Assembly (NCBI RefSeq): GCF_026967935.1
Contig: NZ_JAPVBL010000006.1
Location: 296,051-360,050, forward strand
Length of the DNA: 64,000 nt
From: Modestobacter sp. VKM Ac-2982
GTDB taxonomy: Bacteria; Actinomycetota; Actinomycetes; Mycobacteriales; Geodermatophilaceae
Reading direction: 5' to 3'
The notes beneath the pieces are model-generated. The model saw nothing but the letters and a program-made list of their open reading frames with translations. It was not told the DNA's origin and searched no databases. Both the position numbers and the translations under genes were made by a program. This document shows, piece after piece, positions 1-64,000 of this stretch. Numbering within the stretch: the stretch's first letter is position 1; each line of letters starts with the position of its first letter.

Positions 1-1
1 C

Positions 2-154
2 CTCACGGCTGCCCACTGGCTCTCCCTGCACGAGGCGTGGCTGGCTCACGAGCGGGCACCGCGTGCCGGGGGCCGGGCGCCCGGGCACGGTCCGCGCCCG
101 GACAGCCGGCACGGGCACGCGCCCGGCGCGCAGGCCATCCCGCGCTACTACTGA
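2..154 (+). CDS. C-terminal end of an unidentified protein (cut by window start)
   Basis: Frame 2 is open from the window edge to a TGA at 152-154 and reads as about 50 residues ending in IPRYY. The first part (LTAAHWLSLHEAWLAHE) has the composition of an ordinary folded helix; the rest is rich in Gly, Pro, Arg and His, as in a disordered tail. A strong bidirectional hairpin follows 40 bases downstream, which supports a real gene end converging on the ATPase gene. The family cannot be recognised from this fragment. The opposite strand also has an open frame here, but it would run through the terminator. Confidence 0.5.
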   Translation, partial: LTAAHWLSLHEAWLAHERAPRAGGRAPGHGPRPDSRHGHAPGAQAIPRYY

Positions 155-194
155 ACACGGAGCCCTGACAGGGCGAGTGCGGCCACCACCGGCG

Positions 195-236
195 CCCCGT
201 CCTCCGCACCACGAGCTCACGGTGCGGAGGACGGGG
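195..236. terminator. bidirectional intrinsic terminator
   Basis: A perfect 16-bp inverted repeat (195-210 with 221-236) with a 10-base loop lies between the end of the partial plus-strand gene and the end of the minus-strand ATPase gene. There is no T-tract, as is usual in high-GC actinobacteria. The position suits termination of both convergent genes. Confidence 0.85.
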
Positions 237-240
237 TCCG

Positions 241-3189
241 TCAGCCGACGGCGTCCTCGGCGGCGAGCTCGGCCGCGCGGTGCGGATGGGCGAACGCCTC
301 GGCCAGCGCCTGGCGCAGTGGCCAGGCCCCGGACCGCCAGGCCAGCGCCCGGCCGAAGGCGGCCGGCGTCCCGTCCACGGCGTCGACGTCGCCACCGGGC
401 CACCAGGCCACCTCGACCCCGCCGGTCACGGTCAGCGTCGGGTGGACCGCGACCGACCCGCTGAGCTCGGCCAGCCCCAGCCGGGCGGCGGCCAACCCGG
501 CACCGGGCACCTCGGCCCAGCCCACGGTCCGCGCCGGGCGACTGGTGACCCGGGCGCCGACCTGCTCGCTGGCCAGCGGCACGTCCAGCAGGTCGGCGAC
601 CGCGACCGGCCGGCCGCCGGCGGGCACCACGGCCGATGACACCAGTGGCTGTAACCACGGCGCATCCAGCACCACCGCCGCGACGCTGACCTGGTCCGGC
701 GCCGTCCGGACCCGCCGGGGCGGGTCGACGTCAACACCGTCCAGCGCGGCGGCGAGCTGGGCGTACACCGTGCGCAGGACGGCTGGGGAGACGGCGCGGG
801 CCGGGTCGCCGAGCCGGTCGAGCAGGTCGATGGCGTCGTCCACGTCGGCCAGCACGTCGGCCACGGTGGCCGGGACGGCGAGCAGGTCGAGCACCGCGGC
901 GGGGAGGTCGCCGACCGGTTCGTACAGTCCCTGCAACTCGACGGCGCCGGGTGCCCGCAGCCGGGCCGGCAGCGCCCCGTCCAGGACCGGCGAGGTCCGC
1001 AGCCACCAGCGCAGGTACCCCGGGACGACGGTGCCGCCGAGGTCGACGTCCGCGCGGGCGGCCGGGGGCAGGGCCGCCAGGAGCGGCAGCGCCCGGTCCC
1101 AGTCCCGCACCAGCTCGAGGTCCCGCACGGCGGTCAGCACCGGCCACTCCGGTGGCGGCGCATCGGCCGGCAGCCGGTCCAGGACGGCGTCCACCCACTC
1201 CTCGACCCGGTCCACGTCCAGCTCGTCGGGGTCCTCCGCGGTCACCAGCGCGAAGGTGTCCAGCACCCCCACCGCGCGCAGCGCGTCGACGTCCTGCCCT
1301 CGCGCGAACCCCGGGTCGAGCGCGCCGAGCGCCCCCGGAGCCAGCACGTCGGCCAGCGGTGACCCGGGGCGCACCAGCTCACCGGCGGGCGCCCAGCCGC
1401 CGTCGTCGTCGGGCAGCGCCAGCTCCGCCAGCCACGGCAGCTCACCGGGGGTGGGTGCGGCGGCGGCGGCGAGCGCGAGGACGGCGATGGCCAGCGGCTC
1501 GACGTCCTCGCCGTCGTCCGCCCGGTCCAGCGAGCTCTGCACGGCCGCGCGCACGTCCGGGTCGGCGAGCACGGCGGCCGCGGTCGCCGGCCGCGCCCCC
1601 AGCCGTTCCAGCACCCGCCGGGCGGGACCGGTCGCCGCGGCCGGGTCGACGATCCGCAGCCCGAGCGGAGCCAGCCGCCCGGCGGGCAGCGACTCGTCGG
1701 CGAGCAGCACGCCGGCCGGGGTCTGCGCCGTCCGACCGTCGGCCAGCGGCACCGGCAGAGCGGCCAGCTCGTCCCGGTCGGCGCCGTCCAGCGCGCCGTA
1801 GAGCCGGGCCCACCACTCCCCCGGCCGCCGCACCCCGCGCACCGCCTCGACCACGTCGGCCCACCCGGCGCGGCGCACGCCCAGTGCGGCCAGCACCCGG
1901 GCGTCGGTGCGCCGGGACCAGCCCGCCGGCAGCAGACCCGGGAGCACTCCGACCAGGGCGGCGACGCGCTCGTCGGTCGGGTCGTCCAGGACCACGGCGC
2001 GGTCCGGGCGCAGCGGCGGCTCCTCCGGGTCGGCGGCCGGCAGCCAGGCGGCCGCGGTGAGCCGGCCGAGCACCGCCCGGCACAGCGCGGCGTCCAGTTC
2101 GGCGGCCGCCAGCCCGACGGCCGGCACCAGCTGCAGCAGCGCCGGGTCGGCGGGCAGCCCGGCGAGCAGCTCGACGTAGCCCGCGGCGGCCACCTCGACG
2201 AGCGCGTCGGTGACCGGACCGGGGGCGACGTGCCGCCGGTCCGGGCCGAGCGGGAAGGGGGCGATCAGCCGGGCGGGCAGCGACAGCGGCTCGTCGCTGG
2301 GGGTCGGTGCGTGCAGCACCTGGCGGCCGGCCAACGGGACCGGCACCCCGTCGTCGTCGACCGGGACGGCCCAGGTGACGGCGTATCGGCGGCGCTCGCG
2401 CTCCTCGACCGGGCGGTCGGCGAACAGCGCCGACGGGAGCTCCCCGGTGCGCTGCACCAGCTGCCAGGTCGTCGTCCTGTCGTCCTCGCCCAGCCGGACC
2501 TGCGGGCCGTCGTCGGAGCGGGTGAGGCTGCGCAGCCGACCGTCGAGCACCACGTCGACCCGGCTCAGCGCCGGCAACGCCAGCAGCACCTCGGCCTCCA
2601 GTGACTGCAACGAGGCGCGCACCGCCTCGACGGCGTCCGGTCGCAGGGGCAGCACGACCTCGGTGGCGAACCCGCCCGCGGGCCGGCCGTCGACCTCGAA
2701 CGGCAGCCGCAGCACCGGGACCGCGCCGTCCCGACGGGCCAGTTCGGCCACGAGCGCGGGGACGGCGGCCACCGCCGCCCGGGTGTCGCCGGCGCTGAAG
2801 CGCACCGAGCGGCCGGTGGAGAGGACGGCCGGCTCGTCGGTCACCGCGAGCACGGCCGCGAAGCCGACCCCGAAGCGGCCGACGCTGTCGCCGGTGTCCC
2901 GCTTGGCCGACGCCCGCAGGGTGGCCAGCGCCTGGACGCCGTCGTCGTCCAGGGGCGCCCCGGTGTTGGCGGCCCGCAGGACCCCGTCGGTCAGGTCGAG
3001 CCGGAGGTGCCCCGGCACCCGAGCCCGGCTCGCCGCGTCGGCGGCGTTCTGGGCCAGTTCGACGAGGAGCCGGTCGCGGTAGCCGCCCCGGACCAGGTCC
3101 TCCTCGGCGTTGGCGTCCTCCCGGAACCGGGCCGGGGAGTCGGTCCAGGCGGCCAGCACCCGGCGGCGGAGCTCGGCGGGGGTGGACAC
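241..3189 (-). CDS. sacsin/HSP90-like GHKL ATPase-domain protein
   Basis: This is a 982-residue protein. The first about 150 residues look like a sacsin/HSP90-type ATP-binding (GHKL) domain: the Asn box is in LVELAQNAADAA (near residue 45), followed by an LDDDGVQAL segment and the glycine-rich FGVGFAAVLAV. The remaining about 800 residues are Ala/Leu/Asp/Pro-rich and have no motif I recognise; this is usual for the large bacterial sacsin-like proteins, whose function is largely unknown (a chaperone-like role is assumed by homology). The ATG at 3189 is just upstream of the first conserved helix. The gene stands alone between two terminators, so it is probably monocistronic. I am confident about the ATPase domain and uncertain about the role. 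Confidence 0.85.
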   Translation of the reverse strand: MSTPAELRRRVLAAWTDSPARFREDANAEEDLVRGGYRDRLLVELAQNAADAASRARVPGHLRLDLTDGVLRAANTGAPLDDDGVQALATLRASAKRDTGDSVGRFGVGFAAVLAVTDEPAVLSTGRSVRFSAGDTRAAVAAVPALVAELARRDGAVPVLRLPFEVDGRPAGGFATEVVLPLRPDAVEAVRASLQSLEAEVLLALPALSRVDVVLDGRLRSLTRSDDGPQVRLGEDDRTTTWQLVQRTGELPSALFADRPVEERERRRYAVTWAVPVDDDGVPVPLAGRQVLHAPTPSDEPLSLPARLIAPFPLGPDRRHVAPGPVTDALVEVAAAGYVELLAGLPADPALLQLVPAVGLAAAELDAALCRAVLGRLTAAAWLPAADPEEPPLRPDRAVVLDDPTDERVAALVGVLPGLLPAGWSRRTDARVLAALGVRRAGWADVVEAVRGVRRPGEWWARLYGALDGADRDELAALPVPLADGRTAQTPAGVLLADESLPAGRLAPLGLRIVDPAAATGPARRVLERLGARPATAAAVLADPDVRAAVQSSLDRADDGEDVEPLAIAVLALAAAAAPTPGELPWLAELALPDDDGGWAPAGELVRPGSPLADVLAPGALGALDPGFARGQDVDALRAVGVLDTFALVTAEDPDELDVDRVEEWVDAVLDRLPADAPPPEWPVLTAVRDLELVRDWDRALPLLAALPPAARADVDLGGTVVPGYLRWWLRTSPVLDGALPARLRAPGAVELQGLYEPVGDLPAAVLDLLAVPATVADVLADVDDAIDLLDRLGDPARAVSPAVLRTVYAQLAAALDGVDVDPPRRVRTAPDQVSVAAVVLDAPWLQPLVSSAVVPAGGRPVAVADLLDVPLASEQVGARVTSRPARTVGWAEVPGAGLAAARLGLAELSGSVAVHPTLTVTGGVEVAWWPGGDVDAVDGTPAAFGRALAWRSGAWPLRQALAEAFAHPHRAAELAAEDAVG

Positions 3190-3230
3190 CGGGGCAGCAT
3201 GCCCGAGGGTGCCCGCGGGAGGGACCCGGA

Positions 3231-3276
3231 CAGACGTCGAGGGCCCGGCCTGTGCAGGCCGGGCCCTCGACGTCTG
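3231..3276. terminator. intrinsic terminator, 20-bp perfect stem
   Basis: A perfect 20-bp inverted repeat (3231-3250 with 3257-3276) has a 6-base loop (TGTGCA). It lies immediately downstream of the minus-strand GlsB-like gene and upstream of the sacsin-like gene, so it should end glsB-type transcription before the next minus-strand gene. Confidence 0.88.
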
Positions 3277-3292
3277 GGGAGTGGGACTCCCG

Positions 3293-3562
3293 TCAGCGGG
3301 AGATGTGCTTGCGCCCCGTGACCGCGACGTAGATCCCGAGCACGACGATCGCGCCGATGATCGAGCCGATGATGCCGGCGGTGCCGAGCTCGAAGCCGTT
3401 GCCGGTGAACAGGCTGCCGAGCAGGTTGCCGACCAGCGAGCCGACGATGCCGAGCACGATCGTCAGGCCGATGCCGAGGTCCTGCTTGCCGGGGACGACG
3501 GCGCGGGCGATGAACCCGGCGATCAGACCGACGACGATGAGCACGATGATGTTCCAGAGCAC
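3293..3562 (-). CDS. GlsB/YeaQ/YmgE family stress-response membrane protein
   Basis: The product is an 89-residue, very hydrophobic protein with three predicted membrane helices. The first begins LWNIIVLIVVGLIAGFIAR, and the glycine-zipper segments GIVGSLVGNLLGSLF and GIIGSIIGAIVVLG follow. This is the transglycosylase-associated (GlsB/YeaQ) family, small inner-membrane proteins induced by general stress in many bacteria. I chose the GTG at 3562 because an AAGGAGG ribosome-binding site precedes it by five bases; upstream ATGs would add a charged extension not found in the family. It stands alone, with its own terminator at 3231-3276. Confidence 0.88.
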   Translation of the reverse strand: MLWNIIVLIVVGLIAGFIARAVVPGKQDLGIGLTIVLGIVGSLVGNLLGSLFTGNGFELGTAGIIGSIIGAIVVLGIYVAVTGRKHISR

Positions 3563-3832
3563 GAGTGCCTCCTTCTTCCGACGGCGGACCGTCATGCGTC
3601 CTGGCGTCTCCAGAAGCAGATGATCATGTCCCCAGCTGGCATCGTTCCCAAACGCCGAGATGATCAACGTTCATCACATTGAGTGACGGTGTAGCCCATC
3701 GCGGGCCATTCGTTCGCACACGATCATGGCTCGACCAGCAGCTTCCCTCCGTCGCCGGCGGACCACCTCACGCATCGTGACGTGCCCCACCACGGCCTGA
3801 CGCACTGCGACGCATCGGCCCCGCCGACTCAG

Positions 3833-3838
3833 TAACCT
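3833..3838 (+). promoter_or_regulatory. candidate -10 element for leaderless ALDH transcript
   Basis: TAACCT matches the TANNNT form of the actinobacterial -10 box and ends seven bases before the ATG at 3846. No Shine-Dalgarno sequence is present, so the mRNA probably starts at or beside the start codon. Confidence 0.45.
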
Positions 3839-3845
3839 GCGTCAC

Positions 3846-5366
3846 ATGTCGCTCAGCGAGCAGGTCCCCGAGGTCTCGGACGCGTCCGTCGGCCGCCTGG
3901 ACACGTTCGAGTCGACGGACCCGGCCACCGGCGCCGTCATCGCCGTGTTCCCGGCCCACGACGGCGACGCCGTCCGGGAAGCCGTGGCCCGGGCGCACAC
4001 CGCCGCCGCGTCCTGGGCCGCGCTCGGCTTCGCCGAACGGCGGCTCCGGCTGGCGGCCTACCGCGGTCACCTCGCCCGGCGGGTGCACGAGCTCGCCGAC
4101 CTCGTGCACCGGGAGAACGGCAAGCCGCACGCCGACGCGGTCCTGGAGATCACCCTCGCCGTCGACCACCTGGCCTGGGCCGCCGGCCACGCGGAGAAGA
4201 CCCTCGGCCCCCGCCGGGTCAAGGCCGGGGCTCTCGCCGCCAACCACGCGGCGTACCTGGAGTACCAGCCGCTGGGCGTCGTCGGCGTGATCGGACCGTG
4301 GAACTACCCGGTCTTCACCCCGATGGGCTCGATCGCCTACGCGCTGGCCGCCGGCAACGCCGTCGTCTTCAAGCCGAGCGAGTTCACCCCCGCGATCGGC
4401 GACTGGCTGGTCGTGGCCTGGCGGGCGGCGGTCCCCGACGTCGCCGACGTCCTGCAGCTGGTGACCGGCTCCGGCGAGACCGGTGCGGCGCTCTGCCGGG
4501 CCGGGGTCGACAAGCTGGCGTTCACCGGGTCGGCCGCCACCGGCCGGAAGGTGATGGCCGTCTGCGCCGAGACGCTCACGCCCGTGCTCATGGAGTGCGG
4601 CGGCAAGGACGCGATGATCGTCGACGACGACGCCGACGTGAGCGCCGCCGCCGACGCCGCGGTGTGGGGCGCGATGAGCAACGCCGGGCAGACCTGCATC
4701 GGCATCGAGCGGGTGTACGCCACCAGCGCCGTCCACGACCGGTTCGTCGCCGAGGTCGCCCGGCGGACGGCCACCCTGCGCCCCGGCTCGGACGACGGCG
4801 CCAGCTACGGCCCGATGACCATGGCGAGCCAGACCGACGTCGTCCGCCGGCACCTGGACGACGCGACGGCCGCCGGTGGGCGCGCGGTCACCGGAGGCAC
4901 CGTCGAGGGCGGGTTCATCGCCCCCACCGTGCTGCTCGGCGTGCCGGAGACCTCCGCCGCCGTCCGCGAGGAGACCTTCGGCCCCACCCTGACCATCACC
5001 GAGGTGCCCGACGCGGAGGAGGGCCTGCGGCGGGCCAACGACTCCACGATGGGGCTGGGCGGTTCGGTGTTCAGCGGGTCGCCGGACACGGCGATGAGCC
5101 TGGCCCGCCGGATGCGCAGCGGGATGACGTCGATCAACTCGGTCCTCACCTTCGCCGCGGTGCCGGCGCTCCCGTTCGGCGGGGTGGGCGACAGCGGCTT
5201 CGGCCGGATCCACGGCGAGGATGGGTTGCGCGAGTTCACCCGGGCCAAGGCGATCACCCGGCAACGGGTCGGCCTGCCGGTGGACCTGATGAGCTTCGGC
5301 CGTCCGGCCGGCGCGGCCGGCGCGCTCGCCCGGGTGGTGCGACTGGTGCACGGCCGCCACCGCTGA
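3846..5366 (+). CDS. gabD2: aldehyde dehydrogenase, probable succinate-semialdehyde dehydrogenase (GabD2-like)
   Basis: This is a 506-residue NAD(P)-dependent aldehyde dehydrogenase. Visible motifs are GVIGPWNYP (cofactor/substrate region), FTGSAATG (Rossmann glycine turn), MECGGKDA (catalytic Glu region), NAGQTCIGIERVY (nucleophilic Cys) and EETFGPTL. The GQTCIGIERVY block resembles actinobacterial GabD2-type succinate-semialdehyde dehydrogenases, which oxidise succinate semialdehyde to succinate. No GABA transaminase or other pathway gene is adjacent, so the substrate is inferred only from sequence resemblance. The ATG lies behind a -10-like box with no ribosome-binding site, so the message is probably leaderless. 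It may be described simply as an aldehyde dehydrogenase if GabD2 is too specific. Confidence 0.8.
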   Translation: MSLSEQVPEVSDASVGRLDTFESTDPATGAVIAVFPAHDGDAVREAVARAHTAAASWAALGFAERRLRLAAYRGHLARRVHELADLVHRENGKPHADAVLEITLAVDHLAWAAGHAEKTLGPRRVKAGALAANHAAYLEYQPLGVVGVIGPWNYPVFTPMGSIAYALAAGNAVVFKPSEFTPAIGDWLVVAWRAAVPDVADVLQLVTGSGETGAALCRAGVDKLAFTGSAATGRKVMAVCAETLTPVLMECGGKDAMIVDDDADVSAAADAAVWGAMSNAGQTCIGIERVYATSAVHDRFVAEVARRTATLRPGSDDGASYGPMTMASQTDVVRRHLDDATAAGGRAVTGGTVEGGFIAPTVLLGVPETSAAVREETFGPTLTITEVPDAEEGLRRANDSTMGLGGSVFSGSPDTAMSLARRMRSGMTSINSVLTFAAVPALPFGGVGDSGFGRIHGEDGLREFTRAKAITRQRVGLPVDLMSFGRPAGAAGALARVVRLVHGRHR

Positions 5367-5625
5367 GGAACGGTCTCCGGCCACCCCGATGTGACCAGTC
5401 CCTCCCCCAGCTGCGCCCGGTGACCGGCCACGTCTGGCAGAGTGAGGGGCACCGGCGCCGCCCCCCGCTCATCCGAGAGCAGGTGGACTCGACGTCGGCG
5501 CGAGGCTGCGCCACCGAGGCGCGCCGGCGACCCGACGTCCGCCCCGGATGACGTTCAGCGGCCCAGCGATGGTGCCCTGCGCCCGGTGGACGAACGGTGG
5601 CCACCGGACTGTTGAGGAACCACCG

Positions 5626-7341
5626 ATGACCAACGCCTTCCCCCCTGCCCAGAACGACAGCGCTGACCGCCCGCGCCGTCGCGCCACCCGTCCGTCCGCC
5701 ACCCCCTCGGCCCCCGCCGGCCAGGCACCCGCTGGTCATGGCCCCGCCGCACCGTCGGCCGAGGGCGGCTCGGAGGGCAGCCGCCGCCGTCGCGGCGGCC
5801 GCGGTCGCGGCGCCGGCCCCCGCCCGGAGGGCCAGCCGGCCGACACCCGCACCCCGCAGGACCGGGAGACCCGGGCAGCCGAGGCCGTGCCCGTCGCCCC
5901 GGTCGTGCCGGCCGGCGACGTCGCCACCGTGCTGCCCACCGACACCACCTTCGCCGAGCTCGGCGTGCCCGCGCCCCTGGTCGAGGTGCTCACCGCCAGC
6001 GGCATCACCGCACCGTTCCCGATCCAGGTCGCCACGCTGCCGGACACCCTGGCCGGCCGGGACGTGCTCGGCCGCGGGCGCACCGGCTCGGGCAAGACGC
6101 TGGCCTTCAGCATCCCGCTGGTCGCCCGGCTGGCCGGCTCCACCAGCAAGCGCCAGCCCAAGCGCCCGCGCTCGCTGATCCTGGTGCCGACCCGCGAGCT
6201 CGCCAACCAGGTCGCCGCCGTCGTCGACCCGCTGGCCCGCGCGCTGGGCATGAAGACCACCGTCGTCTTCGGTGGTGTCGGGCAGAACCCGCAGGTGCAG
6301 GCGCTCGCCGCCGGCGTCGACGTGCTGATCGCCTGCCCGGGGCGGCTGGAGGACCTGATCAACCAGCGCCACGCCGACCTCGGCGCGGTCGAGATCACCA
6401 TCCTGGACGAGGCCGACCACATGGCCGACCTGGGCTTCCTGCCCGGCGTGAAGCGCCTGCTGGACCGCACCCCCAAGGTCGGTCAGCGGCTGCTGTTCTC
6501 CGCCACCCTGGACAACGGCGTCGACGTGCTGATCAAGCGCTACCTGTCCAGCCCCACCACGCACTCGGTCGACCCGGCCGTGGCGCCGGTCTCGACGATG
6601 ACCCACCACGTGTTCCGGGTCGACGCCGCCGACAAGGGCCAGATCGTCCAGGAGCTCGCCTCCGGGCTGGGCCGGACGGTGATGTTCACCCGCACCAAGC
6701 ACCAGGCCAAGAAGCTCGCCAAGCAGCTGACCGCCGCCGGCGTGCCCGCCGTGGACCTGCACGGCAACCTCAGCCAGAACGCCCGCGAGCGCAACCTCGA
6801 GGCCTTCAGCAACGGTGAGACCCGGGTGCTGTGCGCGACCGACATCGCCGCCCGCGGCATCCACGTCGACGACGTGGCGATCGTCGTGCACGTCGACCCG
6901 CCGGCCGAGCACAAGGCCTACCTGCACCGCTCGGGCCGGACTGCCCGGGCCGGCGCCGGCGGCATCGTGGTCACCATCGCCACGCCCGACCAGGCCGGCG
7001 AGGTCCGCACCCTGGCCCGGCAGGCCGGGATCACCCCCGACGTGTCGGCGATCAAGCCCGGCGCCCGGGAGATCACCGCGCTGACCGGCCCGGCCGCGCC
7101 GTACGTCGAGCCGGCCCCGGTGGCGGCCCCGCAGCCGCAGGGCACCGGCGGGGGCGGCAACGGCGGTCGTCGCCGTCGCTCCGGTGGCGCCGGCGGTGCG
7201 GCTCCCGCGTCGTCCTCCGGCGGTGGCCGCGGCGGGCAGACCCGTTCGGCCGGCCCGGCGCGCACCCGCGCCGAGCTCGCCGCCCGGGCCGGTCAGGCAC
7301 CCAGCGGCGCCGGCCGCGGCCGCGGCCGCACCGGCCGCTGA
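5626..7341 (+). CDS. DEAD-box ATP-dependent RNA helicase
   Basis: This 571-residue RNA helicase has the full set of superfamily 2 motifs: the Q motif (TFAELG...PFPIQ), Walker A GRTGSGKT, PTRELANQ, the DEAD box LDEADHMADLGF, LFSATL and HRSGRTARAG. The roughly 110-residue N-terminal tail and the C-terminal tail after about residue 500 are disordered and rich in Arg, Gly and Pro, typical of actinobacterial cold-shock or ribosome-assembly helicases that bind RNA through such tails. I chose the ATG at 5626, with GAGGAA upstream, over an in-frame ATG at 5548, which would add 26 residues of unconvincing sequence. It is followed by a hairpin terminator, so it is monocistronic. Confidence 0.92.
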   Translation: MTNAFPPAQNDSADRPRRRATRPSATPSAPAGQAPAGHGPAAPSAEGGSEGSRRRRGGRGRGAGPRPEGQPADTRTPQDRETRAAEAVPVAPVVPAGDVATVLPTDTTFAELGVPAPLVEVLTASGITAPFPIQVATLPDTLAGRDVLGRGRTGSGKTLAFSIPLVARLAGSTSKRQPKRPRSLILVPTRELANQVAAVVDPLARALGMKTTVVFGGVGQNPQVQALAAGVDVLIACPGRLEDLINQRHADLGAVEITILDEADHMADLGFLPGVKRLLDRTPKVGQRLLFSATLDNGVDVLIKRYLSSPTTHSVDPAVAPVSTMTHHVFRVDAADKGQIVQELASGLGRTVMFTRTKHQAKKLAKQLTAAGVPAVDLHGNLSQNARERNLEAFSNGETRVLCATDIAARGIHVDDVAIVVHVDPPAEHKAYLHRSGRTARAGAGGIVVTIATPDQAGEVRTLARQAGITPDVSAIKPGAREITALTGPAAPYVEPAPVAAPQPQGTGGGGNGGRRRRSGGAGGAAPASSSGGGRGGQTRSAGPARTRAELAARAGQAPSGAGRGRGRTGR

Positions 7342-7359
7342 CCTCGAGCTGATCACCCC

Positions 7360-7403
7360 GGGCTGGGGGCGGTCTCAGCACTGCTGAGGCCGTCCCCAGC
7401 CCG
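7360..7403 (+). terminator. terminator after the RNA helicase gene
   Basis: A near-perfect inverted repeat begins just after the helicase stop codon; about 20 bases on each side pair (GGGCTGGGG...CTCAGCA with TGCTGAG...CCCCAGCCC), with two wobble or mismatched positions. Confidence 0.75.
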
Positions 7404-7495
7404 TTCTCGTGCCCGGCCCCCGGTCGCGGGAGCGCCGGGCCACCCGGATCATGATGTTGAGCACTGCAGCATCCCCGGAACGAGTAGAGGTCGCC

Positions 7496-7945
7496 ATGCG
7501 CCTGCCCATCACCCCCAGCGAGATCGCCCCGCGCATCGTCACCGGCGCGTTCATCCTGAACTCCGGCCTCGGCAAGCGTGGTGCCGACGAGGGCACCGCA
7601 GCCGGCCTGCACGGCTTCGCCTCCGGCGCCTACCCCGTGCTGAAGAAGGTCCCGGCGACCACCTTCGCCAAGGGGCTGTCCACGGCCGAGATCACCATCG
7701 GCACCCTGCTGCTGACCCCGCTGGTGCCCACCGCCGTCGCCGGCGCGGCGCTCACCGCCTTCTCCGGCGGCCTGCTGGGGCTCTACCTGCGCACCCCGGG
7801 GATGACCAAGCCGGGCAAGAGCGTGGCCCCCACCCAGGACGGTCTGGCGATCGCCAAGGACGTCTGGATGTTCGGCATCGGGCTCGGCCTGCTCACCGAG
7901 GCGCTCACCGGCCGCCGCACCACCCGCTCCCGCCGCCGCAAGTAG
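7496..7945 (+). CDS. small integral membrane protein, DoxX-like
   Basis: The 149-residue protein starts MRLPITPSEIAPRIVTGAF and has about four hydrophobic stretches (residues about 12-25, 60-95, 100-115 and 120-135), then a basic tail (RRTTRSRRRK). Its length and helix pattern resemble DoxX/DoxD-like membrane proteins, but the resemblance is loose and no catalytic motif is visible. The start at 7496 is preceded by GTAGAGG; upstream in-frame ATGs add Arg-rich, non-membrane sequence. The gene lies between the helicase terminator and a convergent hydrolase gene. Function is unknown. Confidence 0.7.
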   Translation: MRLPITPSEIAPRIVTGAFILNSGLGKRGADEGTAAGLHGFASGAYPVLKKVPATTFAKGLSTAEITIGTLLLTPLVPTAVAGAALTAFSGGLLGLYLRTPGMTKPGKSVAPTQDGLAIAKDVWMFGIGLGLLTEALTGRRTTRSRRRK

Positions 7946-7967
7946 GCGCGGGGGTCGCCGCGGGCGA

Positions 7968-8648
7968 TCAGCCGGCCTGCTCCTCGGTCACCTGGGCGAG
8001 CAGGCCGGCCAGCAGGCCGGCGACCTCGTCCGGGCGGGTCTGCGGGGTCATGTGCGCGGCCCCCGGCAGCTCGACCAGCCGGCCCAGGGGTGCACTCGCG
8101 GCCAGGTGGGCTGCCCACCCCGCAGGGCACAGGGCGTCCCGCGTGCCGCGGACGACGACCACCGGCACCACCACCCGGCGCAGCCGCTCGTCGATGCGGT
8201 CGTGCACGGTCCGCCGCCAGAGCGCGGCCATGTCCCGGGGCCCGGTCCGCAGCCACTGGGCGACGATCACCGGCACCTGCCACCACTGCTCGCTCAGCGC
8301 CGTGCGCACCCACCGGCCGGCCAGCACCCGCATCCGGCGGGTCGCCGGGTCCGTGGCCGGGCCGAGCAGCAGGACGCCGACCACCCGGGCGTCCCGCTCC
8401 GCGGCCGCGACCGCCACCTGACAGCTCTGCGAGTGGGCGACCAGCACGCACCGGCCCGGTCCGAGCGCCGCCAGCAGCTGGTCGGTCAGCTCCTCCAGGG
8501 GGCCGACGGGCCCCCGGATGCCCATGCCCGGCAGCCGCACCACCACGACCCGGGCCCGCCGCCGGACCCGTGCCCAGGACCGTTCGTCGAGGCCGAGACC
8601 GGGAACGCACACCGCGACGGGAACACCGTTCGCCTCCAGGCTGCTCAC
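7968..8648 (-). CDS. alpha/beta hydrolase
   Basis: This is a 226-residue single-domain alpha/beta hydrolase. The early strand and oxyanion region is VCVPGLGLDERSW. The nucleophile elbow is VAHSQSCQ (near residue 96), a variant of the usual G-x-S-x-G with Ala and Ser at the outer positions. The catalytic His is probably in GAAHMTPQTRP near the C terminus, and an Asp of the GTRDALCP segment probably completes the triad. Small esterases, lipases and dehalogenase-like enzymes share this fold, so the substrate cannot be named. It is transcribed divergently from the NADH dehydrogenase gene, with an 87-base gap. Confidence 0.82.
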   Translation of the reverse strand: MSSLEANGVPVAVCVPGLGLDERSWARVRRRARVVVVRLPGMGIRGPVGPLEELTDQLLAALGPGRCVLVAHSQSCQVAVAAAERDARVVGVLLLGPATDPATRRMRVLAGRWVRTALSEQWWQVPVIVAQWLRTGPRDMAALWRRTVHDRIDERLRRVVVPVVVVRGTRDALCPAGWAAHLAASAPLGRLVELPGAAHMTPQTRPDEVAGLLAGLLAQVTEEQAG

Positions 8649-8735
8649 CTGGATGCCGACTGTGTCCGGGACGACGGTGCCCCGCGGCGGAGGGCGCCCG
8701 AACGTTCCAGAGCAGTAGTGGGAGGATGAGTCATC

Positions 8736-10160
8736 ATGACGACATCAGGAGCCAGTGTGACCCCCGTGACCGAGTACACCGGACGGCGCCCCCGTGTCGT
8801 CATCGTCGGGTCCGGGTTCGGCGGTCTCTTCGCCGCCCAGGGCCTGAAGAAGGCCCCGGTCGACATCACGCTCGTGGCGAAGACGAGCCATCACCTCTTC
8901 CAGCCGCTGCTCTACCAAGTGGCGACCGGCATCCTCTCCGAGGGCGAGATCGCCCCGGCCACCCGGGAGATCCTGCGCGACCAGGACAACGCCCGGGTGG
9001 TGCTCGGTGAGGTCACCGACATCGACCTGACCGCCCGCACCGTCACCTCGACCGTCCTCGGCCGCACCACGGTGCACGAGTACGACGAGCTGATCGTGGC
9101 CGCCGGCGCCGGGCAGTCCTACTTCGGCAACGACCAGTTCGCCGAGTTCGCCCCGGGCATGAAGAGCATCGACGACGCCCTGGAGCTGCGCGGCCGCATC
9201 TTCGGCGCCTTCGAGCTCGCCGAGCTGGCCACCGACCCGGGCGAGATCGACCGGCTGCTGACCTTCGTCGTGGTCGGCGCCGGCCCGACCGGGGTGGAGA
9301 TGGCCGGGCAGATCGCCGAGCTGGCCCGCCGCACGCTGCGCAAGGACTTCCGGCGGATCGACCCGACCAGCGCCCGGGTGATCCTGCTCGACGCCGCGCC
9401 GAAGGTGCTGCCGCCGTTCGTCGACAAGCTCGGCCAGAAGGCGCACCGGCAGCTCAACGAGATCGGCGTCGAGGTCCAGCTGGGCGCGATGGTCACCGAC
9501 GTCGACGCCGACGGCATCGTGGTCAAGGACGGCGACGGGCACGAGCGCCGCATCCACGCCGCCACCAAGATCTGGGCGGCGGGCGTGCAGGCCAGCCCGC
9601 TGGGCAAGCTCCTGGGCGAGCAGTCCGGTGCCGCGGTCGACCGCGCCGGCCGGATCTCGGTGCAGGACGACCTCACGCTGCCGGGTCACCCCGAGGTCCA
9701 CGTGGTCGGCGACATGATCTCGCTGAAGCGGCTGCCCGGCGTCGCCCAGGTCGCCATCCAGGGCGGCAAGTTCGCGGCAGACGCCGTCAAGGCGCGCGTC
9801 GCCGGCCGGCCGACCGCCCCGGAGTTCACGTACTTCGACAAGGGCAGCATGGCCACGATCTCGCGGTTCCACGCGGTCGCCGACACCTGGAAGTTCCAGT
9901 TCGGCGGCTTCCTCGCCTGGGTCCTGTGGCTGGGCGTGCACATCATGTACCAGGTGGGCTTCAAGAACCGGTTCACCACGGCGATCCACTGGGCGGTCAG
10001 CTTCCTCGGCCGCGGCCGCTCGCAGCGCACGGCCACCCAGCAGCAGGTGTACGGCCGGCTGGCCCTGGAGGAGCTCGGTGCGGACTTCGAGGTCTCCAAG
10101 ACCGGTGGCCGGCGGCACCTCGGTGAGCCGGTCGACGTGACCGGGCGCGACTCCGCCTGA
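8736..10160 (+). CDS. ndh: type II NADH dehydrogenase (NDH-2)
   Basis: This 474-residue flavoprotein oxidises NADH and passes electrons to menaquinone at the membrane without pumping protons. It has an FAD-binding GSGFGG near residue 27, a second dinucleotide fold VVGAGPTGVEMAGQ (about 186-199) for NADH, the FAD-contact segment VHVVGDM near residue 325, and a C-terminal amphipathic/hydrophobic segment (FGGFLAWVLWLGVHIMYQ) for membrane attachment. Length matches actinobacterial Ndh. GGAGG lies about nine bases before the ATG at 8736. A strong bidirectional terminator follows. Identification of the family is firm. Confidence 0.92.
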   Translation: MTTSGASVTPVTEYTGRRPRVVIVGSGFGGLFAAQGLKKAPVDITLVAKTSHHLFQPLLYQVATGILSEGEIAPATREILRDQDNARVVLGEVTDIDLTARTVTSTVLGRTTVHEYDELIVAAGAGQSYFGNDQFAEFAPGMKSIDDALELRGRIFGAFELAELATDPGEIDRLLTFVVVGAGPTGVEMAGQIAELARRTLRKDFRRIDPTSARVILLDAAPKVLPPFVDKLGQKAHRQLNEIGVEVQLGAMVTDVDADGIVVKDGDGHERRIHAATKIWAAGVQASPLGKLLGEQSGAAVDRAGRISVQDDLTLPGHPEVHVVGDMISLKRLPGVAQVAIQGGKFAADAVKARVAGRPTAPEFTYFDKGSMATISRFHAVADTWKFQFGGFLAWVLWLGVHIMYQVGFKNRFTTAIHWAVSFLGRGRSQRTATQQQVYGRLALEELGADFEVSKTGGRRHLGEPVDVTGRDSA

Positions 10161-10171
10161 TCTGTCCCTGT

Positions 10172-10219
10172 ACGACGACGGCCCCGGTCCCGCTGCTGCG
10201 GGGCCGGGGCCGTCGTCGT
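10172..10219. terminator. bidirectional terminator between ndh and the aldehyde dehydrogenase gene
   Basis: A 22-bp stem (10172-10193 with 10198-10219, one wobble pair) with a 4-base loop lies between the two convergent stop codons. Confidence 0.9.
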
Positions 10220-10229
10220 GCGGGGAGGG

Positions 10230-11690
10230 TCAGAACGGGTAGGCCGGCAGGTCGCCGCGCACCGTGACCCACTGGGTCTCGGTGAACGCCTCGATGTTGG
10301 CCTGCGGGCCACCGTGCCGGGAGCCGGTGCCCGAGGCGCCCACCCCACCGAACGGTGCGACCGCCTCGTCGTTCACCGTCTGGTCGTTGATGTGCACCAG
10401 CCCGGACGGGATCCGCTCGGCCAGCTGCAGGCCGGCGTAGACGTCGCGGGTCAGGATGCCCAGGCTCAATCCGTACTCGGTGCCGGCCGCCATCGCCGCC
10501 ACCTCGTCCAGCGAGGAGAACGGCGTCACCGGTGCGACCGGGCCGAAGATCTCCTCCTGGTAGGCCGGGGAGTCGACCGGCACGTCGCCGAGCACGGTCG
10601 GCCGGTAGAACAGGCCCTCGTAGGTGCCGCCGGTGCGGACCGTGGCCCCGCTGTCGATGCTGGCGGTGACCAGGCCGTGCACCCGGTCGCGCTGCCCCGC
10701 GTCGATGATCGGGCCCAGCGCCACCTGGTCGCGCCAGGTGTCCCCGACCGGCAGGTTCTCGACCTTGCTGGTCAGGATGGCGGTGTACTCCTCGGCGATC
10801 GACTCGTGCACCAGGTGCCGGCTGGTCGCCATGCAGATCTGCCCCTGGTGGGCGAAGGTGCCCCATGCGCCGACCGAGGCGGCGGCGGTCACGTCGACGT
10901 CGCCCATGACGATGAGCGCGGAGTTGCCGCCCAGCTCCAGGTGCGCCCGCTTGAGGTGCTGACCGGCGAGCGCGCCGACCGAGCGGCCGGCCTTGGTGGA
11001 GCCGGTGAAGGCGATGACCCGGACGGCGGGGTCGGTGACCAGCGCCTGCCCGACGTCGGCGCCGCCGGGCAGCACCTGGAACACCCCGGCCGGCACCCCG
11101 GCCTCCTCGAACACCCGCGCGAACACCGCGCCGCCGCAGATGGCGGTGCGCGGGTCGGGCTTGAGGACGACCGCGTTGCCCAGCGCCAGCGCCGGGGCGA
11201 TGGCCCGGATGGCCAGGATGGTGGGCACGTTGAACGGCGCGATCACCCCGACCACGCCGGCCGGCACCCGCCGGGCGAAGGACAGCCGGGGCGAGCCGCT
11301 GCGCAGCAGCTCGCCGTAGGGGTGGCTGGGCAGCGCGGAGGCCTCGTAGCACTCCTGGGCGCTGGTGTGCACCTGGAAGTCGCCGAAGGGCTGGATGGCG
11401 CCGGACTCCCGGGCCAGCCACTCCTTGATCTCCGCGGCGTGCTCGGTGAGCAGGTCACCGGCCCGGCGGAGCACCGCGGCGCGCTGCTCGAACGGCAGCG
11501 CCGCCCACTCCCGCTGGGCCTGGGCGGCGCGGGCGCCGGCCTTCTCCACGTCGGCGGGGGTGGCCTTGCCGACCTCACCGAGCTCGGCACCGGTGGCCGG
11601 CTCGACCGCGGTGTAGGTGCCCCCGCTGCCGTCGGTCCAGGAACCGGTCCAGATCTTGCCGCGCCACGCGCCGTCCTCGAGCAGTGCCAT
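10230..11690 (-). CDS. aldehyde dehydrogenase, probable aromatic (benzaldehyde) type
   Basis: This 486-residue NAD(P)-dependent aldehyde dehydrogenase shows GVIAPFNVPT, FTGSTKAG, LELGGNSA (catalytic Glu region), HQGQICMATSR (catalytic Cys) and EEIFGPVAPV. The HQGQICM block and overall pattern resemble benzaldehyde/vanillin dehydrogenases, but no aromatic degradation genes are adjacent, so the substrate is uncertain. I chose the ATG at 11690 (MALLEDGAW), preceded by GAGGA, over an in-frame ATG at 11735. It is unlike the GabD2-type enzyme at 3846 in its catalytic block, so it is not a recent duplicate of it. Confidence 0.82.
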   Translation of the reverse strand: MALLEDGAWRGKIWTGSWTDGSGGTYTAVEPATGAELGEVGKATPADVEKAGARAAQAQREWAALPFEQRAAVLRRAGDLLTEHAAEIKEWLARESGAIQPFGDFQVHTSAQECYEASALPSHPYGELLRSGSPRLSFARRVPAGVVGVIAPFNVPTILAIRAIAPALALGNAVVLKPDPRTAICGGAVFARVFEEAGVPAGVFQVLPGGADVGQALVTDPAVRVIAFTGSTKAGRSVGALAGQHLKRAHLELGGNSALIVMGDVDVTAAASVGAWGTFAHQGQICMATSRHLVHESIAEEYTAILTSKVENLPVGDTWRDQVALGPIIDAGQRDRVHGLVTASIDSGATVRTGGTYEGLFYRPTVLGDVPVDSPAYQEEIFGPVAPVTPFSSLDEVAAMAAGTEYGLSLGILTRDVYAGLQLAERIPSGLVHINDQTVNDEAVAPFGGVGASGTGSRHGGPQANIEAFTETQWVTVRGDLPAYPF

Positions 11691-11759
11691 GTGGTCCTCG
11701 TCTCGTCGATGAGTCGTCGTTGCCGGTTGTGCCATGTGCGCGCTCCCGCGTCATCCCTG

Positions 11760-11776
11760 CTTCCGTCCGGCGGAAG
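11760..11776. promoter_or_regulatory. short inverted repeat upstream of the aldehyde dehydrogenase gene
   Basis: CTTCCG-N5-CGGAAG lies about 70 bases upstream of the ATG at 11690 and downstream of the DsbA-like stop. It could be an operator for the dehydrogenase or a weak terminator for the DsbA-like gene; the sequence alone does not decide. Confidence 0.3.
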
Positions 11777-11839
11777 TCAGGAGCTGTGGAGCATCCGGGT
11801 CAGCGTCGCACGCCGCGGCGGCCGCTCCCCCGCCTCGGC

Positions 11840-12556
11840 TCAGCGGTGCTGCCGGCGACTGCCCCCGTGCCAGTCCTCCTGCTGGCCGGCGGCGTCGGCA
11901 GGCACGCCGAAGGAGGGCAGCTGGGGCCGCTCCCGCAGGCTCCGCTTGAGCTCGGCGAAGCCGGGGAAGCTCGCCAGGCCGACCACGTGGTCCCACAGCG
12001 CGACGGCCTCCTCCTCCGAGGGCAGCCGGCTGATCACCGGGCCGAAGAAGGCCACCCCCTCCGGCGGCTGGAAGTGCAGGATCGGGGTGCCCACGTCCTT
12101 GCCGGTCAGCGCGAGCGCCTCGTCGGTCTCGGCGCGCAGCTCCGCGTCCCAGGACTCGTCGTCCAGTGCGGTGGCCAGCTCGGCCGGCAGACCGAGCTCG
12201 GCGAGCACCGGGGCGAGGAACTCCCGGGTGCCCCGCCGCCCCGGGTCCTCGCCCTCGGCGGGGGCTGTCTCGAAGACCTGCCGGCCCAGCGCCTCGTACA
12301 GGTCGCCCACCACGTCCGGGCCGTGCTCGGCCCGGGCCCTGGCCGCCACGCGCAGCAGCCGCAACCCGGCGGTGTGGCCGGCCTCGTACTCCGGCGGGAA
12401 CTGGGCCGCGTAGTCGACGTGGGCGTTGAGCAGCCGCAGCGAGATGAACCGCCACTCGACCCGGTGGTCGCGCTGGGCGCTGACCATCCGGACCCACTTG
12501 CTGGTCATCCAGGCGAAGGGACACACCGGGTCGAAGTAGAAGCGCAGGTCGGCCAT
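11840..12556 (-). CDS. DsbA-family thioredoxin-fold protein, mycothiol-dependent nitroreductase-like
   Basis: The 238-residue protein starts MADLRFYFDPVCPFAW, a DsbA-type thioredoxin fold with the active-site Cys at residue 12 and an inserted helical domain. The motif is CPFA, so the second Cys of a CxxC pair is replaced by Ala: only one thiol is available. The W-M-T-S-K-W that follows resembles the actinobacterial family that includes Rv2466c, a mycothiol-dependent reductase. A cis-Pro loop is probably in DVGTPILHFQPP. I chose the ATG at 12556; a GTG one codon upstream is equally possible. It is divergent from the GGDEF gene. The reductase role is inferred from family resemblance. Confidence 0.78.
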   Translation of the reverse strand: MADLRFYFDPVCPFAWMTSKWVRMVSAQRDHRVEWRFISLRLLNAHVDYAAQFPPEYEAGHTAGLRLLRVAARARAEHGPDVVGDLYEALGRQVFETAPAEGEDPGRRGTREFLAPVLAELGLPAELATALDDESWDAELRAETDEALALTGKDVGTPILHFQPPEGVAFFGPVISRLPSEEEAVALWDHVVGLASFPGFAELKRSLRERPQLPSFGVPADAAGQQEDWHGGSRRQHR

Positions 12557-12699
12557 CACCCGACCGTAGCCCCGGAGCAGCGGCAGCACCTGGGGACGGC
12601 GACCCGCCGCCGGATCACCCGGACGGGTCGGCCCGGGGGGCCGATGGTGCAGGCTCGTGCCCGGATCGCTGATGCACGCGGTGACATGGAGAGCGGCAG

Positions 12700-13662
12700 G
12701 TGGACGAGGTGACGGCGGACCGACGGGTCCCGGCCCGGGTCGGGTTGCTGGCCCTGCTGTACGGGACGGGCGGGCTGTTCTGCGTGGCCGGCGCGCTGCG
12801 ACCGATGCACCCCGAGACCCCGGTGGCCCTCACCGGGGTGCTGGCCGCCGTGGGGATCGGTGGCGCAGCCGCGCTCCTCGCGCGCGGCGACCGGCTGTCG
12901 CAGGCCGGCGGGCACACCGCCCTGGCCGGCGTCTCGCTGCTGGTCGCCCTGCTCGCCTCCCGGTCGGTCACCGCCGTCGGCATCGTCGGGCTCGGCCCGG
13001 TGCTCATCGCGATCGGGCTCTACGCGGCACACTTCTGCTCTCTGCCCGCGGCCCGGGCCCACGCCGGGCTGGCGGTCGGGGCGGCGAGCCTGGGCGCTGC
13101 TGTCGCCCTCCCCTCGGCCGCGGCGCTCCCGTGGCTGATGACCGCGGTCAGCGCCCTGCTCCTCACCGAGGCCCACGCCCGGCTCAACAGCGCCCTGCGC
13201 ACCGCTGCGGCCACCGATCCGCTCACCGGCCTGCCCAACCGCCGGTCCTGGGAGGCCGAGGCCGGCCGGAGCCTGGCGCGGGCACTGCGCAGCGACGAAC
13301 CGCTGACGGTCGCCGTCCTGGACCTCGACGACTTCAAGGCGGTCAACGACCGCGACGGGCACGGCTCCGGCGACCGGTTGCTGCAGCAGGTGGCCGACCA
13401 CTGGCAGTCACGGCTGCGCACCGCCGACCTGCTCGGCCGGTACGGCGGCGACGAGTTCGTGCTGTGCCTGCCCGCCACCGACGGGCCGGGCGCGCGGGAG
13501 CTGATCACCCGGCTGGACGGCGGGCCGATCGGCTGGTCCGTGGGGACGGCGACCGCCCGCGCCGGTGACTCGTTGGCCACCCTGCTGCAGCGGGCCGACG
13601 CGGAGCTGTACGCCGGCAAGCGGCTCCGCCGGCTGGTGGCCCGCCGCGACGGGGACGGCTGA
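12700..13662 (+). CDS. membrane-bound diguanylate cyclase (GGDEF protein)
   Basis: The 320-residue protein has about six predicted membrane helices in residues 10-165 and a C-terminal GGDEF domain (about 165-315). The signature RYGGDEF is intact, the substrate-binding DLDDFKAVND is present, and an RxxD inhibitory site (RTAD) lies five residues before GGDEF, so the enzyme should make cyclic di-GMP from GTP and be feedback-inhibited. The membrane part probably senses a signal, as in MASE-type sensors, but I do not recognise its class. The start is a GTG with GGAGA about eight bases upstream. It stands alone. Confidence 0.88.
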   Translation: MDEVTADRRVPARVGLLALLYGTGGLFCVAGALRPMHPETPVALTGVLAAVGIGGAAALLARGDRLSQAGGHTALAGVSLLVALLASRSVTAVGIVGLGPVLIAIGLYAAHFCSLPAARAHAGLAVGAASLGAAVALPSAAALPWLMTAVSALLLTEAHARLNSALRTAAATDPLTGLPNRRSWEAEAGRSLARALRSDEPLTVAVLDLDDFKAVNDRDGHGSGDRLLQQVADHWQSRLRTADLLGRYGGDEFVLCLPATDGPGARELITRLDGGPIGWSVGTATARAGDSLATLLQRADAELYAGKRLRRLVARRDGDG

Positions 13663-13723
13663 CCCCGAGCCGACCAGCGCCGAGGGGTGCCGCCCCAGCG
13701 GCCGGACCTTCGACAGGTGCTCC

Positions 13724-14353
13724 TCAGCGATCGGCGAGTGCCACGCGCACGCCGAGTGCCACCAGGACCGTGCCGGTGACCCGCTCGAACGCGATGCGCA
13801 CCCGGCCCCGGGACAGCATGCGGCCGAGCGGCGCGACGGCCAGGGAGAACAGTCGCCACCAGAGCACGGCCAGGCCCAGGACCACGGCCGCCAGCACGGC
13901 GGTGGTGGCCGGCACCGGCTCCCCGGGAGAGACGAACTGCGGGATCAGGGTGAGGAAGAGCAGGGCGACCTTCGGGTTGAGCAGGTTGGTCACCAGGCCC
14001 TGCCGGAAGGCCGTGCCCCGCGTTGCCGCCGCCGGCGCCGGCGTCGGCTGCGGCGTGCCGGGCTCCCTCCGCCGGGTGTGCCACAGCGCGGCCAGGCCCA
14101 GGTAGACCAGGTAGACCGCCCCGGCCAGCTTGACCATGGTGAAGGCGGTGGCCGACGCGGCGAGGACCGCCGACAGGCCGATCACGGCGGCGGTGGCGTG
14201 TACCGCGATCCCCGTGCAGCACCCGAGACCGGTCCACCAGGCCGCCGGGACGCCGCCGCGCACACCGTTGCGCAGGACGAGGGCCATGTCCGGACCTGGC
14301 GTGAGGGTCAGGAGCGTGACCACGAGCAGGAAGGGCACGAGCTGGACAGGCAC
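13724..14353 (-). CDS. LysE/RhtB-family amino acid exporter
   Basis: The 209-residue membrane protein has six predicted helices. It starts MPVQLVPFLLVVTLLTLTPGPDMALVLRNGVRGG, where the TPGPD motif in the first helix end is diagnostic for LysE/RhtB exporters. A second landmark is the LLNPKVALLFL segment in the middle (NPK motif). Members export amino acids or related compounds by proton antiport; the substrate cannot be told. It stands alone, 33 bases downstream of the coiled-coil gene on the same strand, so weak read-through coupling is possible. Confidence 0.88.
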   Translation of the reverse strand: MPVQLVPFLLVVTLLTLTPGPDMALVLRNGVRGGVPAAWWTGLGCCTGIAVHATAAVIGLSAVLAASATAFTMVKLAGAVYLVYLGLAALWHTRRREPGTPQPTPAPAAATRGTAFRQGLVTNLLNPKVALLFLTLIPQFVSPGEPVPATTAVLAAVVLGLAVLWWRLFSLAVAPLGRMLSRGRVRIAFERVTGTVLVALGVRVALADR

Positions 14354-14386
14354 CCGGCCACCCTAGGCAGCGACCACCCCCCGCGC

Positions 14387-15355
14387 TCAGGGCCTCCCGT
14401 CCGCCAGCCCCCGGGCTCGCTCGGCAGCACGGTCGCTGATCGCGGCAGCGGTGCGCGACCGGCGGACGGCGGCATCCCGCCGCCGTTCGGCCTGCTGGAC
14501 CGCACCGGCGGCATCCGCCGCCCGCCGCTCGACCCGGCGGAGCTCCTCGGCCAGCCGGGTGGCCTGCACCTGCAGGTCGTCGCACCGGCCGACCGCCCCG
14601 GACAGCTGCTGTTCGGCCGAGTCGGCTGCCGCGGCGGCGTCCCGAGCCACCTGGGCGGCGTCCTCGGCGTCCTGCCGGGCCTGGGCCAGCTCCCGGCGGC
14701 GCTGCTCCTCGGCCTCCCGGCGTTCCTCGGCCTCCCGGCGGCGCTGCTCCTCCCGGCGCTGATCCGCCGCGTCGGCGCCCGCATCCGCCTCGGCTCCCGC
14801 AGCTCCCGCTGGGTCCCTCTCGGCCGCGGCCGGACCGGAGGTGAGCGGGAGCGCCACCGCGCCGCTCAGGTCGACCGGCCCGAGGCCGCTGTAGGACAGC
14901 GCCGTGGTCAGCCGGCCGGCCTGCAGCGCGACCCCGGCGTCGGGATCGGCGATCGCGGCCCGCAGCGTGCTCTCCACCTGCTCGGCGACCGCGCTGCTGA
15001 CGTCGTGGCCCTCCCGGTGCGCCACCGCGCGCGCCTCGCGCGCCAGCGCGGCGACCACCTGGTTGCGCTGGCGGCCCAGCGCGCGCAGCTGGTCGGCGGA
15101 GAGGTCGGCCTGTGCCTGCCGGAGCAGGTCGCCGAGCTCGAGCAGCTGGTCGACCTCCCCAGGCCGGCGACGGGCCAGCAGGTTGCACACCCAGGCCGCC
15201 GTCGTGGGTTTGGGCAACGCGGCGACCGCCTTCGCCAGCGCCTTGTCCCCGGCGGCCCGAGCCCGGTCCCGGGCCGCGGTGCGGGCGGCGATGAACTCCT
15301 CGGGCGCGACGGCGTAGAGCTCCTCGGCGATGGGGTGCAGGCCGTCGTCGTCCAG
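14387..15355 (-). CDS. conserved actinobacterial coiled-coil protein with probable CTG start
   Basis: The protein is about 322 residues. Residues 1-165 are a conserved helical domain (ELYAVAPEEF, KPTTAAWVCNLL and RLTTALSYSGLG) that I recognise from many actinobacterial hypothetical proteins. Residues about 175-320 are a highly charged Arg/Glu/Ala coiled coil. No ATG, GTG or TTG opens the conserved domain in frame: the first ATG (15217) would remove the first 46 residues including the EEF block. A GGAGG stands seven bases before a CTG at 15355, which I take as the start. The gene lies 21 bases after the SDR gene on the same strand, so the two are probably co-transcribed. Function is unknown. 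Confidence 0.7.
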   Translation of the reverse strand: MDDDGLHPIAEELYAVAPEEFIAARTAARDRARAAGDKALAKAVAALPKPTTAAWVCNLLARRRPGEVDQLLELGDLLRQAQADLSADQLRALGRQRNQVVAALAREARAVAHREGHDVSSAVAEQVESTLRAAIADPDAGVALQAGRLTTALSYSGLGPVDLSGAVALPLTSGPAAAERDPAGAAGAEADAGADAADQRREEQRRREAEERREAEEQRRRELAQARQDAEDAAQVARDAAAAADSAEQQLSGAVGRCDDLQVQATRLAEELRRVERRAADAAGAVQQAERRRDAAVRRSRTAAAISDRAAERARGLADGRP

Positions 15356-15376
15356 CTCGGCACCTCCCTCGTGCGG

Positions 15377-16189
15377 TCAGGGGCGGCGCCAGTCGTCCGA
15401 CGTCAGGTCGGAGCCGGCCTGCGGGCCCATCTGCATCATGCCGCCGTCGACGGCCCAGGAGGCGCCGGTGACGTAGCCGGCGGCGTCCGAGGCGAGGAAC
15501 GCCACGACGGCGGCGACCTCCCGGGCGTCGCCGGGGCGGGGCACCGGGATGCCCGGCCGGCGCTTGCCGGGCGCGGTCGGGTCCTCGTCCTCCTGCCCGG
15601 TCATCGCCGTGGCGATCTCCCCGGGGGCGACCGCGTTGACGGTGATGCCGTGCTCGCCCAGCTCGAGGGCGGCGACCCGGGTCAGCAGCCCGAGCCCGCC
15701 CTTGGCCGCGCTGTAGGCGGCGTTGCCCACCCGGGGCAGGTGCTCGTGCACGCTCGTGATGTTGATGATCCGGCCCCCTCGGCCGGCGTCGACCATCCGG
15801 CGGGCGGCGCGCTGCAGGCAGAGGAACGCGCCGTCGAGGTCGGTGGCGAGCACGGTGCGCCAGGTCTCCCAGTCGGTGTCCAGGACGGTCGACACGTGCC
15901 CGGTGCCGGCGTCGTTGACCAGCACGTCGAGGCCGCCGAGCGCGTCCGCCAGGTCGTCGACGACGGCGGCGGCACCGGGCAGCCGGGTGAGGTCCAGGTG
16001 CCGCAGCTCGGCGCGCCGGCCGGCCCGGCGGACCAGCTCGACGGTCTCCTCGCCCATGGCGCGGTCGCGGTACCAGGTGACGCCGACGTCGCAGCCGGAC
16101 TCGGCCAGGGCCACGGCGATCGCCCGGCCCATGCCCGACTCCGACCCGGTGACGACGGCGACGCGCGACTGCTGACCGGTCCGGCTCAT
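15377..16189 (-). CDS. short-chain dehydrogenase/reductase (SDR)
   Basis: The 270-residue classical SDR has VTGSESGMGRA (cofactor glycine motif TGxxxGxG, residues about 14-21), VNDAGTG (variant of NNAG), the catalytic Ser in INITSVHEH, YSAAK (Tyr/Lys pair) and VNAVAPGEIATAM. It should catalyse NAD(P)-dependent oxidation or reduction of an alcohol/carbonyl; sugar and polyol dehydrogenases are close in pattern, but the substrate is unknown. It is divergent from the GntR regulator at 16269 and upstream of the coiled-coil gene in the same direction. Confidence 0.87.
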   Translation of the reverse strand: MSRTGQQSRVAVVTGSESGMGRAIAVALAESGCDVGVTWYRDRAMGEETVELVRRAGRRAELRHLDLTRLPGAAAVVDDLADALGGLDVLVNDAGTGHVSTVLDTDWETWRTVLATDLDGAFLCLQRAARRMVDAGRGGRIINITSVHEHLPRVGNAAYSAAKGGLGLLTRVAALELGEHGITVNAVAPGEIATAMTGQEDEDPTAPGKRRPGIPVPRPGDAREVAAVVAFLASDAAGYVTGASWAVDGGMMQMGPQAGSDLTSDDWRRP

Positions 16190-16233
16190 GGGTGGCCGCT
16201 ACCCGCTCCCGACGGTCCGGACGCACGGGGACT

Positions 16234-16262
16234 TGTTCTAGTCCGCATAGAACAGTTAGATT
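16234..16262 (+). promoter_or_regulatory. promoter of the GntR gene (leaderless)
   Basis: TTGTTC (16234-16239) and TAGATT (16257-16262) are spaced by 17 bases, close to a vegetative -35/-10 pair. Transcription would begin near 16269, the GTG start itself; no Shine-Dalgarno sequence is present. Confidence 0.5.
16235..16253. promoter_or_regulatory. palindromic operator candidate of the GntR regulator
   Basis: GTTCTA-N7-TAGAAC is a perfect 6-bp-arm palindrome directly upstream of, and almost touching, the -10 element of the GntR gene. Its position between the divergent SDR and GntR genes suits autorepression and possibly control of the SDR gene. Confidence 0.6.
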
Positions 16263-16268
16263 GCCGGC

Positions 16269-16622
16269 GTGCTGGTGCGCATCGACCCCGACTCCCCTGC
16301 ACCGCTGCACGCGCAGATCTCCGCGGCCGTGCGGCGGGGCATCGCCGTGGGCGACATCGCCCCGGGAGAGCGCCTCCCCGGCGCCCGCGACCTCGCGGCC
16401 GCGCTCGGGGTCAACCTGCACACCGTGCTGCGGGGCTACCAGGAGCTGCGGGCCGAGGGCCTGGTCGAGCTGCGGCGCGGCCGCGGTGCCCAGGTGCGCC
16501 CGGACGCCGCGCCGGCGGTCGCCGCGCTGCGCCAGGCGGTGCACGCCCTGGTCGAGGAGGCGCGGCGCCTCGGGCTCAGCGCCGCCGAGGTCACCGAGAT
16601 GGTCAGAGAGGCGATGGCGTGA
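16269..16622 (+). CDS. GntR-family transcriptional regulator, YtrA type
   Basis: The 117-residue protein has an N-terminal GntR winged helix (PLHAQISAAVRRGIAVGDIAPGERLPGARDLAAALGVNLHTVLRGYQELRAEGLV, with conserved PGERLP and a recognition helix around NLHTVLRGY). Only about 45 residues follow, the short helical tail of the YtrA subfamily. Such repressors usually control an adjacent ABC transporter or membrane protein; here the last base triplet overlaps a DUF1648 membrane protein gene (GTGA). The GTG start has no ribosome-binding site and lies six bases after a -10 box. A palindrome at 16235-16253 is the likely operator. Confidence 0.87.
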   Translation: MLVRIDPDSPAPLHAQISAAVRRGIAVGDIAPGERLPGARDLAAALGVNLHTVLRGYQELRAEGLVELRRGRGAQVRPDAAPAVAALRQAVHALVEEARRLGLSAAEVTEMVREAMA

Positions 16623-17635
16623 GCGAGGACATGAACGAGGACAGGAACACCCCCCGTGGACGGAGCCCGTTCCGCCGGGCCCGGGAGGTCGCGGCCGTGG
16701 CGCTGCCGCTGGCTGTCTGGGCCGCCGGGGCGGCCCTGGTGGCCGCCTGGCGGCCGGAGCTCCCCACGCCGGTCGCCGTCCACTGGGGCCCCGGCGGCGA
16801 CGCCGACGGCTTCGCCGAACCGCTGCGCGCGGTGCTGCTCACCGGCGTGGTCCCCGCGCTCGGTTCGCTGGTCACCGGCCTGGTGCTGCGCGCCCGGCGC
16901 GTCGCCGCACAGGAGCGCCGGCTGGTCGCCGGCTCCGCGACCGGCATCTCGGTCTTCTGCGTCGGGCTCGTCGTGGGCAGCATCGCCGGGCAGCGCGGCC
17001 TGGTCGACCCCGCGGCGGCCCCCTCCCCCACGCTGGCCGGGCTCGCGGCCGGCTTGCTCGCCGTCCTCGGCGGGGTGGCCGCCGCCCGGCTGCTGCCCGC
17101 CCCACCGCGCGGAGCCGCCCGGGCGTCCAGCGCCCCGCCGGAGACCGCGCCCCGACTGCCCGTCGCCGAGGGTGAGCGGGCCGTCTGGTCGCGCCGGGCG
17201 ACCATGGGGCCTCCCGCCCTCGCCGCGCTCGGCGTCGGCGGCGCGGTGCTCGGCGGGCTGGTGCTCATCGGCACCGCCCCCGCCACGCTGCTGCTGGCCC
17301 CGGCCCTGATGCTCGGCGTGGGCCTGCTGTTCGGCTCCGTCCGGGTGTGGGTCGACGAGCGTGGGCTGACCGTGCGCTCCCCGCTGGGGCGGCCCTCCTG
17401 GCAGGTGCCGCTGGCCGACGTCGCCGAGGCCACCGTCGTCGACGTCCGGCCGATGCGGGAGTTCGGCGGCTGGGGGTACCGGGTGGGCCGGGACGGGCGC
17501 CGGGGCGTGGTGCTGCGCGGGGGCGAGGCGCTCGAGGTGGTCCAGGGCGACGGACGGCGCTTCGCCGTCACCGTGCCGGGGGCCGGTCAGGGTGCTGCGC
17601 TGCTCAACACCCTCGCCACCCGGCAGCACAGCTGA
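16619..17635 (+). CDS. DUF1648-domain membrane protein
   Basis: The 338-residue protein has an N-terminal DUF1648 domain (a hydrophobic helix, then PTPVAVHWGPGGDADG), four to six further hydrophobic helices to about residue 240, and a C-terminal soluble domain of about 95 residues (VDERGLTVRSPLGRPSWQVPLADV) resembling a bacterial PH-like fold. DUF1648 is found in SdpI-type immunity/sensor membrane proteins, but the role here is not known. The GTG at 16619 overlaps the TGA of the GntR gene by two bases, so translation is coupled and the regulator probably controls it. Confidence 0.82.
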   Translation: MSEDMNEDRNTPRGRSPFRRAREVAAVALPLAVWAAGAALVAAWRPELPTPVAVHWGPGGDADGFAEPLRAVLLTGVVPALGSLVTGLVLRARRVAAQERRLVAGSATGISVFCVGLVVGSIAGQRGLVDPAAAPSPTLAGLAAGLLAVLGGVAAARLLPAPPRGAARASSAPPETAPRLPVAEGERAVWSRRATMGPPALAALGVGGAVLGGLVLIGTAPATLLLAPALMLGVGLLFGSVRVWVDERGLTVRSPLGRPSWQVPLADVAEATVVDVRPMREFGGWGYRVGRDGRRGVVLRGGEALEVVQGDGRRFAVTVPGAGQGAALLNTLATRQHS

Positions 17636-17672
17636 CCCGACTGGTCGCCCCCACCAGCGCGGGCGCTGCCGC

Positions 17673-17690
17673 TTCGTCGCCGCGTACGAA
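17673..17690. promoter_or_regulatory. 18-bp palindrome, site 1 of a shared operator (TTCGT-N8-ACGAA)
   Basis: TTCGT-CGCCGCGT-ACGAA, extendable to CTTCGT/ACGAAG arms, is centred 42 bases upstream of the ATG of the peptidase fusion gene. The same spacing and arms occur at 24389, 33506 (one change) and 35024, before the other transcription units of the central locus and before pucR. Confidence 0.65.
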
Positions 17691-17723
17691 GACCACCCGG
17701 GACGTGGGCAGCAGGCTCGGCCC

Positions 17724-20700
17724 ATGGGTCGACCGCTGGCACTCGAGGACGTGCACGCCCTGCAACTGCCGGGCGAGCCCACCGTCTCCCCCGACGGGTG
17801 CGCCGTCGTCTACGTGCTGCGCACCACCGACCCCGCCGCCGACGCCGACCGGCACGCGCTGTGGTGGGTCCGCGCCTCGGCCGAGGGCTGGGGGGTGCCG
17901 GCGCCGCTGACCCGGGGCGCCGCCGACACCAGCCCGGCCTTCTCCCCCCGGGGCGACCGGATCGCCTTCCTCCGCCGCGGGGACGGAGCGGCGCAGCTGC
18001 ACGTGCTCCCGGGCGACGGCGGTGAGGCCGAGCAGGTGACCGACCTGCCCGCCGGCGCCGGCGCACCCGTCTGGAGCCCGGACGGCGACCGGATCGCCTT
18101 CACCGCCCCGGTCCGCCCCACCGGGCAGGACGACCACGCACCGATCAGCACCACCCGGATCGGCTGGAAGGCCGACGGCGCGGGGCTGCTGCGCGGCGTC
18201 CGGCAGCACCTGCACGTGCTGGAGCTGGCGACCGGCGAGGTGCGGCAGCTGACCTCCGGGGACTGGCACGCCGGCCGGCCGGCCTGGTCCCCCGACGGCG
18301 CCCGGCTGGCCTTCGCCGCCGCCACCGAGCCCGACGCCGACCTCACCCACCGCTCGCCGGCGCACGTGGTCGACGTCGCCGGTGGCCCGCCCCGCCGGGT
18401 CGGTGACGGCCGCGGCCTGGCCGGCCCGGTGGTGTGGACCGCCGACGGCCAGGCGCTGCTGGTCACCGGCCAGGCCACCGTCGCCGTCGACCACACCGGC
18501 CTGCTGCACCAGCCGCTGGACGACGTCCCGGCCGACCGCGACCTGGCCGCGCCGCTGGACCGCAACGTCATGCCCGGCGGCCCGGGCTACCCCGGCGGTC
18601 TCGCGCAGCTGACCCGGGACGGCACCGAGGTCGTCTTCTGCGTCCGCGACCGCGGCTGCTCGCATGTCTACGCCACCGCCGTCGACGGCTCGGGCACGCC
18701 CCGCCCGGTGCTGACCGGTGCCGACGTCGTCGTCTCCGGGCTGTCGGTGGCCGGTGCGGCCGACGTCGCCGCCGTCGTCCTGGCCGACCCGGCCAGCTAC
18801 GGGGACGTGGGCGTGGTGGACCTGCGCTCGGGTGCCGTCACCCGGCTCACCACGCACACGGCGACCGCGCTCCCCGACGTCGAGCTGGTCGTGCCCCAGC
18901 CCCGGACGTTCACCGTGCACGACGGCACGCAGGTGCACGGCTGGCTGCTGGTCGACCCGGCGACCCCGGGCCCGGCGCCGCTGCTGGTCGACGTGCACGG
19001 CGGCCCGCACAACGCCTGGGCGCCGGCGGCCGACGCCGCCCACCCGTACCACCAGGCGCTGGTCGCCGCGGGCTGGGCGGTGCTGCTGGTCAACCCGCGT
19101 GGCAGTGACGGCTACGGCCGGGAGTTCCTCACCGGTGCCGTCGGCGGCTGGGGCACCGCCGACGAGCGGGACTTCCTGGACCCGGTCGACCAGCTCGTCG
19201 CCGAGGGCGTGGCCGACCCGGCACGGCTGGTGCTCACCGGCTACAGCTACGGCGGCTTCATGACCTGCTGGCTGACCGGCCGCACCGACCGGTTCGCCGC
19301 CGCGATCGCCGGCGGCGTGGTCGCCGACCTGACCAGCATGACCGGCACCAGCGACGCCGGGGAGGTGCTCGCGCTCGAGTACGGCGACCCGGTGACCGAC
19401 CCCGACGCCGTCCGGGCCCTCTCGCCGATCACGAACGTGCACCGGGTCCGCACCCCGACGCTGGTGCTGCACGGCGGTGCGGACGAGCGCTGCCCGGTCG
19501 GCCAGGCCGAGCAGTGGTTCACCGCGCTGCGCACCCAGCGCGTCCCCACCGAGCTCGTCCTCTTCCCGGGCGGCTCACACCTGTTCATCCTGGACGGCCG
19601 CCCCTCGCACCGGGTGGGCTACAGCCGGCGCCTGATCGCCTGGGCCGAGCAGCACGGGAACGGCCGCCCCGCCCTGGACGCCGCCCACTGGCAGCGACGG
19701 CTGGACGAACTCGCCGCCGCGCACCGCGTCCCGGGGGCGGTGCTGGCGATCCGACGGGTGACCCCGGGTGCCGACGACGAGCTGGTGGAGGCCGCCACCG
19801 GCGTGCTCAACAAGTCGACCGGCGTCGAGGTCACCACCGACTCGGTCTTCCAGATCGGCTCCATCACCAAGGTCTGGACGACGACGCTGGTGATGCAGCT
19901 GGTCGACGAGGGGAAGCTGGACCTCGACGCCCCGTTGGTCGAGGTGCTCCCGGAGCTGCAGCTGGGCGACCCGGACGTCGCCAAGCGGGTGACGATGCGG
20001 CACCTGCTGACCCACACCAGCGGCGTCGACGGCGACGTCTTCACCGATACCGGCCGCGGCGACGACTGCATCGAGCAGTACGTGGCCGGGCTGGCCGACG
20101 TGGCGCAGAACCACCCGCTGGGCGCCACCTTCTCCTACTGCAACTCCGGGTTCACGCTGGCCGGCCGGGTGGTCGAGGTGCTCACCGGCCAGACCTGGGA
20201 CGCCGCCCTGCGCGAGCGGGTGATCGAGCCCCTCGGCCTGACCCACACCTCCACGCTGCCGGAGGAGGCGATCCTGCACCGCGCCGCCGTGGGGCACATC
20301 GCCGCCGAGCCCGGCGCCGAGCCGCAGCCGTCGCCGACCTGGCTGCTCCCCCGCTCGCTGGGCCCGGCCGGCCTGGTGAACGCCACCGCCCGGGACGTCA
20401 CCGCCTTCGCCGCGGCCCACCTGCGCGGGGGCGTGGCCGCCGACGGCACCCGGCTGCTGTCCGCGGAGTCGGCGGCGGCGATGACCACCGCGCAGACCGC
20501 CCTCCCGGACACCTGGACCCTCGGCGACTCCTGGGGCCTGGGCTGGATCCGGTTCGACTGGCACGGGGCACGGCTGCACGGCCACGACGGCGGCACCCTG
20601 GGCCAAGGTGCGTTCCTGCGGGTGCTGCCCGGCGAGCGCCCGGGCGAGGGCCTGGTGGTGTCGCTGCTGACCAACGGCGGGGACGTGCTGGACGTCTACG

Positions 20701-21065
20701 CCGACGTGTTCCGCGAGGTCTTCGCCGAACTGGCCGGGGTGACCATGGCGGACGCCCTGCAGCCGCCGGCGGAGCCCCCGGCGGTGGACCCGGCCCGGTA
20801 CGTGGGCGCCTACGAGGGCAGCTCGGTGCAGACCGAGGTGTTCGAACGCGACGGCGGGCTCGTGCTGCGCCAGACGGCGGTCGGCGCCGTCGCCGAGGCG
20901 ACCGGTCAGCCCGTGCAGGAGGCAGAGCTCGTGCCGGTGTCCGACGGGCTGTTCGCGATGCGCGCGCCGGGTACGAAGGGCTGGACGGCGGTCACCTTCC
21001 ACCGGCTGGCCGACGGCAGCGCGTACCTGCACTCCGGCGGCCGCGCCAACCCGAGGAAGGGCTGA
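17724..21065 (+). CDS. fused S9 prolyl-oligopeptidase-type peptidase and S12 serine hydrolase
   Basis: The 1113-residue protein has two enzymes in one chain. Residues about 1-650 are an S9 (prolyl oligopeptidase/acylaminoacyl peptidase) unit: a WD-like beta-propeller, then the hydrolase with nucleophile GYSYGGF (Ser508), the Asp in GGADERC and the His in GGSHLF. Residues about 660-1010 are an S12 class C beta-lactamase-like/D-aminopeptidase-like domain with the catalytic SITK (Ser713, Lys716) and FSYCNSG (YxN-type Tyr), followed by a C-terminal beta domain. The S12 half is very close to the free-standing protein at 35122. No signal peptide is visible. It opens the operon to the racemase gene. 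ATG 17724 is chosen as the first start after the operator. Confidence 0.88.
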   Translation: MGRPLALEDVHALQLPGEPTVSPDGCAVVYVLRTTDPAADADRHALWWVRASAEGWGVPAPLTRGAADTSPAFSPRGDRIAFLRRGDGAAQLHVLPGDGGEAEQVTDLPAGAGAPVWSPDGDRIAFTAPVRPTGQDDHAPISTTRIGWKADGAGLLRGVRQHLHVLELATGEVRQLTSGDWHAGRPAWSPDGARLAFAAATEPDADLTHRSPAHVVDVAGGPPRRVGDGRGLAGPVVWTADGQALLVTGQATVAVDHTGLLHQPLDDVPADRDLAAPLDRNVMPGGPGYPGGLAQLTRDGTEVVFCVRDRGCSHVYATAVDGSGTPRPVLTGADVVVSGLSVAGAADVAAVVLADPASYGDVGVVDLRSGAVTRLTTHTATALPDVELVVPQPRTFTVHDGTQVHGWLLVDPATPGPAPLLVDVHGGPHNAWAPAADAAHPYHQALVAAGWAVLLVNPRGSDGYGREFLTGAVGGWGTADERDFLDPVDQLVAEGVADPARLVLTGYSYGGFMTCWLTGRTDRFAAAIAGGVVADLTSMTGTSDAGEVLALEYGDPVTDPDAVRALSPITNVHRVRTPTLVLHGGADERCPVGQAEQWFTALRTQRVPTELVLFPGGSHLFILDGRPSHRVGYSRRLIAWAEQHGNGRPALDAAHWQRRLDELAAAHRVPGAVLAIRRVTPGADDELVEAATGVLNKSTGVEVTTDSVFQIGSITKVWTTTLVMQLVDEGKLDLDAPLVEVLPELQLGDPDVAKRVTMRHLLTHTSGVDGDVFTDTGRGDDCIEQYVAGLADVAQNHPLGATFSYCNSGFTLAGRVVEVLTGQTWDAALRERVIEPLGLTHTSTLPEEAILHRAAVGHIAAEPGAEPQPSPTWLLPRSLGPAGLVNATARDVTAFAAAHLRGGVAADGTRLLSAESAAAMTTAQTALPDTWTLGDSWGLGWIRFDWHGARLHGHDGGTLGQGAFLRVLPGERPGEGLVVSLLTNGGDVLDVYADVFREVFAELAGVTMADALQPPAEPPAVDPARYVGAYEGSSVQTEVFERDGGLVLRQTAVGAVAEATGQPVQEAELVPVSDGLFAMRAPGTKGWTAVTFHRLADGSAYLHSGGRANPRKG

Positions 21066-21071
21066 TCCCCG

Positions 21072-22271
21072 GTGACCCACCTGCTCCCCCAGGACGCCCC
21101 GCCCACCACGCTCACCGAGTTCGACGGGCTGCTGCCCCAGATGCTCGCCGACCTCGAGGAGCTGGTGACCGTCGAGTCGCCGTCGGCCGACCTCGCCGCG
21201 GTGGCCGCGGGCGCCGCCCGGGTGGCCCGGCTGGGCACCCGGGCGCTGGACGCCGAGCCGGAGGTGCTCCAGCACGAGGGCTGCACGCACCTGCGCTGGC
21301 GGCTCGGCGCGGGCCCGCGCCGGGTGCTGCTGCTCTGCCACCAGGACACCGTCTGGCCGCTGGGCACCCTCGCGGAGATCCCGTGGTCGGTGGCCGACGG
21401 GGTGGTGCGCGGGCCGGGCTGCTTCGACATGAAGGCCGGCATCGTGCTGGCGTTCACCGCGCTGGCCCGGCTGCAGGCCGCGGGCGAGGACCTGGACGGG
21501 GTGACCGTGCTGGTCACCGGGGACGAGGAGATCGGCTCCCCGACCTCGGCCGACCTGATCCGCGCCGAGACCGCCGGCTGTGCGGCGGTGCTCGTGCTGG
21601 AGGCCAGTGCCGACGGCGGCGCGCTCAAGACCGGCCGCAAGGGCGCCTCGATGTACGACCTGCTGGTCACCGGCCGCGCCGCGCACGCCGGGCTGGAGCC
21701 GGAGAAGGGCATCAGCAGCACCGTCGAGCTCGCCCACCAGGTGCTGGCGATCGCCGACCTGGCCGACCCGGCGCAGGGCACCACGGTCACGCCGACGGCG
21801 CTCACCTCGGGCACCACCACGAACACCGTGCCGGCCACCGGCCGGCTCAGCGTCGACGTCCGGGCGCTGACCGTCGCCGAGCAGCAGCGGGTCGACGCCG
21901 GGATGCGGGCGCTGACCCCGCAGCTGCCGGGGGCGGTCCTGCAGCTGCGCGGCGGGATCAACCGGCCGCCGCTGGAGGAGGCCGCCTCGGCCGGGCTGTT
22001 CGCGCTGGCCGGGACGGTGTCGGCCCGGCTGGGCCTGCCGGCGCCGGCCGGGGTCACCGTCGGGGGCGCCTCGGACGGGAACCTCACCGCCGGCATCGGG
22101 GTGCCCACGCTGGACGGTCTGGGGGCGGTCGGCGGCGGGGCGCACGCGGTCGGGGAGCACGTGCTCGCCGACCAGCTCCCCGGTCGGGCGGCGCTCCTCG
22201 CCGGCCTGGTGCGTGCGGTGCTGGACGGCGAGGGCCTCGGTGGCCCGGACGAAGAGGCCCCCGGTGAATGA
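21072..22271 (+). CDS. M20-family metallopeptidase/deacylase
   Basis: The 399-residue zinc enzyme of the carboxypeptidase G2/ArgE/DapE family has the metal ligands in LCHQDTVWP (HxD), GCFDMKAG and TGDEEIGS (catalytic Glu pair), and the dimerisation domain opens near RAAHAG. The family cleaves N-acyl or peptide bonds of amino acids. It starts with a GTG six bases after the fusion gene, and its last eight bases overlap the GNAT gene start. In Geobacillus an M20 enzyme next to an N-succinylamino acid racemase and a GNAT protein removes the succinyl group from the L-amino acid; the same role is inferred here. Confidence 0.85.
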   Translation: MTHLLPQDAPPTTLTEFDGLLPQMLADLEELVTVESPSADLAAVAAGAARVARLGTRALDAEPEVLQHEGCTHLRWRLGAGPRRVLLLCHQDTVWPLGTLAEIPWSVADGVVRGPGCFDMKAGIVLAFTALARLQAAGEDLDGVTVLVTGDEEIGSPTSADLIRAETAGCAAVLVLEASADGGALKTGRKGASMYDLLVTGRAAHAGLEPEKGISSTVELAHQVLAIADLADPAQGTTVTPTALTSGTTTNTVPATGRLSVDVRALTVAEQQRVDAGMRALTPQLPGAVLQLRGGINRPPLEEAASAGLFALAGTVSARLGLPAPAGVTVGGASDGNLTAGIGVPTLDGLGAVGGGAHAVGEHVLADQLPGRAALLAGLVRAVLDGEGLGGPDEEAPGE

Positions 22272-23277
22272 GCACGCCGCACCAAGCCCGGCCGGGTCCG
22301 CGGCACCGACCATGGGCGGCGTGACCGACCTGATCGACGCGACCCTGCTGCCGCTGCCTGCCACCGGGCCGGACCAGGGAGTCGCCCGCGCCGGCGCCGC
22401 GGCCGCCGCGGCCGCAGCCACCGAGGCCGCCATCGCCTCGGGGGTGCAGGTCGTGGCGCTCACCGACCTGGCCGACCTGCGGGCCGTCCAGACGCTGTTC
22501 GAGTCGATCTGGCACCCGGCGCCGGACAACCCGCCGGTGACCGTGGAGCTGATGCGGGCCCTGACCAAGGCCGGCAACCCGTTGTTCGGCGCCTACGCCG
22601 GCCCCGAGCTGGTCGGTGCGTGCGTGGGCTTCTTCGCCGCCCCGTCGGGCACCGCCCTGCACAGCCACGTCACCGGCGTCGTGCCGTCGGCGCAACGCCG
22701 CAGCGTCGGTCGGGCGCTGAAGCTGCATCAACGGGCCTGGGCTCTGCAGCGCGGCCTCGACCGGATCAGCTGGACGTTCGACCCACTCGTGCGGCGCAAC
22801 GCCTGGTTCAACCTCGGCCGGCTGGCCGCCACGCCGGTGGAGTACCTGCCGGACTTCTACGGCCCGATGGGCGACACCATCAACGCCTCCGACCAGTCCG
22901 ACCGGCTGCTCACCTGCTGGTCGCTGGAGGCCCCCGCGGTGGTGCGGGCCGTCGCCGGCCACCCGGTGCACGTGGACCTGCCGGCGCTGCTGGGCGCCGG
23001 GGCGGCCGCCGTCCTGGCCGTGGGACCCGACGGGAGCCCGCAGGCCCGACCCGGGGTCCCCGGGGGGACGGCGCTGATCGCCGTCCCACCGGACGTGGAA
23101 GCGCTGCGCGCCCGCGACCCCGCGCTGGCCGCGGAGTGGCGGGTGGCCGTGCGGGCCGCCCTCGGTGGTGCGCTCACCGCGGGGGCCCGGGTGCGGGGTT
23201 TCGCCCGCGAGGGCTGGTACGTCGTCGACGGCGCGGGTCACCCCGGCGCCCCTGAGGCCGGGAGGGCCACCCCGTGA
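22264..23277 (+). CDS. COG3375-type GNAT acyltransferase, possible D-amino acid N-succinyltransferase
   Basis: The 337-residue protein has an N-terminal GNAT fold (residues about 55-200: LTDLADLRAVQTLFESIW, GAYAGPELVGACVGFF, VVPSAQRRSVGRALKLHQRAWA acyl-CoA binding loop, WTFDPLVRRNAWFNLGRLA) and a C-terminal domain. WTFDPL..RNA..N is characteristic of COG3375 proteins, which occur next to enolase-superfamily racemases. The GTG at 22264 overlaps the M20 gene; a later ATG at 22312 is the alternative start. The end overlaps the racemase gene by GTGA. The proposed reaction is succinyl-CoA-dependent acylation of D-amino acids, by analogy with the Geobacillus pathway. Confidence 0.8.
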   Translation: MNEHAAPSPAGSAAPTMGGVTDLIDATLLPLPATGPDQGVARAGAAAAAAAATEAAIASGVQVVALTDLADLRAVQTLFESIWHPAPDNPPVTVELMRALTKAGNPLFGAYAGPELVGACVGFFAAPSGTALHSHVTGVVPSAQRRSVGRALKLHQRAWALQRGLDRISWTFDPLVRRNAWFNLGRLAATPVEYLPDFYGPMGDTINASDQSDRLLTCWSLEAPAVVRAVAGHPVHVDLPALLGAGAAAVLAVGPDGSPQARPGVPGGTALIAVPPDVEALRARDPALAAEWRVAVRAALGGALTAGARVRGFAREGWYVVDGAGHPGAPEAGRATP

Positions 23278-24380
23278 AGCTCGAGGCCGTGGAACTGCGC
23301 CGGATCCGGATGCCGCTGGTGGCGCCGTTCCGCACGTCGTTCGGGAGCCAGACCGCGCGCGACATCCTGCTCGTGCGGGCGCGCACGGACGTCGCCGAGG
23401 GCTGGGGCGAGTGCGCCGCGCTGCCGGACCCGCGCTACTCCGCCGAGTACGTCGACGGCGTCGCCGACGTGCTGCGCCGGTTCTTCCTCCCCGCCGTCGC
23501 CGCCGTCCCCGACCTGGACGCGCACGCGGTCGGCCGGGCGTTGGCGCCCTTCTCCGGGCACTGGATGGCCAAGGCGGCGATCGAGACGGCGGTGCTGGAC
23601 GCGGAGCTGCGCGCGGGCGGGCGGTCCTTCGGCTCGTTCCTGGGCGCTGCCGTCGACCGGGTGCCCTGTGGGGTCTCGGTCGGGATCATGGACTCGGTCC
23701 CGGAGCTGCTGGCGGCCGTCGGCGGCTACCTGGGCCAGGGGTACCTGCGGATCAAGCTGAAGATCGAGCCGGGCTGGGACGTGGAGCCGGTCCGCGCGGT
23801 CCGGGAGCGCTTCGGCGACGTGGCGCTGCAGGTGGACGCGAACACCGCCTACGCCGTCTCCGACGCCCGGCACCTGGCCCGGCTGGACCCCTTCGACCTG
23901 CTGCTGATCGAGCAGCCGCTGGACGAGGACGACGTGCTGGGCCACGCCGAGCTGGCCCGCATCGTGCGCACGCCGATCTGCCTGGACGAGTCGATCACCT
24001 CGGCCCGCTCGGCCGCGGCGGCGATCACGCTGGGCGCCTGCTCGATCGTGAACGTGAAGCCGGCCCGGGTCGGCGGGTACCTGGAGGCCCGGCGGATCCA
24101 CGACCTGTGCGCCGCGCACGGCGTGCCGGTGTGGTGCGGCGGGATGCTGGAGACGGGGCTGGGTCGGGCGGCGAACGTGGCGCTGGCCGCGCTGCCGAAC
24201 TTCACCCTGCCCGGGGACACCTCGGCCTCCGACCGGTACTACGCCACCGACATCACCGAACCGTTCCGGCTGGAGGACGGCCACCTGCGGGTGCCCACCG
24301 GGCCCGGCCTGGGCGTGGAGCCCGACCCGGCGCTGCTCGACGAGGTCACCACCTCGGTGGAGGAGATCGACCTGCGGTGA
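23274..24380 (+). CDS. enolase-superfamily N-succinylamino acid racemase / o-succinylbenzoate synthase
   Basis: The 368-residue enzyme belongs to the muconate-lactonising subgroup: the KxK catalytic pair in LRIKLKIEPGWD (about residues 160-165), metal ligands in QVDAN, LLIEQPL and CLDESIT, and the second catalytic Lys in VNVKPARVGG. The family includes MenC (OSBS, menaquinone synthesis) and NSAR, often both activities in one protein. No other men gene is nearby, and the GNAT and M20 partners overlap or abut it, so I favour NSAR: racemising N-succinyl-D- to N-succinyl-L-amino acids. GTG start with GGAGGG upstream, overlapping the GNAT stop. Confidence 0.85.
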   Translation: MKLEAVELRRIRMPLVAPFRTSFGSQTARDILLVRARTDVAEGWGECAALPDPRYSAEYVDGVADVLRRFFLPAVAAVPDLDAHAVGRALAPFSGHWMAKAAIETAVLDAELRAGGRSFGSFLGAAVDRVPCGVSVGIMDSVPELLAAVGGYLGQGYLRIKLKIEPGWDVEPVRAVRERFGDVALQVDANTAYAVSDARHLARLDPFDLLLIEQPLDEDDVLGHAELARIVRTPICLDESITSARSAAAAITLGACSIVNVKPARVGGYLEARRIHDLCAAHGVPVWCGGMLETGLGRAANVALAALPNFTLPGDTSASDRYYATDITEPFRLEDGHLRVPTGPGLGVEPDPALLDEVTTSVEEIDLR

Positions 24381-24388
24381 CCGTGTCG

Positions 24389-24406
24389 TTCGTCCGGACG
24401 GACGAA
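24389..24406. promoter_or_regulatory. 18-bp palindrome, site 2 of the shared operator
   Basis: TTCGT-CCGGACGG-ACGAA, part of a 9-bp-arm palindrome at 24387-24408, lies between the racemase gene and pucR, centred 76 bases upstream of the pucR start. Its central eight bases are identical to those of site 3 at 33506. It suggests that pucR regulates itself. Confidence 0.72.
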
Positions 24407-24460
24407 CGCCGGGCCTCCGAGTCGTGCGCTCGGACTGCCCCGGCGACGGCGGGATGGCCC

Positions 24461-24466
24461 TAGGGT
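24461..24466 (+). promoter_or_regulatory. -10 element for a leaderless pucR transcript
   Basis: TAGGGT fits TANNNT and ends seven bases before the GTG start at 24474; no ribosome-binding site is present. The same TAGGGT arrangement precedes gluA at 62250. Confidence 0.5.
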
Positions 24467-24473
24467 CGGCCGG

Positions 24474-26168
24474 GTGAGCCTGCCTACGAGCTCGGTACCA
24501 GGTCTGTCGACGCTCACCGCTGCGTCGGCGGCGGCGCCGCGCGCCAGCCTCGGGCACGTCCTGGACCACCTCGGCACCACCCTGCTCGAGGTGGCCGCCG
24601 GTGACCCGACGGCCGACCTGGCCGAGCAGGGGGTCGGCGGGCTGGTCATCCACGACCCGGTCGACCCCCCGGCACTGCCGTCCCGGGGGCTGGTGCTGGG
24701 CGTGGGGGTGTACGAGCCGGACGACGTCCTCGACCTGCTGGAGCAGACCGCCGCCGCCGGCGGGGCCGGGCTGGTGGTGCGCGCGCCGGCGCCCACCGAC
24801 CCCCGGATCGCCGCGGTCGCCGAACGCACCGGCACGGTGCTGCTCGCGCTGACCCGCGGCGCCAGCTGGAACCAGCTGGCCACCCTGGTCCGCTCGCTGC
24901 TCGGTCAGGGCGAGGTCGGGACGGCGGGCTCCGAGTCGCTGGGCGGGGTGCCGGGCGGGGACCTGTTCGCCCTCGCCAACGCGATCGCCGCGTTGCTGGA
25001 CGCGCCGGTCACCATCGAGGACCGCAGCTCGCACATCCTCGCCTTCTCCGGCCGGCAGGACGAGGCCGACGAGTCGCGGATCCAGACCGTCCTCGGCCGC
25101 CAGGTGCCCGACCGGTTCACCCGCCGGCTCGAGGCCCACGGCGTGTTCCGGCAGCTCTACGCCACCGACCGCCCGGTGTGGATGTCCGCCGAGGCGCTCG
25201 GGATGCCCGAGATCACCGTCGCCCGGGTCGCGGTCGCGGTGCGGGCCGGTGACGAGATCCTGGGCACCATCTGGGCTGCCGTCGACCGGCCGCTGGACCC
25301 GGCGCGCGAGGGCAGCCTGGTCGATGCGGCGAAGCTGGTCGCCCTGCACCTGCTGCGGATGCGGGCCGGCGCCGACGTCGAGCGCCGGCTGGCCAGCGAG
25401 CTGGTCGCCACCGCGCTGGAGGGTGGGCCGGGCACGGTCGACGCGCTGAGCCGGCTGGGGCTGGCCGACCGGCCGCTGATCGTGCTGGCGATGGGCCTGA
25501 CCGAGAGCACCGACGAGCACGGCACGCTGAGCCTGGCCCGGCGCGAAGCCGAGCGGCAGCGCTCCGCCGACGCGCTGGCCGTGCACCTGACCGCGCTGCA
25601 CCCGGGCTCGGTCGTCGCCCTGGTCGGCGGGGTCTGCTACGCCGTCCTGCCGGTCGGGGCGGACGCCCCCTCGGCCGACGTGCGGGCCGCCGCGGTCGCC
25701 ACCGAGTTCCTGCAGCGCACCGGTGGCCGGGTGCCCGGGATGGTCGGTGTCGGCACCGTCGCCCTGGACGTCTCGGCGCTGACCCGCTCCCGGGACGCCG
25801 CCGACCGGGCCCTGCGGGTGCTGCGCAACGGCACCACCTCACGCCGGGTGGCCCGCGCCGCCGACGTGCACATCGAGTCGTTGATGCTGCAGCTGGCGGA
25901 CCTGGCCGCCGCCGAGGGGCACGAGGCCTCGGGGCCGGTGGCCCGGCTGGCCGAGTACGACGCCGCGCACCGCGCCCAGCTGGTGGAGACGCTGCGGGCC
26001 TGGCTGGACGCCTTCGGCGACGCGATCGCCGCCTCCGCCCGGGTGCACGTGCACCCGAACACCTTCCGCTACCGGCTGCGCCGGATCGCCGAGGTGGGCG
26101 GGATCGACCTGGGTGACGCCGACTCCCGGTTCGCCGCGATGCTGGAGCTGCGCCTGCTCCGCTGGTGA
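24474..26168 (+). CDS. PucR-family transcriptional regulator
   Basis: The 564-residue protein has an N-terminal sensor region (about 20-150, resembling the PucR/purine-catabolism domain), a middle GGDEF-like/CdaR domain (about 300-430) and the C-terminal PucR helix-turn-helix (about 500-560; LVETLRAWLDAFGD...VHPNTFRYRLRRIAEVGGIDL). PucR/CdaR proteins usually activate genes for use of particular nitrogen or carbon compounds. It is placed in the middle of the peptide/D-amino acid locus, between the racemase operon and the transporter operon, and an 18-bp palindrome sits before its own start and before each of those units, so it is the best candidate for their regulator. GTG start, probably leaderless. 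Confidence 0.88.
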   Translation: MSLPTSSVPGLSTLTAASAAAPRASLGHVLDHLGTTLLEVAAGDPTADLAEQGVGGLVIHDPVDPPALPSRGLVLGVGVYEPDDVLDLLEQTAAAGGAGLVVRAPAPTDPRIAAVAERTGTVLLALTRGASWNQLATLVRSLLGQGEVGTAGSESLGGVPGGDLFALANAIAALLDAPVTIEDRSSHILAFSGRQDEADESRIQTVLGRQVPDRFTRRLEAHGVFRQLYATDRPVWMSAEALGMPEITVARVAVAVRAGDEILGTIWAAVDRPLDPAREGSLVDAAKLVALHLLRMRAGADVERRLASELVATALEGGPGTVDALSRLGLADRPLIVLAMGLTESTDEHGTLSLARREAERQRSADALAVHLTALHPGSVVALVGGVCYAVLPVGADAPSADVRAAAVATEFLQRTGGRVPGMVGVGTVALDVSALTRSRDAADRALRVLRNGTTSRRVARAADVHIESLMLQLADLAAAEGHEASGPVARLAEYDAAHRAQLVETLRAWLDAFGDAIAASARVHVHPNTFRYRLRRIAEVGGIDLGDADSRFAAMLELRLLRW

Positions 26169-26189
26169 ACGGTGCCTGGTGCCGGGTGC

Positions 26190-27152
26190 TCAGCCGGCCA
26201 CCGCGCGGGCGAAGCGCTGCGACCACTCCGCGAGCCGCACCCGCAGCTCCTCCGGGGCGACCACGGTGAACTCCGCGCGGACGGCGCCCAGCACCAGGGC
26301 CGGCCAGTCCAGGTCGTCGGTCTCCAGGTGCAGCCGGCAGCGGTCCGGGCCCTCGTCGGTGACCCGCACCCAGCGGCCGACCCGGTCCCGGACGACCGCC
26401 GCCGGGGCCTCGACCACCGCCTCCACGACGGTCGGCGTGCGGAACTGGTCCATGCCGGCCCGGACGAACGCGGCGGCGTCCTCGGCCGGCAACGGTCGCG
26501 GCGCGAACCGGGCCCCGGTGCCACCCAGCCCGGACATCCGGTCCAGCCGGAAGGTGCGCCAGTCACCCCGGGACGGGTCGTAGGCGACCAGGTACCACCG
26601 GTGACCCAGCGGCACCAGCCGGTGCGGCTCCACCAGCCGCTCCGCCGGTCGCCCCCCGGCGGCGGTGTAGGTGAACTCCAGCCGCTCGGTCTCCCGGCAG
26701 GCCTGGGCGGCCGCCACCAGCACGCCCGGGTCGACCGCGGGGCCGCCGTCGGACCAGGGCGGGGCGGGCACGGTCATCGCCCGCAGCGCCTCCACCCGGC
26801 GGCGCAGCCGGGCGGGCAGCACCGGCACCACCTTGGTCAGGGCCCGTACCGAGGCCTCGGCCATCCCGGCGCCCGCCCCGGCCGCCGCGGCCTGCAGCCC
26901 CACGGTGAGCGCCACCGCCTCGTCGTCGTCGAGCACCAGCGGCGGCAGCGCGGCCCCGGCGGCCAGTCGGTAGCCGCCGTCGACCCCGGGACGGGCCTCC
27001 ACCGGGTAGCCGAGCTCACGCAGCCGGTCCACGTCCCGGCGCAACGTGCGCAGCGAGACGCCCAGCCGGCCGGCCAGGTCGGCGCCGGCCCAGTCGCGGC
27101 GGCCCTGCATCAGCGAGAGCAGGCGCAGCGCACGGGAGGTGGGGTCGACCAT
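26190..27152 (-). CDS. WYL-domain transcriptional regulator (YafY type)
   Basis: The 320-residue protein has an N-terminal winged helix (RALRLLSLMQGRRDWAGADLAGRLGVSLRTLRRDVDRL, residues about 5-55), a WYL domain (RLEFTYTAAGG...RLVEPHRLVPLGHRWYLVAYD, about 155-215) and a C-terminal WCX-type extension. WYL regulators bind nucleic-acid or other ligands and respond to stress or metabolites. I chose the ATG at 27152; a longer frame from 27242 would read across the divergent promoter. It is divergent from a DinB-family gene with a 92-base gap containing inverted repeats, so that gene is its likely target. Confidence 0.88.
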   Translation of the reverse strand: MVDPTSRALRLLSLMQGRRDWAGADLAGRLGVSLRTLRRDVDRLRELGYPVEARPGVDGGYRLAAGAALPPLVLDDDEAVALTVGLQAAAAGAGAGMAEASVRALTKVVPVLPARLRRRVEALRAMTVPAPPWSDGGPAVDPGVLVAAAQACRETERLEFTYTAAGGRPAERLVEPHRLVPLGHRWYLVAYDPSRGDWRTFRLDRMSGLGGTGARFAPRPLPAEDAAAFVRAGMDQFRTPTVVEAVVEAPAAVVRDRVGRWVRVTDEGPDRCRLHLETDDLDWPALVLGAVRAEFTVVAPEELRVRLAEWSQRFARAVAG

Positions 27153-27162
27153 GCGCTGAGAC

Positions 27163-27190
27163 TGCCATCCATCGCGGACAGGATCTGGCA
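27163..27190. promoter_or_regulatory. inverted repeat in the WYL regulator/DinB intergenic region
   Basis: TGCCATCC (27163-27170) faces GGATCTGGCA (27181-27190), one extra base in the right arm. A second repeat, CGATGC-N6-GCATCG, lies at 27192-27209. One or both may be operators of the WYL regulator for the divergent genes. Confidence 0.4.
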
Positions 27191-27244
27191 CCGATGCCCG
27201 GCAGCATCGTCGGTACGAGATCCCATCGACGAGAGGGCACACCG

Positions 27245-27772
27245 ATGACCAGCACCGAGACCACCACCGCTGTCGCCGCCGAGCGGGCCGACCTGCTCGA
27301 GTCGCTCACCAAGCACCGCTGGTGGCTGGCGCACACGGTGCACGGCCTGACCGACGAGCAGGCCCGCCTGCGGCCCACCGTCAGCGAGCTGACCCTGGGC
27401 GGCCTGCTCAAGCACGTCACCGCCATGGAACGGATGTGGGCGGAGTTCATGGTGACCGGCCCGACCACCTTCCCGGCGTTCGACGAGTCGACGGCGGAGG
27501 AGTGGGCCGCGGAGTTCGTGATGGGACCGCACGAGACGCTGGCCGGCCTGCTCGCCGACCAGGCCGCGGTGGCGGTGCGCACCGACGAGCTGGTCCGGAC
27601 CCTGCCGAGCCTGGACGTCGCGCACGAACTGCCGCCGGCGCCGTGGTTCACCCCGGGCGCCCGGTGGTCCGCCCGCCGGGTCGTGCTGCACGTGATCGCC
27701 GAGACCGCCCAGCACGCCGGCCACGCCGACGTCCTGCGCGAGACGATCGACGGGCAGAAGTCGATGGGCTGA
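27245..27772 (+). CDS. DinB-family (DUF664-like) protein
   Basis: The 175-residue four-helix-bundle protein has ERADLLESLTKHRWWLAHTVHGLTDEQ near the start, GGLLKHVTAMERMW (metal-binding His of helix 2) and HVIAETAQHAGHADVLRE (His pair of helix 4), the DinB pattern. In actinobacteria such proteins often act as thiol (mycothiol)-dependent transferases, and the fold binds a divalent metal through three His. GAGAGG precedes the ATG at 27245. The divergent WYL gene is its probable regulator. The exact substrate is unknown. Confidence 0.88.
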   Translation: MTSTETTTAVAAERADLLESLTKHRWWLAHTVHGLTDEQARLRPTVSELTLGGLLKHVTAMERMWAEFMVTGPTTFPAFDESTAEEWAAEFVMGPHETLAGLLADQAAVAVRTDELVRTLPSLDVAHELPPAPWFTPGARWSARRVVLHVIAETAQHAGHADVLRETIDGQKSMG

Positions 27773-27792
27773 CCCCGGGCCGGCGCGCCCAG

Positions 27793-28770
27793 TCAGTCGG
27801 TGAGGCGGGCCAGCGGGGCGCGCGCCGGCGCGAAGTGACAGGCAGTGGCGTGCCGGTGGTCGGCCGTCGGCTCGGTGGTCCGGCAGACCTCCCGCTCCGG
27901 GTGGACGAGCGGCCCGACCGGGCAACGCGGGTGGTAGCGGCACCCCGGCGGCGGGGCGTGCGGGTCGGCCGGCTCCGCGGCCGCCACCGCCGTCGGGGCC
28001 GGGTCGGCGGCGGTCGCGGCCGGCCGGGCGTGCGCCGAGTCGGGCACGGCCGCGAGCAGGTCCCGGGTGTAGGGGTGCTGCGGGTCGGCGAGCACCTGCT
28101 CGGCCGGCCCGTGCTCGACGATGCGGCCCAGGTACATGACGGCGATCTCGCTGGCCACGTACCGGACCACGGCCAGGTTGTGCGAGATGAACAGCATCGA
28201 GGTGCCCAGCTCCCGCTGCAGCCGGCGCACCAGGTTCAACACCGTGCCCTGGATGGAGACGTCGAGCGCGGAGGTGATCTCGTCGGCGACGACCACCGCG
28301 GGCCGGGCGGCCAGCGCCCGGGCCAGCGCGACCCGCTGGCGCTGGCCGCCCGACAGCTGACCGGGATGGGCGCCGGCCCGGGCCGGGTCCAGCTCGACCA
28401 GCTCCAGCAACCGGGCCACCTCGCGCCGCCGGTCGGCCGAGCCGGTCCCCCGCGGCACCGCCTCGGCGATGCTCTCCCCGATCGTCATCCGCGGGTCGAG
28501 CGAGGAGTACGGGTCCTGGAAGACCATCTGCACCGGCCGCGGGCCCGACCCGTGCCGGATCGGTTCCCCGTCGAGCAGGATCCGGCCCCCGGACAACGGC
28601 GTGAGCCCCACGGCCGCGCGGGCCAGTGTCGACTTGCCCGAGCCGGATTCCCCCACCAGCCCGACGACGGCGCCGTCCGGCACGGTGAGGCTGACCCGGT
28701 CGACGGCGGTCATCGCCCGCCGCCGGGAGCCGTACCGGACGCTGACGTCGTCGAACCGCAGTTCGCTCAT
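27793..28770 (-). CDS. dipeptide/oligopeptide ABC transporter ATP-binding protein (DppF/OppF type)
   Basis: The 325-residue ATPase has Walker A GESGSGKST, Q-loop MVFQDPYSSLDP, signature LSGGQRQRVALARAL, Walker B VVVADEITSALD and H-loop ISHNLAV. A C-terminal oligopeptide-transporter extension carries the CRYHPRCP...CHFAP cysteines that probably bind an Fe-S cluster. It energises uptake with the fused ATPase encoded upstream, whose stop codon overlaps its ATG by four bases. It is the last gene of the transporter operon. The substrate is inferred as short peptides, and from the locus possibly D-residue-containing peptides. Confidence 0.9.
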   Translation of the reverse strand: MSELRFDDVSVRYGSRRRAMTAVDRVSLTVPDGAVVGLVGESGSGKSTLARAAVGLTPLSGGRILLDGEPIRHGSGPRPVQMVFQDPYSSLDPRMTIGESIAEAVPRGTGSADRRREVARLLELVELDPARAGAHPGQLSGGQRQRVALARALAARPAVVVADEITSALDVSIQGTVLNLVRRLQRELGTSMLFISHNLAVVRYVASEIAVMYLGRIVEHGPAEQVLADPQHPYTRDLLAAVPDSAHARPAATAADPAPTAVAAAEPADPHAPPPGCRYHPRCPVGPLVHPEREVCRTTEPTADHRHATACHFAPARAPLARLTD

Positions 28771-30788
28771 GCCCGCTCCCCCAGGGAGACCGCGACGGGT
28801 GCCGCACCGGGGACGGCGAGGTCGGCGACCTCACCGGCGTGCCAGCAGGCCACCCGCCAGCCGGTCCCGTCGTCGGCGAGGGCCGGGTCCTCGACCGTGC
28901 ACCGTGCCGAGGCGAGCGGGCAGCGGGGGGCGTAGGCGCAGCCCGGGGGCTGGTGCGCCGGGTCGACCGGCCGGCCGGGGATCACCGGCAGCGGTGAGTC
29001 CAGGTCGACGTGCATGTCGGGCACCGCGGCGACCAGTGCCCGGGTGTACGGGTGGCGGGCGGCGGTGCCGAGCTCGGCGGCGGGCAGGTCCTCCACCACC
29101 CGGCCGGCGTACATCACCAGCACGCGGTCGCAGACCTGGCCGACGACGGCGACGTCGTGGCTGATCAGCAGCAGCGCCACGCCGTCGGCGGCGCGCACGG
29201 CGGCCAGCAGGTCCAGCACCTGACGCTGCACGGTGACGTCCAGCGCGGTGGTCGGCTCGTCGGCGACGATCAACGTCGGTTCCCCCATCAGGCCCATGCC
29301 GATCATCGCCCGCTGCCGCATGCCGCCGGAGAACTCGTGCGGGTACTGGTGCGCGCGGCGCTCGGCCGCGGGGACGCGGACGGCGCGCAGCCGGTCGACG
29401 GCACGGCCCATCGCCTGCCGCCGGTTCATCCCCTGGTGCTCCTCGGCCACCTCGGCCAGCTGACGCCCGATCCGGCGGGTCGGGTTGAACGACGTCATCG
29501 GGTCCTGGAACACCATCGCGAACGCGGTGCCCAGCAACCGACGGTGGCTGCGCTCGGACCCGGTCAGCAGGTCGGTGCCCTGGAACTCCAGCCGGTCCGC
29601 GGTGACCTCGCCGGGCTGCTCGACCAGCCGGGCGATCGCCAGTGCGGTGAGCGACTTGCCCGAACCGGACTCCCCGACGACCCCGACCGCCTCGCCCCGG
29701 CCGATCCGGAAGCTCACCCCGCGGACCGGGCGCACCAGGCCACCGGGCCCCGGAAAGGTCACCGAGAGGTCCTGGACGTCGAGCACCGGCCGGCCGGCCG
29801 CCGGGCCGGGGTCGGTGGCCGGCGTGCCGTCGTCGGTGACCGGGGCCGGCACGGTGTCGGCCCGGGGGCCGCTGCGCACCGGGTACGCCCCGTTCACGGC
29901 GGCGGTCAGCCCGATGCCCTTGGCCACCGCCTCACCGAACAGGTTGAACGCGAGCCCGGCGACGACGATCGCGACGCCGGGGGCCAGCGCCGCCTCCGGG
30001 TGGATGTAGATGCCGCTGAGCCCGTCCTGCAGCAGCCGTCCCCAGTCGTAGCTGGGCGCCTGCACGCCCAGGCCGAGGAAGGACAGCCCGGTGAAGGCCA
30101 GCAGCGCGCCGCCGGCACCGATCGTCGCGTTCACCACCAGTGGCTCGCCGATGTTGGGCAGCACGTGCCGGACGAGCACCCGCACCCGGCCGACCCCGGC
30201 GATGCGGGCGGCGGAGACGAAGTCACGGTCGGCGATCCCGGCGGCCAGCGTGTGGGAGAGCCGGGCGAAGGAGGGGGCACCGGCGAAGCCGATGGCCAGC
30301 ACCGCCCCGGTCGCCCCCACCCCGAAGACGACGGCGAAGAAGAGCGCCAGCAGCAGCCCGGGGAAGGCGACGGCGATGTCGACCGCTGCGGTCACCAGCC
30401 GCCCGGCGCGCCGGCCCAGGAGCAGGGGCGCGGTGCCCAGCAGCAACCCGAGGACCACCGCGATCAGCGTCGCCAGCAGCGCCAGGCCGATGGACAGCCG
30501 GGTGGCCACGAGCACCCGGGCGAACAGGTCGCGGCCCAGGGCATCGGTGCCGACCCAGTGCTCGCCGGAGGCGCCCTGCATCGCCGCGGTGGTGTCCACG
30601 GTGTCGGCCGCATCGGACCAGAACACCGGGCCGAACACCGCCAGCAGGAGCACCACGGTCAGCAGCAGGCCCGCGCCGGCGCCGACCGGGGTGCGGAGCA
30701 CCGCGAGCCAGCGGGTGCCCGCCGCCGACCGTCGGGAGGGGGCGGCCGGCTGGTCGGCGTCGGTGGGCGGCACGGGTGCGATCGTCAT
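28767..30788 (-). CDS. fused ABC permease and ATP-binding protein (DppC-DppD)
   Basis: The 673-residue fusion has an N-terminal half (about 1-310) that is a DppC-type permease with an N-terminal helix, the periplasmic segment HWVGTDALGRDLFARVL and the cytoplasmic EAA-like loop SAARIAGVGRVRVLVRHVLPN. The C-terminal half (about 340-650) is a DppD-type ATPase: Walker A GESGSGKS, MVFQDPMTSFNP, signature FSGGMRQRAMI, Walker B IVADEPTTALD, ISHDVAV and the C-terminal cysteine motif CAYAPRCP...CWHAG. The two are joined by a Pro/Asp-rich linker near 310-340. Such fusions occur in actinobacterial peptide transporters. It starts four bases after dppB ends. Confidence 0.9.
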   Translation of the reverse strand: MTIAPVPPTDADQPAAPSRRSAAGTRWLAVLRTPVGAGAGLLLTVVLLLAVFGPVFWSDAADTVDTTAAMQGASGEHWVGTDALGRDLFARVLVATRLSIGLALLATLIAVVLGLLLGTAPLLLGRRAGRLVTAAVDIAVAFPGLLLALFFAVVFGVGATGAVLAIGFAGAPSFARLSHTLAAGIADRDFVSAARIAGVGRVRVLVRHVLPNIGEPLVVNATIGAGGALLAFTGLSFLGLGVQAPSYDWGRLLQDGLSGIYIHPEAALAPGVAIVVAGLAFNLFGEAVAKGIGLTAAVNGAYPVRSGPRADTVPAPVTDDGTPATDPGPAAGRPVLDVQDLSVTFPGPGGLVRPVRGVSFRIGRGEAVGVVGESGSGKSLTALAIARLVEQPGEVTADRLEFQGTDLLTGSERSHRRLLGTAFAMVFQDPMTSFNPTRRIGRQLAEVAEEHQGMNRRQAMGRAVDRLRAVRVPAAERRAHQYPHEFSGGMRQRAMIGMGLMGEPTLIVADEPTTALDVTVQRQVLDLLAAVRAADGVALLLISHDVAVVGQVCDRVLVMYAGRVVEDLPAAELGTAARHPYTRALVAAVPDMHVDLDSPLPVIPGRPVDPAHQPPGCAYAPRCPLASARCTVEDPALADDGTGWRVACWHAGEVADLAVPGAAPVAVSLGERA

Positions 30789-30792
30789 CGGC

Positions 30793-31821
30793 TCAGCTCT
30801 CCCTGATGGCCGAGCGCGGGTCCAGCAGCGCGAGCACCACGTCGACGGTCAGGTTCACCAGCAGCACCCCGGCGCCGTAGACGAGCACGATGCCCTGCAC
30901 CACGGAGTAGTCCTTGAGCAGGATCGAGGAGACGATCGTGCTGCCCAGGCCCGGCCAGGCGAAGACGTTCTCCACCAGCACCGTGCCGGCGACCAGCGCG
31001 CTGAGCAGCAGCCCGCCCAGCGTGATGGTCGAGGTCAGCGCGTTGGGCATGGCGTGCCGGAGGTAGATCTTCGGCGCCGGGAGGCGTTTGGCCCGGGCGG
31101 TGCGCACGTGGTCGGCCTGCAGCACCGACAGCATCTCCACCCGCAGGATCCGGGCCAGCGCCGCGGCCGGCCCGACGGCCAGGGCCAGCACCGGCAGGAC
31201 GTAGGAGCTCGCGTCCTGCTGGCCCGCCACCGGCAGCCAGCCCAGCTGGACGCCGAAGACGTAGACCAGGCCGACGCCGAGCAGGAAGTCCGGGACCGCC
31301 CCGGCGACGACGCTCGCCGAGGAGAACGCCAGCTCGCGGCGGCGGGCCCGCCCACCCCGGGTCAGCACGCCCATCGCCACCCCGATCGGGACGGCCAGGA
31401 CCACCACCACCAGGAACGCCAGCACCGCCAGCTGGGCCGTCGCCGGCAACCGCTGGGAGATCACCTGGGAGACCGGCAGCCGAGAGGTCAGCGACGTGCC
31501 GAGGTCGCCGGTGAACACGCCCTGCAGGTAGTGCACGTACTGCAGCCACAGCGGGTCGTCCAGACCGAGGGACGCCCGCCGGGCCGCCACCAGCGACGCC
31601 GGTGCGGTCGGCCCCAGCGCGGCCCGGACCGGGTCACCCGGGATCAGGTGGATCATCAGGAACGACGCGGTGACCAGCACCCACAGCGAGACGACGAACC
31701 GGCCGGCGCGCCGGGCGGCGAACCGCAGCCACGGGCTGTCGAGCGCCGCGTCCACCCCCCGGTGCCCCGCCGTCGCGCCGGTCGTTGCCGTCGCGCCGGT
31801 CGCCGTCGTCGTGCTCGTCAC
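30793..31821 (-). CDS. ABC transporter permease (DppB type)
   Basis: The 342-residue membrane protein has six predicted helices: a first helix near residues 35-55, a long periplasmic loop (DDPLWLQYVHYLQGVFTGDLGTS, typical of DppB/OppB), helices from 125 onward, and the EAA loop VRTARAKRLPAPKIYLRHAMPNAL. It forms the channel with the permease half of the next gene. It lies 40 bases downstream of the binding-protein gene and four bases upstream of the fusion gene. Confidence 0.9.
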   Translation of the reverse strand: MTSTTTATGATATTGATAGHRGVDAALDSPWLRFAARRAGRFVVSLWVLVTASFLMIHLIPGDPVRAALGPTAPASLVAARRASLGLDDPLWLQYVHYLQGVFTGDLGTSLTSRLPVSQVISQRLPATAQLAVLAFLVVVVLAVPIGVAMGVLTRGGRARRRELAFSSASVVAGAVPDFLLGVGLVYVFGVQLGWLPVAGQQDASSYVLPVLALAVGPAAALARILRVEMLSVLQADHVRTARAKRLPAPKIYLRHAMPNALTSTITLGGLLLSALVAGTVLVENVFAWPGLGSTIVSSILLKDYSVVQGIVLVYGAGVLLVNLTVDVVLALLDPRSAIRES

Positions 31822-31861
31822 CGTCGCCCCCTCTCCGCCGTCCGCGTCGTCCGGGGCCGGG

Positions 31862-33445
31862 TCAGTCGACCATCCGGATGCTGGTCGGCTGGAGGACGTC
31901 GACGACCTCGAACTCCGCGCCGCTGCCGAAGAAGCTCACGTCCTGGTTGGCGAACGGGACGACGTCGGCGTCCCGGACCAGGGCGGCCTCCGCCTCCAGC
32001 CAGGTGTCGCAGCCCTCCGTGCCGATCATGGTCATCGCCTCGCCCACCAGCTGGGTGTAGTCGGGGTTGTCGATCGCGGCGAAGTTGTTGCCGTCGGGCA
32101 CGGTCGGGCCGGACAGGAAGGGCACCATCTGGTCAGGGCTGCTGACGTTGACCGGGATCCAGGCGACCTCCCAGTCACCGGTGCCGAAGATGGTCTCGAC
32201 CGCGGCGGTCTCGTCCTTCGGCGTCGTCGTCACCTCCGCGCCGAGCTCGGTCCAGGCTGCGACGACGAGCTCGGCGGCCGCGGAGCCGGGCGCGCCCAGC
32301 GCGCTGTCGTAGAGGAACGTCAGCTCCAGCCGCTGGCCGTCCTTGCTGCGCACGCCGTCGGCGCCGACCTGCCAGCCGGCCTCGTCGAGCAGTTGCTGCG
32401 CCGCCGCGAGGTCGTGCTCGGGCAGCGCGCCGGAGACCGAGTCGCCGGGGCAGGAGGCCGGTGCGGAGGCGGCGAACGTGGTGCCGGGTCCGCCACGGCC
32501 GGAGGTGAGCACCTCGGCCAGCTGGTCCAGGTCGACCGCCTGGGTCAGCGCCATCCGCACCGCCGGGTCGGCCGTGGGCCGGCCCTCGGCCTGGTGGAAC
32601 CACATCTCGCCGAGCACCGCGGTCACGGTCGCGTCGAACAGGCCCTCCTCGGCCAGCCGCTCGGCGTCCGGGCCGAGGACCTGGGCGGCGTTGAGCCCCC
32701 CGGACAGCAGCAGGTTGGCCGAGGTCGTCTCGTTGCCGACGACCTGGGCCACGATCTCGTCGGGCATGCCCTCGGCGTCGGTGCTGGCGCCGCCGGGGCC
32801 CCAGGTGTACCCCTCGCGCAGGGTGTAGGTGTAGTGGTCGCTGGGAACAGCCTCGGTCAGCTCGTACGGCCCGGTGCCGAGGGTCTCCGAGGCCAGCTGG
32901 TCACGGTCCTCCAGCCCACCGGCGCAGACCATCGGGACGCCGGCCAGACCCTCCAGCACGAAGGGCGCGGGCCCGGCCAGGTCCATGGTCACGGTGTTGG
33001 TGGCGTCGTCCGCGGTGGCCTGGACGCCGACCGGTACGAAGACCCCGAGGAAGGGGCTCTGGTTGGCCGGGTCGGCGATCCAGTTGAGGTTCGCCGCCGC
33101 GTCGCTCGCGGTGAAGGGTGAGCCGTCGGAGCAGGTGACGTCGTCGCCGATGGTCAGGGTGACGGTCTCGGCATCGACCGTCCAGTCCTCTGCGATCCCC
33201 GAGACGACCTCCCCCTCGCTGTCGATGAACACCAGCGAGTCGTAGGCGAAGTGGCTGAGCTGGAAGAGGTCGCTGGCCGCCGAGGCCTGCGGGTCGAGGT
33301 TCCCCGGGTCGGAGGACAGCGCCATGGTGAAGGTGCCGCCGTCGACGACCTCACCGCTGCCGCCACCTCCGTCGTCTCCACCGCCGCACCCGGCGAGGAG
33401 GAGCGTGGCGGCGGAGACGCCGACGCCGGTCCGGATGAGCCTCAT
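31862..33445 (-). CDS. peptide ABC transporter substrate-binding lipoprotein (SBP family 5)
   Basis: The 527-residue lipoprotein has a signal peptide ending in LLLAGCGGG (lipobox Cys near residue 20), an acidic/Gly linker, and a family 5 extracellular solute-binding protein (DppA/OppA fold) with TFTMALSSDPGNLDPQ at the N terminus of the mature domain. It captures peptides outside the cell for the permease-ATPase complex. AGGAGAGG precedes the ATG at 33445. First gene of the operon; an 18-bp palindrome shared with pucR is centred about 70 bases upstream. Confidence 0.92.
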   Translation of the reverse strand: MRLIRTGVGVSAATLLLAGCGGGDDGGGGSGEVVDGGTFTMALSSDPGNLDPQASAASDLFQLSHFAYDSLVFIDSEGEVVSGIAEDWTVDAETVTLTIGDDVTCSDGSPFTASDAAANLNWIADPANQSPFLGVFVPVGVQATADDATNTVTMDLAGPAPFVLEGLAGVPMVCAGGLEDRDQLASETLGTGPYELTEAVPSDHYTYTLREGYTWGPGGASTDAEGMPDEIVAQVVGNETTSANLLLSGGLNAAQVLGPDAERLAEEGLFDATVTAVLGEMWFHQAEGRPTADPAVRMALTQAVDLDQLAEVLTSGRGGPGTTFAASAPASCPGDSVSGALPEHDLAAAQQLLDEAGWQVGADGVRSKDGQRLELTFLYDSALGAPGSAAAELVVAAWTELGAEVTTTPKDETAAVETIFGTGDWEVAWIPVNVSSPDQMVPFLSGPTVPDGNNFAAIDNPDYTQLVGEAMTMIGTEGCDTWLEAEAALVRDADVVPFANQDVSFFGSGAEFEVVDVLQPTSIRMVD

Positions 33446-33505
33446 GGTGTGTCCTCTCCTGATGCGGCGATTGCGAGAAGGCTGCCGCGCGACAGCCGCA
33501 GGTTC

Positions 33506-33523
33506 TTCGTCCGGACGGACGAG
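33506..33523. promoter_or_regulatory. 18-bp palindrome, site 3 of the shared operator
   Basis: TTCGT-CCGGACGG-ACGAG lies centred about 70 bases upstream of the transporter operon start. Seventeen consecutive bases are identical to site 2 before pucR; only the last base of the right arm differs. Confidence 0.72.
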
Positions 33524-33569
33524 GCCGACCGCACAGGCTCGTCGGGGGTGACGAGCCGACCGGGCGGTG

Positions 33570-34958
33570 TCATCCGGCGACCCGCGGGACGGCGCGGCCG
33601 ATGTGCATGAACCGGGCGCGACCTGCGCCGTCGTCGCCGAGGAAGGCGAACGGCACGTGCAGGCCGGACTGGGCCTGCACCGGGATGAGCGTGTCCGGGG
33701 CGAAGGAGACCAGCTCGCTGCGCTCGGGCTGCTCGCCCAGGTCCAGGGCCTCGTCCTTGGGGAGCATCTCCAGCCAGATCCGGCCGTCGTCGTCCTGGCT
33801 GACGACCAGGTCGGCGACCCGACTGCTGTACGTGCCGACGTAGCGCGTCGCGTCGACCCGGGGCGGGTCGGCCGGCGGCACCGGCAGCTCCCGCAGCTGC
33901 ACGTCGGCGAGCTCGCGCAGCACGTGCCCGACGACGTCGCGGTACAGCCCGTACGGGTCCCCGCCGTTGGTGAGCAGGACGACGGCGATGCCCCGCTCGG
34001 GCAGCACCCGGAGGAACGAGGCCTGGCCGATGGTGTTGCCGTCGTGGCCGACCACCGGGGTGCCGTGGCCGTCGAACAGCTCCCAGCCGAGCCCCCAGGC
34101 GTCGCCCATCACCCGGATGTCGGGCAGCCGCACCCGGCGCTCCTGCATCGCCGCCACCGTGCCGGCGTCCAGCACCGTCGACCCGTCGGGCGCCTTGCCG
34201 GCCTCCAGGTGCATCCGGGCGAAGGCGAGCAGGTCCCGCGGTCGCATCGCCAGCGTGGAGCCGGCCGGGGCGTTGGACCGGGCCATCGCCCACATCGGTG
34301 CCGGCACCTCCGGGGCGTCCGGCTCGGGGCGCACGTGGCCGACCGCCACCCGGTGCACGATCGCCTCGTAGGGGCTGGCCGCGGCGTGGGTGAGGCCCAG
34401 CGGGGTGAACAGGCGCTCGGCCAGGCACTCGTCGTAGGGCTTGCCGCGCAGCACCTCCACCAGCCGGCCGAGGACGCAGTAGCCGGCGTTGTTGTAGGAG
34501 AACTGCTCACCGGGCGGGAAGAGCTGCGCCAGGTCGCCCAGGCCGGCGACGTAGCGCTCCAGTGCGTCGTCGCCGCGGCCGGTGTCGGTGAAGACGTCAC
34601 CCTCGAACCCGGCGGTGTGGCTGAGCAACTGCTCGACGGTGAGGGTGCGGGCAGCGTCCTCGTCGGCCAGCGTGAAGCCGGGCAGGTGAGCGCTGACCGG
34701 ATCGGTCAGCGAGACCAGACCCTCGTCGACCAGCTGCATCACCAGGGTCGCCGTCCAGACCTTGGTGATCGAGCCGATCTGGAACAGCGCGTCCGGGGTC
34801 GCCGCCACCCCCGTCGCGGTGCTGAGCGACCCGGCGGCGGCGTCGACCACCTCGCCGTCGGCGAGCACTGCCACCCCGGCTGCCGGCACCTCGTGCGCGG
34901 CCAGCAGCGCCGGCAGGTGCTCGCGGATCCAGGCCCCGACCTCGTCCAGCTTCGTCAT
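33570..34958 (-). CDS. S12-family serine hydrolase (D-peptidase/beta-lactamase-like)
   Basis: The 462-residue protein has a class C beta-lactamase/D-aminopeptidase-like domain (about 1-355): SITK (Ser63, Lys66) is the nucleophile and base, FSYNNAG gives the YxN motif, and GHDGNTIGQ occupies the third active-site box. A C-terminal beta domain of about 100 residues follows. No signal peptide is visible, so it is probably cytoplasmic. The domain is related to the S12 half of the fusion at 17724 and to the protein at 35122, but clearly more distant than those two are to each other (YNN instead of YCN). It is divergent from the 35122 gene. Cleavage of D-peptides or esters is inferred from the family and locus. 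Confidence 0.87.
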   Translation of the reverse strand: MTKLDEVGAWIREHLPALLAAHEVPAAGVAVLADGEVVDAAAGSLSTATGVAATPDALFQIGSITKVWTATLVMQLVDEGLVSLTDPVSAHLPGFTLADEDAARTLTVEQLLSHTAGFEGDVFTDTGRGDDALERYVAGLGDLAQLFPPGEQFSYNNAGYCVLGRLVEVLRGKPYDECLAERLFTPLGLTHAAASPYEAIVHRVAVGHVRPEPDAPEVPAPMWAMARSNAPAGSTLAMRPRDLLAFARMHLEAGKAPDGSTVLDAGTVAAMQERRVRLPDIRVMGDAWGLGWELFDGHGTPVVGHDGNTIGQASFLRVLPERGIAVVLLTNGGDPYGLYRDVVGHVLRELADVQLRELPVPPADPPRVDATRYVGTYSSRVADLVVSQDDDGRIWLEMLPKDEALDLGEQPERSELVSFAPDTLIPVQAQSGLHVPFAFLGDDGAGRARFMHIGRAVPRVAG

Positions 34959-35023
34959 GCCGGCACGGTAGGAGTGCGCCGCGGCCGGTGGTTGGTGGCC
35001 GCGACCAGGCCTGGACCAGCGCG

Positions 35024-35041
35024 TTCGTGCGGCCACACGAA
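35024..35041. promoter_or_regulatory. 18-bp palindrome, site 4 of the shared operator
   Basis: TTCGT-GCGGCCAC-ACGAA with 6-bp arms (TTCGTG/CACGAA) lies between the two divergent serine hydrolase genes, 66 bases from one start and 80 from the other. It shares arms and spacing with sites 1-3. Confidence 0.68.
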
Positions 35042-35121
35042 GAGACCCCGGTGGCCGGGGCGGGAGGCTGCGCCCATGGGCCGGACGTGACGGCCCGGGG
35101 CCCGATCGGACGGAGCAGCAC

Positions 35122-36525
35122 GTGACGACGACGACCGCACGACCTGAGATCGACCAGGAGCACTGGCAGCAGCGGCTCGAGGAGCTGGCTGCCAAGCACC
35201 AGGTACCCGGCGCCAGCCTCGCCGTCCTGCGGCTGGGACCCGACGGCGACGAGCTCGTGGAGGCCGCCACCGGCGTGCTGAACAGGTCGACCGGCGTCGA
35301 GGTCACCACCGACTCGGTCTTCCAGATCGGCTCGATCACCAAGGTGTGGACCGTCACCCTGGTCATGCAGCTGGTCGACGAGGGGAAGCTGGACCTGGAC
35401 GCCCCGCTGGTCGAGGTCCTGCCCGACCTGCAGCTGGGCGACCCCGAGGTCACCCGCCAGGTCACCATGCGGCACCTGCTCAACCACACCAGCGGCATCG
35501 ACGGCGACGTCTTCACCGACACCGGCCGCGGCGACGACGTGCTGGAGCGCTACGTCGCCGCACTGGCCGACGTGGCGCAGAACCACCCGCTGGGCGCCAC
35601 CTTCTCCTACTGCAACTCCGGGTTCACGCTGGCCGGCCGGGTGGTCGAGGTGCTCACCGGCCAGACCTGGGACGCCGCCCTGCGCGAGCGGGTGATCGAG
35701 CCGCTCGGGCTCACCCACACCTCCACGCTGCCGGAGGAGGCGATCCGGCACCGCGTGGCCGTCGGGCACATCACCCCCGACCCGGAGCAGGAGCCACAGG
35801 TGGCCCCGGTCTGGATGCTGCCCCGCTCGCTCGGCCCCGCCGGCCTCGTCAACGCCACGGCCCGCGACGTCACCGCCTTCGCCCGGATGCACCTGTCGGA
35901 GGGCCGGGCGACCGACGGCACCGCCGTGCTGTCGCCGGAGTCGACCGCCGCCATGCAGGCGCACTCCACCGACCTGCCCGACCGGTGGTCCCTCGGCGAC
36001 TCCTGGGGCCTGGGCTGGATCCGGTTCGACTGGCAGGGTCAGCGGCTCTACGGCCACGACGGGACGACGTTCGGCCAGAACGCGTTCCTGCGGGTGCTGC
36101 CGGGCGCGGGGCTGGCGGTGGCCCTGCTGACCAACGGCGGCCAGCCCCGCGACCTCTTCCAGGACCTGTACAGCGAGGTGTTCGACGAGCTGGCCGGCGT
36201 GCGGGTCGCCGAGCAGCTGGAGCCACCGGCCGAGGCACCCGAGGTGGAGCTGACCCGCTACGTGGGCACCTACGAGCGCAGCTCGATCACCACCGAGGTG
36301 TTCGAGCGGGACGGCGGTCTGGTCATGCGGGTGATCCCCACCGGCCGCATCGCCGAGGAGTCGGGAGCGACCGTGGAGGAGATGGAGCTGCACCCGGTGG
36401 AGCAGGGGGTGTTCGCCACCCGGGCGCCGGAGTCCGAGACGTGGATGGCGGTCGTGTTCTACGCCCTGCCGAACGGCGCCGAGTACCTGCACTACGGGGT
36501 ACGGGCGAACCCGCGGAAGGCCTGA
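35122..36525 (+). CDS. S12-family serine hydrolase, paralogue of the fusion's C-terminal half
   Basis: The 467-residue cytoplasmic-looking protein has a class C beta-lactamase-like domain (about 10-365) with SITK (Ser71, Lys74), FSYCNSG and GHDGTTFGQ, and a C-terminal beta domain (about 365-467; RYVGTYERSSITTEVFERDGG). It aligns along its whole length with residues about 655-1113 of the fusion at 17724, and one 140-base stretch (35563-35702) is identical to 20091-20230. GTG start. The stop overlaps the amidohydrolase ATG by one base (TGATG), so the two are translationally coupled: likely a D-aminopeptidase feeding a D-amino acid deacylase. Function is inferred. Confidence 0.88.
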   Translation: MTTTTARPEIDQEHWQQRLEELAAKHQVPGASLAVLRLGPDGDELVEAATGVLNRSTGVEVTTDSVFQIGSITKVWTVTLVMQLVDEGKLDLDAPLVEVLPDLQLGDPEVTRQVTMRHLLNHTSGIDGDVFTDTGRGDDVLERYVAALADVAQNHPLGATFSYCNSGFTLAGRVVEVLTGQTWDAALRERVIEPLGLTHTSTLPEEAIRHRVAVGHITPDPEQEPQVAPVWMLPRSLGPAGLVNATARDVTAFARMHLSEGRATDGTAVLSPESTAAMQAHSTDLPDRWSLGDSWGLGWIRFDWQGQRLYGHDGTTFGQNAFLRVLPGAGLAVALLTNGGQPRDLFQDLYSEVFDELAGVRVAEQLEPPAEAPEVELTRYVGTYERSSITTEVFERDGGLVMRVIPTGRIAEESGATVEEMELHPVEQGVFATRAPESETWMAVVFYALPNGAEYLHYGVRANPRKA

Positions 36526-38036
36526 TGCCGACACCGGTGGCCGACCTGGTGCTGACCGGGGCCCGGGTCATCGACCCGGAGACCGGCCTGGACGGGGTGC
36601 GGGCGGTGGGGGTCACCGGGGGCACGATCACGCACGTCGCCGAGGTCGCGCCGCCGGCCCGGCAGGTCTGGGACGTGACCGGGACGGTGCTGGCGCCGGG
36701 CTTCGTCGACCTGCACAGCCACGCGCAGAGCATCACCGGGCTGCGGCTGCAGGCGCTGGACGGCGTGACCACCGCGCTGGAGCTGGAGGCCGGGGTGCTC
36801 CCGGTCGCCGGCGCGTACGCCCGGGCGGAGTCCGAGGGCCGGCCGGTGAACTTCGGGTTCTCCGCCTCCTGGACCGACGCCCGGATGCACGTGCTCGACG
36901 GCGTGCCGCTGGACGCCGACGGCTCGCTGGACCTCTTCGCCACCCACCAGTCGCTGCCGAACTGGCGGGGGCCGGCGAGCGACCGGGACGTCGGCCGCGT
37001 CCTGGAGCTGCTGGCCGACGGCGTCGGTGCGGGGGCGCTGGGCATCGGGGTGCTGGTCGGCTACGCCCCGGACAGCGGCCGGGCCGAGTACTTCCGGCTG
37101 GCCGGCCTCGCCGCCCGGCTGGGCGTGCCGACCTTCACCCACACCCGGTTCATCTCCACCGCCGAGCCCGGCACCTCGCTGGAGGGCGCCCTGGAGGTGA
37201 TCGCCGCCGCGGCCGGCACCGGCGCGCACATGCACATGTGCCACGTGAACAGCACCTCGACCCGGATGATCGACGAGGTCGCCGGCGCGATCGACACCGC
37301 CCGCGGCCGCGGGGTCCGGGTCAGCACCGAGGCCTATCCCTACGGCGCCGGCGCCACGGTCATCGGCGCCGCGTTCCTCGCCCCTGAGCTGCTGCACCGG
37401 ATGGGGATCGGCCCCCGGCAGCTGACCTACCTGCCGACCGGGGAGCGGGTGGCCGACGACCGCCGGCTGGCCCAGCTGCGGGCGACCGACCCGGGCGGCG
37501 GCGTGGTGGTGCACTTCCTCGACGAGGACGACCCGGCCGACCTCGCCGTCCTCGAGCGGTCGTTCACCCTCGCCGACACCGCGATCGCCACCGACGCGAT
37601 GCCCCTGGTCGCCACCGACGCGATGCCCCTCGTCGGGCCGCGGGGCGCCCCGGCCCCGGACGCCTGGCCGCCCCGGTCGGACCTCGTCACCCACCCCCGC
37701 TCGGCCGGGTCCTACGCGCGCACGCTGCGCTGGCTGGTGCGGGAACGGGGCCTGCTCACCATGACCGAGGCGCTGCGCCGCTCGTCGCTGCTGCCGGCGC
37801 AGATCCTGGAGGGCGCAGTCCCGGCGATGCGGCGCAAGGGTCGGGTGCAGGTCGGCGCCGACGCCGACCTGGTGGTGTTCGACCCCGACACGGTCACCGA
37901 CCACGCGACGTACACCCGGGTCGCGCCGTCCAGCGGCTTCCGGCACGTGCTGGTCGGCGGGACGCCGGTGGTCCGCGACGGGGAGCTGCGCACCGACGTG
38001 CTGCCCGGCCGCGCGGTGCGCTCGGGTGCGGCCTGA
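36525..38036 (+). CDS. amidohydrolase, N-acyl-D-amino-acid deacylase-like
   Basis: The 503-residue amidohydrolase-superfamily protein starts LVLTGARVIDPETG and has the metal motif GFVDLHSHAQ, later histidines in HMHMCHVNST and FLDEDD, and ATDAMPLV where the catalytic Asp of the family is expected. The C terminus carries the KGRVQVGADADLVVFDP...GGTPVVRDGEL segment typical of D-aminoacylases and dihydroorotase-like enzymes. D-aminoacylases release D-amino acids from N-acyl derivatives. An eight-codon block (37587-37610) is repeated directly at 37611-37634, giving TDAMPLVATDAMPLV. It is coupled to the serine hydrolase upstream. Confidence 0.83.
   Translation: MPTPVADLVLTGARVIDPETGLDGVRAVGVTGGTITHVAEVAPPARQVWDVTGTVLAPGFVDLHSHAQSITGLRLQALDGVTTALELEAGVLPVAGAYARAESEGRPVNFGFSASWTDARMHVLDGVPLDADGSLDLFATHQSLPNWRGPASDRDVGRVLELLADGVGAGALGIGVLVGYAPDSGRAEYFRLAGLAARLGVPTFTHTRFISTAEPGTSLEGALEVIAAAAGTGAHMHMCHVNSTSTRMIDEVAGAIDTARGRGVRVSTEAYPYGAGATVIGAAFLAPELLHRMGIGPRQLTYLPTGERVADDRRLAQLRATDPGGGVVVHFLDEDDPADLAVLERSFTLADTAIATDAMPLVATDAMPLVGPRGAPAPDAWPPRSDLVTHPRSAGSYARTLRWLVRERGLLTMTEALRRSSLLPAQILEGAVPAMRRKGRVQVGADADLVVFDPDTVTDHATYTRVAPSSGFRHVLVGGTPVVRDGELRTDVLPGRAVRSGAA
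37587..37634 (+). repeat. 24-bp in-frame tandem duplication inside the amidohydrolase gene
   Basis: Two consecutive 24-base units (37587-37610 and 37611-37634) differ at one position. They encode ATDAMPLV twice, at the expected position of the catalytic Asp. Confidence 0.9.
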
Positions 38037-38115
38037 CCGGTCCGGCCGGTCACGGAACGGCCGCGATGGAGCCCGGCACCGGCTGACCGGGCCCGTGGAC
38101 GGGTAGGGCTGCCCG

Positions 38116-38739
38116 GTGACCCGCATCCGCGGCGCGCTCGTCGCCGTCGTCCTGACCGTGCTGTTCGGCACCACCGGCTGCGTCGTCTCCTCCTCCTCGT
38201 CCGGGTCCGACTCCCCGGTCGCCTCCTCCCCGGCACCGCAGTCGGCGCCGGCTGGAGACCCGGAGGCGCCGGCCGAGGAGCAGGTGGCCCGCGCGATCTT
38301 CGACCGGGTGAACGCCGAGCGGGAGACCCGCGGGCTGGAGCCCGTGGCCTGGAACGACGCCCTGGCCACGGTCGCCCGCGACTGGAGCACCGAGATGGCC
38401 GACACCGGGGAGTTCCAGCACCAGGACGTCCAGGCGGTGCTCCAGGAGGACGAGCTGGTCGGGTTCCGCGGGGTGGGCGAGAACATCTTCCAGTCGACCG
38501 GCCCGGTGCCCGCCGGGACGATCCACTCCGGCTGGATGCGCTCGGATGGCCACCGGGCCAACGTCCTCAACCCCGGCTGGGACCGGCTCGGGGTCGGCGT
38601 CGTCTGCGCCCCCGACGGCTCGGTGTGGGCGACCCAGATCTTCGGCCGGACGGCGGGTTCGGACCAGCCTGCGGTCGCCAGCACGACCCCGCCGGCCGAG
38701 CCGATCGCCCGCCCGGACGACGACGGACCGACCTGCTGA
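38116..38739 (+). CDS. CAP/SCP-domain lipoprotein
   Basis: The 207-residue secreted protein has a signal peptide with lipobox-like FGTTGCVV (Cys near residue 22), a Ser/Pro/Ala-rich linker to about 55, and a CAP domain (about 55-180) with the landmarks ARAIFDRVNAERETRGLEPVAWN, GENIFQS and SGWMRSDGHRANVLNPGWDRLGVGV. Bacterial CAP proteins are extracellular and of mostly unknown function; the group is found widely in actinobacteria. The GTG start is preceded by GGTAGGG. It stands alone, 79 bases after the amidohydrolase gene. Confidence 0.88.
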   Translation: MTRIRGALVAVVLTVLFGTTGCVVSSSSSGSDSPVASSPAPQSAPAGDPEAPAEEQVARAIFDRVNAERETRGLEPVAWNDALATVARDWSTEMADTGEFQHQDVQAVLQEDELVGFRGVGENIFQSTGPVPAGTIHSGWMRSDGHRANVLNPGWDRLGVGVVCAPDGSVWATQIFGRTAGSDQPAVASTTPPAEPIARPDDDGPTC

Positions 38740-39058
38740 CCCCGCCGCTGCCCGGGCCGGGATTGACCAGGCTCCCCGCTCGGGTACGTCACACCCCGAT
38801 GACCCAGCCCGCCCTCCACCGCCTGCCCAGGGCCGTCCGATCGACGTCCGAGTCCGGCGACGGTGGACCGGTCACCTGCCCGGTGCCAGGCGCAGCCGGA
38901 CACCGGGCAGGCTGGACCTGCGTCTCGGCTGGGATCGTGTCCCCTGCCGGGTCCCGCCGTGCTGCCGGTCGGGTACCGGTCGGCGCCGCGCCGGGCACCG
39001 CACCGGCCGCGAACGGAAGGGACGTGATCGTGCTGAGCACGGGACGCAGGAGCGCACG
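38740..39058. other. intergenic region without a convincing gene
   Basis: This 319-base stretch holds no ORF that I trust. An 87-codon frame from an ATG at 38799 runs into the next gene's start and encodes Arg/Gly/Pro-rich sequence with no recognisable feature. The region probably carries the promoter and leader of the AI-2E-type gene; no clear -35/-10 pair stands out. Confidence 0.5.
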
Positions 39059-40354
39059 ATGAGCCGCCGGACCAGGACCGTCGTCGGTCGGACCCCGCCA
39101 CCGGCTGCCGGCCGAGAGGGCGGCGTCTCAGCGGTCGCCGGTGCAACCGACACCCGGCCGGTCCCCGAACCGCCGCCCACCGCCGCTACGGCCCCCGCCC
39201 CGCGTCCCGACGCACCGGTCGCGCCGGCTGTGATCGCCACGCCTGCCCAGGCACCGGGCCCGGCGTGGGCGAACGCCGTGCCGGGCTGGGCGTTGCGGGT
39301 GATGGCCGTGAGCGGGGCCACGCTGGCGGCGGCGGCCGTCGTCTGGCTGGGCTTCTGGCTGCTCTTCCGGCTGCCGATGCTCACCTTCGCCATCGCCGTC
39401 GCGGTGCTGCTGACCGCGCTGAGCGCGCCGGTCGCCGGACGACTGCGCCGGGCCGGCGCCCCGGCTGCGCTGTCGGCGCTGGCAGCCGTGCTGCTGCTGC
39501 TCGGTGTCCTGGCCGGCATCGGCTTCCTGATCGGCTTCCGGGCCGTCGCCACGCTGCAGGACCTGACCCGGCCGCTCGCCGCCGGCATCGACCGGATCCG
39601 GGTGTGGTTGATCGAAGGGCCCCTGCAGCTGAACGCACAGCAGGTCGCCGAGGTCCGCAACGACATCGTCACCCGGCTCTACGAGGCCACGCCGAGCCCC
39701 GGCGCCGGCGCACAGCTCGGCCTGGTCGCGCTGGGGGGTGTGGTCCTGATCGTCTTCCTGGTGTTCTTCCTGCTCAAGGACGGCGCCCGGATGTGGGCCT
39801 GGGCGCTGGACCGGGTGCCCGACCGCATGCGGGCTCGGGTCGACGGTGCCGGGCTCGCGGCCTGGGACACGCTGGCCGGCTACGTCCACGGGGTGATCAT
39901 CGTGGCACTGATCGACGCCGTCGGGATCGGTCTGGCCCTGCTGCTGCTGGGTGTGCCGTTGTGGCTGTCGCTGACGTTGCTGACCTTCATCGGCGCGTTC
40001 GTCCCGATCGTGGGCGCGACCGTCAGCGGTGCGGTGGCCGTGCTGGTCACGCTCGTCACCAACGGGGTGACCGACGCGGTGATCGTGCTGGTCGTCGTGC
40101 TGGTGGTCCAGCAGGTCGAGGGAAACGTCCTGCAGCCGCTGATCATGGGCCGGGCGGTCCGGCTGCACCCGATCGTCATCCTGCTGGGGGTCACCGCCGG
40201 CGGCCTGATCGCCGGCATCCCCGGCGCCCTGCTGGCGGTCCCGATGCTGGCGGTGACCTACCGCGTGGTGGAGCACCTGCGGACCCATCCGGCACCCGCC
40301 TCGGACCTCGAGGGGGGCGCCCACCCGCTGCCGGTCAGCACTCCCCCGGGCTGA
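39059..40354 (+). CDS. AI-2E family transporter (PerM type)
   Basis: The 431-residue membrane protein has a disordered, Ala/Pro-rich N-terminal tail (about 1-75) and then eight predicted helices, with the family landmarks LVFFLLKDGARMW, LAGYVHGVIIVALIDAVGIGLALLLLGVPL, FIGAFVPIVGATVSGAVAVLV and EGNVLQPLIMGRAVRLHPIVI. The family exports small molecules (the autoinducer-2 exporter TqsA is the best known; others are Na+/H+ exchangers), so the substrate is unknown. It is convergent with the lipoprotein gene with only 19 bases between stops, and no terminator fits there. Confidence 0.88.
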   Translation: MSRRTRTVVGRTPPPAAGREGGVSAVAGATDTRPVPEPPPTAATAPAPRPDAPVAPAVIATPAQAPGPAWANAVPGWALRVMAVSGATLAAAAVVWLGFWLLFRLPMLTFAIAVAVLLTALSAPVAGRLRRAGAPAALSALAAVLLLLGVLAGIGFLIGFRAVATLQDLTRPLAAGIDRIRVWLIEGPLQLNAQQVAEVRNDIVTRLYEATPSPGAGAQLGLVALGGVVLIVFLVFFLLKDGARMWAWALDRVPDRMRARVDGAGLAAWDTLAGYVHGVIIVALIDAVGIGLALLLLGVPLWLSLTLLTFIGAFVPIVGATVSGAVAVLVTLVTNGVTDAVIVLVVVLVVQQVEGNVLQPLIMGRAVRLHPIVILLGVTAGGLIAGIPGALLAVPMLAVTYRVVEHLRTHPAPASDLEGGAHPLPVSTPPG

Positions 40355-40373
40355 CCCTGCCGCGAGGCCGCCC

Positions 40374-40994
40374 TCAGTCGACGGCCGCCCCGTCGAGCGG
40401 CTCGACCTGGTCGGCGGCGATGGCGATCTGCCCGTCCTCCCCGGCGAAGAAGGCCTCCGGGTCGTCGAAGATCACCGTCGGGGCGATCCCGAACTCGCGC
40501 TCGAAGGTCTCCCGGTCCACCGCCGTCGCCGTCCCGGAGACCCGGACGACGTCCTGGACCTGCAACGGTTGCACCGGGGTCGCCGACACCACCGCGACGG
40601 CCCGCCCGGAGCCGGTCGAGACGCGGAACGCGGTCCCGATGTCGGTGGTGGCGATCAGGCCGACGACCTCGGCCCGGACGGACACGTCCTCGCCCTCGGT
40701 GAACTGCGGAGTCGCCTCCGCGGGCGGTGAGGTCTCCGGGGCCGGAGCCCCGGGATCGGCGGTCGGTTCGGTCGCGCCGTCGGCCTCCAGCGCCTCGACC
40801 CGCCGCTCCAGCGCACTCACCTCGTCCCGCACGTCCTCGAGCTCCTCGGCCGTGACCTCTGGCTGCGGTTGATCGGGGTCCTGCCCGCAGCCGACGAGCG
40901 CTGCCGAGGCGAGGAGCACCACGCCGAGTGGGAGGGCGCGACGCCGCCAGCCGGGAACGGGCCCGCTCGGCAGGCGACGGGGGTATCTGGTCAT
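40374..40994 (-). CDS. hypothetical lipoprotein with coiled-coil and OB-like domain
   Basis: The 206-residue lipoprotein has a basic N terminus and a signal peptide ending LASAALVGCGQ (Cys near residue 36). A coiled coil of about 25 residues (EELEDVRDEVSALERRVEALEAD) follows, then a Pro/Ala-rich linker and a C-terminal beta-rich domain (about 105-206) with VVGLIATTDIGTAFRVSTGSGRAVAVV, which resembles an OB fold. AGAGGAG precedes the ATG. It is encoded next to the TIGR02588 gene in the same direction, about 75 bases apart, and may belong to the same transcription unit. Function is unknown. Confidence 0.8.
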   Translation of the reverse strand: MTRYPRRLPSGPVPGWRRRALPLGVVLLASAALVGCGQDPDQPQPEVTAEELEDVRDEVSALERRVEALEADGATEPTADPGAPAPETSPPAEATPQFTEGEDVSVRAEVVGLIATTDIGTAFRVSTGSGRAVAVVSATPVQPLQVQDVVRVSGTATAVDRETFEREFGIAPTVIFDDPEAFFAGEDGQIAIAADQVEPLDGAAVD

Positions 40995-41070
40995 CTCACT
41001 CCTCTGCTCGCCGGTGGCCGCCCGGGCCCGGGGGCATGGGGCTGGTCGCCGTCGCCGTCGCCCTACCCGG

Positions 41071-41487
41071 TCAGGGCAGCGTGTAGGCCGCCGGACGGAT
41101 CTCCAGCCTGCCGTCCGTGGGATCCGCGGAGAACAGCAGGGCCCCCGACTGCAGGCTGCCCGGGGCGAGGTAGGAGAACGTGGCGGTCGCCTGCTGGACC
41201 TCGCTGCCGTCACGGGAGAGCACCCCGGTCACCTCGACCTGCTCGGCGGTCTGGCCGCCCTCGTTGACCACCTCGACGGGCACCGCCCAGCCGCCCTCGA
41301 CCTGCTGCGCCTCCGTCACCGTGACCGACAGCTGGGGACCCCCGTCGCGCACGACGACGGCCTGGTGGGCGAGGAAGGCGAGCACCAGGAGGACCACCAC
41401 GGCCCCGAGGGCGCCGAGCAGGTACTCGCCGCGGCTCGTGTCGCCGTCGGGGGTGCCGGTCTCGTCCTGGTCGTCGGCGTCGCTCAC
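41071..41487 (-). CDS. TIGR02588-family membrane-anchored protein
   Basis: The 138-residue protein has an acidic N-terminal tail, one membrane helix (about 22-45, LLGALGAVVVLLVLAFLAHQAVV) and an extracytoplasmic beta-sandwich-like domain (VPVEVVNEGGQTAEQVEVTGVL). This is the pattern of TIGR02588 proteins, which are found next to TIGR02587 membrane proteins, as here (7 bases apart). The beta domain resembles a small cell-surface or copper-binding-like fold, but no ligand residues are obvious. Function is unknown. Confidence 0.8.
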   Translation of the reverse strand: MSDADDQDETGTPDGDTSRGEYLLGALGAVVVLLVLAFLAHQAVVVRDGGPQLSVTVTEAQQVEGGWAVPVEVVNEGGQTAEQVEVTGVLSRDGSEVQQATATFSYLAPGSLQSGALLFSADPTDGRLEIRPAAYTLP

Positions 41488-41494
41488 GTCGTCC

Positions 41495-42331
41495 TCACAG
41501 GATCAGCCGGGCGGCTGCCGCACCCAGGCTCGCCGGCAGCGCCAGGACGACGGCCTCGGTCACGGCCATGGCCGGACCCACCCCGTCGAACCGGCCGAAG
41601 GTCCACATCAGGTAGGCCGACACGACCAGCGCGATGACGTAGCCGACGACGGTCAGGGTGAGGAACGAGCGCAGCACCCCACCGACGGCCGGCTCCTGTC
41701 CCCGGAACCCCACCGAGTAGACGAAGCCGTGCATCAGGACCAGGCACAGGACGACGAGGGCCACCGGGTGCCAGGCGCCCATCTTTGCCGCCAGCAACAC
41801 GACCTCCTCCGTGGGCGCGATGTTGGCCGCGAAGACGACCGCACCCGCCGCCATCAGGAGCAGCTCGCCGCCGTAGGTGGTGGTCGGGACCCGTCGGCCG
41901 CCGACACCCAGCTGGCTGCGCGCGAACGACGCGCCCACGGCGGCCGGGAGCATCTCCAAGCTGATGATCGACAAGGAGTCCTGCCAGCCCTGGACGGGCC
42001 TGATCACCGCGAGCACCCCGAGGACCAGCGCCGTCGCCACCGCGGCCATCACGAAGGCCACGCCCGCGTCGGCCAGGTAGCCGGGCCAGCCGACGCCGGG
42101 CATCCCGGCACCGAAGTGCTGGGAGAGGAAGACGACGAGCAGCACGGTCGCCGCGAGCAGCAGGCCGAGGCGGTACCTCGGGATGGACAGGCCGAGTTCC
42201 CAGATCTCCATGGTCATCAGCAGCGGCAGCGCGAACAGCAGGGCACCACCGAACGCACGGCCGCTGCTCTTGGCCAGCAGGTGCCCGTTCTCGGTCCGGG
42301 GTGGCGCCTGCTGGTCGACCCGATCCGCCAC
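41495..42331 (-). CDS. TIGR02587-family integral membrane protein
   Basis: The 278-residue protein has eight predicted hydrophobic helices (from AFGGALLFALPLLMTMEIWELG, GLLLAATVLLVVFL, GVAFVMAAVATALVLGVLAVI, LLLMAAGAVVFAANIAPTEE, VALVVLCLVLMHGFVYSVGF, FLTLTVVGYVIALVVSAYLMW and the C-terminal hydrophobic segment). MTMEIWELG and NIAPTEEV are landmarks of the TIGR02587 family. It is encoded directly upstream of a TIGR02588 gene, the usual partner. I chose the GTG at 42331 (VADRVDQQ) because it is the last start before the conserved part; no strong ribosome-binding site precedes it. Function is unknown. Confidence 0.8.
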   Translation of the reverse strand: MADRVDQQAPPRTENGHLLAKSSGRAFGGALLFALPLLMTMEIWELGLSIPRYRLGLLLAATVLLVVFLSQHFGAGMPGVGWPGYLADAGVAFVMAAVATALVLGVLAVIRPVQGWQDSLSIISLEMLPAAVGASFARSQLGVGGRRVPTTTYGGELLLMAAGAVVFAANIAPTEEVVLLAAKMGAWHPVALVVLCLVLMHGFVYSVGFRGQEPAVGGVLRSFLTLTVVGYVIALVVSAYLMWTFGRFDGVGPAMAVTEAVVLALPASLGAAAARLIL

Positions 42332-42462
42332 CCGGCCAACGTAGTCGGCTCCCCCGATGGCGAGGTCCGGGGGACGACCCTCGGGCGCCGAGGGCACGCA
42401 CGTCGCGCCGCGCGCTCGCCGGCGCGCCTCCACGTCGATGCGGTGCTCTCCCGCCGCGACGA

Positions 42463-42645
42463 CTACTCGTCCGGTTCCACCGTCGGGTCGACCGGCGCCA
42501 CGGTGTCCTCGACCGGGGCGATGTCCTCGTTCTCGACCTCGTCGCCCGAGCAACCGGTGGCGCCCAGGGCGAACGCGCCCGCCATCAGGAGCGGGAAGAG
42601 CCGACGGCGGAGGCCGCCGTGCGGGCCGGGACGGTGGGTGCGCAT
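42463..42645 (-). CDS. small lipoprotein (60 residues)
   Basis: The 60-residue protein starts MRTHRPGPHGGLRRRLFPLLMAGAFALGATGCSGDE: a basic N terminus, a hydrophobic core and the lipobox GATGC (Cys near residue 32), followed by a short acidic tail (EVENEDIAPVEDTVAPVDPTVEPDE). A GGAGG ribosome-binding site stands six bases before the ATG, so it is probably real although it is short. The function is unknown; a cell-surface role is expected. Confidence 0.72.
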   Translation of the reverse strand: MRTHRPGPHGGLRRRLFPLLMAGAFALGATGCSGDEVENEDIAPVEDTVAPVDPTVEPDE

Positions 42646-42776
42646 GGCTGCCTCCGGGGGACGACCGGTCACGGACCCTGCTGGCTCTACCCGTCCACCG
42701 ATCGGCCCATGCTCGCGGGTCGCTTGCACCCCACCGGCGGTCCCGGCGGTCCCGGGGGGCTGCCCGCGGTGCTGGC

Positions 42777-43019
42777 TCAGGTGCCGCGGGGTGCCAGCTC
42801 GTAGACCGGACCGACTTCCGTCCGGCTCGGGTCGGGGGTCTCGTGGACCAGGCTGGGCTCGCTGTTCATCAGCCGGTGCAGGGCCGCACGGGTCTCCTCC
42901 ACGTCGAGGCCGGCCCGGCCGGCGATGTCCTGGAGATGCGGTGCCGAGCTGGCGTCCTCCAACTCGGCCACCACCCGGTACACCGTGGCGTCGTTCCCGG
43001 ACAGGTCTTCCACCCGCAT
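42777..43019 (-). CDS. small hypothetical winged-helix-like protein
   Basis: The 80-residue protein starts MRVEDLSGNDATVYRVVAELE. The ATG has GAGGAGG about six bases upstream, a good ribosome-binding site. HLQDIAGRAGLDVEETRAALHRLMN has the helix-turn-helix-like layout of a small winged helix (residues about 28-52), followed by a beta segment (HETP...GPVYELAPRG). Such proteins are common in this group and their function is not known. It stands alone. Confidence 0.68.
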   Translation of the reverse strand: MRVEDLSGNDATVYRVVAELEDASSAPHLQDIAGRAGLDVEETRAALHRLMNSEPSLVHETPDPSRTEVGPVYELAPRGT

Positions 43020-43323
43020 GGCGGTCCTCCTCGAGGTCGTTGCCCGGACGCGTCCTCAGTACGGTTGCTGTGCCGGAACTCGTGGGTGGCGCGCCTCCCC
43101 GGCCGGCTCGCGAACCGAGAAGAGGTGGCGACGCGGGTCGCCCTGCGCCTGACGGTCGGTGGAACGCCGAGAGGCGAGGCCCCCTCGCGGGACCTCGCCT
43201 CTCGGTCATCTCACGTCAGCGCTGGTGCGGACGGTCATCTGTTCGTGACTGCGTCGAGCGCCACTGCTGACGACGTCGCGCACCGGCCCCGATGGAGCCG
43301 TGCACCGGTTGCGACAGCTGTCG
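43020..43323. other. intergenic region between nrdJ and the winged-helix-like gene
   Basis: The 304-base gap holds the nrdJ terminator (43167-43205) and, nearer 43020-43080, presumably the promoter of the small minus-strand gene at 42777. No further ORF looks real. Confidence 0.6.
43167..43205 (-). terminator. terminator of the nrdR-nrdJ operon
   Basis: A perfect 13-bp stem (43167-43179 with 43193-43205) with a 13-base loop lies about 120 bases downstream of the nrdJ stop. Confidence 0.75.
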
Positions 43324-46209
<2,886 letters not shown>

Positions 46210-46339
46210 CGTGCGAGGGCTCCCTGGGTCGGACTGGTGCGGTGGTGCGGGCGGAGCGGCTGGGGAAGCCGGCGGGTGCCGGAGCCGGGTGGTGCGGTCT
46301 CCTCGTCGAGACCTGTCTAGCGGAGGGGTCGGACAGTTC

Positions 46340-46933
46340 TCACGGGCCGGCGGCGTTGCCGGTGTCGGCCGGCCGCGGACGCTCGGCAGCCCGTCGGCGG
46401 GGGCTCCCGCCCGCGGGGATCTCCTGGTCGTCACCGACGCCGCCCGGCTCAGCGGACCGCCCGTCACCGGCGTCGACGGCGCCGCGGGCCGGTGCGGCCC
46501 GGAGCTCGGCGATCTCCTTCTCGAAGTCGGCGACCGAGGAGAAGCTGCGGTAGACGCTGGCGAAGCGCAGGTAGGCCACCTCGTCGAGGTCGCGCAGCGG
46601 TCCGAGGATGGCGAGACCGACCTCGTTGCTGGGGATCTCGGCGCAGCCGGTGGCCCGCACCGCGTCCTCGACCTGCTGGGCCAGCAGCGCCAGCTGGTCC
46701 TCGTCCACGGGACGTCCCTGACAGGCCCGCCGCACACCGGCGACGACCTTCCCCCGGGCGAAGGGCTCGCTGACGCCGCTGCGCTTCACGACGGCGAGGA
46801 CGGCCTCCTCCACGGTGGTGAAGCGGCGCCCACATCCCGGGCAGGAGCGTCGACGGCGGGTGGTCGCCCCCTCGTCGGTCTCCCGCGAGTCGATCACCCG
46901 GCTGTCGGGGTTGTGGCAGAAGGGGCATCGCAT
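46340..46933 (-). CDS. nrdR: transcriptional repressor NrdR
   Basis: The 197-residue protein starts [40 protein letters not shown]: the N-terminal four-Cys zinc finger (C3, C6, C31, C34) that binds NrdR boxes is followed by the ATP cone (about 50-140), which binds ATP/dATP. NrdR represses ribonucleotide reductase genes, here nrdJ downstream in the same operon. The C-terminal about 50 residues are a disordered Arg/Ala/Pro tail beyond the usual length of about 150. Candidate NrdR boxes lie at 47100-47145. Confidence 0.96.
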
Positions 46934-47025
46934 GCCGACTTCCTCCTTCCCGAGGTGTCGCGAGGGCTCTCGTCGCGGCGTCGTGACACCGTGACCGGGC
47001 CCGACCCGATGGCCGTGCTGTGGAC

Positions 47026-47060
47026 TGCGCCGGGGACATCCGGTGGATGCGCCGGGGACA
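47026..47060. repeat. 13-bp direct repeat upstream of nrdR
   Basis: TGCGCCGGGGACA occurs at 47026-47038 and again at 47048-47060, 22 bases apart start to start, about two helical turns. It lies between the nrdR start and the candidate NrdR boxes and may be a second regulator-binding site. Confidence 0.7.
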
Positions 47061-47099
47061 ACGTGTGGAACGGCTGTGGATGGGGCTTACAGCTCTGTA

Positions 47100-47145
47100 A
47101 CTACTAGATGTTGTGGTGGAACCGTACGACCACCCCCACAGGTGT
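47100..47145 (-). promoter_or_regulatory. two candidate NrdR boxes
   Basis: On the minus strand the first box reads CACAACATCTAGTAGT (47115-47100) and the second ACACCTGTGGGGGTGG (47145-47130). Both keep parts of the NrdR box consensus (ACA-N-TAT-like core, GTGT ends), and their centres are 30 bases apart, close to the three-turn spacing known for NrdR box pairs. They would overlap the operon promoter. Assignment is by eye. Confidence 0.45.
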
Positions 47146-47348
47146 GCAAGCCCCGGGGTGCGTGTCGTCTTCCGCAACTGCCCCGGACGCCCCTCGGGGC
47201 CCCTCTCGCCACAGCCATCGCCGCCGGAACAGCCTGCCCACCAAGGCACGGGGCGCCCCGGAGACGGCCGAGCCGGAGCACTCAGGGACGACGGACGGCC
47301 GCCACCCTCACCACCCGCCGTCGTGCACACCTGCACCAAGCAGCCCGA

Positions 47349-47933
47349 TCAGGGCAGCTCGAGCACCTGGCCGGGGACGAGGTCGACGTCGGAGAGGCCG
47401 TTCACGTCGAGGAGCGCGTCGACGACGGCGCGCCGGTCCTCCTCCGGGGCGATCTCCCCTGCGATGGACCACAGGGTGTCCCCGGACTGGACGACGATCG
47501 TCGCTGAGCCGGCCAGCTCCAGGCCCCCTCCGGCACCGCCGGACTCGATCGCGATCGTCGCCGCGGCGACGGACACCCCGAAGGCGATGGACAGCCCGGC
47601 GATCACCCGCCGCCCGCGCCGGGTCAGGCGCAGTGGCGCCGACCCACCCGACTCCGCCGACACCCCGCCGCCTGCCTGCCGCACACGACCGCCGCGACCC
47701 GTCGAGCCACCGTCCACGACACCGACCCGGCGGCCCGGGCACCCGTCGTCGCGCCCGACGTCAAGCCGGAGCACCACCGGCAGTGCCGGGCGAGGCGCCC
47801 GCGACAGCCGCACGGGCGGACCCTGCACCGGGGGGCCGGACGAGGGCGCCACCTGACCCGCCCCCGGGAACGGGAGCACGACCGCCATCGAGGCCGGGGC
47901 GGCGACGGGGCGCTCGAGCTGCGGAATGGCCAT
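47349..47933 (-). CDS. LysM-domain membrane protein, ChiZ/DivS-like SOS-induced division regulator
   Basis: The 194-residue protein has a long Pro/Arg-rich cytoplasmic N terminus, one membrane helix (about 110-130, RRVIAGLSIAFGVSVAAATIAI) and an extracytoplasmic LysM domain (about 145-194; VVQSGDTLWSIAGEIAP...VLLPGQVLELP-type ending). It lies next to lexA and nrdR, as Rv2719c (ChiZ) does between Rv2718c and lexA in Mycobacterium, and as DivS does in Corynebacterium. Those proteins block cell division during DNA damage. An SOS box (47967-47982) stands 34 bases upstream. Family role is inferred from synteny; sequence resemblance is weak outside LysM. Confidence 0.82.
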   Translation of the reverse strand: MAIPQLERPVAAPASMAVVLPFPGAGQVAPSSGPPVQGPPVRLSRAPRPALPVVLRLDVGRDDGCPGRRVGVVDGGSTGRGGRVRQAGGGVSAESGGSAPLRLTRRGRRVIAGLSIAFGVSVAAATIAIESGGAGGGLELAGSATIVVQSGDTLWSIAGEIAPEEDRRAVVDALLDVNGLSDVDLVPGQVLELP

Positions 47934-47966
47934 CGGGGTGCTCCAGGGGTCTCGGTGCCGGGCTCA

Positions 47967-47982
47967 TCGAACGCACGTTCGA
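47967..47982. promoter_or_regulatory. SOS (LexA) box, perfect
   Basis: TCGAAC-N4-GTTCGA is an exact match to the actinobacterial LexA operator, 34 bases upstream of the LysM gene start and about 220 bases before lexA. Confidence 0.88.
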
Positions 47983-47983
47983 T

Positions 47984-47999
47984 TCGAACGTGTGTGCGA
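47984..47999. promoter_or_regulatory. SOS (LexA) box, one mismatch
   Basis: TCGAAC-N4-GTGCGA starts two bases after the first SOS box; one base differs from the consensus. Confidence 0.7.
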
Positions 48000-48046
48000 T
48001 GTCTACCGCACACCTCCGACAGGAACACGCCGACACGACGACTTCT

Positions 48047-48062
48047 TCGAACACCTGTTTGA
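48047..48062. promoter_or_regulatory. SOS (LexA) box, one mismatch, lexA-proximal
   Basis: TCGAAC-N4-GTTTGA lies 138 bases before the lexA start; one base differs from the consensus. It is the likely autoregulatory operator of lexA. Confidence 0.78.
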
Positions 48063-48199
48063 ACGCGGGCGTCCGAGGCGATACGGTTCGAGGCGATCGA
48101 GGACGGCGTCCACGGTCCGGCTCGCCGTGGTGACACGGCTGTCGGCACGGCAGGGCGCCACCGGGAACTGCTGCCCAGGCAGCCGGACGAGGAGGACAC

Positions 48200-49021
48200 A
48201 TGGCGGTCGACGGCCCGAAGGTGCGCGGCGGCAAGAGCCCTTCGCGTGGAGCCGCCGACTCGGCACCCGCCGACGGCGCAGCACCGACGGCCGCCGCGGG
48301 GGCGGGTGCCGCGGTGCGGGAGTTCCCCGACCGAGCTGCGGACGGCGACGGTCTGACCCAGCGGCAGCGACGGGTGCTCGAGGTCATCCGCGACTCCATC
48401 GAGCGCCGTGGCTACCCGCCCTCGGTGCGCGAGATCGGAGAGGCGGTCGGCCTCTCCTCCGCCTCGTCGGTGGCCCACCAGCTGTCGGTGCTGCAGCGCA
48501 AGGGGTGGCTGCGCCGTGACCCCAACCGGCCCCGAGCCCTCGACGTGCGCCTGCCCGGCGACGGCAGCGCCACGGCGACGAACGAGGCCGCCGCGGCACT
48601 GGCCGGATCCGGAGCGAGCAGCGGTGTCGACGACGCCTCGGCTCCCCGACCCACGTACGTGCCCCTCGTCGGGCGGATCGCCGCCGGTGGTCCGGTGCTG
48701 GCCGAGCAGGCCGTCGAGGACGTCTTCCCGCTCCCCCGGGAACTGGTCGGCGACGGCACCCTCTTCATGCTGAAGGTGGCGGGTGACTCGATGGTCGATG
48801 CGGCGATCTGCGACGGCGACTGGGTCGTCGTCCGGCAGCAGCCGACCGCGGAGAACGGCGAGATCGTCGCCGCGATGATCGACGGCGAGGCGACGGTGAA
48901 GACCTACAAGCGGCGCGACGGGCACGTGTGGCTGCTGCCGCACAACGCCGCCTACGAGCCGATCCCGGGCGATGACGCCACGGTCCTCGGCCGGGTAGTC
49001 ACGGTGCTGCGCCGGGTCTGA
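48200..49021 (+). CDS. lexA: SOS repressor LexA
   Basis: The 273-residue protein has an N-terminal extension of about 50 residues and then the winged helix ([55 protein letters not shown], about 52-110). The C-terminal peptidase domain has the Ala-Gly self-cleavage site in GRIAAGGPV, Ser197 (GDSM) and Lys234 (TVKTYK). It represses SOS genes and is cleaved in the presence of RecA filaments. GAGGAGG precedes the ATG at 48200. SOS boxes upstream indicate autoregulation. The N-terminal extension is longer than the E. coli protein but usual in actinobacteria. Confidence 0.97.
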
Positions 49022-49033
49022 GCTCTGCCGGGC

Positions 49034-49061
49034 GCGCCGGGTTCGCCGTGCGACCCGGCGC
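49034..49061 (+). terminator. candidate lexA terminator
   Basis: A 9-bp perfect stem (GCGCCGGGT with ACCCGGCGC, 49034-49042/49053-49061) with a 10-base loop begins 13 bases after the lexA stop. Confidence 0.55.
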
Positions 49062-49131
49062 TCATCGCACCCGGCTCGTCATCAGCCCGAGTCGTCATCC
49101 GTTCCGGTGGGGTGTGCGAGCCAGACGCTGA

Positions 49132-50199
49132 TCAGGCCGGGTGCCGCCGGATCTTGCCGCCGATCCACACCAGCACGGTGGCCACGACTGCGGCGATGAC
49201 GCCGGCGGTGAGCGGGGCGACCCCACCGGCGGTGGCCAGCGACCCGGCAGCGGCCTCGGTGGCCGCCGCCGGTGGCGGCGCCGCCAGGTCACCGGCGGCC
49301 GGCACCAGGGTCACCGCCCCGGGCAGCCCTTCCCCGGCGACGAGCAGGTCCCGGTCGTTGGCCGCGAAGGCGATGGCCTCCCCCTGGGGGGCTTCCGGGA
49401 GTGGAACGCGCACCGGGGGGCCGGCCAACGCCCCGGCGACGTCCGAACCGCTCAACGGCCAGATGTAGGCGTCGGTGTAGGTGCGCAGGGCGATCCGTGA
49501 GCCGTCGGCGGACACCGCGCCACCGGTGACCAGCAACTGGCCGGCCCGGCCCACGGGACCGCCCGGCGTGCCGGTCAACGTGAACCCGAGCCCCGCCACC
49601 TTGCTCATCGGCACGGTGGCCCCGTCGGCGAGGGGCGCATCGGGCCGGTACACGGAGCTGGCGCCGAGCACCTCCTTGGTCACCAGGTACGGGGTGCCGT
49701 CGGGCGCGAGCAGCAGCGCCTCCGCGTCGCGCGGGCCGTCGGGATAGGTCAACCTGCTCAGCAGGGTGGTCCCGTCGGGGCGAAGGCCGATCAGCGCGAC
49801 CGTCTCGCGGCTCTGCGCGTTGTCCCCGATGTCGGCCAACCAGATGGTGCCGTCCGCGGCGAGGGCGAGGTCCTCGGGGTCGTAGGGGTCGACCTCCGCG
49901 GTGCGCACCTCACCCACCGTGCAGGCCCCGTCGAGCACGAGCACCTCGGCGCGGTCGCCGCCGTCGTTCATCGCGAGCATCGCCTCGCCGGCGCTGGCCA
50001 GGCCGGAGAGCTCAGGGAGCCGCGGGTCGGTGATCTCGCACCGGGTGACCGGCTCGCCGAAGGGGGCGACAGCGTCGTCGGCGGCCGCCGACCCGGCGGA
50101 GACCAACGCGACCAGCAGGCCGAGGGGCGCGCCGAGGACGGCACCGGCCGCCCTGCGGCGGGTGGCGCGGCTACGCCTGCGATCGGCCGGCTCTGGCAC
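49132..50199 (-). CDS. secreted/membrane-anchored beta-propeller-like hypothetical protein
   Basis: The 355-residue protein has an Arg-rich N terminus and a signal peptide (about 20-45, AAGAVLGAPLGLLVALVSAGSAAA), a body of repeated beta segments that looks like a propeller (DLALAADGTIWLADIGDN, ALLLAPDGTPYLVTKE, GGAVSADGSRIALRTYTD, EAIAFAANDRDLLVAGEG), and a C-terminal membrane helix with basic end (VAATVLVWIGGKIRRH). It may be an extracellular esterase-like or binding protein; no catalytic motif is visible. I chose the GTG at 50199, whose first 29 bases overlap the end of the PAP2 gene, so the two are coupled. Function is unknown. Confidence 0.72.
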   Translation of the reverse strand: MPEPADRRRSRATRRRAAGAVLGAPLGLLVALVSAGSAAADDAVAPFGEPVTRCEITDPRLPELSGLASAGEAMLAMNDGGDRAEVLVLDGACTVGEVRTAEVDPYDPEDLALAADGTIWLADIGDNAQSRETVALIGLRPDGTTLLSRLTYPDGPRDAEALLLAPDGTPYLVTKEVLGASSVYRPDAPLADGATVPMSKVAGLGFTLTGTPGGPVGRAGQLLVTGGAVSADGSRIALRTYTDAYIWPLSGSDVAGALAGPPVRVPLPEAPQGEAIAFAANDRDLLVAGEGLPGAVTLVPAAGDLAAPPPAAATEAAAGSLATAGGVAPLTAGVIAAVVATVLVWIGGKIRRHPA

Positions 50200-50899
50200 G
50201 AACCCAGCGTGACAGCCCGACAGCGTCGAGTCCGTGAACCACGCCCAACAGCAGGATCCCGACCGACAGCCCGACCACGGCATCGGTGACCCAGTGGAAG
50301 TCCAGCGCCACCATGGCCACACCTGTTGCCACCGGCCCCAGCACGCTGAGCACCCAGGTGGCCCGCTGCACTGCCGGTGGCAGGCCGAACTCCACGGCCT
50401 GCCACCGGGCCACCCCCCACATCAGGACGGCGTTCGCCACGTGCCCCGAGGGGTAGCTGGCACCGTCCAGGTGGAAGAACGACCCGGGGAACGCCGGGGC
50501 CGTGCGACCGGTGCCCCACTTGAACGCGTAGACCACGGTGGTGAGCAGGGCGAGCGCGACGACCACCCGGACCAGGGGCACCAGCGTCCGCTGCCGCACG
50601 GCCAACCAGCCGACCAGGCCGGCCAGGACGACGAGGATCGTCACCCGGCCGCCGATCTGGGTGACGACCCAGATCGGCCAATAGGCCCAGGAGTCCCGGA
50701 GCGCCCAGACGCTGGTCACCTCGGAGACCCGCAGGTCCATCCGCTCCAGCCACCCGCGGCCGAGCAGGTTGACGGTCACCCCGACGGTGACGAGGGCGGC
50801 GAGGACGAGCAGCCACCACGGCGGCCGGCCCACCCCGATGACCGGCGCAGCCGGTCGGCCACCGGTGGCCGCCGGCCGGTCCACCGCTCCCCTGGTCAC
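50171..50899 (-). CDS. PAP2-family phosphatase
   Basis: The 242-residue membrane protein has about six helices and the three PAP2 motifs: KWGTGRTAP (motif 1), SYPSGH (motif 2) and DFHWVTDAVVG (motif 3, with His and Asp). The family dephosphorylates lipid phosphates such as phosphatidic acid or undecaprenyl pyrophosphate, or glycerol/sugar phosphates; the substrate is not known. It is encoded upstream of the beta-propeller-like gene in the same direction with a 29-base overlap. Start ATG at 50899. Confidence 0.88.
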   Translation of the reverse strand: MTRGAVDRPAATGGRPAAPVIGVGRPPWWLLVLAALVTVGVTVNLLGRGWLERMDLRVSEVTSVWALRDSWAYWPIWVVTQIGGRVTILVVLAGLVGWLAVRQRTLVPLVRVVVALALLTTVVYAFKWGTGRTAPAFPGSFFHLDGASYPSGHVANAVLMWGVARWQAVEFGLPPAVQRATWVLSVLGPVATGVAMVALDFHWVTDAVVGLSVGILLLGVVHGLDAVGLSRWVRARAGRSQA

Positions 50900-51000
50900 C
50901 GCCTCACGGTACCGGGGCGCCGTGACCTGCTCGTGATCCGACGAGCCTGCTCACGGGTCTGACGCGCACGTCCACGCGTCGGGGAGCGGCGGGGCCTCGG

Positions 51001-52497
51001 TCAGACCTCGGCGGCAGGTGCGGTGAAGCCGTCGAGCTGGGCGGCCAGGCCGGCGTCGACACGCGCGGTCAACCGGGTCCCGGTCGCCTCGTGCGCCTCC
51101 TCGACGACCTCGCCGTCCCGGTGCACCCGGGCGACCAGGTCGCCCCGGTCGTAGGGCACGAGGACCTTGACGTCGATGTGCGGGTGCGGGAGCCGCTGGG
51201 CGATCACGTCGCGGAGCGCCTCGATGCCCTCACCGGTCCGGGCCGACACCCACATCGCCCCGGGGAGCGCCTGGCGCAGCGCCAGCATGTCCTCCTCGGT
51301 CATGGCGTCGACCTTGTTGACCACGATCAGCTCCGGGACGGCGGACGCGTCGATCTCGTTGAGCACCGTGTGCACCGCGTCGATCTGGCCCAGCGGGTCG
51401 GAGTCGGAGCCGTCGACGACGTGGACGAGCAGGTCGGCGTCGGCCACCTCCTCCAGCGTGGAGCGGAACGCGTCCACCAGCTGGTGCGGCAGGTGACGCA
51501 CGAACCCGACCGTGTCGGTCATCGTGTACTCGCGCCCCTCGGGCGTCTGCGCGCGGCGGACCGTCGGGTCCAGGGTGGCGAACAGCGCGTCCTGCACGAG
51601 CACGCCGGCCCCGGTGAGCTGGTTGAGCAGGCTGGACTTGCCTGCGTTGGTGTAGCCGGCGATCGCCACGCTCGGCGTCGCGTTGCGGTCTCGGGAGTTC
51701 CGCTGCGTCGTCCGGGCGGTCGCCATCCCGGCGATCTCCTTGCGCAGCTTGCTCACCCGGGACCGGATCCGCCGCCGGTCGGTCTCGATCTTGGTCTCAC
51801 CCGGGCCGCGGGTGCCGATGCCGCCACCACCGGCGACGCGGCCACCGGCCTGCCGGCTCAGCGACTCACCCCAGCCGCGCAGTCGGGGCAGCATGTACTG
51901 CATCTGGGCCAGCTCGACCTGGGCCTTGCCCTCCCGGCTGGTGGCGTGCTGGGCGAAGATGTCCAGGATCAGGGCGGTCCGGTCGACCACCTTGACCTTG
52001 AGCACCTTCTCCAGCTGGTTGAGCTGGCCGGGGGCCAGCTCCCCGTCGCAGATCACAGTGTCCGCGCCGGTGGCGGCGACGACCTCGCGCAGCTCGGCGG
52101 CCTTGCCGGAGCCGACGTATGTGGCCGGGTCCGGCTTGTCCCGGCGCTGCATCAGCGCGTCGAGCACCTGGGAACCGGCGGTCTCGGCGAGCGCGGCGAG
52201 CTCGGTCAGCGAACGCTGCGCGTCGGCCGCCGTCCCCTCGGTCCAGACGCCGACCAGGACGACCCGCTCCAGGCGGAGCTGGCGGTACTCGACCTCGGTG
52301 ACGTCGGTGAGCTCGGTGCCGAGCCCCGCGACCCGGCGGAGTGCGCCGCGCTCCTCCTTGACGTAGGAGCCGGTGGTGTCGTCAGCGGCGTCCCACTGAC
52401 CGGCCGGTGCCGGCTTGGTGTCGGGCATGCTGGCGCGCGCCTTGTCGACACGGGCTTCTGCCTCGTCGAGGATCGCGCGGTTCTGGGCTGTCGTCAT
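51001..52497 (-). CDS. hflX: GTPase HflX
   Basis: The 498-residue ribosome-associated GTPase has an N-terminal HflX domain (about 60-240, TYVGSGKAAELREVV...VVDRTALILDIFAQHATSREGKAQVELAQMQYMLPRLRG), the Gly-rich linker GGRVAGGGGIGTRGPGETKIE, and a G domain with Walker A GYTNAGKS, switch DTVGFVRHLP, NKVD and SARTGEGI. HflX splits stalled or stressed ribosomes. The ATG at 52497 gives the usual actinobacterial length; upstream in-frame starts would extend into the ArsR-like gene. It is conserved next to lexA and dapF in actinobacteria. Confidence 0.95.
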   Translation of the reverse strand: MTTAQNRAILDEAEARVDKARASMPDTKPAPAGQWDAADDTTGSYVKEERGALRRVAGLGTELTDVTEVEYRQLRLERVVLVGVWTEGTAADAQRSLTELAALAETAGSQVLDALMQRRDKPDPATYVGSGKAAELREVVAATGADTVICDGELAPGQLNQLEKVLKVKVVDRTALILDIFAQHATSREGKAQVELAQMQYMLPRLRGWGESLSRQAGGRVAGGGGIGTRGPGETKIETDRRRIRSRVSKLRKEIAGMATARTTQRNSRDRNATPSVAIAGYTNAGKSSLLNQLTGAGVLVQDALFATLDPTVRRAQTPEGREYTMTDTVGFVRHLPHQLVDAFRSTLEEVADADLLVHVVDGSDSDPLGQIDAVHTVLNEIDASAVPELIVVNKVDAMTEEDMLALRQALPGAMWVSARTGEGIEALRDVIAQRLPHPHIDVKVLVPYDRGDLVARVHRDGEVVEEAHEATGTRLTARVDAGLAAQLDGFTAPAAEV

Positions 52498-52546
52498 CGT
52501 CTCCAGCGTGGCATGCCCCTGGTCCTGGGGCGACCGACTTGTCACA

Positions 52547-53116
52547 TCACCTGTTGTCATCGCCCGGTACAACACCTCGGGCCTCCGGATGCATCCCGAG
52601 GTACAGCGACCAGCGCTCGGCACCGGGCTCCGCCGGCCGGGTGGCGTACTCGTCCAGCAGCCGGTGCAGCCGGTCTCGGAACTCTGCCAGGTCCGCGGCA
52701 CCCAGCCGCAGGCCCAGCCGGGTGCTCTCCAGCCGGCCCTCCCCCACGGCGGCGACCTCTTCCAGGAACGCGGCGAGCGCGGCATCCCGGGCGGCCCCCG
52801 AGGCGCCGGCGCCGTCCATCAGCCAGCTCTTCCCGGTCGCCCGGTACGGCACCTCCCGGGCGCCGCGCGCGCCACGCCGCGCCTCCTCGGCGGCGAGGAA
52901 GCCGGTGTCGACCAGGGTCCGGACGTGGTGCAGCACGGTGGCGGGGTTGCGGCCCAGCCGGGCGGCGATCTCCTTGTTCGTCAGCGCCTCGTCCAGGCAC
53001 AGCCGCAGGATCCGCAGCCGGACGGCGGAGGCCAAGGCGCGCGCCTCGGCGTCGGTGGCCGGACGGCGTTCCCCGACGATCCGGCGCCCTCCGGCGCCGG
53101 CCTCCGCCTCGTCCAT
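52547..53116 (-). CDS. ArsR-type winged-helix transcriptional regulator
   Basis: The 189-residue protein starts MDEAEAGAGGRRIVGERRP. The helix-turn-helix (about 20-90: ASAVRLRILRLCLDEALTNKEIAARLGRNPATVLHHVRTLVDTGFL) is of the ArsR/HTH_20 kind; the rest is helical and may form the dimer or ligand part. It lacks the usual metal-binding Cys pair, so an effector is not apparent. It is divergent from the MFS gene (70-base gap) and the likely regulator of it. I chose the ATG at 53116; an upstream ATG at 53164 falls inside the promoter region. Confidence 0.82.
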   Translation of the reverse strand: MDEAEAGAGGRRIVGERRPATDAEARALASAVRLRILRLCLDEALTNKEIAARLGRNPATVLHHVRTLVDTGFLAAEEARRGARGAREVPYRATGKSWLMDGAGASGAARDAALAAFLEEVAAVGEGRLESTRLGLRLGAADLAEFRDRLHRLLDEYATRPAEPGAERWSLYLGMHPEARGVVPGDDNR

Positions 53117-53150
53117 CCCGGCAGCGTAGGTCCTCGGCCCGACACAGTGA

Positions 53151-53164
53151 TTGACATCCCTCAA
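53151..53164. promoter_or_regulatory. short inverted repeat overlapping a -35-like element
   Basis: TTGA-N6-TCAA overlaps TTGACA, a -35-like hexamer, between the divergent ArsR-like and MFS genes. It is a possible operator of the ArsR-like protein. Confidence 0.35.
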
Positions 53165-53186
53165 CCAGTGACGGGAGGCTGCGCCG

Positions 53187-54500
53187 GTGACCCGCGACCG
53201 GAGCCTGCTGCGGCACCGCGACTTCCGTCAGCTGTGGGCCGCCGAGACGGTCAGCCAGGTCGGCACCCAGGTCACCCTGCTGGCCCTGCCGGTGCTGGCG
53301 GTCTCGCTGCTGGACGCAACGCCGCTGGAGATGGGCGTGCTGACGGCCCTGGAGACCGCAGCCTTCCTGCTCATCGGGCTCCCGGCCGGCGCCTGGGTCG
53401 ACCGCTGGCGGCGCCGTCGGGTGCTGGTCACCGCCGACCTGGTGCGAGCTGCGCTGCTGGGGACCCTGCCGATCGCGTACCTCCTCGACGTCCTCACCCT
53501 CGGGCAGCTGTTCGTCGTCGCGGCGGCGACCGGCACGGCGACCGTCTTCTTCGACGTCGCCTACCAGAGCTACCTGCCGCAACTGGTCGACCGGGACCAA
53601 CTGGTCGACGGCAACGGCAAGCTGGAGGCCAGCCGGGCCGTCGCCCACGTGGCCGGACCGGCCATCGCCGGCGTGCTGCTCCGGGTGCTCAGCGCGCCTC
53701 TGGTCATCGCCCTGGACGCGGTGTCCTTCCTGCTCTCCGCGTTCTTCGTCGGCCGCATCCAGCGTCCGGACACCGTTCCCGACCGGGCCGGCCGGCGGCC
53801 GCTGCGCACCGAGATCGCCGAGGGCCTGTCCTTCGTCGTCCGCCAGCCGCTGCTCCGCCGGATCGTCGCCTGCACCGGCACGTCGAACCTGTTCTCCACG
53901 ATCACCACGACCCTGCTGGTGCTCTACGCGCTGCGCCGGCTGGAGCTGTCCGAGAGCGTGCTGGGCCTGGTCTTCTCCGCCGGCGCGGTGGGCGGCCTGG
54001 TCGGCGCGGCGACGGCCGCACGCTTCGCCCGCACCGTCGGCGAGGGCCGGGCGATCCCGCTGGCGATCATGGTGATGGTGCCGTTCACCGCCCTCACGCC
54101 ACTGGCCGCCACCGGCGCCCCGCTGGTGCTCCTGCCCCTCGGCCAGTTCGGCTTCAGCTGGGCGGTGGTGGTCTACAACATCACCCAGGTCAGCTTCCGG
54201 CAGCGGCTGTGCCCGCCCGCGCTGCTGGGCCGGATGAACGCCTCGGTGCGCTTCCTGGTCTTCGGCACCATGCCGCTGGGCGGGCTGCTCGGCGGCGTCC
54301 TGGGCACCTGGCTCGGCGTGCTTCCGACGCTGTGGATCGCCGCGGCCGGTCAGCTGCTCGCGGCCGGCTGGGTGGTGGCGAGCCCCCTGCTGCGGATGCG
54401 CGACCTGCCCGACAGGCCGGACACCCCGGCCGGCGAGGTGACGACCGTCCCCGAGGCGCGGGCGCCGACCGCCGGCAACGATCCCGAGCGGTCCGGCTGA
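53187..54500 (+). CDS. MFS transporter
   Basis: The 437-residue protein has twelve predicted helices. The start (RDRSLLRHRDFRQLWAAETVSQVGTQVTLLALPVLAV) and GAWVDRWRRRRVLVTADLVRA (motif A region between helices 2 and 3) are typical of the MFS exporters of the MdtG/enterobactin-exporter-like kind. The substrate is unknown. The GTG start has GGGAGG upstream. It is divergent from an ArsR-like regulator gene, and the 66-residue acidic protein gene follows. Confidence 0.88.
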   Translation: MTRDRSLLRHRDFRQLWAAETVSQVGTQVTLLALPVLAVSLLDATPLEMGVLTALETAAFLLIGLPAGAWVDRWRRRRVLVTADLVRAALLGTLPIAYLLDVLTLGQLFVVAAATGTATVFFDVAYQSYLPQLVDRDQLVDGNGKLEASRAVAHVAGPAIAGVLLRVLSAPLVIALDAVSFLLSAFFVGRIQRPDTVPDRAGRRPLRTEIAEGLSFVVRQPLLRRIVACTGTSNLFSTITTTLLVLYALRRLELSESVLGLVFSAGAVGGLVGAATAARFARTVGEGRAIPLAIMVMVPFTALTPLAATGAPLVLLPLGQFGFSWAVVVYNITQVSFRQRLCPPALLGRMNASVRFLVFGTMPLGGLLGGVLGTWLGVLPTLWIAAAGQLLAAGWVVASPLLRMRDLPDRPDTPAGEVTTVPEARAPTAGNDPERSG

Positions 54501-54572
54501 GCAGCCGACGGGTTGGCCGGCCGGGTGCCGGGTAGGGCGGCGGGGCACGGTCCACCGCTCGAGAGGACGACG

Positions 54573-54773
54573 ATGACCAGCCCTGACGAGGAGCTCGACG
54601 ACCCCGGCCGCGACCCCGCCGGCCTCGACCCGCCGCGCAACGTCTTCGGTGGCGCGGACCAGGACACCGGCCGCGGCGAACCACGCGGCACCGGGAACGT
54701 GGGGCCCGGCGACAAGCCCGAGGCGCCCACCGACGACCCGGAGACGCGGGCGGACGAGCCCGACCGTCCCTGA
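54573..54773 (+). CDS. small acidic disordered protein (66 residues)
   Basis: The 66-residue protein starts MTSPDEELDDPGRDPAGLDPP and is rich in Asp, Glu, Pro and Gly, with no hydrophobic core, so it is probably disordered. GAGAGGA precedes the ATG at 54573. It is a plausible small gene but of unknown function; proteins of this kind are often annotated in high-GC actinobacteria. It converges on dapF with a hairpin between. Confidence 0.6.
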   Translation: MTSPDEELDDPGRDPAGLDPPRNVFGGADQDTGRGEPRGTGNVGPGDKPEAPTDDPETRADEPDRP

Positions 54774-54791
54774 CCTGCGTCAGCGCAGCCA

Positions 54792-54829
54792 GGACCCTCA
54801 GCCGGCGAGCCACTCCCGGCTGAGGGTCC
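54792..54829. terminator. hairpin overlapping the 3' end of dapF
   Basis: A perfect 14-bp stem (54792-54805 with 54816-54829) lies mostly within the last 32 bases of dapF and 19 bases downstream of the plus-strand small gene. It probably terminates the plus-strand transcript; for dapF it lies inside the coding end. Confidence 0.65.
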
Positions 54830-55685
54830 CGGTGGCGACGACGACGGCCGGGCCGGAGAGCACCGTCGTCGTCCCGTCGAACTGCACCGACAGCCGGCCG
54901 CCCGGCACGTCGACGAGGACCGTCCCGGTGTCGCGTCCGCCGGCCGCCAGCGCGGCGAACGCCGCAGCGCAGGCGCCGGTGCCACAGGAGCGGGTCTCCC
55001 CCACGCCGCGCTCGTGCACCCGGAGCCGCACGTGCGCGCAGGTGCCCTCGGACGGGAGCACGTTCACCAGCTCGACGTTGACTCCCTCGGGGAACATCGC
55101 GTCGTCGACCCCGGGCAGCACCGACAGGTCCAGGGTGTCGACCTCGACGTCGGTCAGGCAGACCAGGTGCGGGTTGCCCATCGACACCCCGAGCCCCGGG
55201 TACAGCGTCCCCGCGACCTCCGCCTCACTGCGGCCCAGTGACACGGCCGGGCCCATGTCGACCCAGTAGCCGCCGTCGGGCCGGGCGCCCACCCGGCGCG
55301 GCCCGCCCCGGGTGCCGACCAGGACACCGTCCTCGGCCACCGCCCGTTCCAGCAGCCCCTCGGCCAGCAGCACGTGCAGGAACAGCCGGATGCCGTTGCC
55401 GCACATCTCCGCGTACGAGCCGTCGGCGTTGCGGTGGTCCATGAACCACTCGCAGTCGGCCAGCGCGGCACCGAGGACACCGGGGGCGTCGGGCACGTGC
55501 CGGCTGCGGACCACCCGCAGCACGCCGTCCCCGCCCAGGCCCGCCCGGCGGTCGCAGAGCCGGCGCACCAGCTCGGGGTCCAGCCGCGCCTCCGGCCACA
55601 CGTCCCCGTCGGGGTCGGGCAGGACGACGAAGTCGTTCTCGGTGCCGTGGCCGAGGAGGACCCGTGGGCCGGAGCTGTCGATCAC
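54798..55685 (-). CDS. dapF: diaminopimelate epimerase
   Basis: The 295-residue enzyme interconverts LL- and meso-diaminopimelate for lysine and peptidoglycan synthesis. It has GTENDFVVL at the start, ADGSYAEMCGNGIR (first catalytic Cys), SMGNPHLV, ERGVGETRSCGTGACA (second catalytic Cys). The GTG at 55685 overlaps the miaA stop by four bases (GTGA). The conserved order with miaA and hflX is kept, although an ArsR/MFS/small-protein module lies between dapF and hflX here. Confidence 0.95.
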   Translation of the reverse strand: MIDSSGPRVLLGHGTENDFVVLPDPDGDVWPEARLDPELVRRLCDRRAGLGGDGVLRVVRSRHVPDAPGVLGAALADCEWFMDHRNADGSYAEMCGNGIRLFLHVLLAEGLLERAVAEDGVLVGTRGGPRRVGARPDGGYWVDMGPAVSLGRSEAEVAGTLYPGLGVSMGNPHLVCLTDVEVDTLDLSVLPGVDDAMFPEGVNVELVNVLPSEGTCAHVRLRVHERGVGETRSCGTGACAAAFAALAAGGRDTGTVLVDVPGGRLSVQFDGTTTVLSGPAVVVATGTLSREWLAG

Positions 55686-56635
55686 CGGTCGATCGTACGG
55701 TCGGCGACCAGGGCGAGGACGGCGTCGAGCAGGTCCGGCCGGGCGGCGTCGAACCACACCGTGCCGGCGTCGCGGCGGAACCAGGACCGCTGCCGGCGGA
55801 CGAACCGGCGGGTGGTGGTCACCGTCCGCTCCCGGGCCTCCGACGCCGTCAGCACCCCGTCGAACTGCTGGAGCACCTGCGCGTACCCCAGGGCGCGGGA
55901 GGCCGTCGGCCCCTCGCGCAGTCCGTCGCCGGCGAGCGCGGCGACCTCGTCGACGAAGCCGGCGGCCCACATCGCGTCGACCCGGCGGGCCACCCGGTCG
56001 TCCAGCTCCTCGGCCGGACGGTCCAGCCCGACCGTGACCGCCGGGTAGTGCGGGCGCGGGGCGGGCAGCGTCGCGGTGAACGGCTGACCGGTCACCTCGA
56101 TCACCTCCAGCGCCCGCACCACCCGTCGGCTGTTGGTCGGTGCGATCGCCGTCGCGGCGGCCGGGTCGAGCGCCGCCAGCCGGTCGTGCATCGCCGTGGC
56201 GCCCTCGTCCGCCAGCTCGCCGGTCAGCCGGGCCCGCACCACCGGATCGGTGCCCGGGAAGTCCAGCTCGTCCAGCACCGCACGCACGTACAGCCCGGAG
56301 CCGCCGACCAGCAGCGGGACGACGCCCGCGGCGCGGAGCCGGTCGACCTCGGCCCGGGCGCGCTGGCGGTACTCGGCCACCGAGGCCGGCTCGCGCACGT
56401 GCCACAGGTCCAGCAGGTGGTGCGGCACGCCGTCGCGCTCGGCCTCGGTGGGCTTGGCGGTGCCGATGTCCATCCCGCGGTAGAGCTGCATGGAGTCGGC
56501 GTTGACCACCTCTCCCCCGGCACCGGAGCGGGCCAGCCGGTGCGCCAGCGCGACCGCCAGCGCCGTCTTCCCGGTGGCGGTCGGCCCGACGACGGCGATC
56601 ACCGGTGGCAGACGGTTCTCCGCGGCAGCGGTCAC
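55682..56635 (-). CDS. miaA: tRNA dimethylallyltransferase MiaA
   Basis: The 317-residue enzyme adds a dimethylallyl group to A37 of tRNAs reading UNN codons, the first step before MiaB acts. GPTATGKT is the P-loop; NADSMQLYRGMDIGTAKP (Asp and DSxQ motif), GGSGLYVRAVLDELDFP and TRRFVRRQRSWFRRD are family landmarks. The GTG at 56635 overlaps the stop of the preceding dioxygenase-like gene by four bases. The C-terminal GTGA overlap couples it with dapF. Confidence 0.96.
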   Translation of the reverse strand: MTAAAENRLPPVIAVVGPTATGKTALAVALAHRLARSGAGGEVVNADSMQLYRGMDIGTAKPTEAERDGVPHHLLDLWHVREPASVAEYRQRARAEVDRLRAAGVVPLLVGGSGLYVRAVLDELDFPGTDPVVRARLTGELADEGATAMHDRLAALDPAAATAIAPTNSRRVVRALEVIEVTGQPFTATLPAPRPHYPAVTVGLDRPAEELDDRVARRVDAMWAAGFVDEVAALAGDGLREGPTASRALGYAQVLQQFDGVLTASEARERTVTTTRRFVRRQRSWFRRDAGTVWFDAARPDLLDAVLALVADRTIDR

Positions 56636-57324
56636 CGGGAGCACCAGGTGGCGACGAGGTAGCCGACGCCGAACGGGGCGTCGTCGTGGTGCAGCTCGGC
56701 GGCGACGGCACGCCCGCCCAGCGCGGCACCGACCGCCCGCCACACCGGCACCCCGGCGGCGAGCAGTCGCCGGCCCGCGGCGGGGTCCAGGGCGGCCAGC
56801 GCGTCGGGGTCGCCGGCCCTGAGGGCAGCGGCGACCTCGGCGTCGAACGGGCCGGCCGCGGGGTCGAGCGCGCCGGGCGCCTTCTCGGTGCGCCGAGCCG
56901 ACCCGTCCCCCATCGCGAGCACCCCCACCGGTCCGGGGAGGTCCGCCAACGTCGCCGCGAGGTCGGCCGGCCCCACCCCGAGCCGGCCGCCGGTGTCCCC
57001 GGCCTGGTCCAGCAGCCAGGCGGCCACCAGGTGCGGCAGCGGGACCCGGTGGCCGCCGGGACGGACCCGGCCGGCGAACGGGACCTCCAGGTCGACGCCG
57101 AACCCGCGCAGGTCACCGCCGTCCCCGGGGCCGAACCGGAGCCCGTCGGCACCCTCGCCCACGACCACCACCACCTCCGGCCGGTCCGCCAGCACGGTCT
57201 GCACGGCGGCGGAGACGGCGGTGCGCAGCTCGGACAGGGCGGGGCTCGGCGCACCGGCGACCGCGGGCAGCACGAGGGGTGACTGCGGGCAGAACGCCAC
57301 CGTCACCGGAGGGGGAGGTCTCAC
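56632..57324 (-). CDS. class III extradiol dioxygenase-like protein (Rv2728c-like)
   Basis: The 230-residue protein has the layout of the LigB-like/class III extradiol dioxygenase superfamily: VTVAFCPQSPLVLPAVAG at the start, VVVVVGEGADG, FGVDLEVPFAG and the HHDDAPFGVGYLVATW end. The metal-binding His pair of the true dioxygenases is not obvious, so catalysis is uncertain. An equivalent gene (Rv2728c) stands upstream of miaA in Mycobacterium. It is the first gene of the operon to miaA and dapF and ends four bases into miaA. Confidence 0.78.
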   Translation of the reverse strand: MRPPPPVTVAFCPQSPLVLPAVAGAPSPALSELRTAVSAAVQTVLADRPEVVVVVGEGADGLRFGPGDGGDLRGFGVDLEVPFAGRVRPGGHRVPLPHLVAAWLLDQAGDTGGRLGVGPADLAATLADLPGPVGVLAMGDGSARRTEKAPGALDPAAGPFDAEVAAALRAGDPDALAALDPAAGRRLLAAGVPVWRAVGAALGGRAVAAELHHDDAPFGVGYLVATWCSR

Positions 57325-57364
57325 GCCAGGGAGTGTCGCGGATGCATCGTGGGAGACTGCTCAC

Positions 57365-59140
57365 GTGTCGAGCACGGAGAACACCGGAGACCGGACCCAG
57401 CAGGCCACCGCGACCCCCGAGGAGCGCCCTGAGGGAGCGGTCGTCGAGGCGACGCCGGTCGACGAGGGGGCACTGACCGCGACCCCGGACGCCGCTGCCC
57501 CGGAGGTCGCCCAGCCCGCCGAGAGCAGCCCCGTCGTCGACGACCCGGGGGCCGCTGTGCCCCCGCCGGCCGAGCCCCCGGCCGCCGAGCCCCTGGCCGC
57601 GGAGTCCCCGTCCGCTGTGTCCCCGGCCGCCGAGCCCCCGTCCGCTGTGTCCCCGGCCGCCGAGCCCCTGGCCGCCGAGCCCCCGTCCGCCACTCCCCCG
57701 GCCGCCACTCCCCCGGCCGCAGAGTCCCCGACTCCGGCGGGTGGTGACACCGCCTCCGTGGCCGTCACCCCCGAGGCAGGCACCCCCGCCGCCGCCGACC
57801 CCGCCGACGCAGCGGTCGCCGACCCCACCAGCGACAGCGGCACCCCCGCCGCGGCGCCCCGGCCGGCGCCCGCCGGCCCGTCCAGCGGCCACGCGCCCGC
57901 CGACGTGCCCAGCGTCGTCCCGGCCATGCCCGTCTCCGACCCGTCTGCCTGGGGCCGGGTCGACGAGGAGGGCACGGTCTACGTGCGCACCGCCACCGGG
58001 GAGCGCTCGGTCGGCTCCTGGCAGGCCGGCGCCCCGGCGGAGGGGCTGGCCCACTACGGCCGCCGCTTCGACGACCTGGCCACCGAGGTCACCCTGCTCG
58101 AGGCGCGGCTGGCCGCCCACACCGGCAACCCGGGCGAGATCCGCACCAAGGCCCAGGAGCTCGCCGACTCCATCCCCCTGGCCCAGGCGGTCGGCGACCT
58201 GGACAGCCTGTCCGCCCGCGCCCGAGCGATGGTCAGCATGGCCGACACCGCCGTCGCGGCGAACCGGGCCGAGAAGGCGGCGCAGCGCGCCGTGCAGGTC
58301 CAGCGCAAGGAAGCACTCGCCGCCGAGGCCGAGCAGATCGCCGCGGACTCCACGCAGTGGAAGGCCGCCGGTGACCGGCTGAAGTCGATCGTCGAGGAGT
58401 GGAAGACGATCAAGGGCATCGACCGCAAGACCGACGAGGCGCTGTGGCAGCGCTTCGCGGCCGCGCGGGACGCCTTCGGCCGCCGTCGTGGCGCGCACTT
58501 CGCCGAGCTGGACAAGCAGCGGGGTGAGTCGCGGGCGGCCAAGAGCGAGCTGATCGCCGAGGCCGAGCGACTGTCCACCTCCACCGAGTGGGGCCCCACC
58601 AGCGCGGCGATGCGCGGGCTGATGGACCGCTGGAAGGCCGTGCCGCGGGTCGGCCGGGACACCGACGATGACCTGTGGAAGAAGTTCCGCGCCGCCCAGG
58701 ACGTGTTCTTCGCCGCCCGCACCGCCAACGACCAGGCGCGCAGCAGCGACGAGCTGGCCAACCAGAAGGCCAAGGAGGAGCTGCTGGCCGAGGCGGAGAA
58801 GCTCGACCCGGCCAACAAGGGCAACCAGAACGCGCTGCGCAAGATCCAGGAGCGCTACGACGCCATCGGGCACGTGCCCCGCGGCGCCATGCGCGACCTC
58901 GAGGACCGGATGCGCACCGTCGAGGAGAAGTTCCGCGGCGCGAGCGAGTCCTCCCGCCCCCGGGTCCAGCCGGAGAACCCGCTGCTGACCTCGATGCGGG
59001 CGGCGGTGACCAAGGCCGAGGACCAGCTGGCCAAGGCGCAGGCCGCGGGCAACGCGAAGCGAATCAGCGAGGCCGAGGCCGCCCTGGCCACCCGCCGGGA
59101 GTGGCTGGCCGAGGCGGAGAAGGCCTCCTCCCGCCGCTGA
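57365..59140 (+). CDS. DUF349-domain coiled-coil protein with Pro/Ala-rich repeat tail
   Basis: The 591-residue protein has a long disordered N-terminal region (residues about 1-190), with PAEPPA/AAEPL-type repeats around residues 65-120, and a C-terminal part of DUF349 repeats (about 240-590), each about 70 residues (WKAAGDRLKSIVEEWKTIKGIDRKTDEALWQRFAAARDAF; WGPTSAAMRGLMDRWKAVPRVGRDTDDDLWKKFRAAQDVF). DUF349 proteins are predicted rod-like helical proteins; a homologue (Rv2731) lies in this region in Mycobacterium. GTG start at 57365. It is divergent from the dioxygenase-like gene, 40 bases apart. Function is unknown. Confidence 0.85.
   Translation: MSSTENTGDRTQQATATPEERPEGAVVEATPVDEGALTATPDAAAPEVAQPAESSPVVDDPGAAVPPPAEPPAAEPLAAESPSAVSPAAEPPSAVSPAAEPLAAEPPSATPPAATPPAAESPTPAGGDTASVAVTPEAGTPAAADPADAAVADPTSDSGTPAAAPRPAPAGPSSGHAPADVPSVVPAMPVSDPSAWGRVDEEGTVYVRTATGERSVGSWQAGAPAEGLAHYGRRFDDLATEVTLLEARLAAHTGNPGEIRTKAQELADSIPLAQAVGDLDSLSARARAMVSMADTAVAANRAEKAAQRAVQVQRKEALAAEAEQIAADSTQWKAAGDRLKSIVEEWKTIKGIDRKTDEALWQRFAAARDAFGRRRGAHFAELDKQRGESRAAKSELIAEAERLSTSTEWGPTSAAMRGLMDRWKAVPRVGRDTDDDLWKKFRAAQDVFFAARTANDQARSSDELANQKAKEELLAEAEKLDPANKGNQNALRKIQERYDAIGHVPRGAMRDLEDRMRTVEEKFRGASESSRPRVQPENPLLTSMRAAVTKAEDQLAKAQAAGNAKRISEAEAALATRREWLAEAEKASSRR
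57602..57661 (+). repeat. 30-bp tandem repeat in the DUF349 gene
   Basis: Two adjacent 30-base units (57602-57631 and 57632-57661) differ at one base and encode E-S/P-P-S-A-V-S-P-A-A. They lie in a longer stretch of degenerate Ala/Glu/Pro repeats (57560-57730). Confidence 0.9.
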
Positions 59141-59171
59141 CGCACCGCCGCCGGGTCCGCCCCGGCACGAA

Positions 59172-59210
59172 CACCGAGGGCCCGTCCGTTCACCGGACGG
59201 GCCCTCGGTG
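59172..59210 (+). terminator. terminator after the DUF349 gene
   Basis: A perfect 17-bp stem (59172-59188 with 59194-59210) with a 5-base loop (TTCAC) begins 31 bases after the stop codon. Confidence 0.9.
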
Positions 59211-59369
59211 CATTCCGGAACGGTCGTGTAGCTCCGGGGACGACGGGTAGGTCGTGGACAACAGGATGCGCCGCGCTGCATGTGTGAGTCGCAGACGCCG
59301 ACGCCGCCGCACACCTCACCCAGGCGTTCAGCTCCCGCTGATCGCCGTCCTCAGGGAAGGAGCACCACC

Positions 59370-60512
59370 ATGAAGGCCATCGTCTACCGAGGCCCCAAGA
59401 ACGTCGCCGTCGAGGAGGTGCCGGACGCCACGATCCAGGCGCCCACCGACGCGGTCATCCGGATCACCACCACCAACATCTGCGGGTCGGACCTGCACAT
59501 GTACGAGGGCCGCACCTCCGTGGAGGAGGGCAAGGTCCTCGGGCACGAGAACATGGGCGTCGTCGAGGCCGTCGGCGACGGCGTCGACCGGATCAAGGTC
59601 GGCGACCGGGTGTCGGTGCCGTTCAACATCGCCTGCGGCACCTGCCGCAACTGCACCGACGGCTGGACGTCGTTCTGCCTGCGCGCCAACCCCACCGAGG
59701 GGATGGACGGCGCGGCCTACGGCTACGCCAACATGGGCCCCTACGACGGCGGACAGGCCGAGTACCTGCGCGTGCCGTGGGCGGACTTCAACCTCCTGCA
59801 CCTGCCCGAGGGCACCGAGCACGAGAACGACTTCACGATGCTCTCGGACATCTTCCCGACCGGCTGGCACGGGGTGGAGCTGTCCGGCTTCCAGGTCGGC
59901 GACCGGGTGGCGGTGTTCGGCGGTGGCCCGGTGGGGCTGATGGCCGCGCACAGCGCGATGATCCGCGGCGCCTCCGAGGTCTTCGTCGTGGACAAGGAGA
60001 CCGACCGCCTGGCCCTGGCCGAGAAGTACGGCGCCACCCCGGTCGACTTCAGCGCCGGTGACCCGGTGGAGCAGCTGCTGGAGGCCACCGGCGGGCGCGG
60101 TGTCGACCGCGGCGTCGAGGCCGTCGGCTACCAGGCGCACGACTCCGACGGTGAGGAGCACCCGGAGCTCGTGCTGGACAACCTCGTCCAGGTGGTCCGG
60201 TCCACCGGCGGGATCGGTGTCGTCGGTGTCTACATGCCGCAGGACCCGGGCGCGACCAGCGACCTGGCCAAGGAGGGCCGGATCCCCTGGCAGTTCGGCA
60301 CCTTCTTCACCAAGGGCCAGTCGATGGGCACCGGGCAGGCGCCGGTCAAGCGCTACAACCGGCAGCTGCGGGACCTGATCATCGACGGCAAGGCCAACCC
60401 GGGCCTGATCACCAGCCACGAACTGGGCCTGGACCAGGCCGTCGAGGGCTACCAGCGCTTCGACGACCGGGACCAGGGCTGGACCAAGGTGCTGCTCAAG
60501 CCCGGCGCCTGA
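59370..60512 (+). CDS. zinc-dependent dehydrogenase, formaldehyde dehydrogenase-like (glutathione-independent)
   Basis: The 380-residue MDR-family enzyme has CGSDLHMYEG (catalytic zinc Cys), GHENMG (His-Glu), CGTCRNCTDGWTSFC (structural zinc four-Cys lobe) and the nucleotide motif VFGGGPVGLMAA. The pattern, especially CGSDLHMY and the TGWHGVELSGFQVGD block, is that of glutathione-independent formaldehyde dehydrogenases (FdhA type) and related aldehyde/alcohol dehydrogenases. GGAAGGA precedes the ATG. It stands alone between two strong terminators. Substrate is inferred from family resemblance; other alcohol substrates are possible. Confidence 0.87.
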   Translation: MKAIVYRGPKNVAVEEVPDATIQAPTDAVIRITTTNICGSDLHMYEGRTSVEEGKVLGHENMGVVEAVGDGVDRIKVGDRVSVPFNIACGTCRNCTDGWTSFCLRANPTEGMDGAAYGYANMGPYDGGQAEYLRVPWADFNLLHLPEGTEHENDFTMLSDIFPTGWHGVELSGFQVGDRVAVFGGGPVGLMAAHSAMIRGASEVFVVDKETDRLALAEKYGATPVDFSAGDPVEQLLEATGGRGVDRGVEAVGYQAHDSDGEEHPELVLDNLVQVVRSTGGIGVVGVYMPQDPGATSDLAKEGRIPWQFGTFFTKGQSMGTGQAPVKRYNRQLRDLIIDGKANPGLITSHELGLDQAVEGYQRFDDRDQGWTKVLLKPGA

Positions 60513-60538
60513 CGGCCCCACCTCGCTCACCCAGGCAC

Positions 60539-60588
60539 AGGAAGCTCTGCACCCGGTTTTCCGCGCGTTACCGGGTGCAGAGCTTCCT
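60539..60588. terminator. bidirectional terminator, 19-bp perfect stem
   Basis: A 19-bp perfect stem (60539-60557 with 60570-60588) and 12-base loop are followed by TTGCC on the plus strand. It lies between the convergent dehydrogenase and miaB genes. Confidence 0.92.
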
Positions 60589-60613
60589 TTGCCTCGTGGG
60601 GACGGCGACGCGG

Positions 60614-62086
60614 TCAGCCGCAGGCGGGCGTCGCGGCCGGGAGGGGAGCCGGCGTGCCGATGCGCGGCATGCCGAGCAGCACGCCCGGCGTCGTCGGCCG
60701 GGTGCCCGCCTCGACCGCATCGCCGGCGCGGGTCCGTCGGTGCGACAGCAGCGCGCCGTCGGCGACCAGGAAGTGCGGCTTCGCGGCGGTCACGACGGTC
60801 TCCACGACGTCCCCGGCCCGGATGCCGTCGGCGGCGGTGAAGTGCACCAACCGGCCGTCGCGGGCCCGGCCGGAGAGCCGGCCGCGGGCGGCGTCCTTGC
60901 TGCCCTCCCCCGCGGCGACCAGCAGCTCGACCGGCCGGCCGACGAGCGCCCGGTTCTCGGCCCAGCTGATCTCCTCCTGCAGCGCGGTCAGCCGCAGGTA
61001 GCGCTCCTGGACGACGTCCTTGGGCAGCTGCCCGTCCATCTCCGCGGCCGGGGTGCCCGGGCGCTTGGAGTACTGGAAGGTGAAGGCGCTGGCGAAGCGG
61101 GCCTGCCGGACGACGTCGAGGGTCTGCTGGAAGTCCGCCTCGGTCTCGCCCGGGAAGCCGACGATGATGTCGGTGGTGATCGCGGCGTCGGGCATCGCGG
61201 CCCGCACCCGGTCGATGATCCCGAGGTAGCGGTCCTGCCGGTAGCCGCGGCGCATCCGGCGCAGCACGTCGTCCGACCCGCTCTGCAGCGGCATGTGCAG
61301 CTGGTGGCAGACCGCAGAGGTCTCCGCCATCGCCGTGATCACGTCGTCGGTGAACTCCCGGGGGTGCGGGCTGGTGAAGCGGATGCGCTCCAGCCCCTCG
61401 ATCCGCCCGGCGGCGCGCAGCAGGTCGGCGAAGGCGCCCCGCTCGCGGAACTCCACGCCGTAGGCGTTCACGTTCTGCCCGAGCAGGGTCACCTCGAGCA
61501 CGCCCTGGTCGACCAGCGCCTGCACCTCGGCCAGGATCTCGCCGGGACGGCGGTCCTTCTCCTTGCCGCGCAGCGCCGGGACGATGCAGAACGTGCAGGT
61601 GTTGTTGCACCCGACGCTGATCGACACCCAGCCGGAGTACGCGGAGTCCCGCTTGGCCGGCAGCGTGGAGGGGAAGACCTCCAGCGACTCGACGATCTCC
61701 ACCTGGGCCTCGGCGTTGTGCCGGGCCCGCTCCAGCAGCACCGGCAGCGACCCGACGTTGTGGGTGCCGAAGACGACGTCGACCCAGGGCGCGCGCTTGA
61801 CGATCTCACCGCGGTCCTTCTGCGCCAGGCAGCCACCGACGGCGATCTGCATGCCGGGGTGGGCGTCCTTGACCGGGCGCAGGTGACCCAGGTTGCCGTA
61901 GAGCCGGTTGTCGGCGTTCTCCCGGACGGCGCAGGTGTTGAGCACGACGACGTCGGCGTCGGTGCCCTCGGGAGCTGCCGAGTACCCGGCCGACTCGAGC
62001 AGCCCGGAGAGCCGCTCGGAGTCGTGCACGTTCATCTGACAGCCGTAGGTGCGCACGAGGTAGGTCTTGCCGTTCACCACCCGCAT
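60614..62086 (-). CDS. miaB: tRNA-2-methylthio-N6-dimethylallyladenosine synthase MiaB
   Basis: The 490-residue radical SAM enzyme adds the methylthio group to i6A37 in tRNA, after MiaA. N-terminal [4Fe-4S] cysteines are in [20 protein letters not shown] and GGCLAQK; the radical SAM cluster motif is [12 protein letters not shown]; the TRAM domain (about 380-440) binds RNA. I chose the ATG at 62086 (MRVVNGKTY), the last before the first conserved motif; upstream ATGs extend into the gluA promoter region. The C-terminal about 40 residues are a Pro/Ala-rich tail. It is divergent from gluA. Confidence 0.96.
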
Positions 62087-62194
62087 CGTACGGAGGTGCA
62101 CGCAGCACCCGGCGCCCGCAGCCAGGTCCTGCGCTCGTCCAACTCCGGAAGGTGACCGGTACGACCCCCTCCGGGTGAACTCGGGGCCCATTCG

Positions 62195-62214
62195 CAGCTT
62201 CGTTACAGCTTCGT
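62195..62214. repeat. 9-bp direct repeat upstream of gluA
   Basis: CAGCTTCGT occurs at 62195-62203 and 62206-62214, 11 bases apart, one helical turn, about 50-70 bases before gluA. It could bind a regulator of the glutamate transporter operon; no family is suggested by the sequence. Confidence 0.4.
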
Positions 62215-62249
62215 GATGCCTTCGCGACGTCACTGGGGCGGGAGGCACC

Positions 62250-62255
62250 TAGGGT
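62250..62255 (+). promoter_or_regulatory. -10 element for a leaderless gluA transcript
   Basis: TAGGGT ends eight bases before the GTG at 62264. No ribosome-binding site is present; the same layout precedes pucR. Confidence 0.45.
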
Positions 62256-62263
62256 CACCCGCT

Positions 62264-63019
62264 GTGACCGAACGTCCGACCGGAGAGCCTCTCGTCCGCA
62301 TGTCCGGCGTCGACAAGTGGTTCGGCGAACTGCACGTCCTGCAGGACATCGACCTGTCGATCGATCGCGGCGAGGTGGTCGTCGTCATCGGGCCGTCCGG
62401 CTCGGGCAAGTCGACGCTGTGCCGCACGATCAACCGTCTCGAGTCGATCGAGAACGGCGAGATCACCATCGACGGGCAGAAGCTGCCCGCCGAGGGCAAG
62501 GAGCTGGCCAAGCTGCGCGCCGACGTGGGCATGGTGTTCCAGAGCTTCAACCTCTTCGCGCACAAGTCGGTGCTGGAGAACGTCACGATGGGCCCGATCA
62601 AGGTCCGCAAGCAGTCCAAGGCCGACGCCGAGAAGCGGGCCCGCGAGCTGCTGGACCGGGTCGGCGTCGGGGCCCAGGCCGACAAGGTGCCCGCCCAGCT
62701 CTCCGGTGGCCAGCAGCAGCGCGTGGCGATCGCCCGCGCGCTGGCCATGGACCCGAAGGTGATGCTCTTCGACGAGCCCACCTCGGCGCTCGACCCGGAG
62801 ATGATCAACGAGGTCCTCGAGGTGATGGTCGGCCTGGCCCGGGACGGCATGACGATGGTCGTGGTCACCCACGAGATGGGCTTCGCCCGCAAGGCGGCCA
62901 ACCGCGTCGTGTTCATGGACGGCGGCCGCATCGTCGAGTCCGCCACCCCCGAGGAGTTCTTCACCAACCCGAGCTCCGACCGGGCCAAGGACTTCCTCTC
63001 CAAGATCTTGAACCACTGA
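62264..63019 (+). CDS. gluA: glutamate ABC transporter ATP-binding protein
   Basis: The 251-residue ATPase has Walker [11 protein letters not shown]-loop MVFQSFNLF, signature [15 protein letters not shown], Walker [15 protein letters not shown] and H-loop VTHEMGFA. The sequence is of the polar-amino-acid importer type (GlnQ/GltL/GluA). It is the first gene of a gluABCD-like operon, next to miaB as in other actinobacteria. GTG start chosen from the -10 box position; an ATG at 62300 (MSGVDKW) is an alternative. It energises uptake of glutamate with GluB as binding protein. Confidence 0.92.
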
Positions 63020-63048
63020 CCACCCGCACATCCACGAGAGGACCCTCC

Positions 63049-63939
63049 ATGCGCATCACCCGCTACGCCGCCGCCATCGCGGCCACCGGCGTCGTCCTGG
63101 CCGGCTGTTCCAGCGACGCCGGCGAGACCACCGAGGACGCCGCCGGTGGCGGCGCCGAGGTCGCCGACGACGTCTCCTTCGACGAGGGCACGACGATGGC
63201 CGAGCTCGCGGAGTCCGGGACGATCACCGTCGGCACGAAGTTCGACCAGCCCGGGTTCGGCCTGGCCGGGCCCGACGGCGTCCCCGAGGGCTTCGACGTC
63301 GAGATGGCCGAGCTGATCGCCGCCGAGCTGGGCATCGCCACCGACGACATCGAGTGGGTGGAGACGGTCTCGGCCAACCGCGAGTCGTTCATCCAGAACG
63401 AGGACGTCGACATGGTGGTGGCCACCTACACGATCAACGACTCGCGCAAGGAGCTCATCGACTTCGCCGGCCCGTACTACGAGGCCGGCCAGGACATCAT
63501 GGTCGCCGCCGGCAACCCGCTCGGCATCGAAGGCCCGGACGACCTCGCCGGGCTCAACGTCTGCTCGGTCGAGGGCTCGACGCCGGCGGAGGAGATCCGC
63601 ACGAACTACCCCGAGGCGACGCTGACGCTCTTCGACGTCTACTCCAAGTGCGCCGATGCGCTGCGCAACGGTCAGGTCGACGCGGTCACGACCGACAACG
63701 TCATCCTCACCGGCCTGGTCGCCGGCGCGCCCGACGAGTTCGAGCTGGTGGGCAACCCGTTCACCGAGGAGCCCTACGGCATCGGCATCACCAAGGGCGA
63801 CGACGAGTTCCGCAGCTTCATCAACGACACCCTCGAGGCGTCCTTCGAGGACGGCTCGTGGGCCGAGGCCTGGGACCGCACCGCCGGCGCCATCACCGGC
63901 ACGGACGCTCCCGAGCCGCCCTCGGTCGACCGTTACTGA
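63049..63939 (+). CDS. gluB: glutamate ABC transporter substrate-binding lipoprotein
   Basis: The 296-residue lipoprotein has a signal peptide with lipobox VVLAGCSS (Cys near residue 20), an acidic linker, and a family 3 solute-binding protein (about 45-290: ITVGTKFDQPGFGL, GFDVEMAELIAAELG, DMVVATYTINDSRKELIDFAGPYYEAGQDI, VDAVTTDNVIL). It captures glutamate or a related amino acid for the GluA-energised permease, whose genes should follow beyond the window. GAGAGGA precedes the ATG, 30 bases after gluA. Confidence 0.93.
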   Translation: MRITRYAAAIAATGVVLAGCSSDAGETTEDAAGGGAEVADDVSFDEGTTMAELAESGTITVGTKFDQPGFGLAGPDGVPEGFDVEMAELIAAELGIATDDIEWVETVSANRESFIQNEDVDMVVATYTINDSRKELIDFAGPYYEAGQDIMVAAGNPLGIEGPDDLAGLNVCSVEGSTPAEEIRTNYPEATLTLFDVYSKCADALRNGQVDAVTTDNVILTGLVAGAPDEFELVGNPFTEEPYGIGITKGDDEFRSFINDTLEASFEDGSWAEAWDRTAGAITGTDAPEPPSVDRY

Positions 63940-63952
63940 CCCTGCTGACCCC

Positions 63953-63998
63953 GGCGAGGCGCCGGCGGCGGGTCGACCCCGCTCGCCGGCACCTCGCC
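63953..63998 (+). terminator. hairpin downstream of gluB (possible attenuator)
   Basis: A 15-bp stem (63953-63967 with 63984-63998, one wobble pair) with a 16-base loop begins 14 bases after the gluB stop. In operons of this kind permease genes usually follow, so it may reduce rather than end transcription; the window ends at the hairpin. Confidence 0.7.
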
Positions 63999-64000
63999 GC

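Follow-up and report, generated by a model that had tools for sequence, protein, structure and literature searches.

A GNAT acyltransferase, an N-succinylamino acid racemase (NSAR) and an M20 deacylase form a gene set for irreversible conversion of D- into L-amino acids, and such irreversible conversion is reportedly what the NSAR pathway of Sakai et al. 2006 achieves. S9 carboxypeptidases have been structurally characterized from Geobacillus stearothermophilus (8wt1) and Deinococcus radiodurans (5yzm-5yzo); unlike the protein analyzed here, their chains consist of S9 alone and none has an S12 domain. In S12 D-aminopeptidases, six residues (S, K, Y, N, H and G) have been named (PMC3347556), while PBP-type thioesterases such as SurE couple an N-terminal L-residue with a C-terminal D-residue (PMC11735501).

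The DNA that we analyzed, hereafter the window, is a stretch of 64,000 nucleotides from Modestobacter sp. VKM Ac-2982. On its + strand, positions 17724-21065 form a single intact open frame encoding 1113 amino acids plus stop, with zero internal stops. An earlier note on this DNA read the frame as an S9 peptidase and an S12 serine hydrolase joined in one protein. This is borne out by the open frame, by Pfam domains of both families and by at least 107 fused homologs. Codon-position GC of the gene (0.78/0.54/0.97) matches that of its neighbors, and the frame therefore reads as coding. Pfam detects PD40 propeller repeats (PF07676) and Peptidase_S9 (PF00326; residues 444-644, 145 bits) in the S9 half, followed by Beta-lactamase/S12 (PF00144; residues 657-987, 214 bits); the tail beyond also belongs to the S12 half. 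The gene is divided as follows.

17724..19640, + strand: S9 half, residues 1-639, beta-propeller plus alpha/beta-hydrolase (Pfam PF00326/PF07676; triad Ser508/Asp587/His619; Foldseek match 8wt1)
19641..19685, + strand: fusion junction or linker, WAEQHGNGRPALDAA, delimited with the linker-length distribution; a variant of TGGACSGARCAGCACGTGAC with 3 mismatches at 19641
19686..21065, + strand: S12 half, penicillin-recognising serine hydrolase with C-terminal extension and stop codon (Pfam PF00144; Ser713/Lys716, Tyr805-x-Asn807, His954-x-Gly956; PDB matches)

Across the junction (19640-19740), the frame is unbroken in two independent assemblies with 93% identity, including that of Modestobacter caceresii, and in all 107 distinct fused proteins. 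The linker has 11-32 residues among relatives, mostly 15-20. Some relatives carry separate genes, as would be expected if two genes had been falsely joined in assembly through a missed stop or a frameshift, but the 107 distinct fused sequences have no stop. An artefact of this kind is thereby ruled out, its probability being practically nil.

A search for proteins with both domains yielded these homologs, at least 107 distinct ones, from across the actinomycetes. The full-length fusion is encoded in 27 of 395 class-level genomes (the window's own counted) and in 80 named loci, whose hosts include Amycolatopsis, Streptomyces, Lentzea, Microbacterium, Arthrobacter, Nocardioides and Klenkia. It also occurs on ten Streptomyces or Embleya plasmid records, and one instance lies beyond the class (G601, 48%). 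The nearest hosts are M. caceresii and Modestobacter sp. VKM Ac-2977, with 93% identity of the fusion. Fused homologs in other genomes rule out that the fusion is new to this strain. At NCBI, fused homologs are named only "serine hydrolase". One of them, WP_266737458.1 from a Streptomyces plasmid, is a full-length fusion in the same cluster, yet its annotation covers one domain and leaves the double active site unmentioned. Our literature searches, limited to open-access text, found no paper on an S9-S12 fusion. The arrangement, which the earlier note had not seen described, is thus made of known families and undescribed within the searchable literature, but it is not rare; the fused form is common and represents a standard actinomycete architecture.

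Several further copies and pairings came to light. Arthrobacter clusters contain an additional S9-S12 fusion, divergent at 46-48% identity, beside GNAT and NSAR (L112:18240-21623 on the - strand; L116, - strand, about 19162-22500). In G014, a second fusion copy with an interrupted S9 part is located close to a contig end (L048; C1:751-4084). A plasmid of the betaproteobacterium Variovorax paradoxus (L183, 9914-13293) has adjoining S12 and S9 genes in reversed order, possibly an independent pairing of both families.

The catalytic motifs are at the positions given by the earlier note: GYSYGGF with Ser508, SITK with Ser713 and Lys716, and YCNSG from Tyr805. All 107 fused sequences retain S508, D587, H619, S713, K716, Y805, N807, H954 and G956. 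Such invariance goes well past what chance would produce. Because these residues never vary in 107 distinct sequences, both active sites are under selection. The S9 half has the GxSxGG nucleophile motif together with the Asp and His of the family S9 triad (S508, D587, H619). It also has the S9 two-domain layout, an N-terminal beta-propeller followed by a C-terminal hydrolase, both in the AlphaFold model and in the Foldseek alignment to 8wt1 (667 columns). The model of the whole fusion has a mean pLDDT of 90.8 and a pTM of 0.72, the orientation between domains being uncertain. The best Foldseek match of the S9 half is the S9 carboxypeptidase 8wt1 (TMt 0.91, E 1.8e-51), and the structurally nearest proteins are the Geobacillus and Deinococcus S9 carboxypeptidases (TMt 0.88-0.91). 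By structural and sequence closeness, this half is most like a carboxypeptidase, for which it is a candidate. The earlier pairing of an L-peptide-type oligopeptidase with a D-type enzyme thus stands as regards two strongly conserved active sites, but the S9 half is nearer to S9 carboxypeptidases than to a generic oligopeptidase.

The S12 half has the family S12 motifs SxxK, YxN and HxG (S713, K716, Y805, N807, H954, G956), and all six residues of the S12 D-aminopeptidases are present and invariant in the fusion. Its nearest PDB sequences are IS11, SurE, Ulm16, the R61 DD-peptidase and alkaline D-peptidase. From these relatives and from the gene context, we infer that it may act on D-residues. 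Esterases and lactamases are found among S12 folds too, which counts against such a role. If the domain were one of these, the cluster would handle N-acyl or ester compounds rather than D-peptides. Sub-threshold matches to the NCBIfam methyl acetate hydrolase AcmB (86 bits, cut-off 550) and to class C beta-lactamases point that way. However, the S12 half has an HxG motif and not KTG, which is usual in class C beta-lactamases, and it shares its cluster with a peptide importer and the NSAR triad; we regard an esterase or lactamase as very unlikely. The fusion has no apparent signal peptide or membrane segment in its sequence, consistent with a cytoplasmic location.

The genes around the fusion are listed below, with occurrence counted in 68 named loci, each 20 kb or longer.

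21072..22271, + strand: M20 metallohydrolase, carboxypeptidase G2-like, proposed N-acyl-L-amino acid hydrolase (Pfam PF01546/PF07687; nearest structure 1cg2; 38/68 loci)
22312..23277, + strand: GNAT-family acyltransferase, proposed D-amino acid N-succinyltransferase (Pfam PF13480/PF00583; 41/68 loci)
23274..24380, + strand: N-succinylamino acid racemase (NSAR/OSBS), enolase superfamily (1sja, 579 bits; TIGR01928, 293.7 bits; 42/68 loci)
24474..26168, + strand: PucR-type transcriptional regulator (Pfam PF13556; 40/68 loci)
27793..28770, - strand: Opp/Dpp ABC transporter ATPase, OppF type (66/68 loci)
28767..30788, - strand: Opp/Dpp permease-ATPase fusion, OppC-OppD, 673 amino acids (Pfam BPD_transp_1, ABC_tran and oligo_HPY; 60/68 loci)
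30793..31821, - strand: Opp/Dpp permease, OppB type (59/68 loci)
31862..33445, - strand: family 5 solute-binding protein, SBP (Pfam PF00496; 59/68 loci)
33570..34958, - strand: free S12 hydrolase S12a, 49% identity to the fused S12 half (Pfam PF00144; separate clade, support 100)
35107..35126, + strand: putative ribosome-binding site and GTG start of S12b (matches the Klenkia/G024 linker TGG ACG GAG CAG CAC GTG AC)
35122..36525, + strand: free S12 hydrolase S12b, 73% identity to the fused S12 half (groups within the fused S12 clade)
36537..38036, + strand: amidohydrolase, D-aminoacylase type, PRK09061 (NF006560, 631.6 bits, cut-off 340)

The recurrent order is S12a-SBP-OppB-OppCD-OppF-fusion-M20-GNAT-NSAR-PucR. 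Judging by the listed coordinates, 26 of 27 fused genomes have NSAR no more than 8 kb from the fusion, whereas NSAR is found in 111 of all 395 genomes; many Amycolatopsis loci lack the GNAT, NSAR and M20 genes within 10 kb of it. In the window, the GNAT frame runs 4 bases into that of NSAR, and M20 is directly upstream of GNAT; in one Streptomyces plasmid, the OppF gene shares 4 bases with the fusion gene. Modestobacter-type clusters have a WYL regulator and a mycothiol-S-transferase gene inserted (window 26190-27772), which are absent from most other loci.

The racemase neighbor matches the Amycolatopsis N-acylamino acid racemase 1sja over its full length (579 bits), and the catalytic lysines are in place, with KLK (K161/K163) and NVKP motifs aligned. 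Its TIGR01928 score of 293.7 bits (cut-off 200.65) is the only match above the cut-off in the genome. It is not the only OSBS of the genome, however, as a true MenC is encoded at a separate site (C1:796348; PRK02901, 433 bits, cut-off 288). Because of this separate MenC, the cluster NSAR is not needed for menaquinone, and a menaquinone role for the cluster racemase (MLE) is disfavored. In a public Streptomyces record (L182 1-527), the cluster NSAR is annotated as menC/menaquinone biosynthesis. GNAT acyltransferase and M20 deacylase genes adjoin NSAR, as in an NSAR pathway. Succinyl-CoA is proposed as the acyl donor and a D-amino acid as the substrate of the cluster GNAT.

The intact fusion, the conservation of both active sites and of the cluster, and the family of each part are directly established. 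Since GNAT, NSAR and M20 match a D-to-L conversion pathway, we read the fusion as a mixed-chirality peptidase; it is, in our judgment, probably a cytoplasmic enzyme with two active sites that dismantles D-amino-acid peptides within an import and D-to-L conversion cluster. In the mechanism we envisage, the Opp-type importer would take up short peptides containing D-amino acids. The N-terminal S9 domain would trim L-residues and the C-terminal S12 domain, of the DD-peptidase/D-aminopeptidase fold family, would cut at D-residues. Together with its S12 companions, the fusion could then degrade peptides, stalling at neither chirality. Freed D-amino acids would be N-acylated by GNAT, racemized by NSAR and deacylated by M20 to L-amino acids, all under putative PucR control. 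The idea of mixed-peptide processing in the earlier note fits this context of NSAR, GNAT, M20, a peptide importer and extra S12 enzymes, whereas stereospecificity is presumed, as are the peptide substrate, the hand-over between the halves, the order of cuts and the action in sequence that the note suggested. The D-aminoacylase-type amidohydrolase in the same cluster counts for a D-amino-acid role. Against the proposed function, many different N-acyl amino acids are substrates of NSAR-type enzymes, and the triad might therefore handle acylated residues of other source, and some relatives have S9 without a fused S12, so the fusion is dispensable there.

Which D-amino-acid peptides would be involved may be asked in two ways. 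The cluster could specifically salvage peptidoglycan stem peptides (L-Ala-D-Glu-mDAP-D-Ala), as the R61 DD-peptidase among the S12 relatives, the D-glutamate-deacylase-type amidohydrolase and the carboxypeptidase G2-like M20 might indicate. This we consider unlikely: the racemase is an NSAR and not an L-Ala-D/L-Glu epimerase, and none of the annotated cluster genes was seen to belong to an L,D-carboxypeptidase, murein amidase or muramyl-ligase family. The match of the S12 half to the non-ribosomal peptide cyclases SurE and Ulm16, and antibiotic-producing hosts such as Amycolatopsis and Streptomyces, suggest instead a system that degrades or detoxifies non-ribosomal D-amino-acid peptides, the host's own or those of competitors. 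Microbacterium, Arthrobacter and Nocardioides also carry the system in its full catabolic context, however, and such a specialization seems rather improbable.

The history of the gene bears on why the halves are joined. In a quick S9 tree rooted on a paralog, with SH-aLRT as its only support measure, a branch with separate, overlapping S9 and S12 genes (family f31) falls outside the fused forms. At ten f31 loci, the S12 frame overlaps the S9 end in another frame. The overlap in G522 is ATGAGTGA, with a Shine-Dalgarno sequence (AGGAG) upstream. The f31 pairs of G186 and G370 likewise belong to this Opp/PucR cluster, and their contigs also encode NSAR. Within the fused forms, family f34 (L058-L065, L067-L074, L076, L079) has AAGGAG, about 6 bases and then an in-frame start at 18 of 18 junctions, the start being ATG in 17 and GTG in one (L079). 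The junction peptide there is K-E-x-x-M, V replacing M in one, with the x positions unconstrained and the linker length variable. Elsewhere in these genes, in-frame pairs of Shine-Dalgarno and ATG are rare (44 in 108,157 residues, or 0.011 expected per junction), although a simple probability does not apply to f34 junction sequences, as they are related. The pattern suggests that f34 may also make free S12 from an internal start at the junction.

In the window's own family, the joined gene has come apart again. The S9-only genes of G009, G016, G017 and G033 nest among fused ones. The G009 protein ends in VPGGLFALRPPGTQERTAVTSAQLSDGSMHAGGRADPRKG, which is the S12-domain tail, about the last 45 residues (window: VSDGLFAMRAPGTKGWTAVTFHRLADGSAYLHSGGRANPRKG); this remnant is a deletion scar, and a shorter one is retained in the S9-only protein of G017. 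Separate genes in close relatives as proof of a spurious fusion are ruled out by this nesting inside the fused clade and by the S12 tail of G009. Relatives with separate genes, which the earlier note would have taken as refutation had there been no fused forms, do exist, and the outer branch has overlapping genes, but the cases in the window's family arose secondarily, by loss from an ancestor that had the fusion, as the deletion scar and a recycled linker indicate.

The recycled linker concerns S12b (35122-36525), which falls inside the family's fused S12 clade with support 97. In Klenkia and G024, the fusion itself fills the S12b slot beside S12a and the amidohydrolase. The S12b start region at 35107-35126, CGGACGGAGCAGCACGTGAC, matches the linker codons TGG ACG GAG CAG CAC GTG AC of these fusions, against a chance expectation of 0.01 matches in the window; GACGGAGCAGCACGTGAC is exact in both. 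Given the clade placement, the Klenkia/G024 slot and the linker-codon match, S12b most plausibly descends from a fused copy by loss of the S9 half, its putative ribosome-binding site and GTG start being taken from linker codons. Sites homologous to 35107-35126 are present in L038, L040 and L043.

A sequence of states is therefore traceable from overlapping S9 and S12 genes, through in-frame fusions with Shine-Dalgarno and ATG at the junction, to plain fusions and secondary splitting in the window's family. These graded fusion and fission states are still visible, including a start codon made of former coding sequence. The overlapping genes of outer-branch relatives in the same cluster, the in-frame start with Shine-Dalgarno in every f34 fusion and the repeated re-splitting in the window's family would also suit a simpler account, in which the halves were joined for co-expression only: frames of a translationally coupled pair merged into one chain without functional gain. 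We hold this to be a real possibility, somewhat short of an even chance, as most lineages retain the fusion without an internal start, with conserved active-site residues and a linker mostly of 15-20 residues. More tentatively, the mixed-chirality peptidase can be specified further. One chain would pair an S9 carboxypeptidase of the L-type with an S12 peptidase of the D-type, and the two might alternate on mixed D/L peptides and feed the NSAR converter. The internal start of f34, by also making free S12, would serve to tune the output, while the window lineage would arrive at the same result by freeing an S12 gene with a recycled-linker start.

If the proposed function is correct, the cluster is an operon for growth on D-amino-acid peptides, widespread in soil actinomycetes. 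The annotation 'o-succinylbenzoate synthase' would acquire another meaning in such clusters, and the NSAR pathway would gain a candidate source of substrate.

With regard to known systems, the S9 half resembles the carboxypeptidases 8wt1 and 5yzm-5yzo in the whole propeller-plus-hydrolase fold at 28-31% identity, and shares their family and triad type. SxxK, YxN and HxG are common to the fusion and to MEROPS S12 enzymes (Streptomyces R61 DD-peptidase 1cef, alkaline D-peptidase 4y7p, Ochrobactrum D-aminopeptidase, SurE/Ulm16), and R61, alkaline D-peptidase and SurE/Ulm16 are clear sequence matches to its S12 half. Unlike in those enzymes, the S12 domain of the fusion sits behind an S9 peptidase, in an import and catabolic cluster, and no signal peptide is apparent. 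We found no description in open-access text of an NSAR pathway tied to peptide import and to a peptidase of the S9-S12 type. The window cluster has NSAR with GNAT and M20 neighbors, likewise the arrangement of the Sakai et al. 2006 pathway, but here NSAR shares its cluster with a peptide importer and the S9-S12 fusion, from which the D-amino acids would come.
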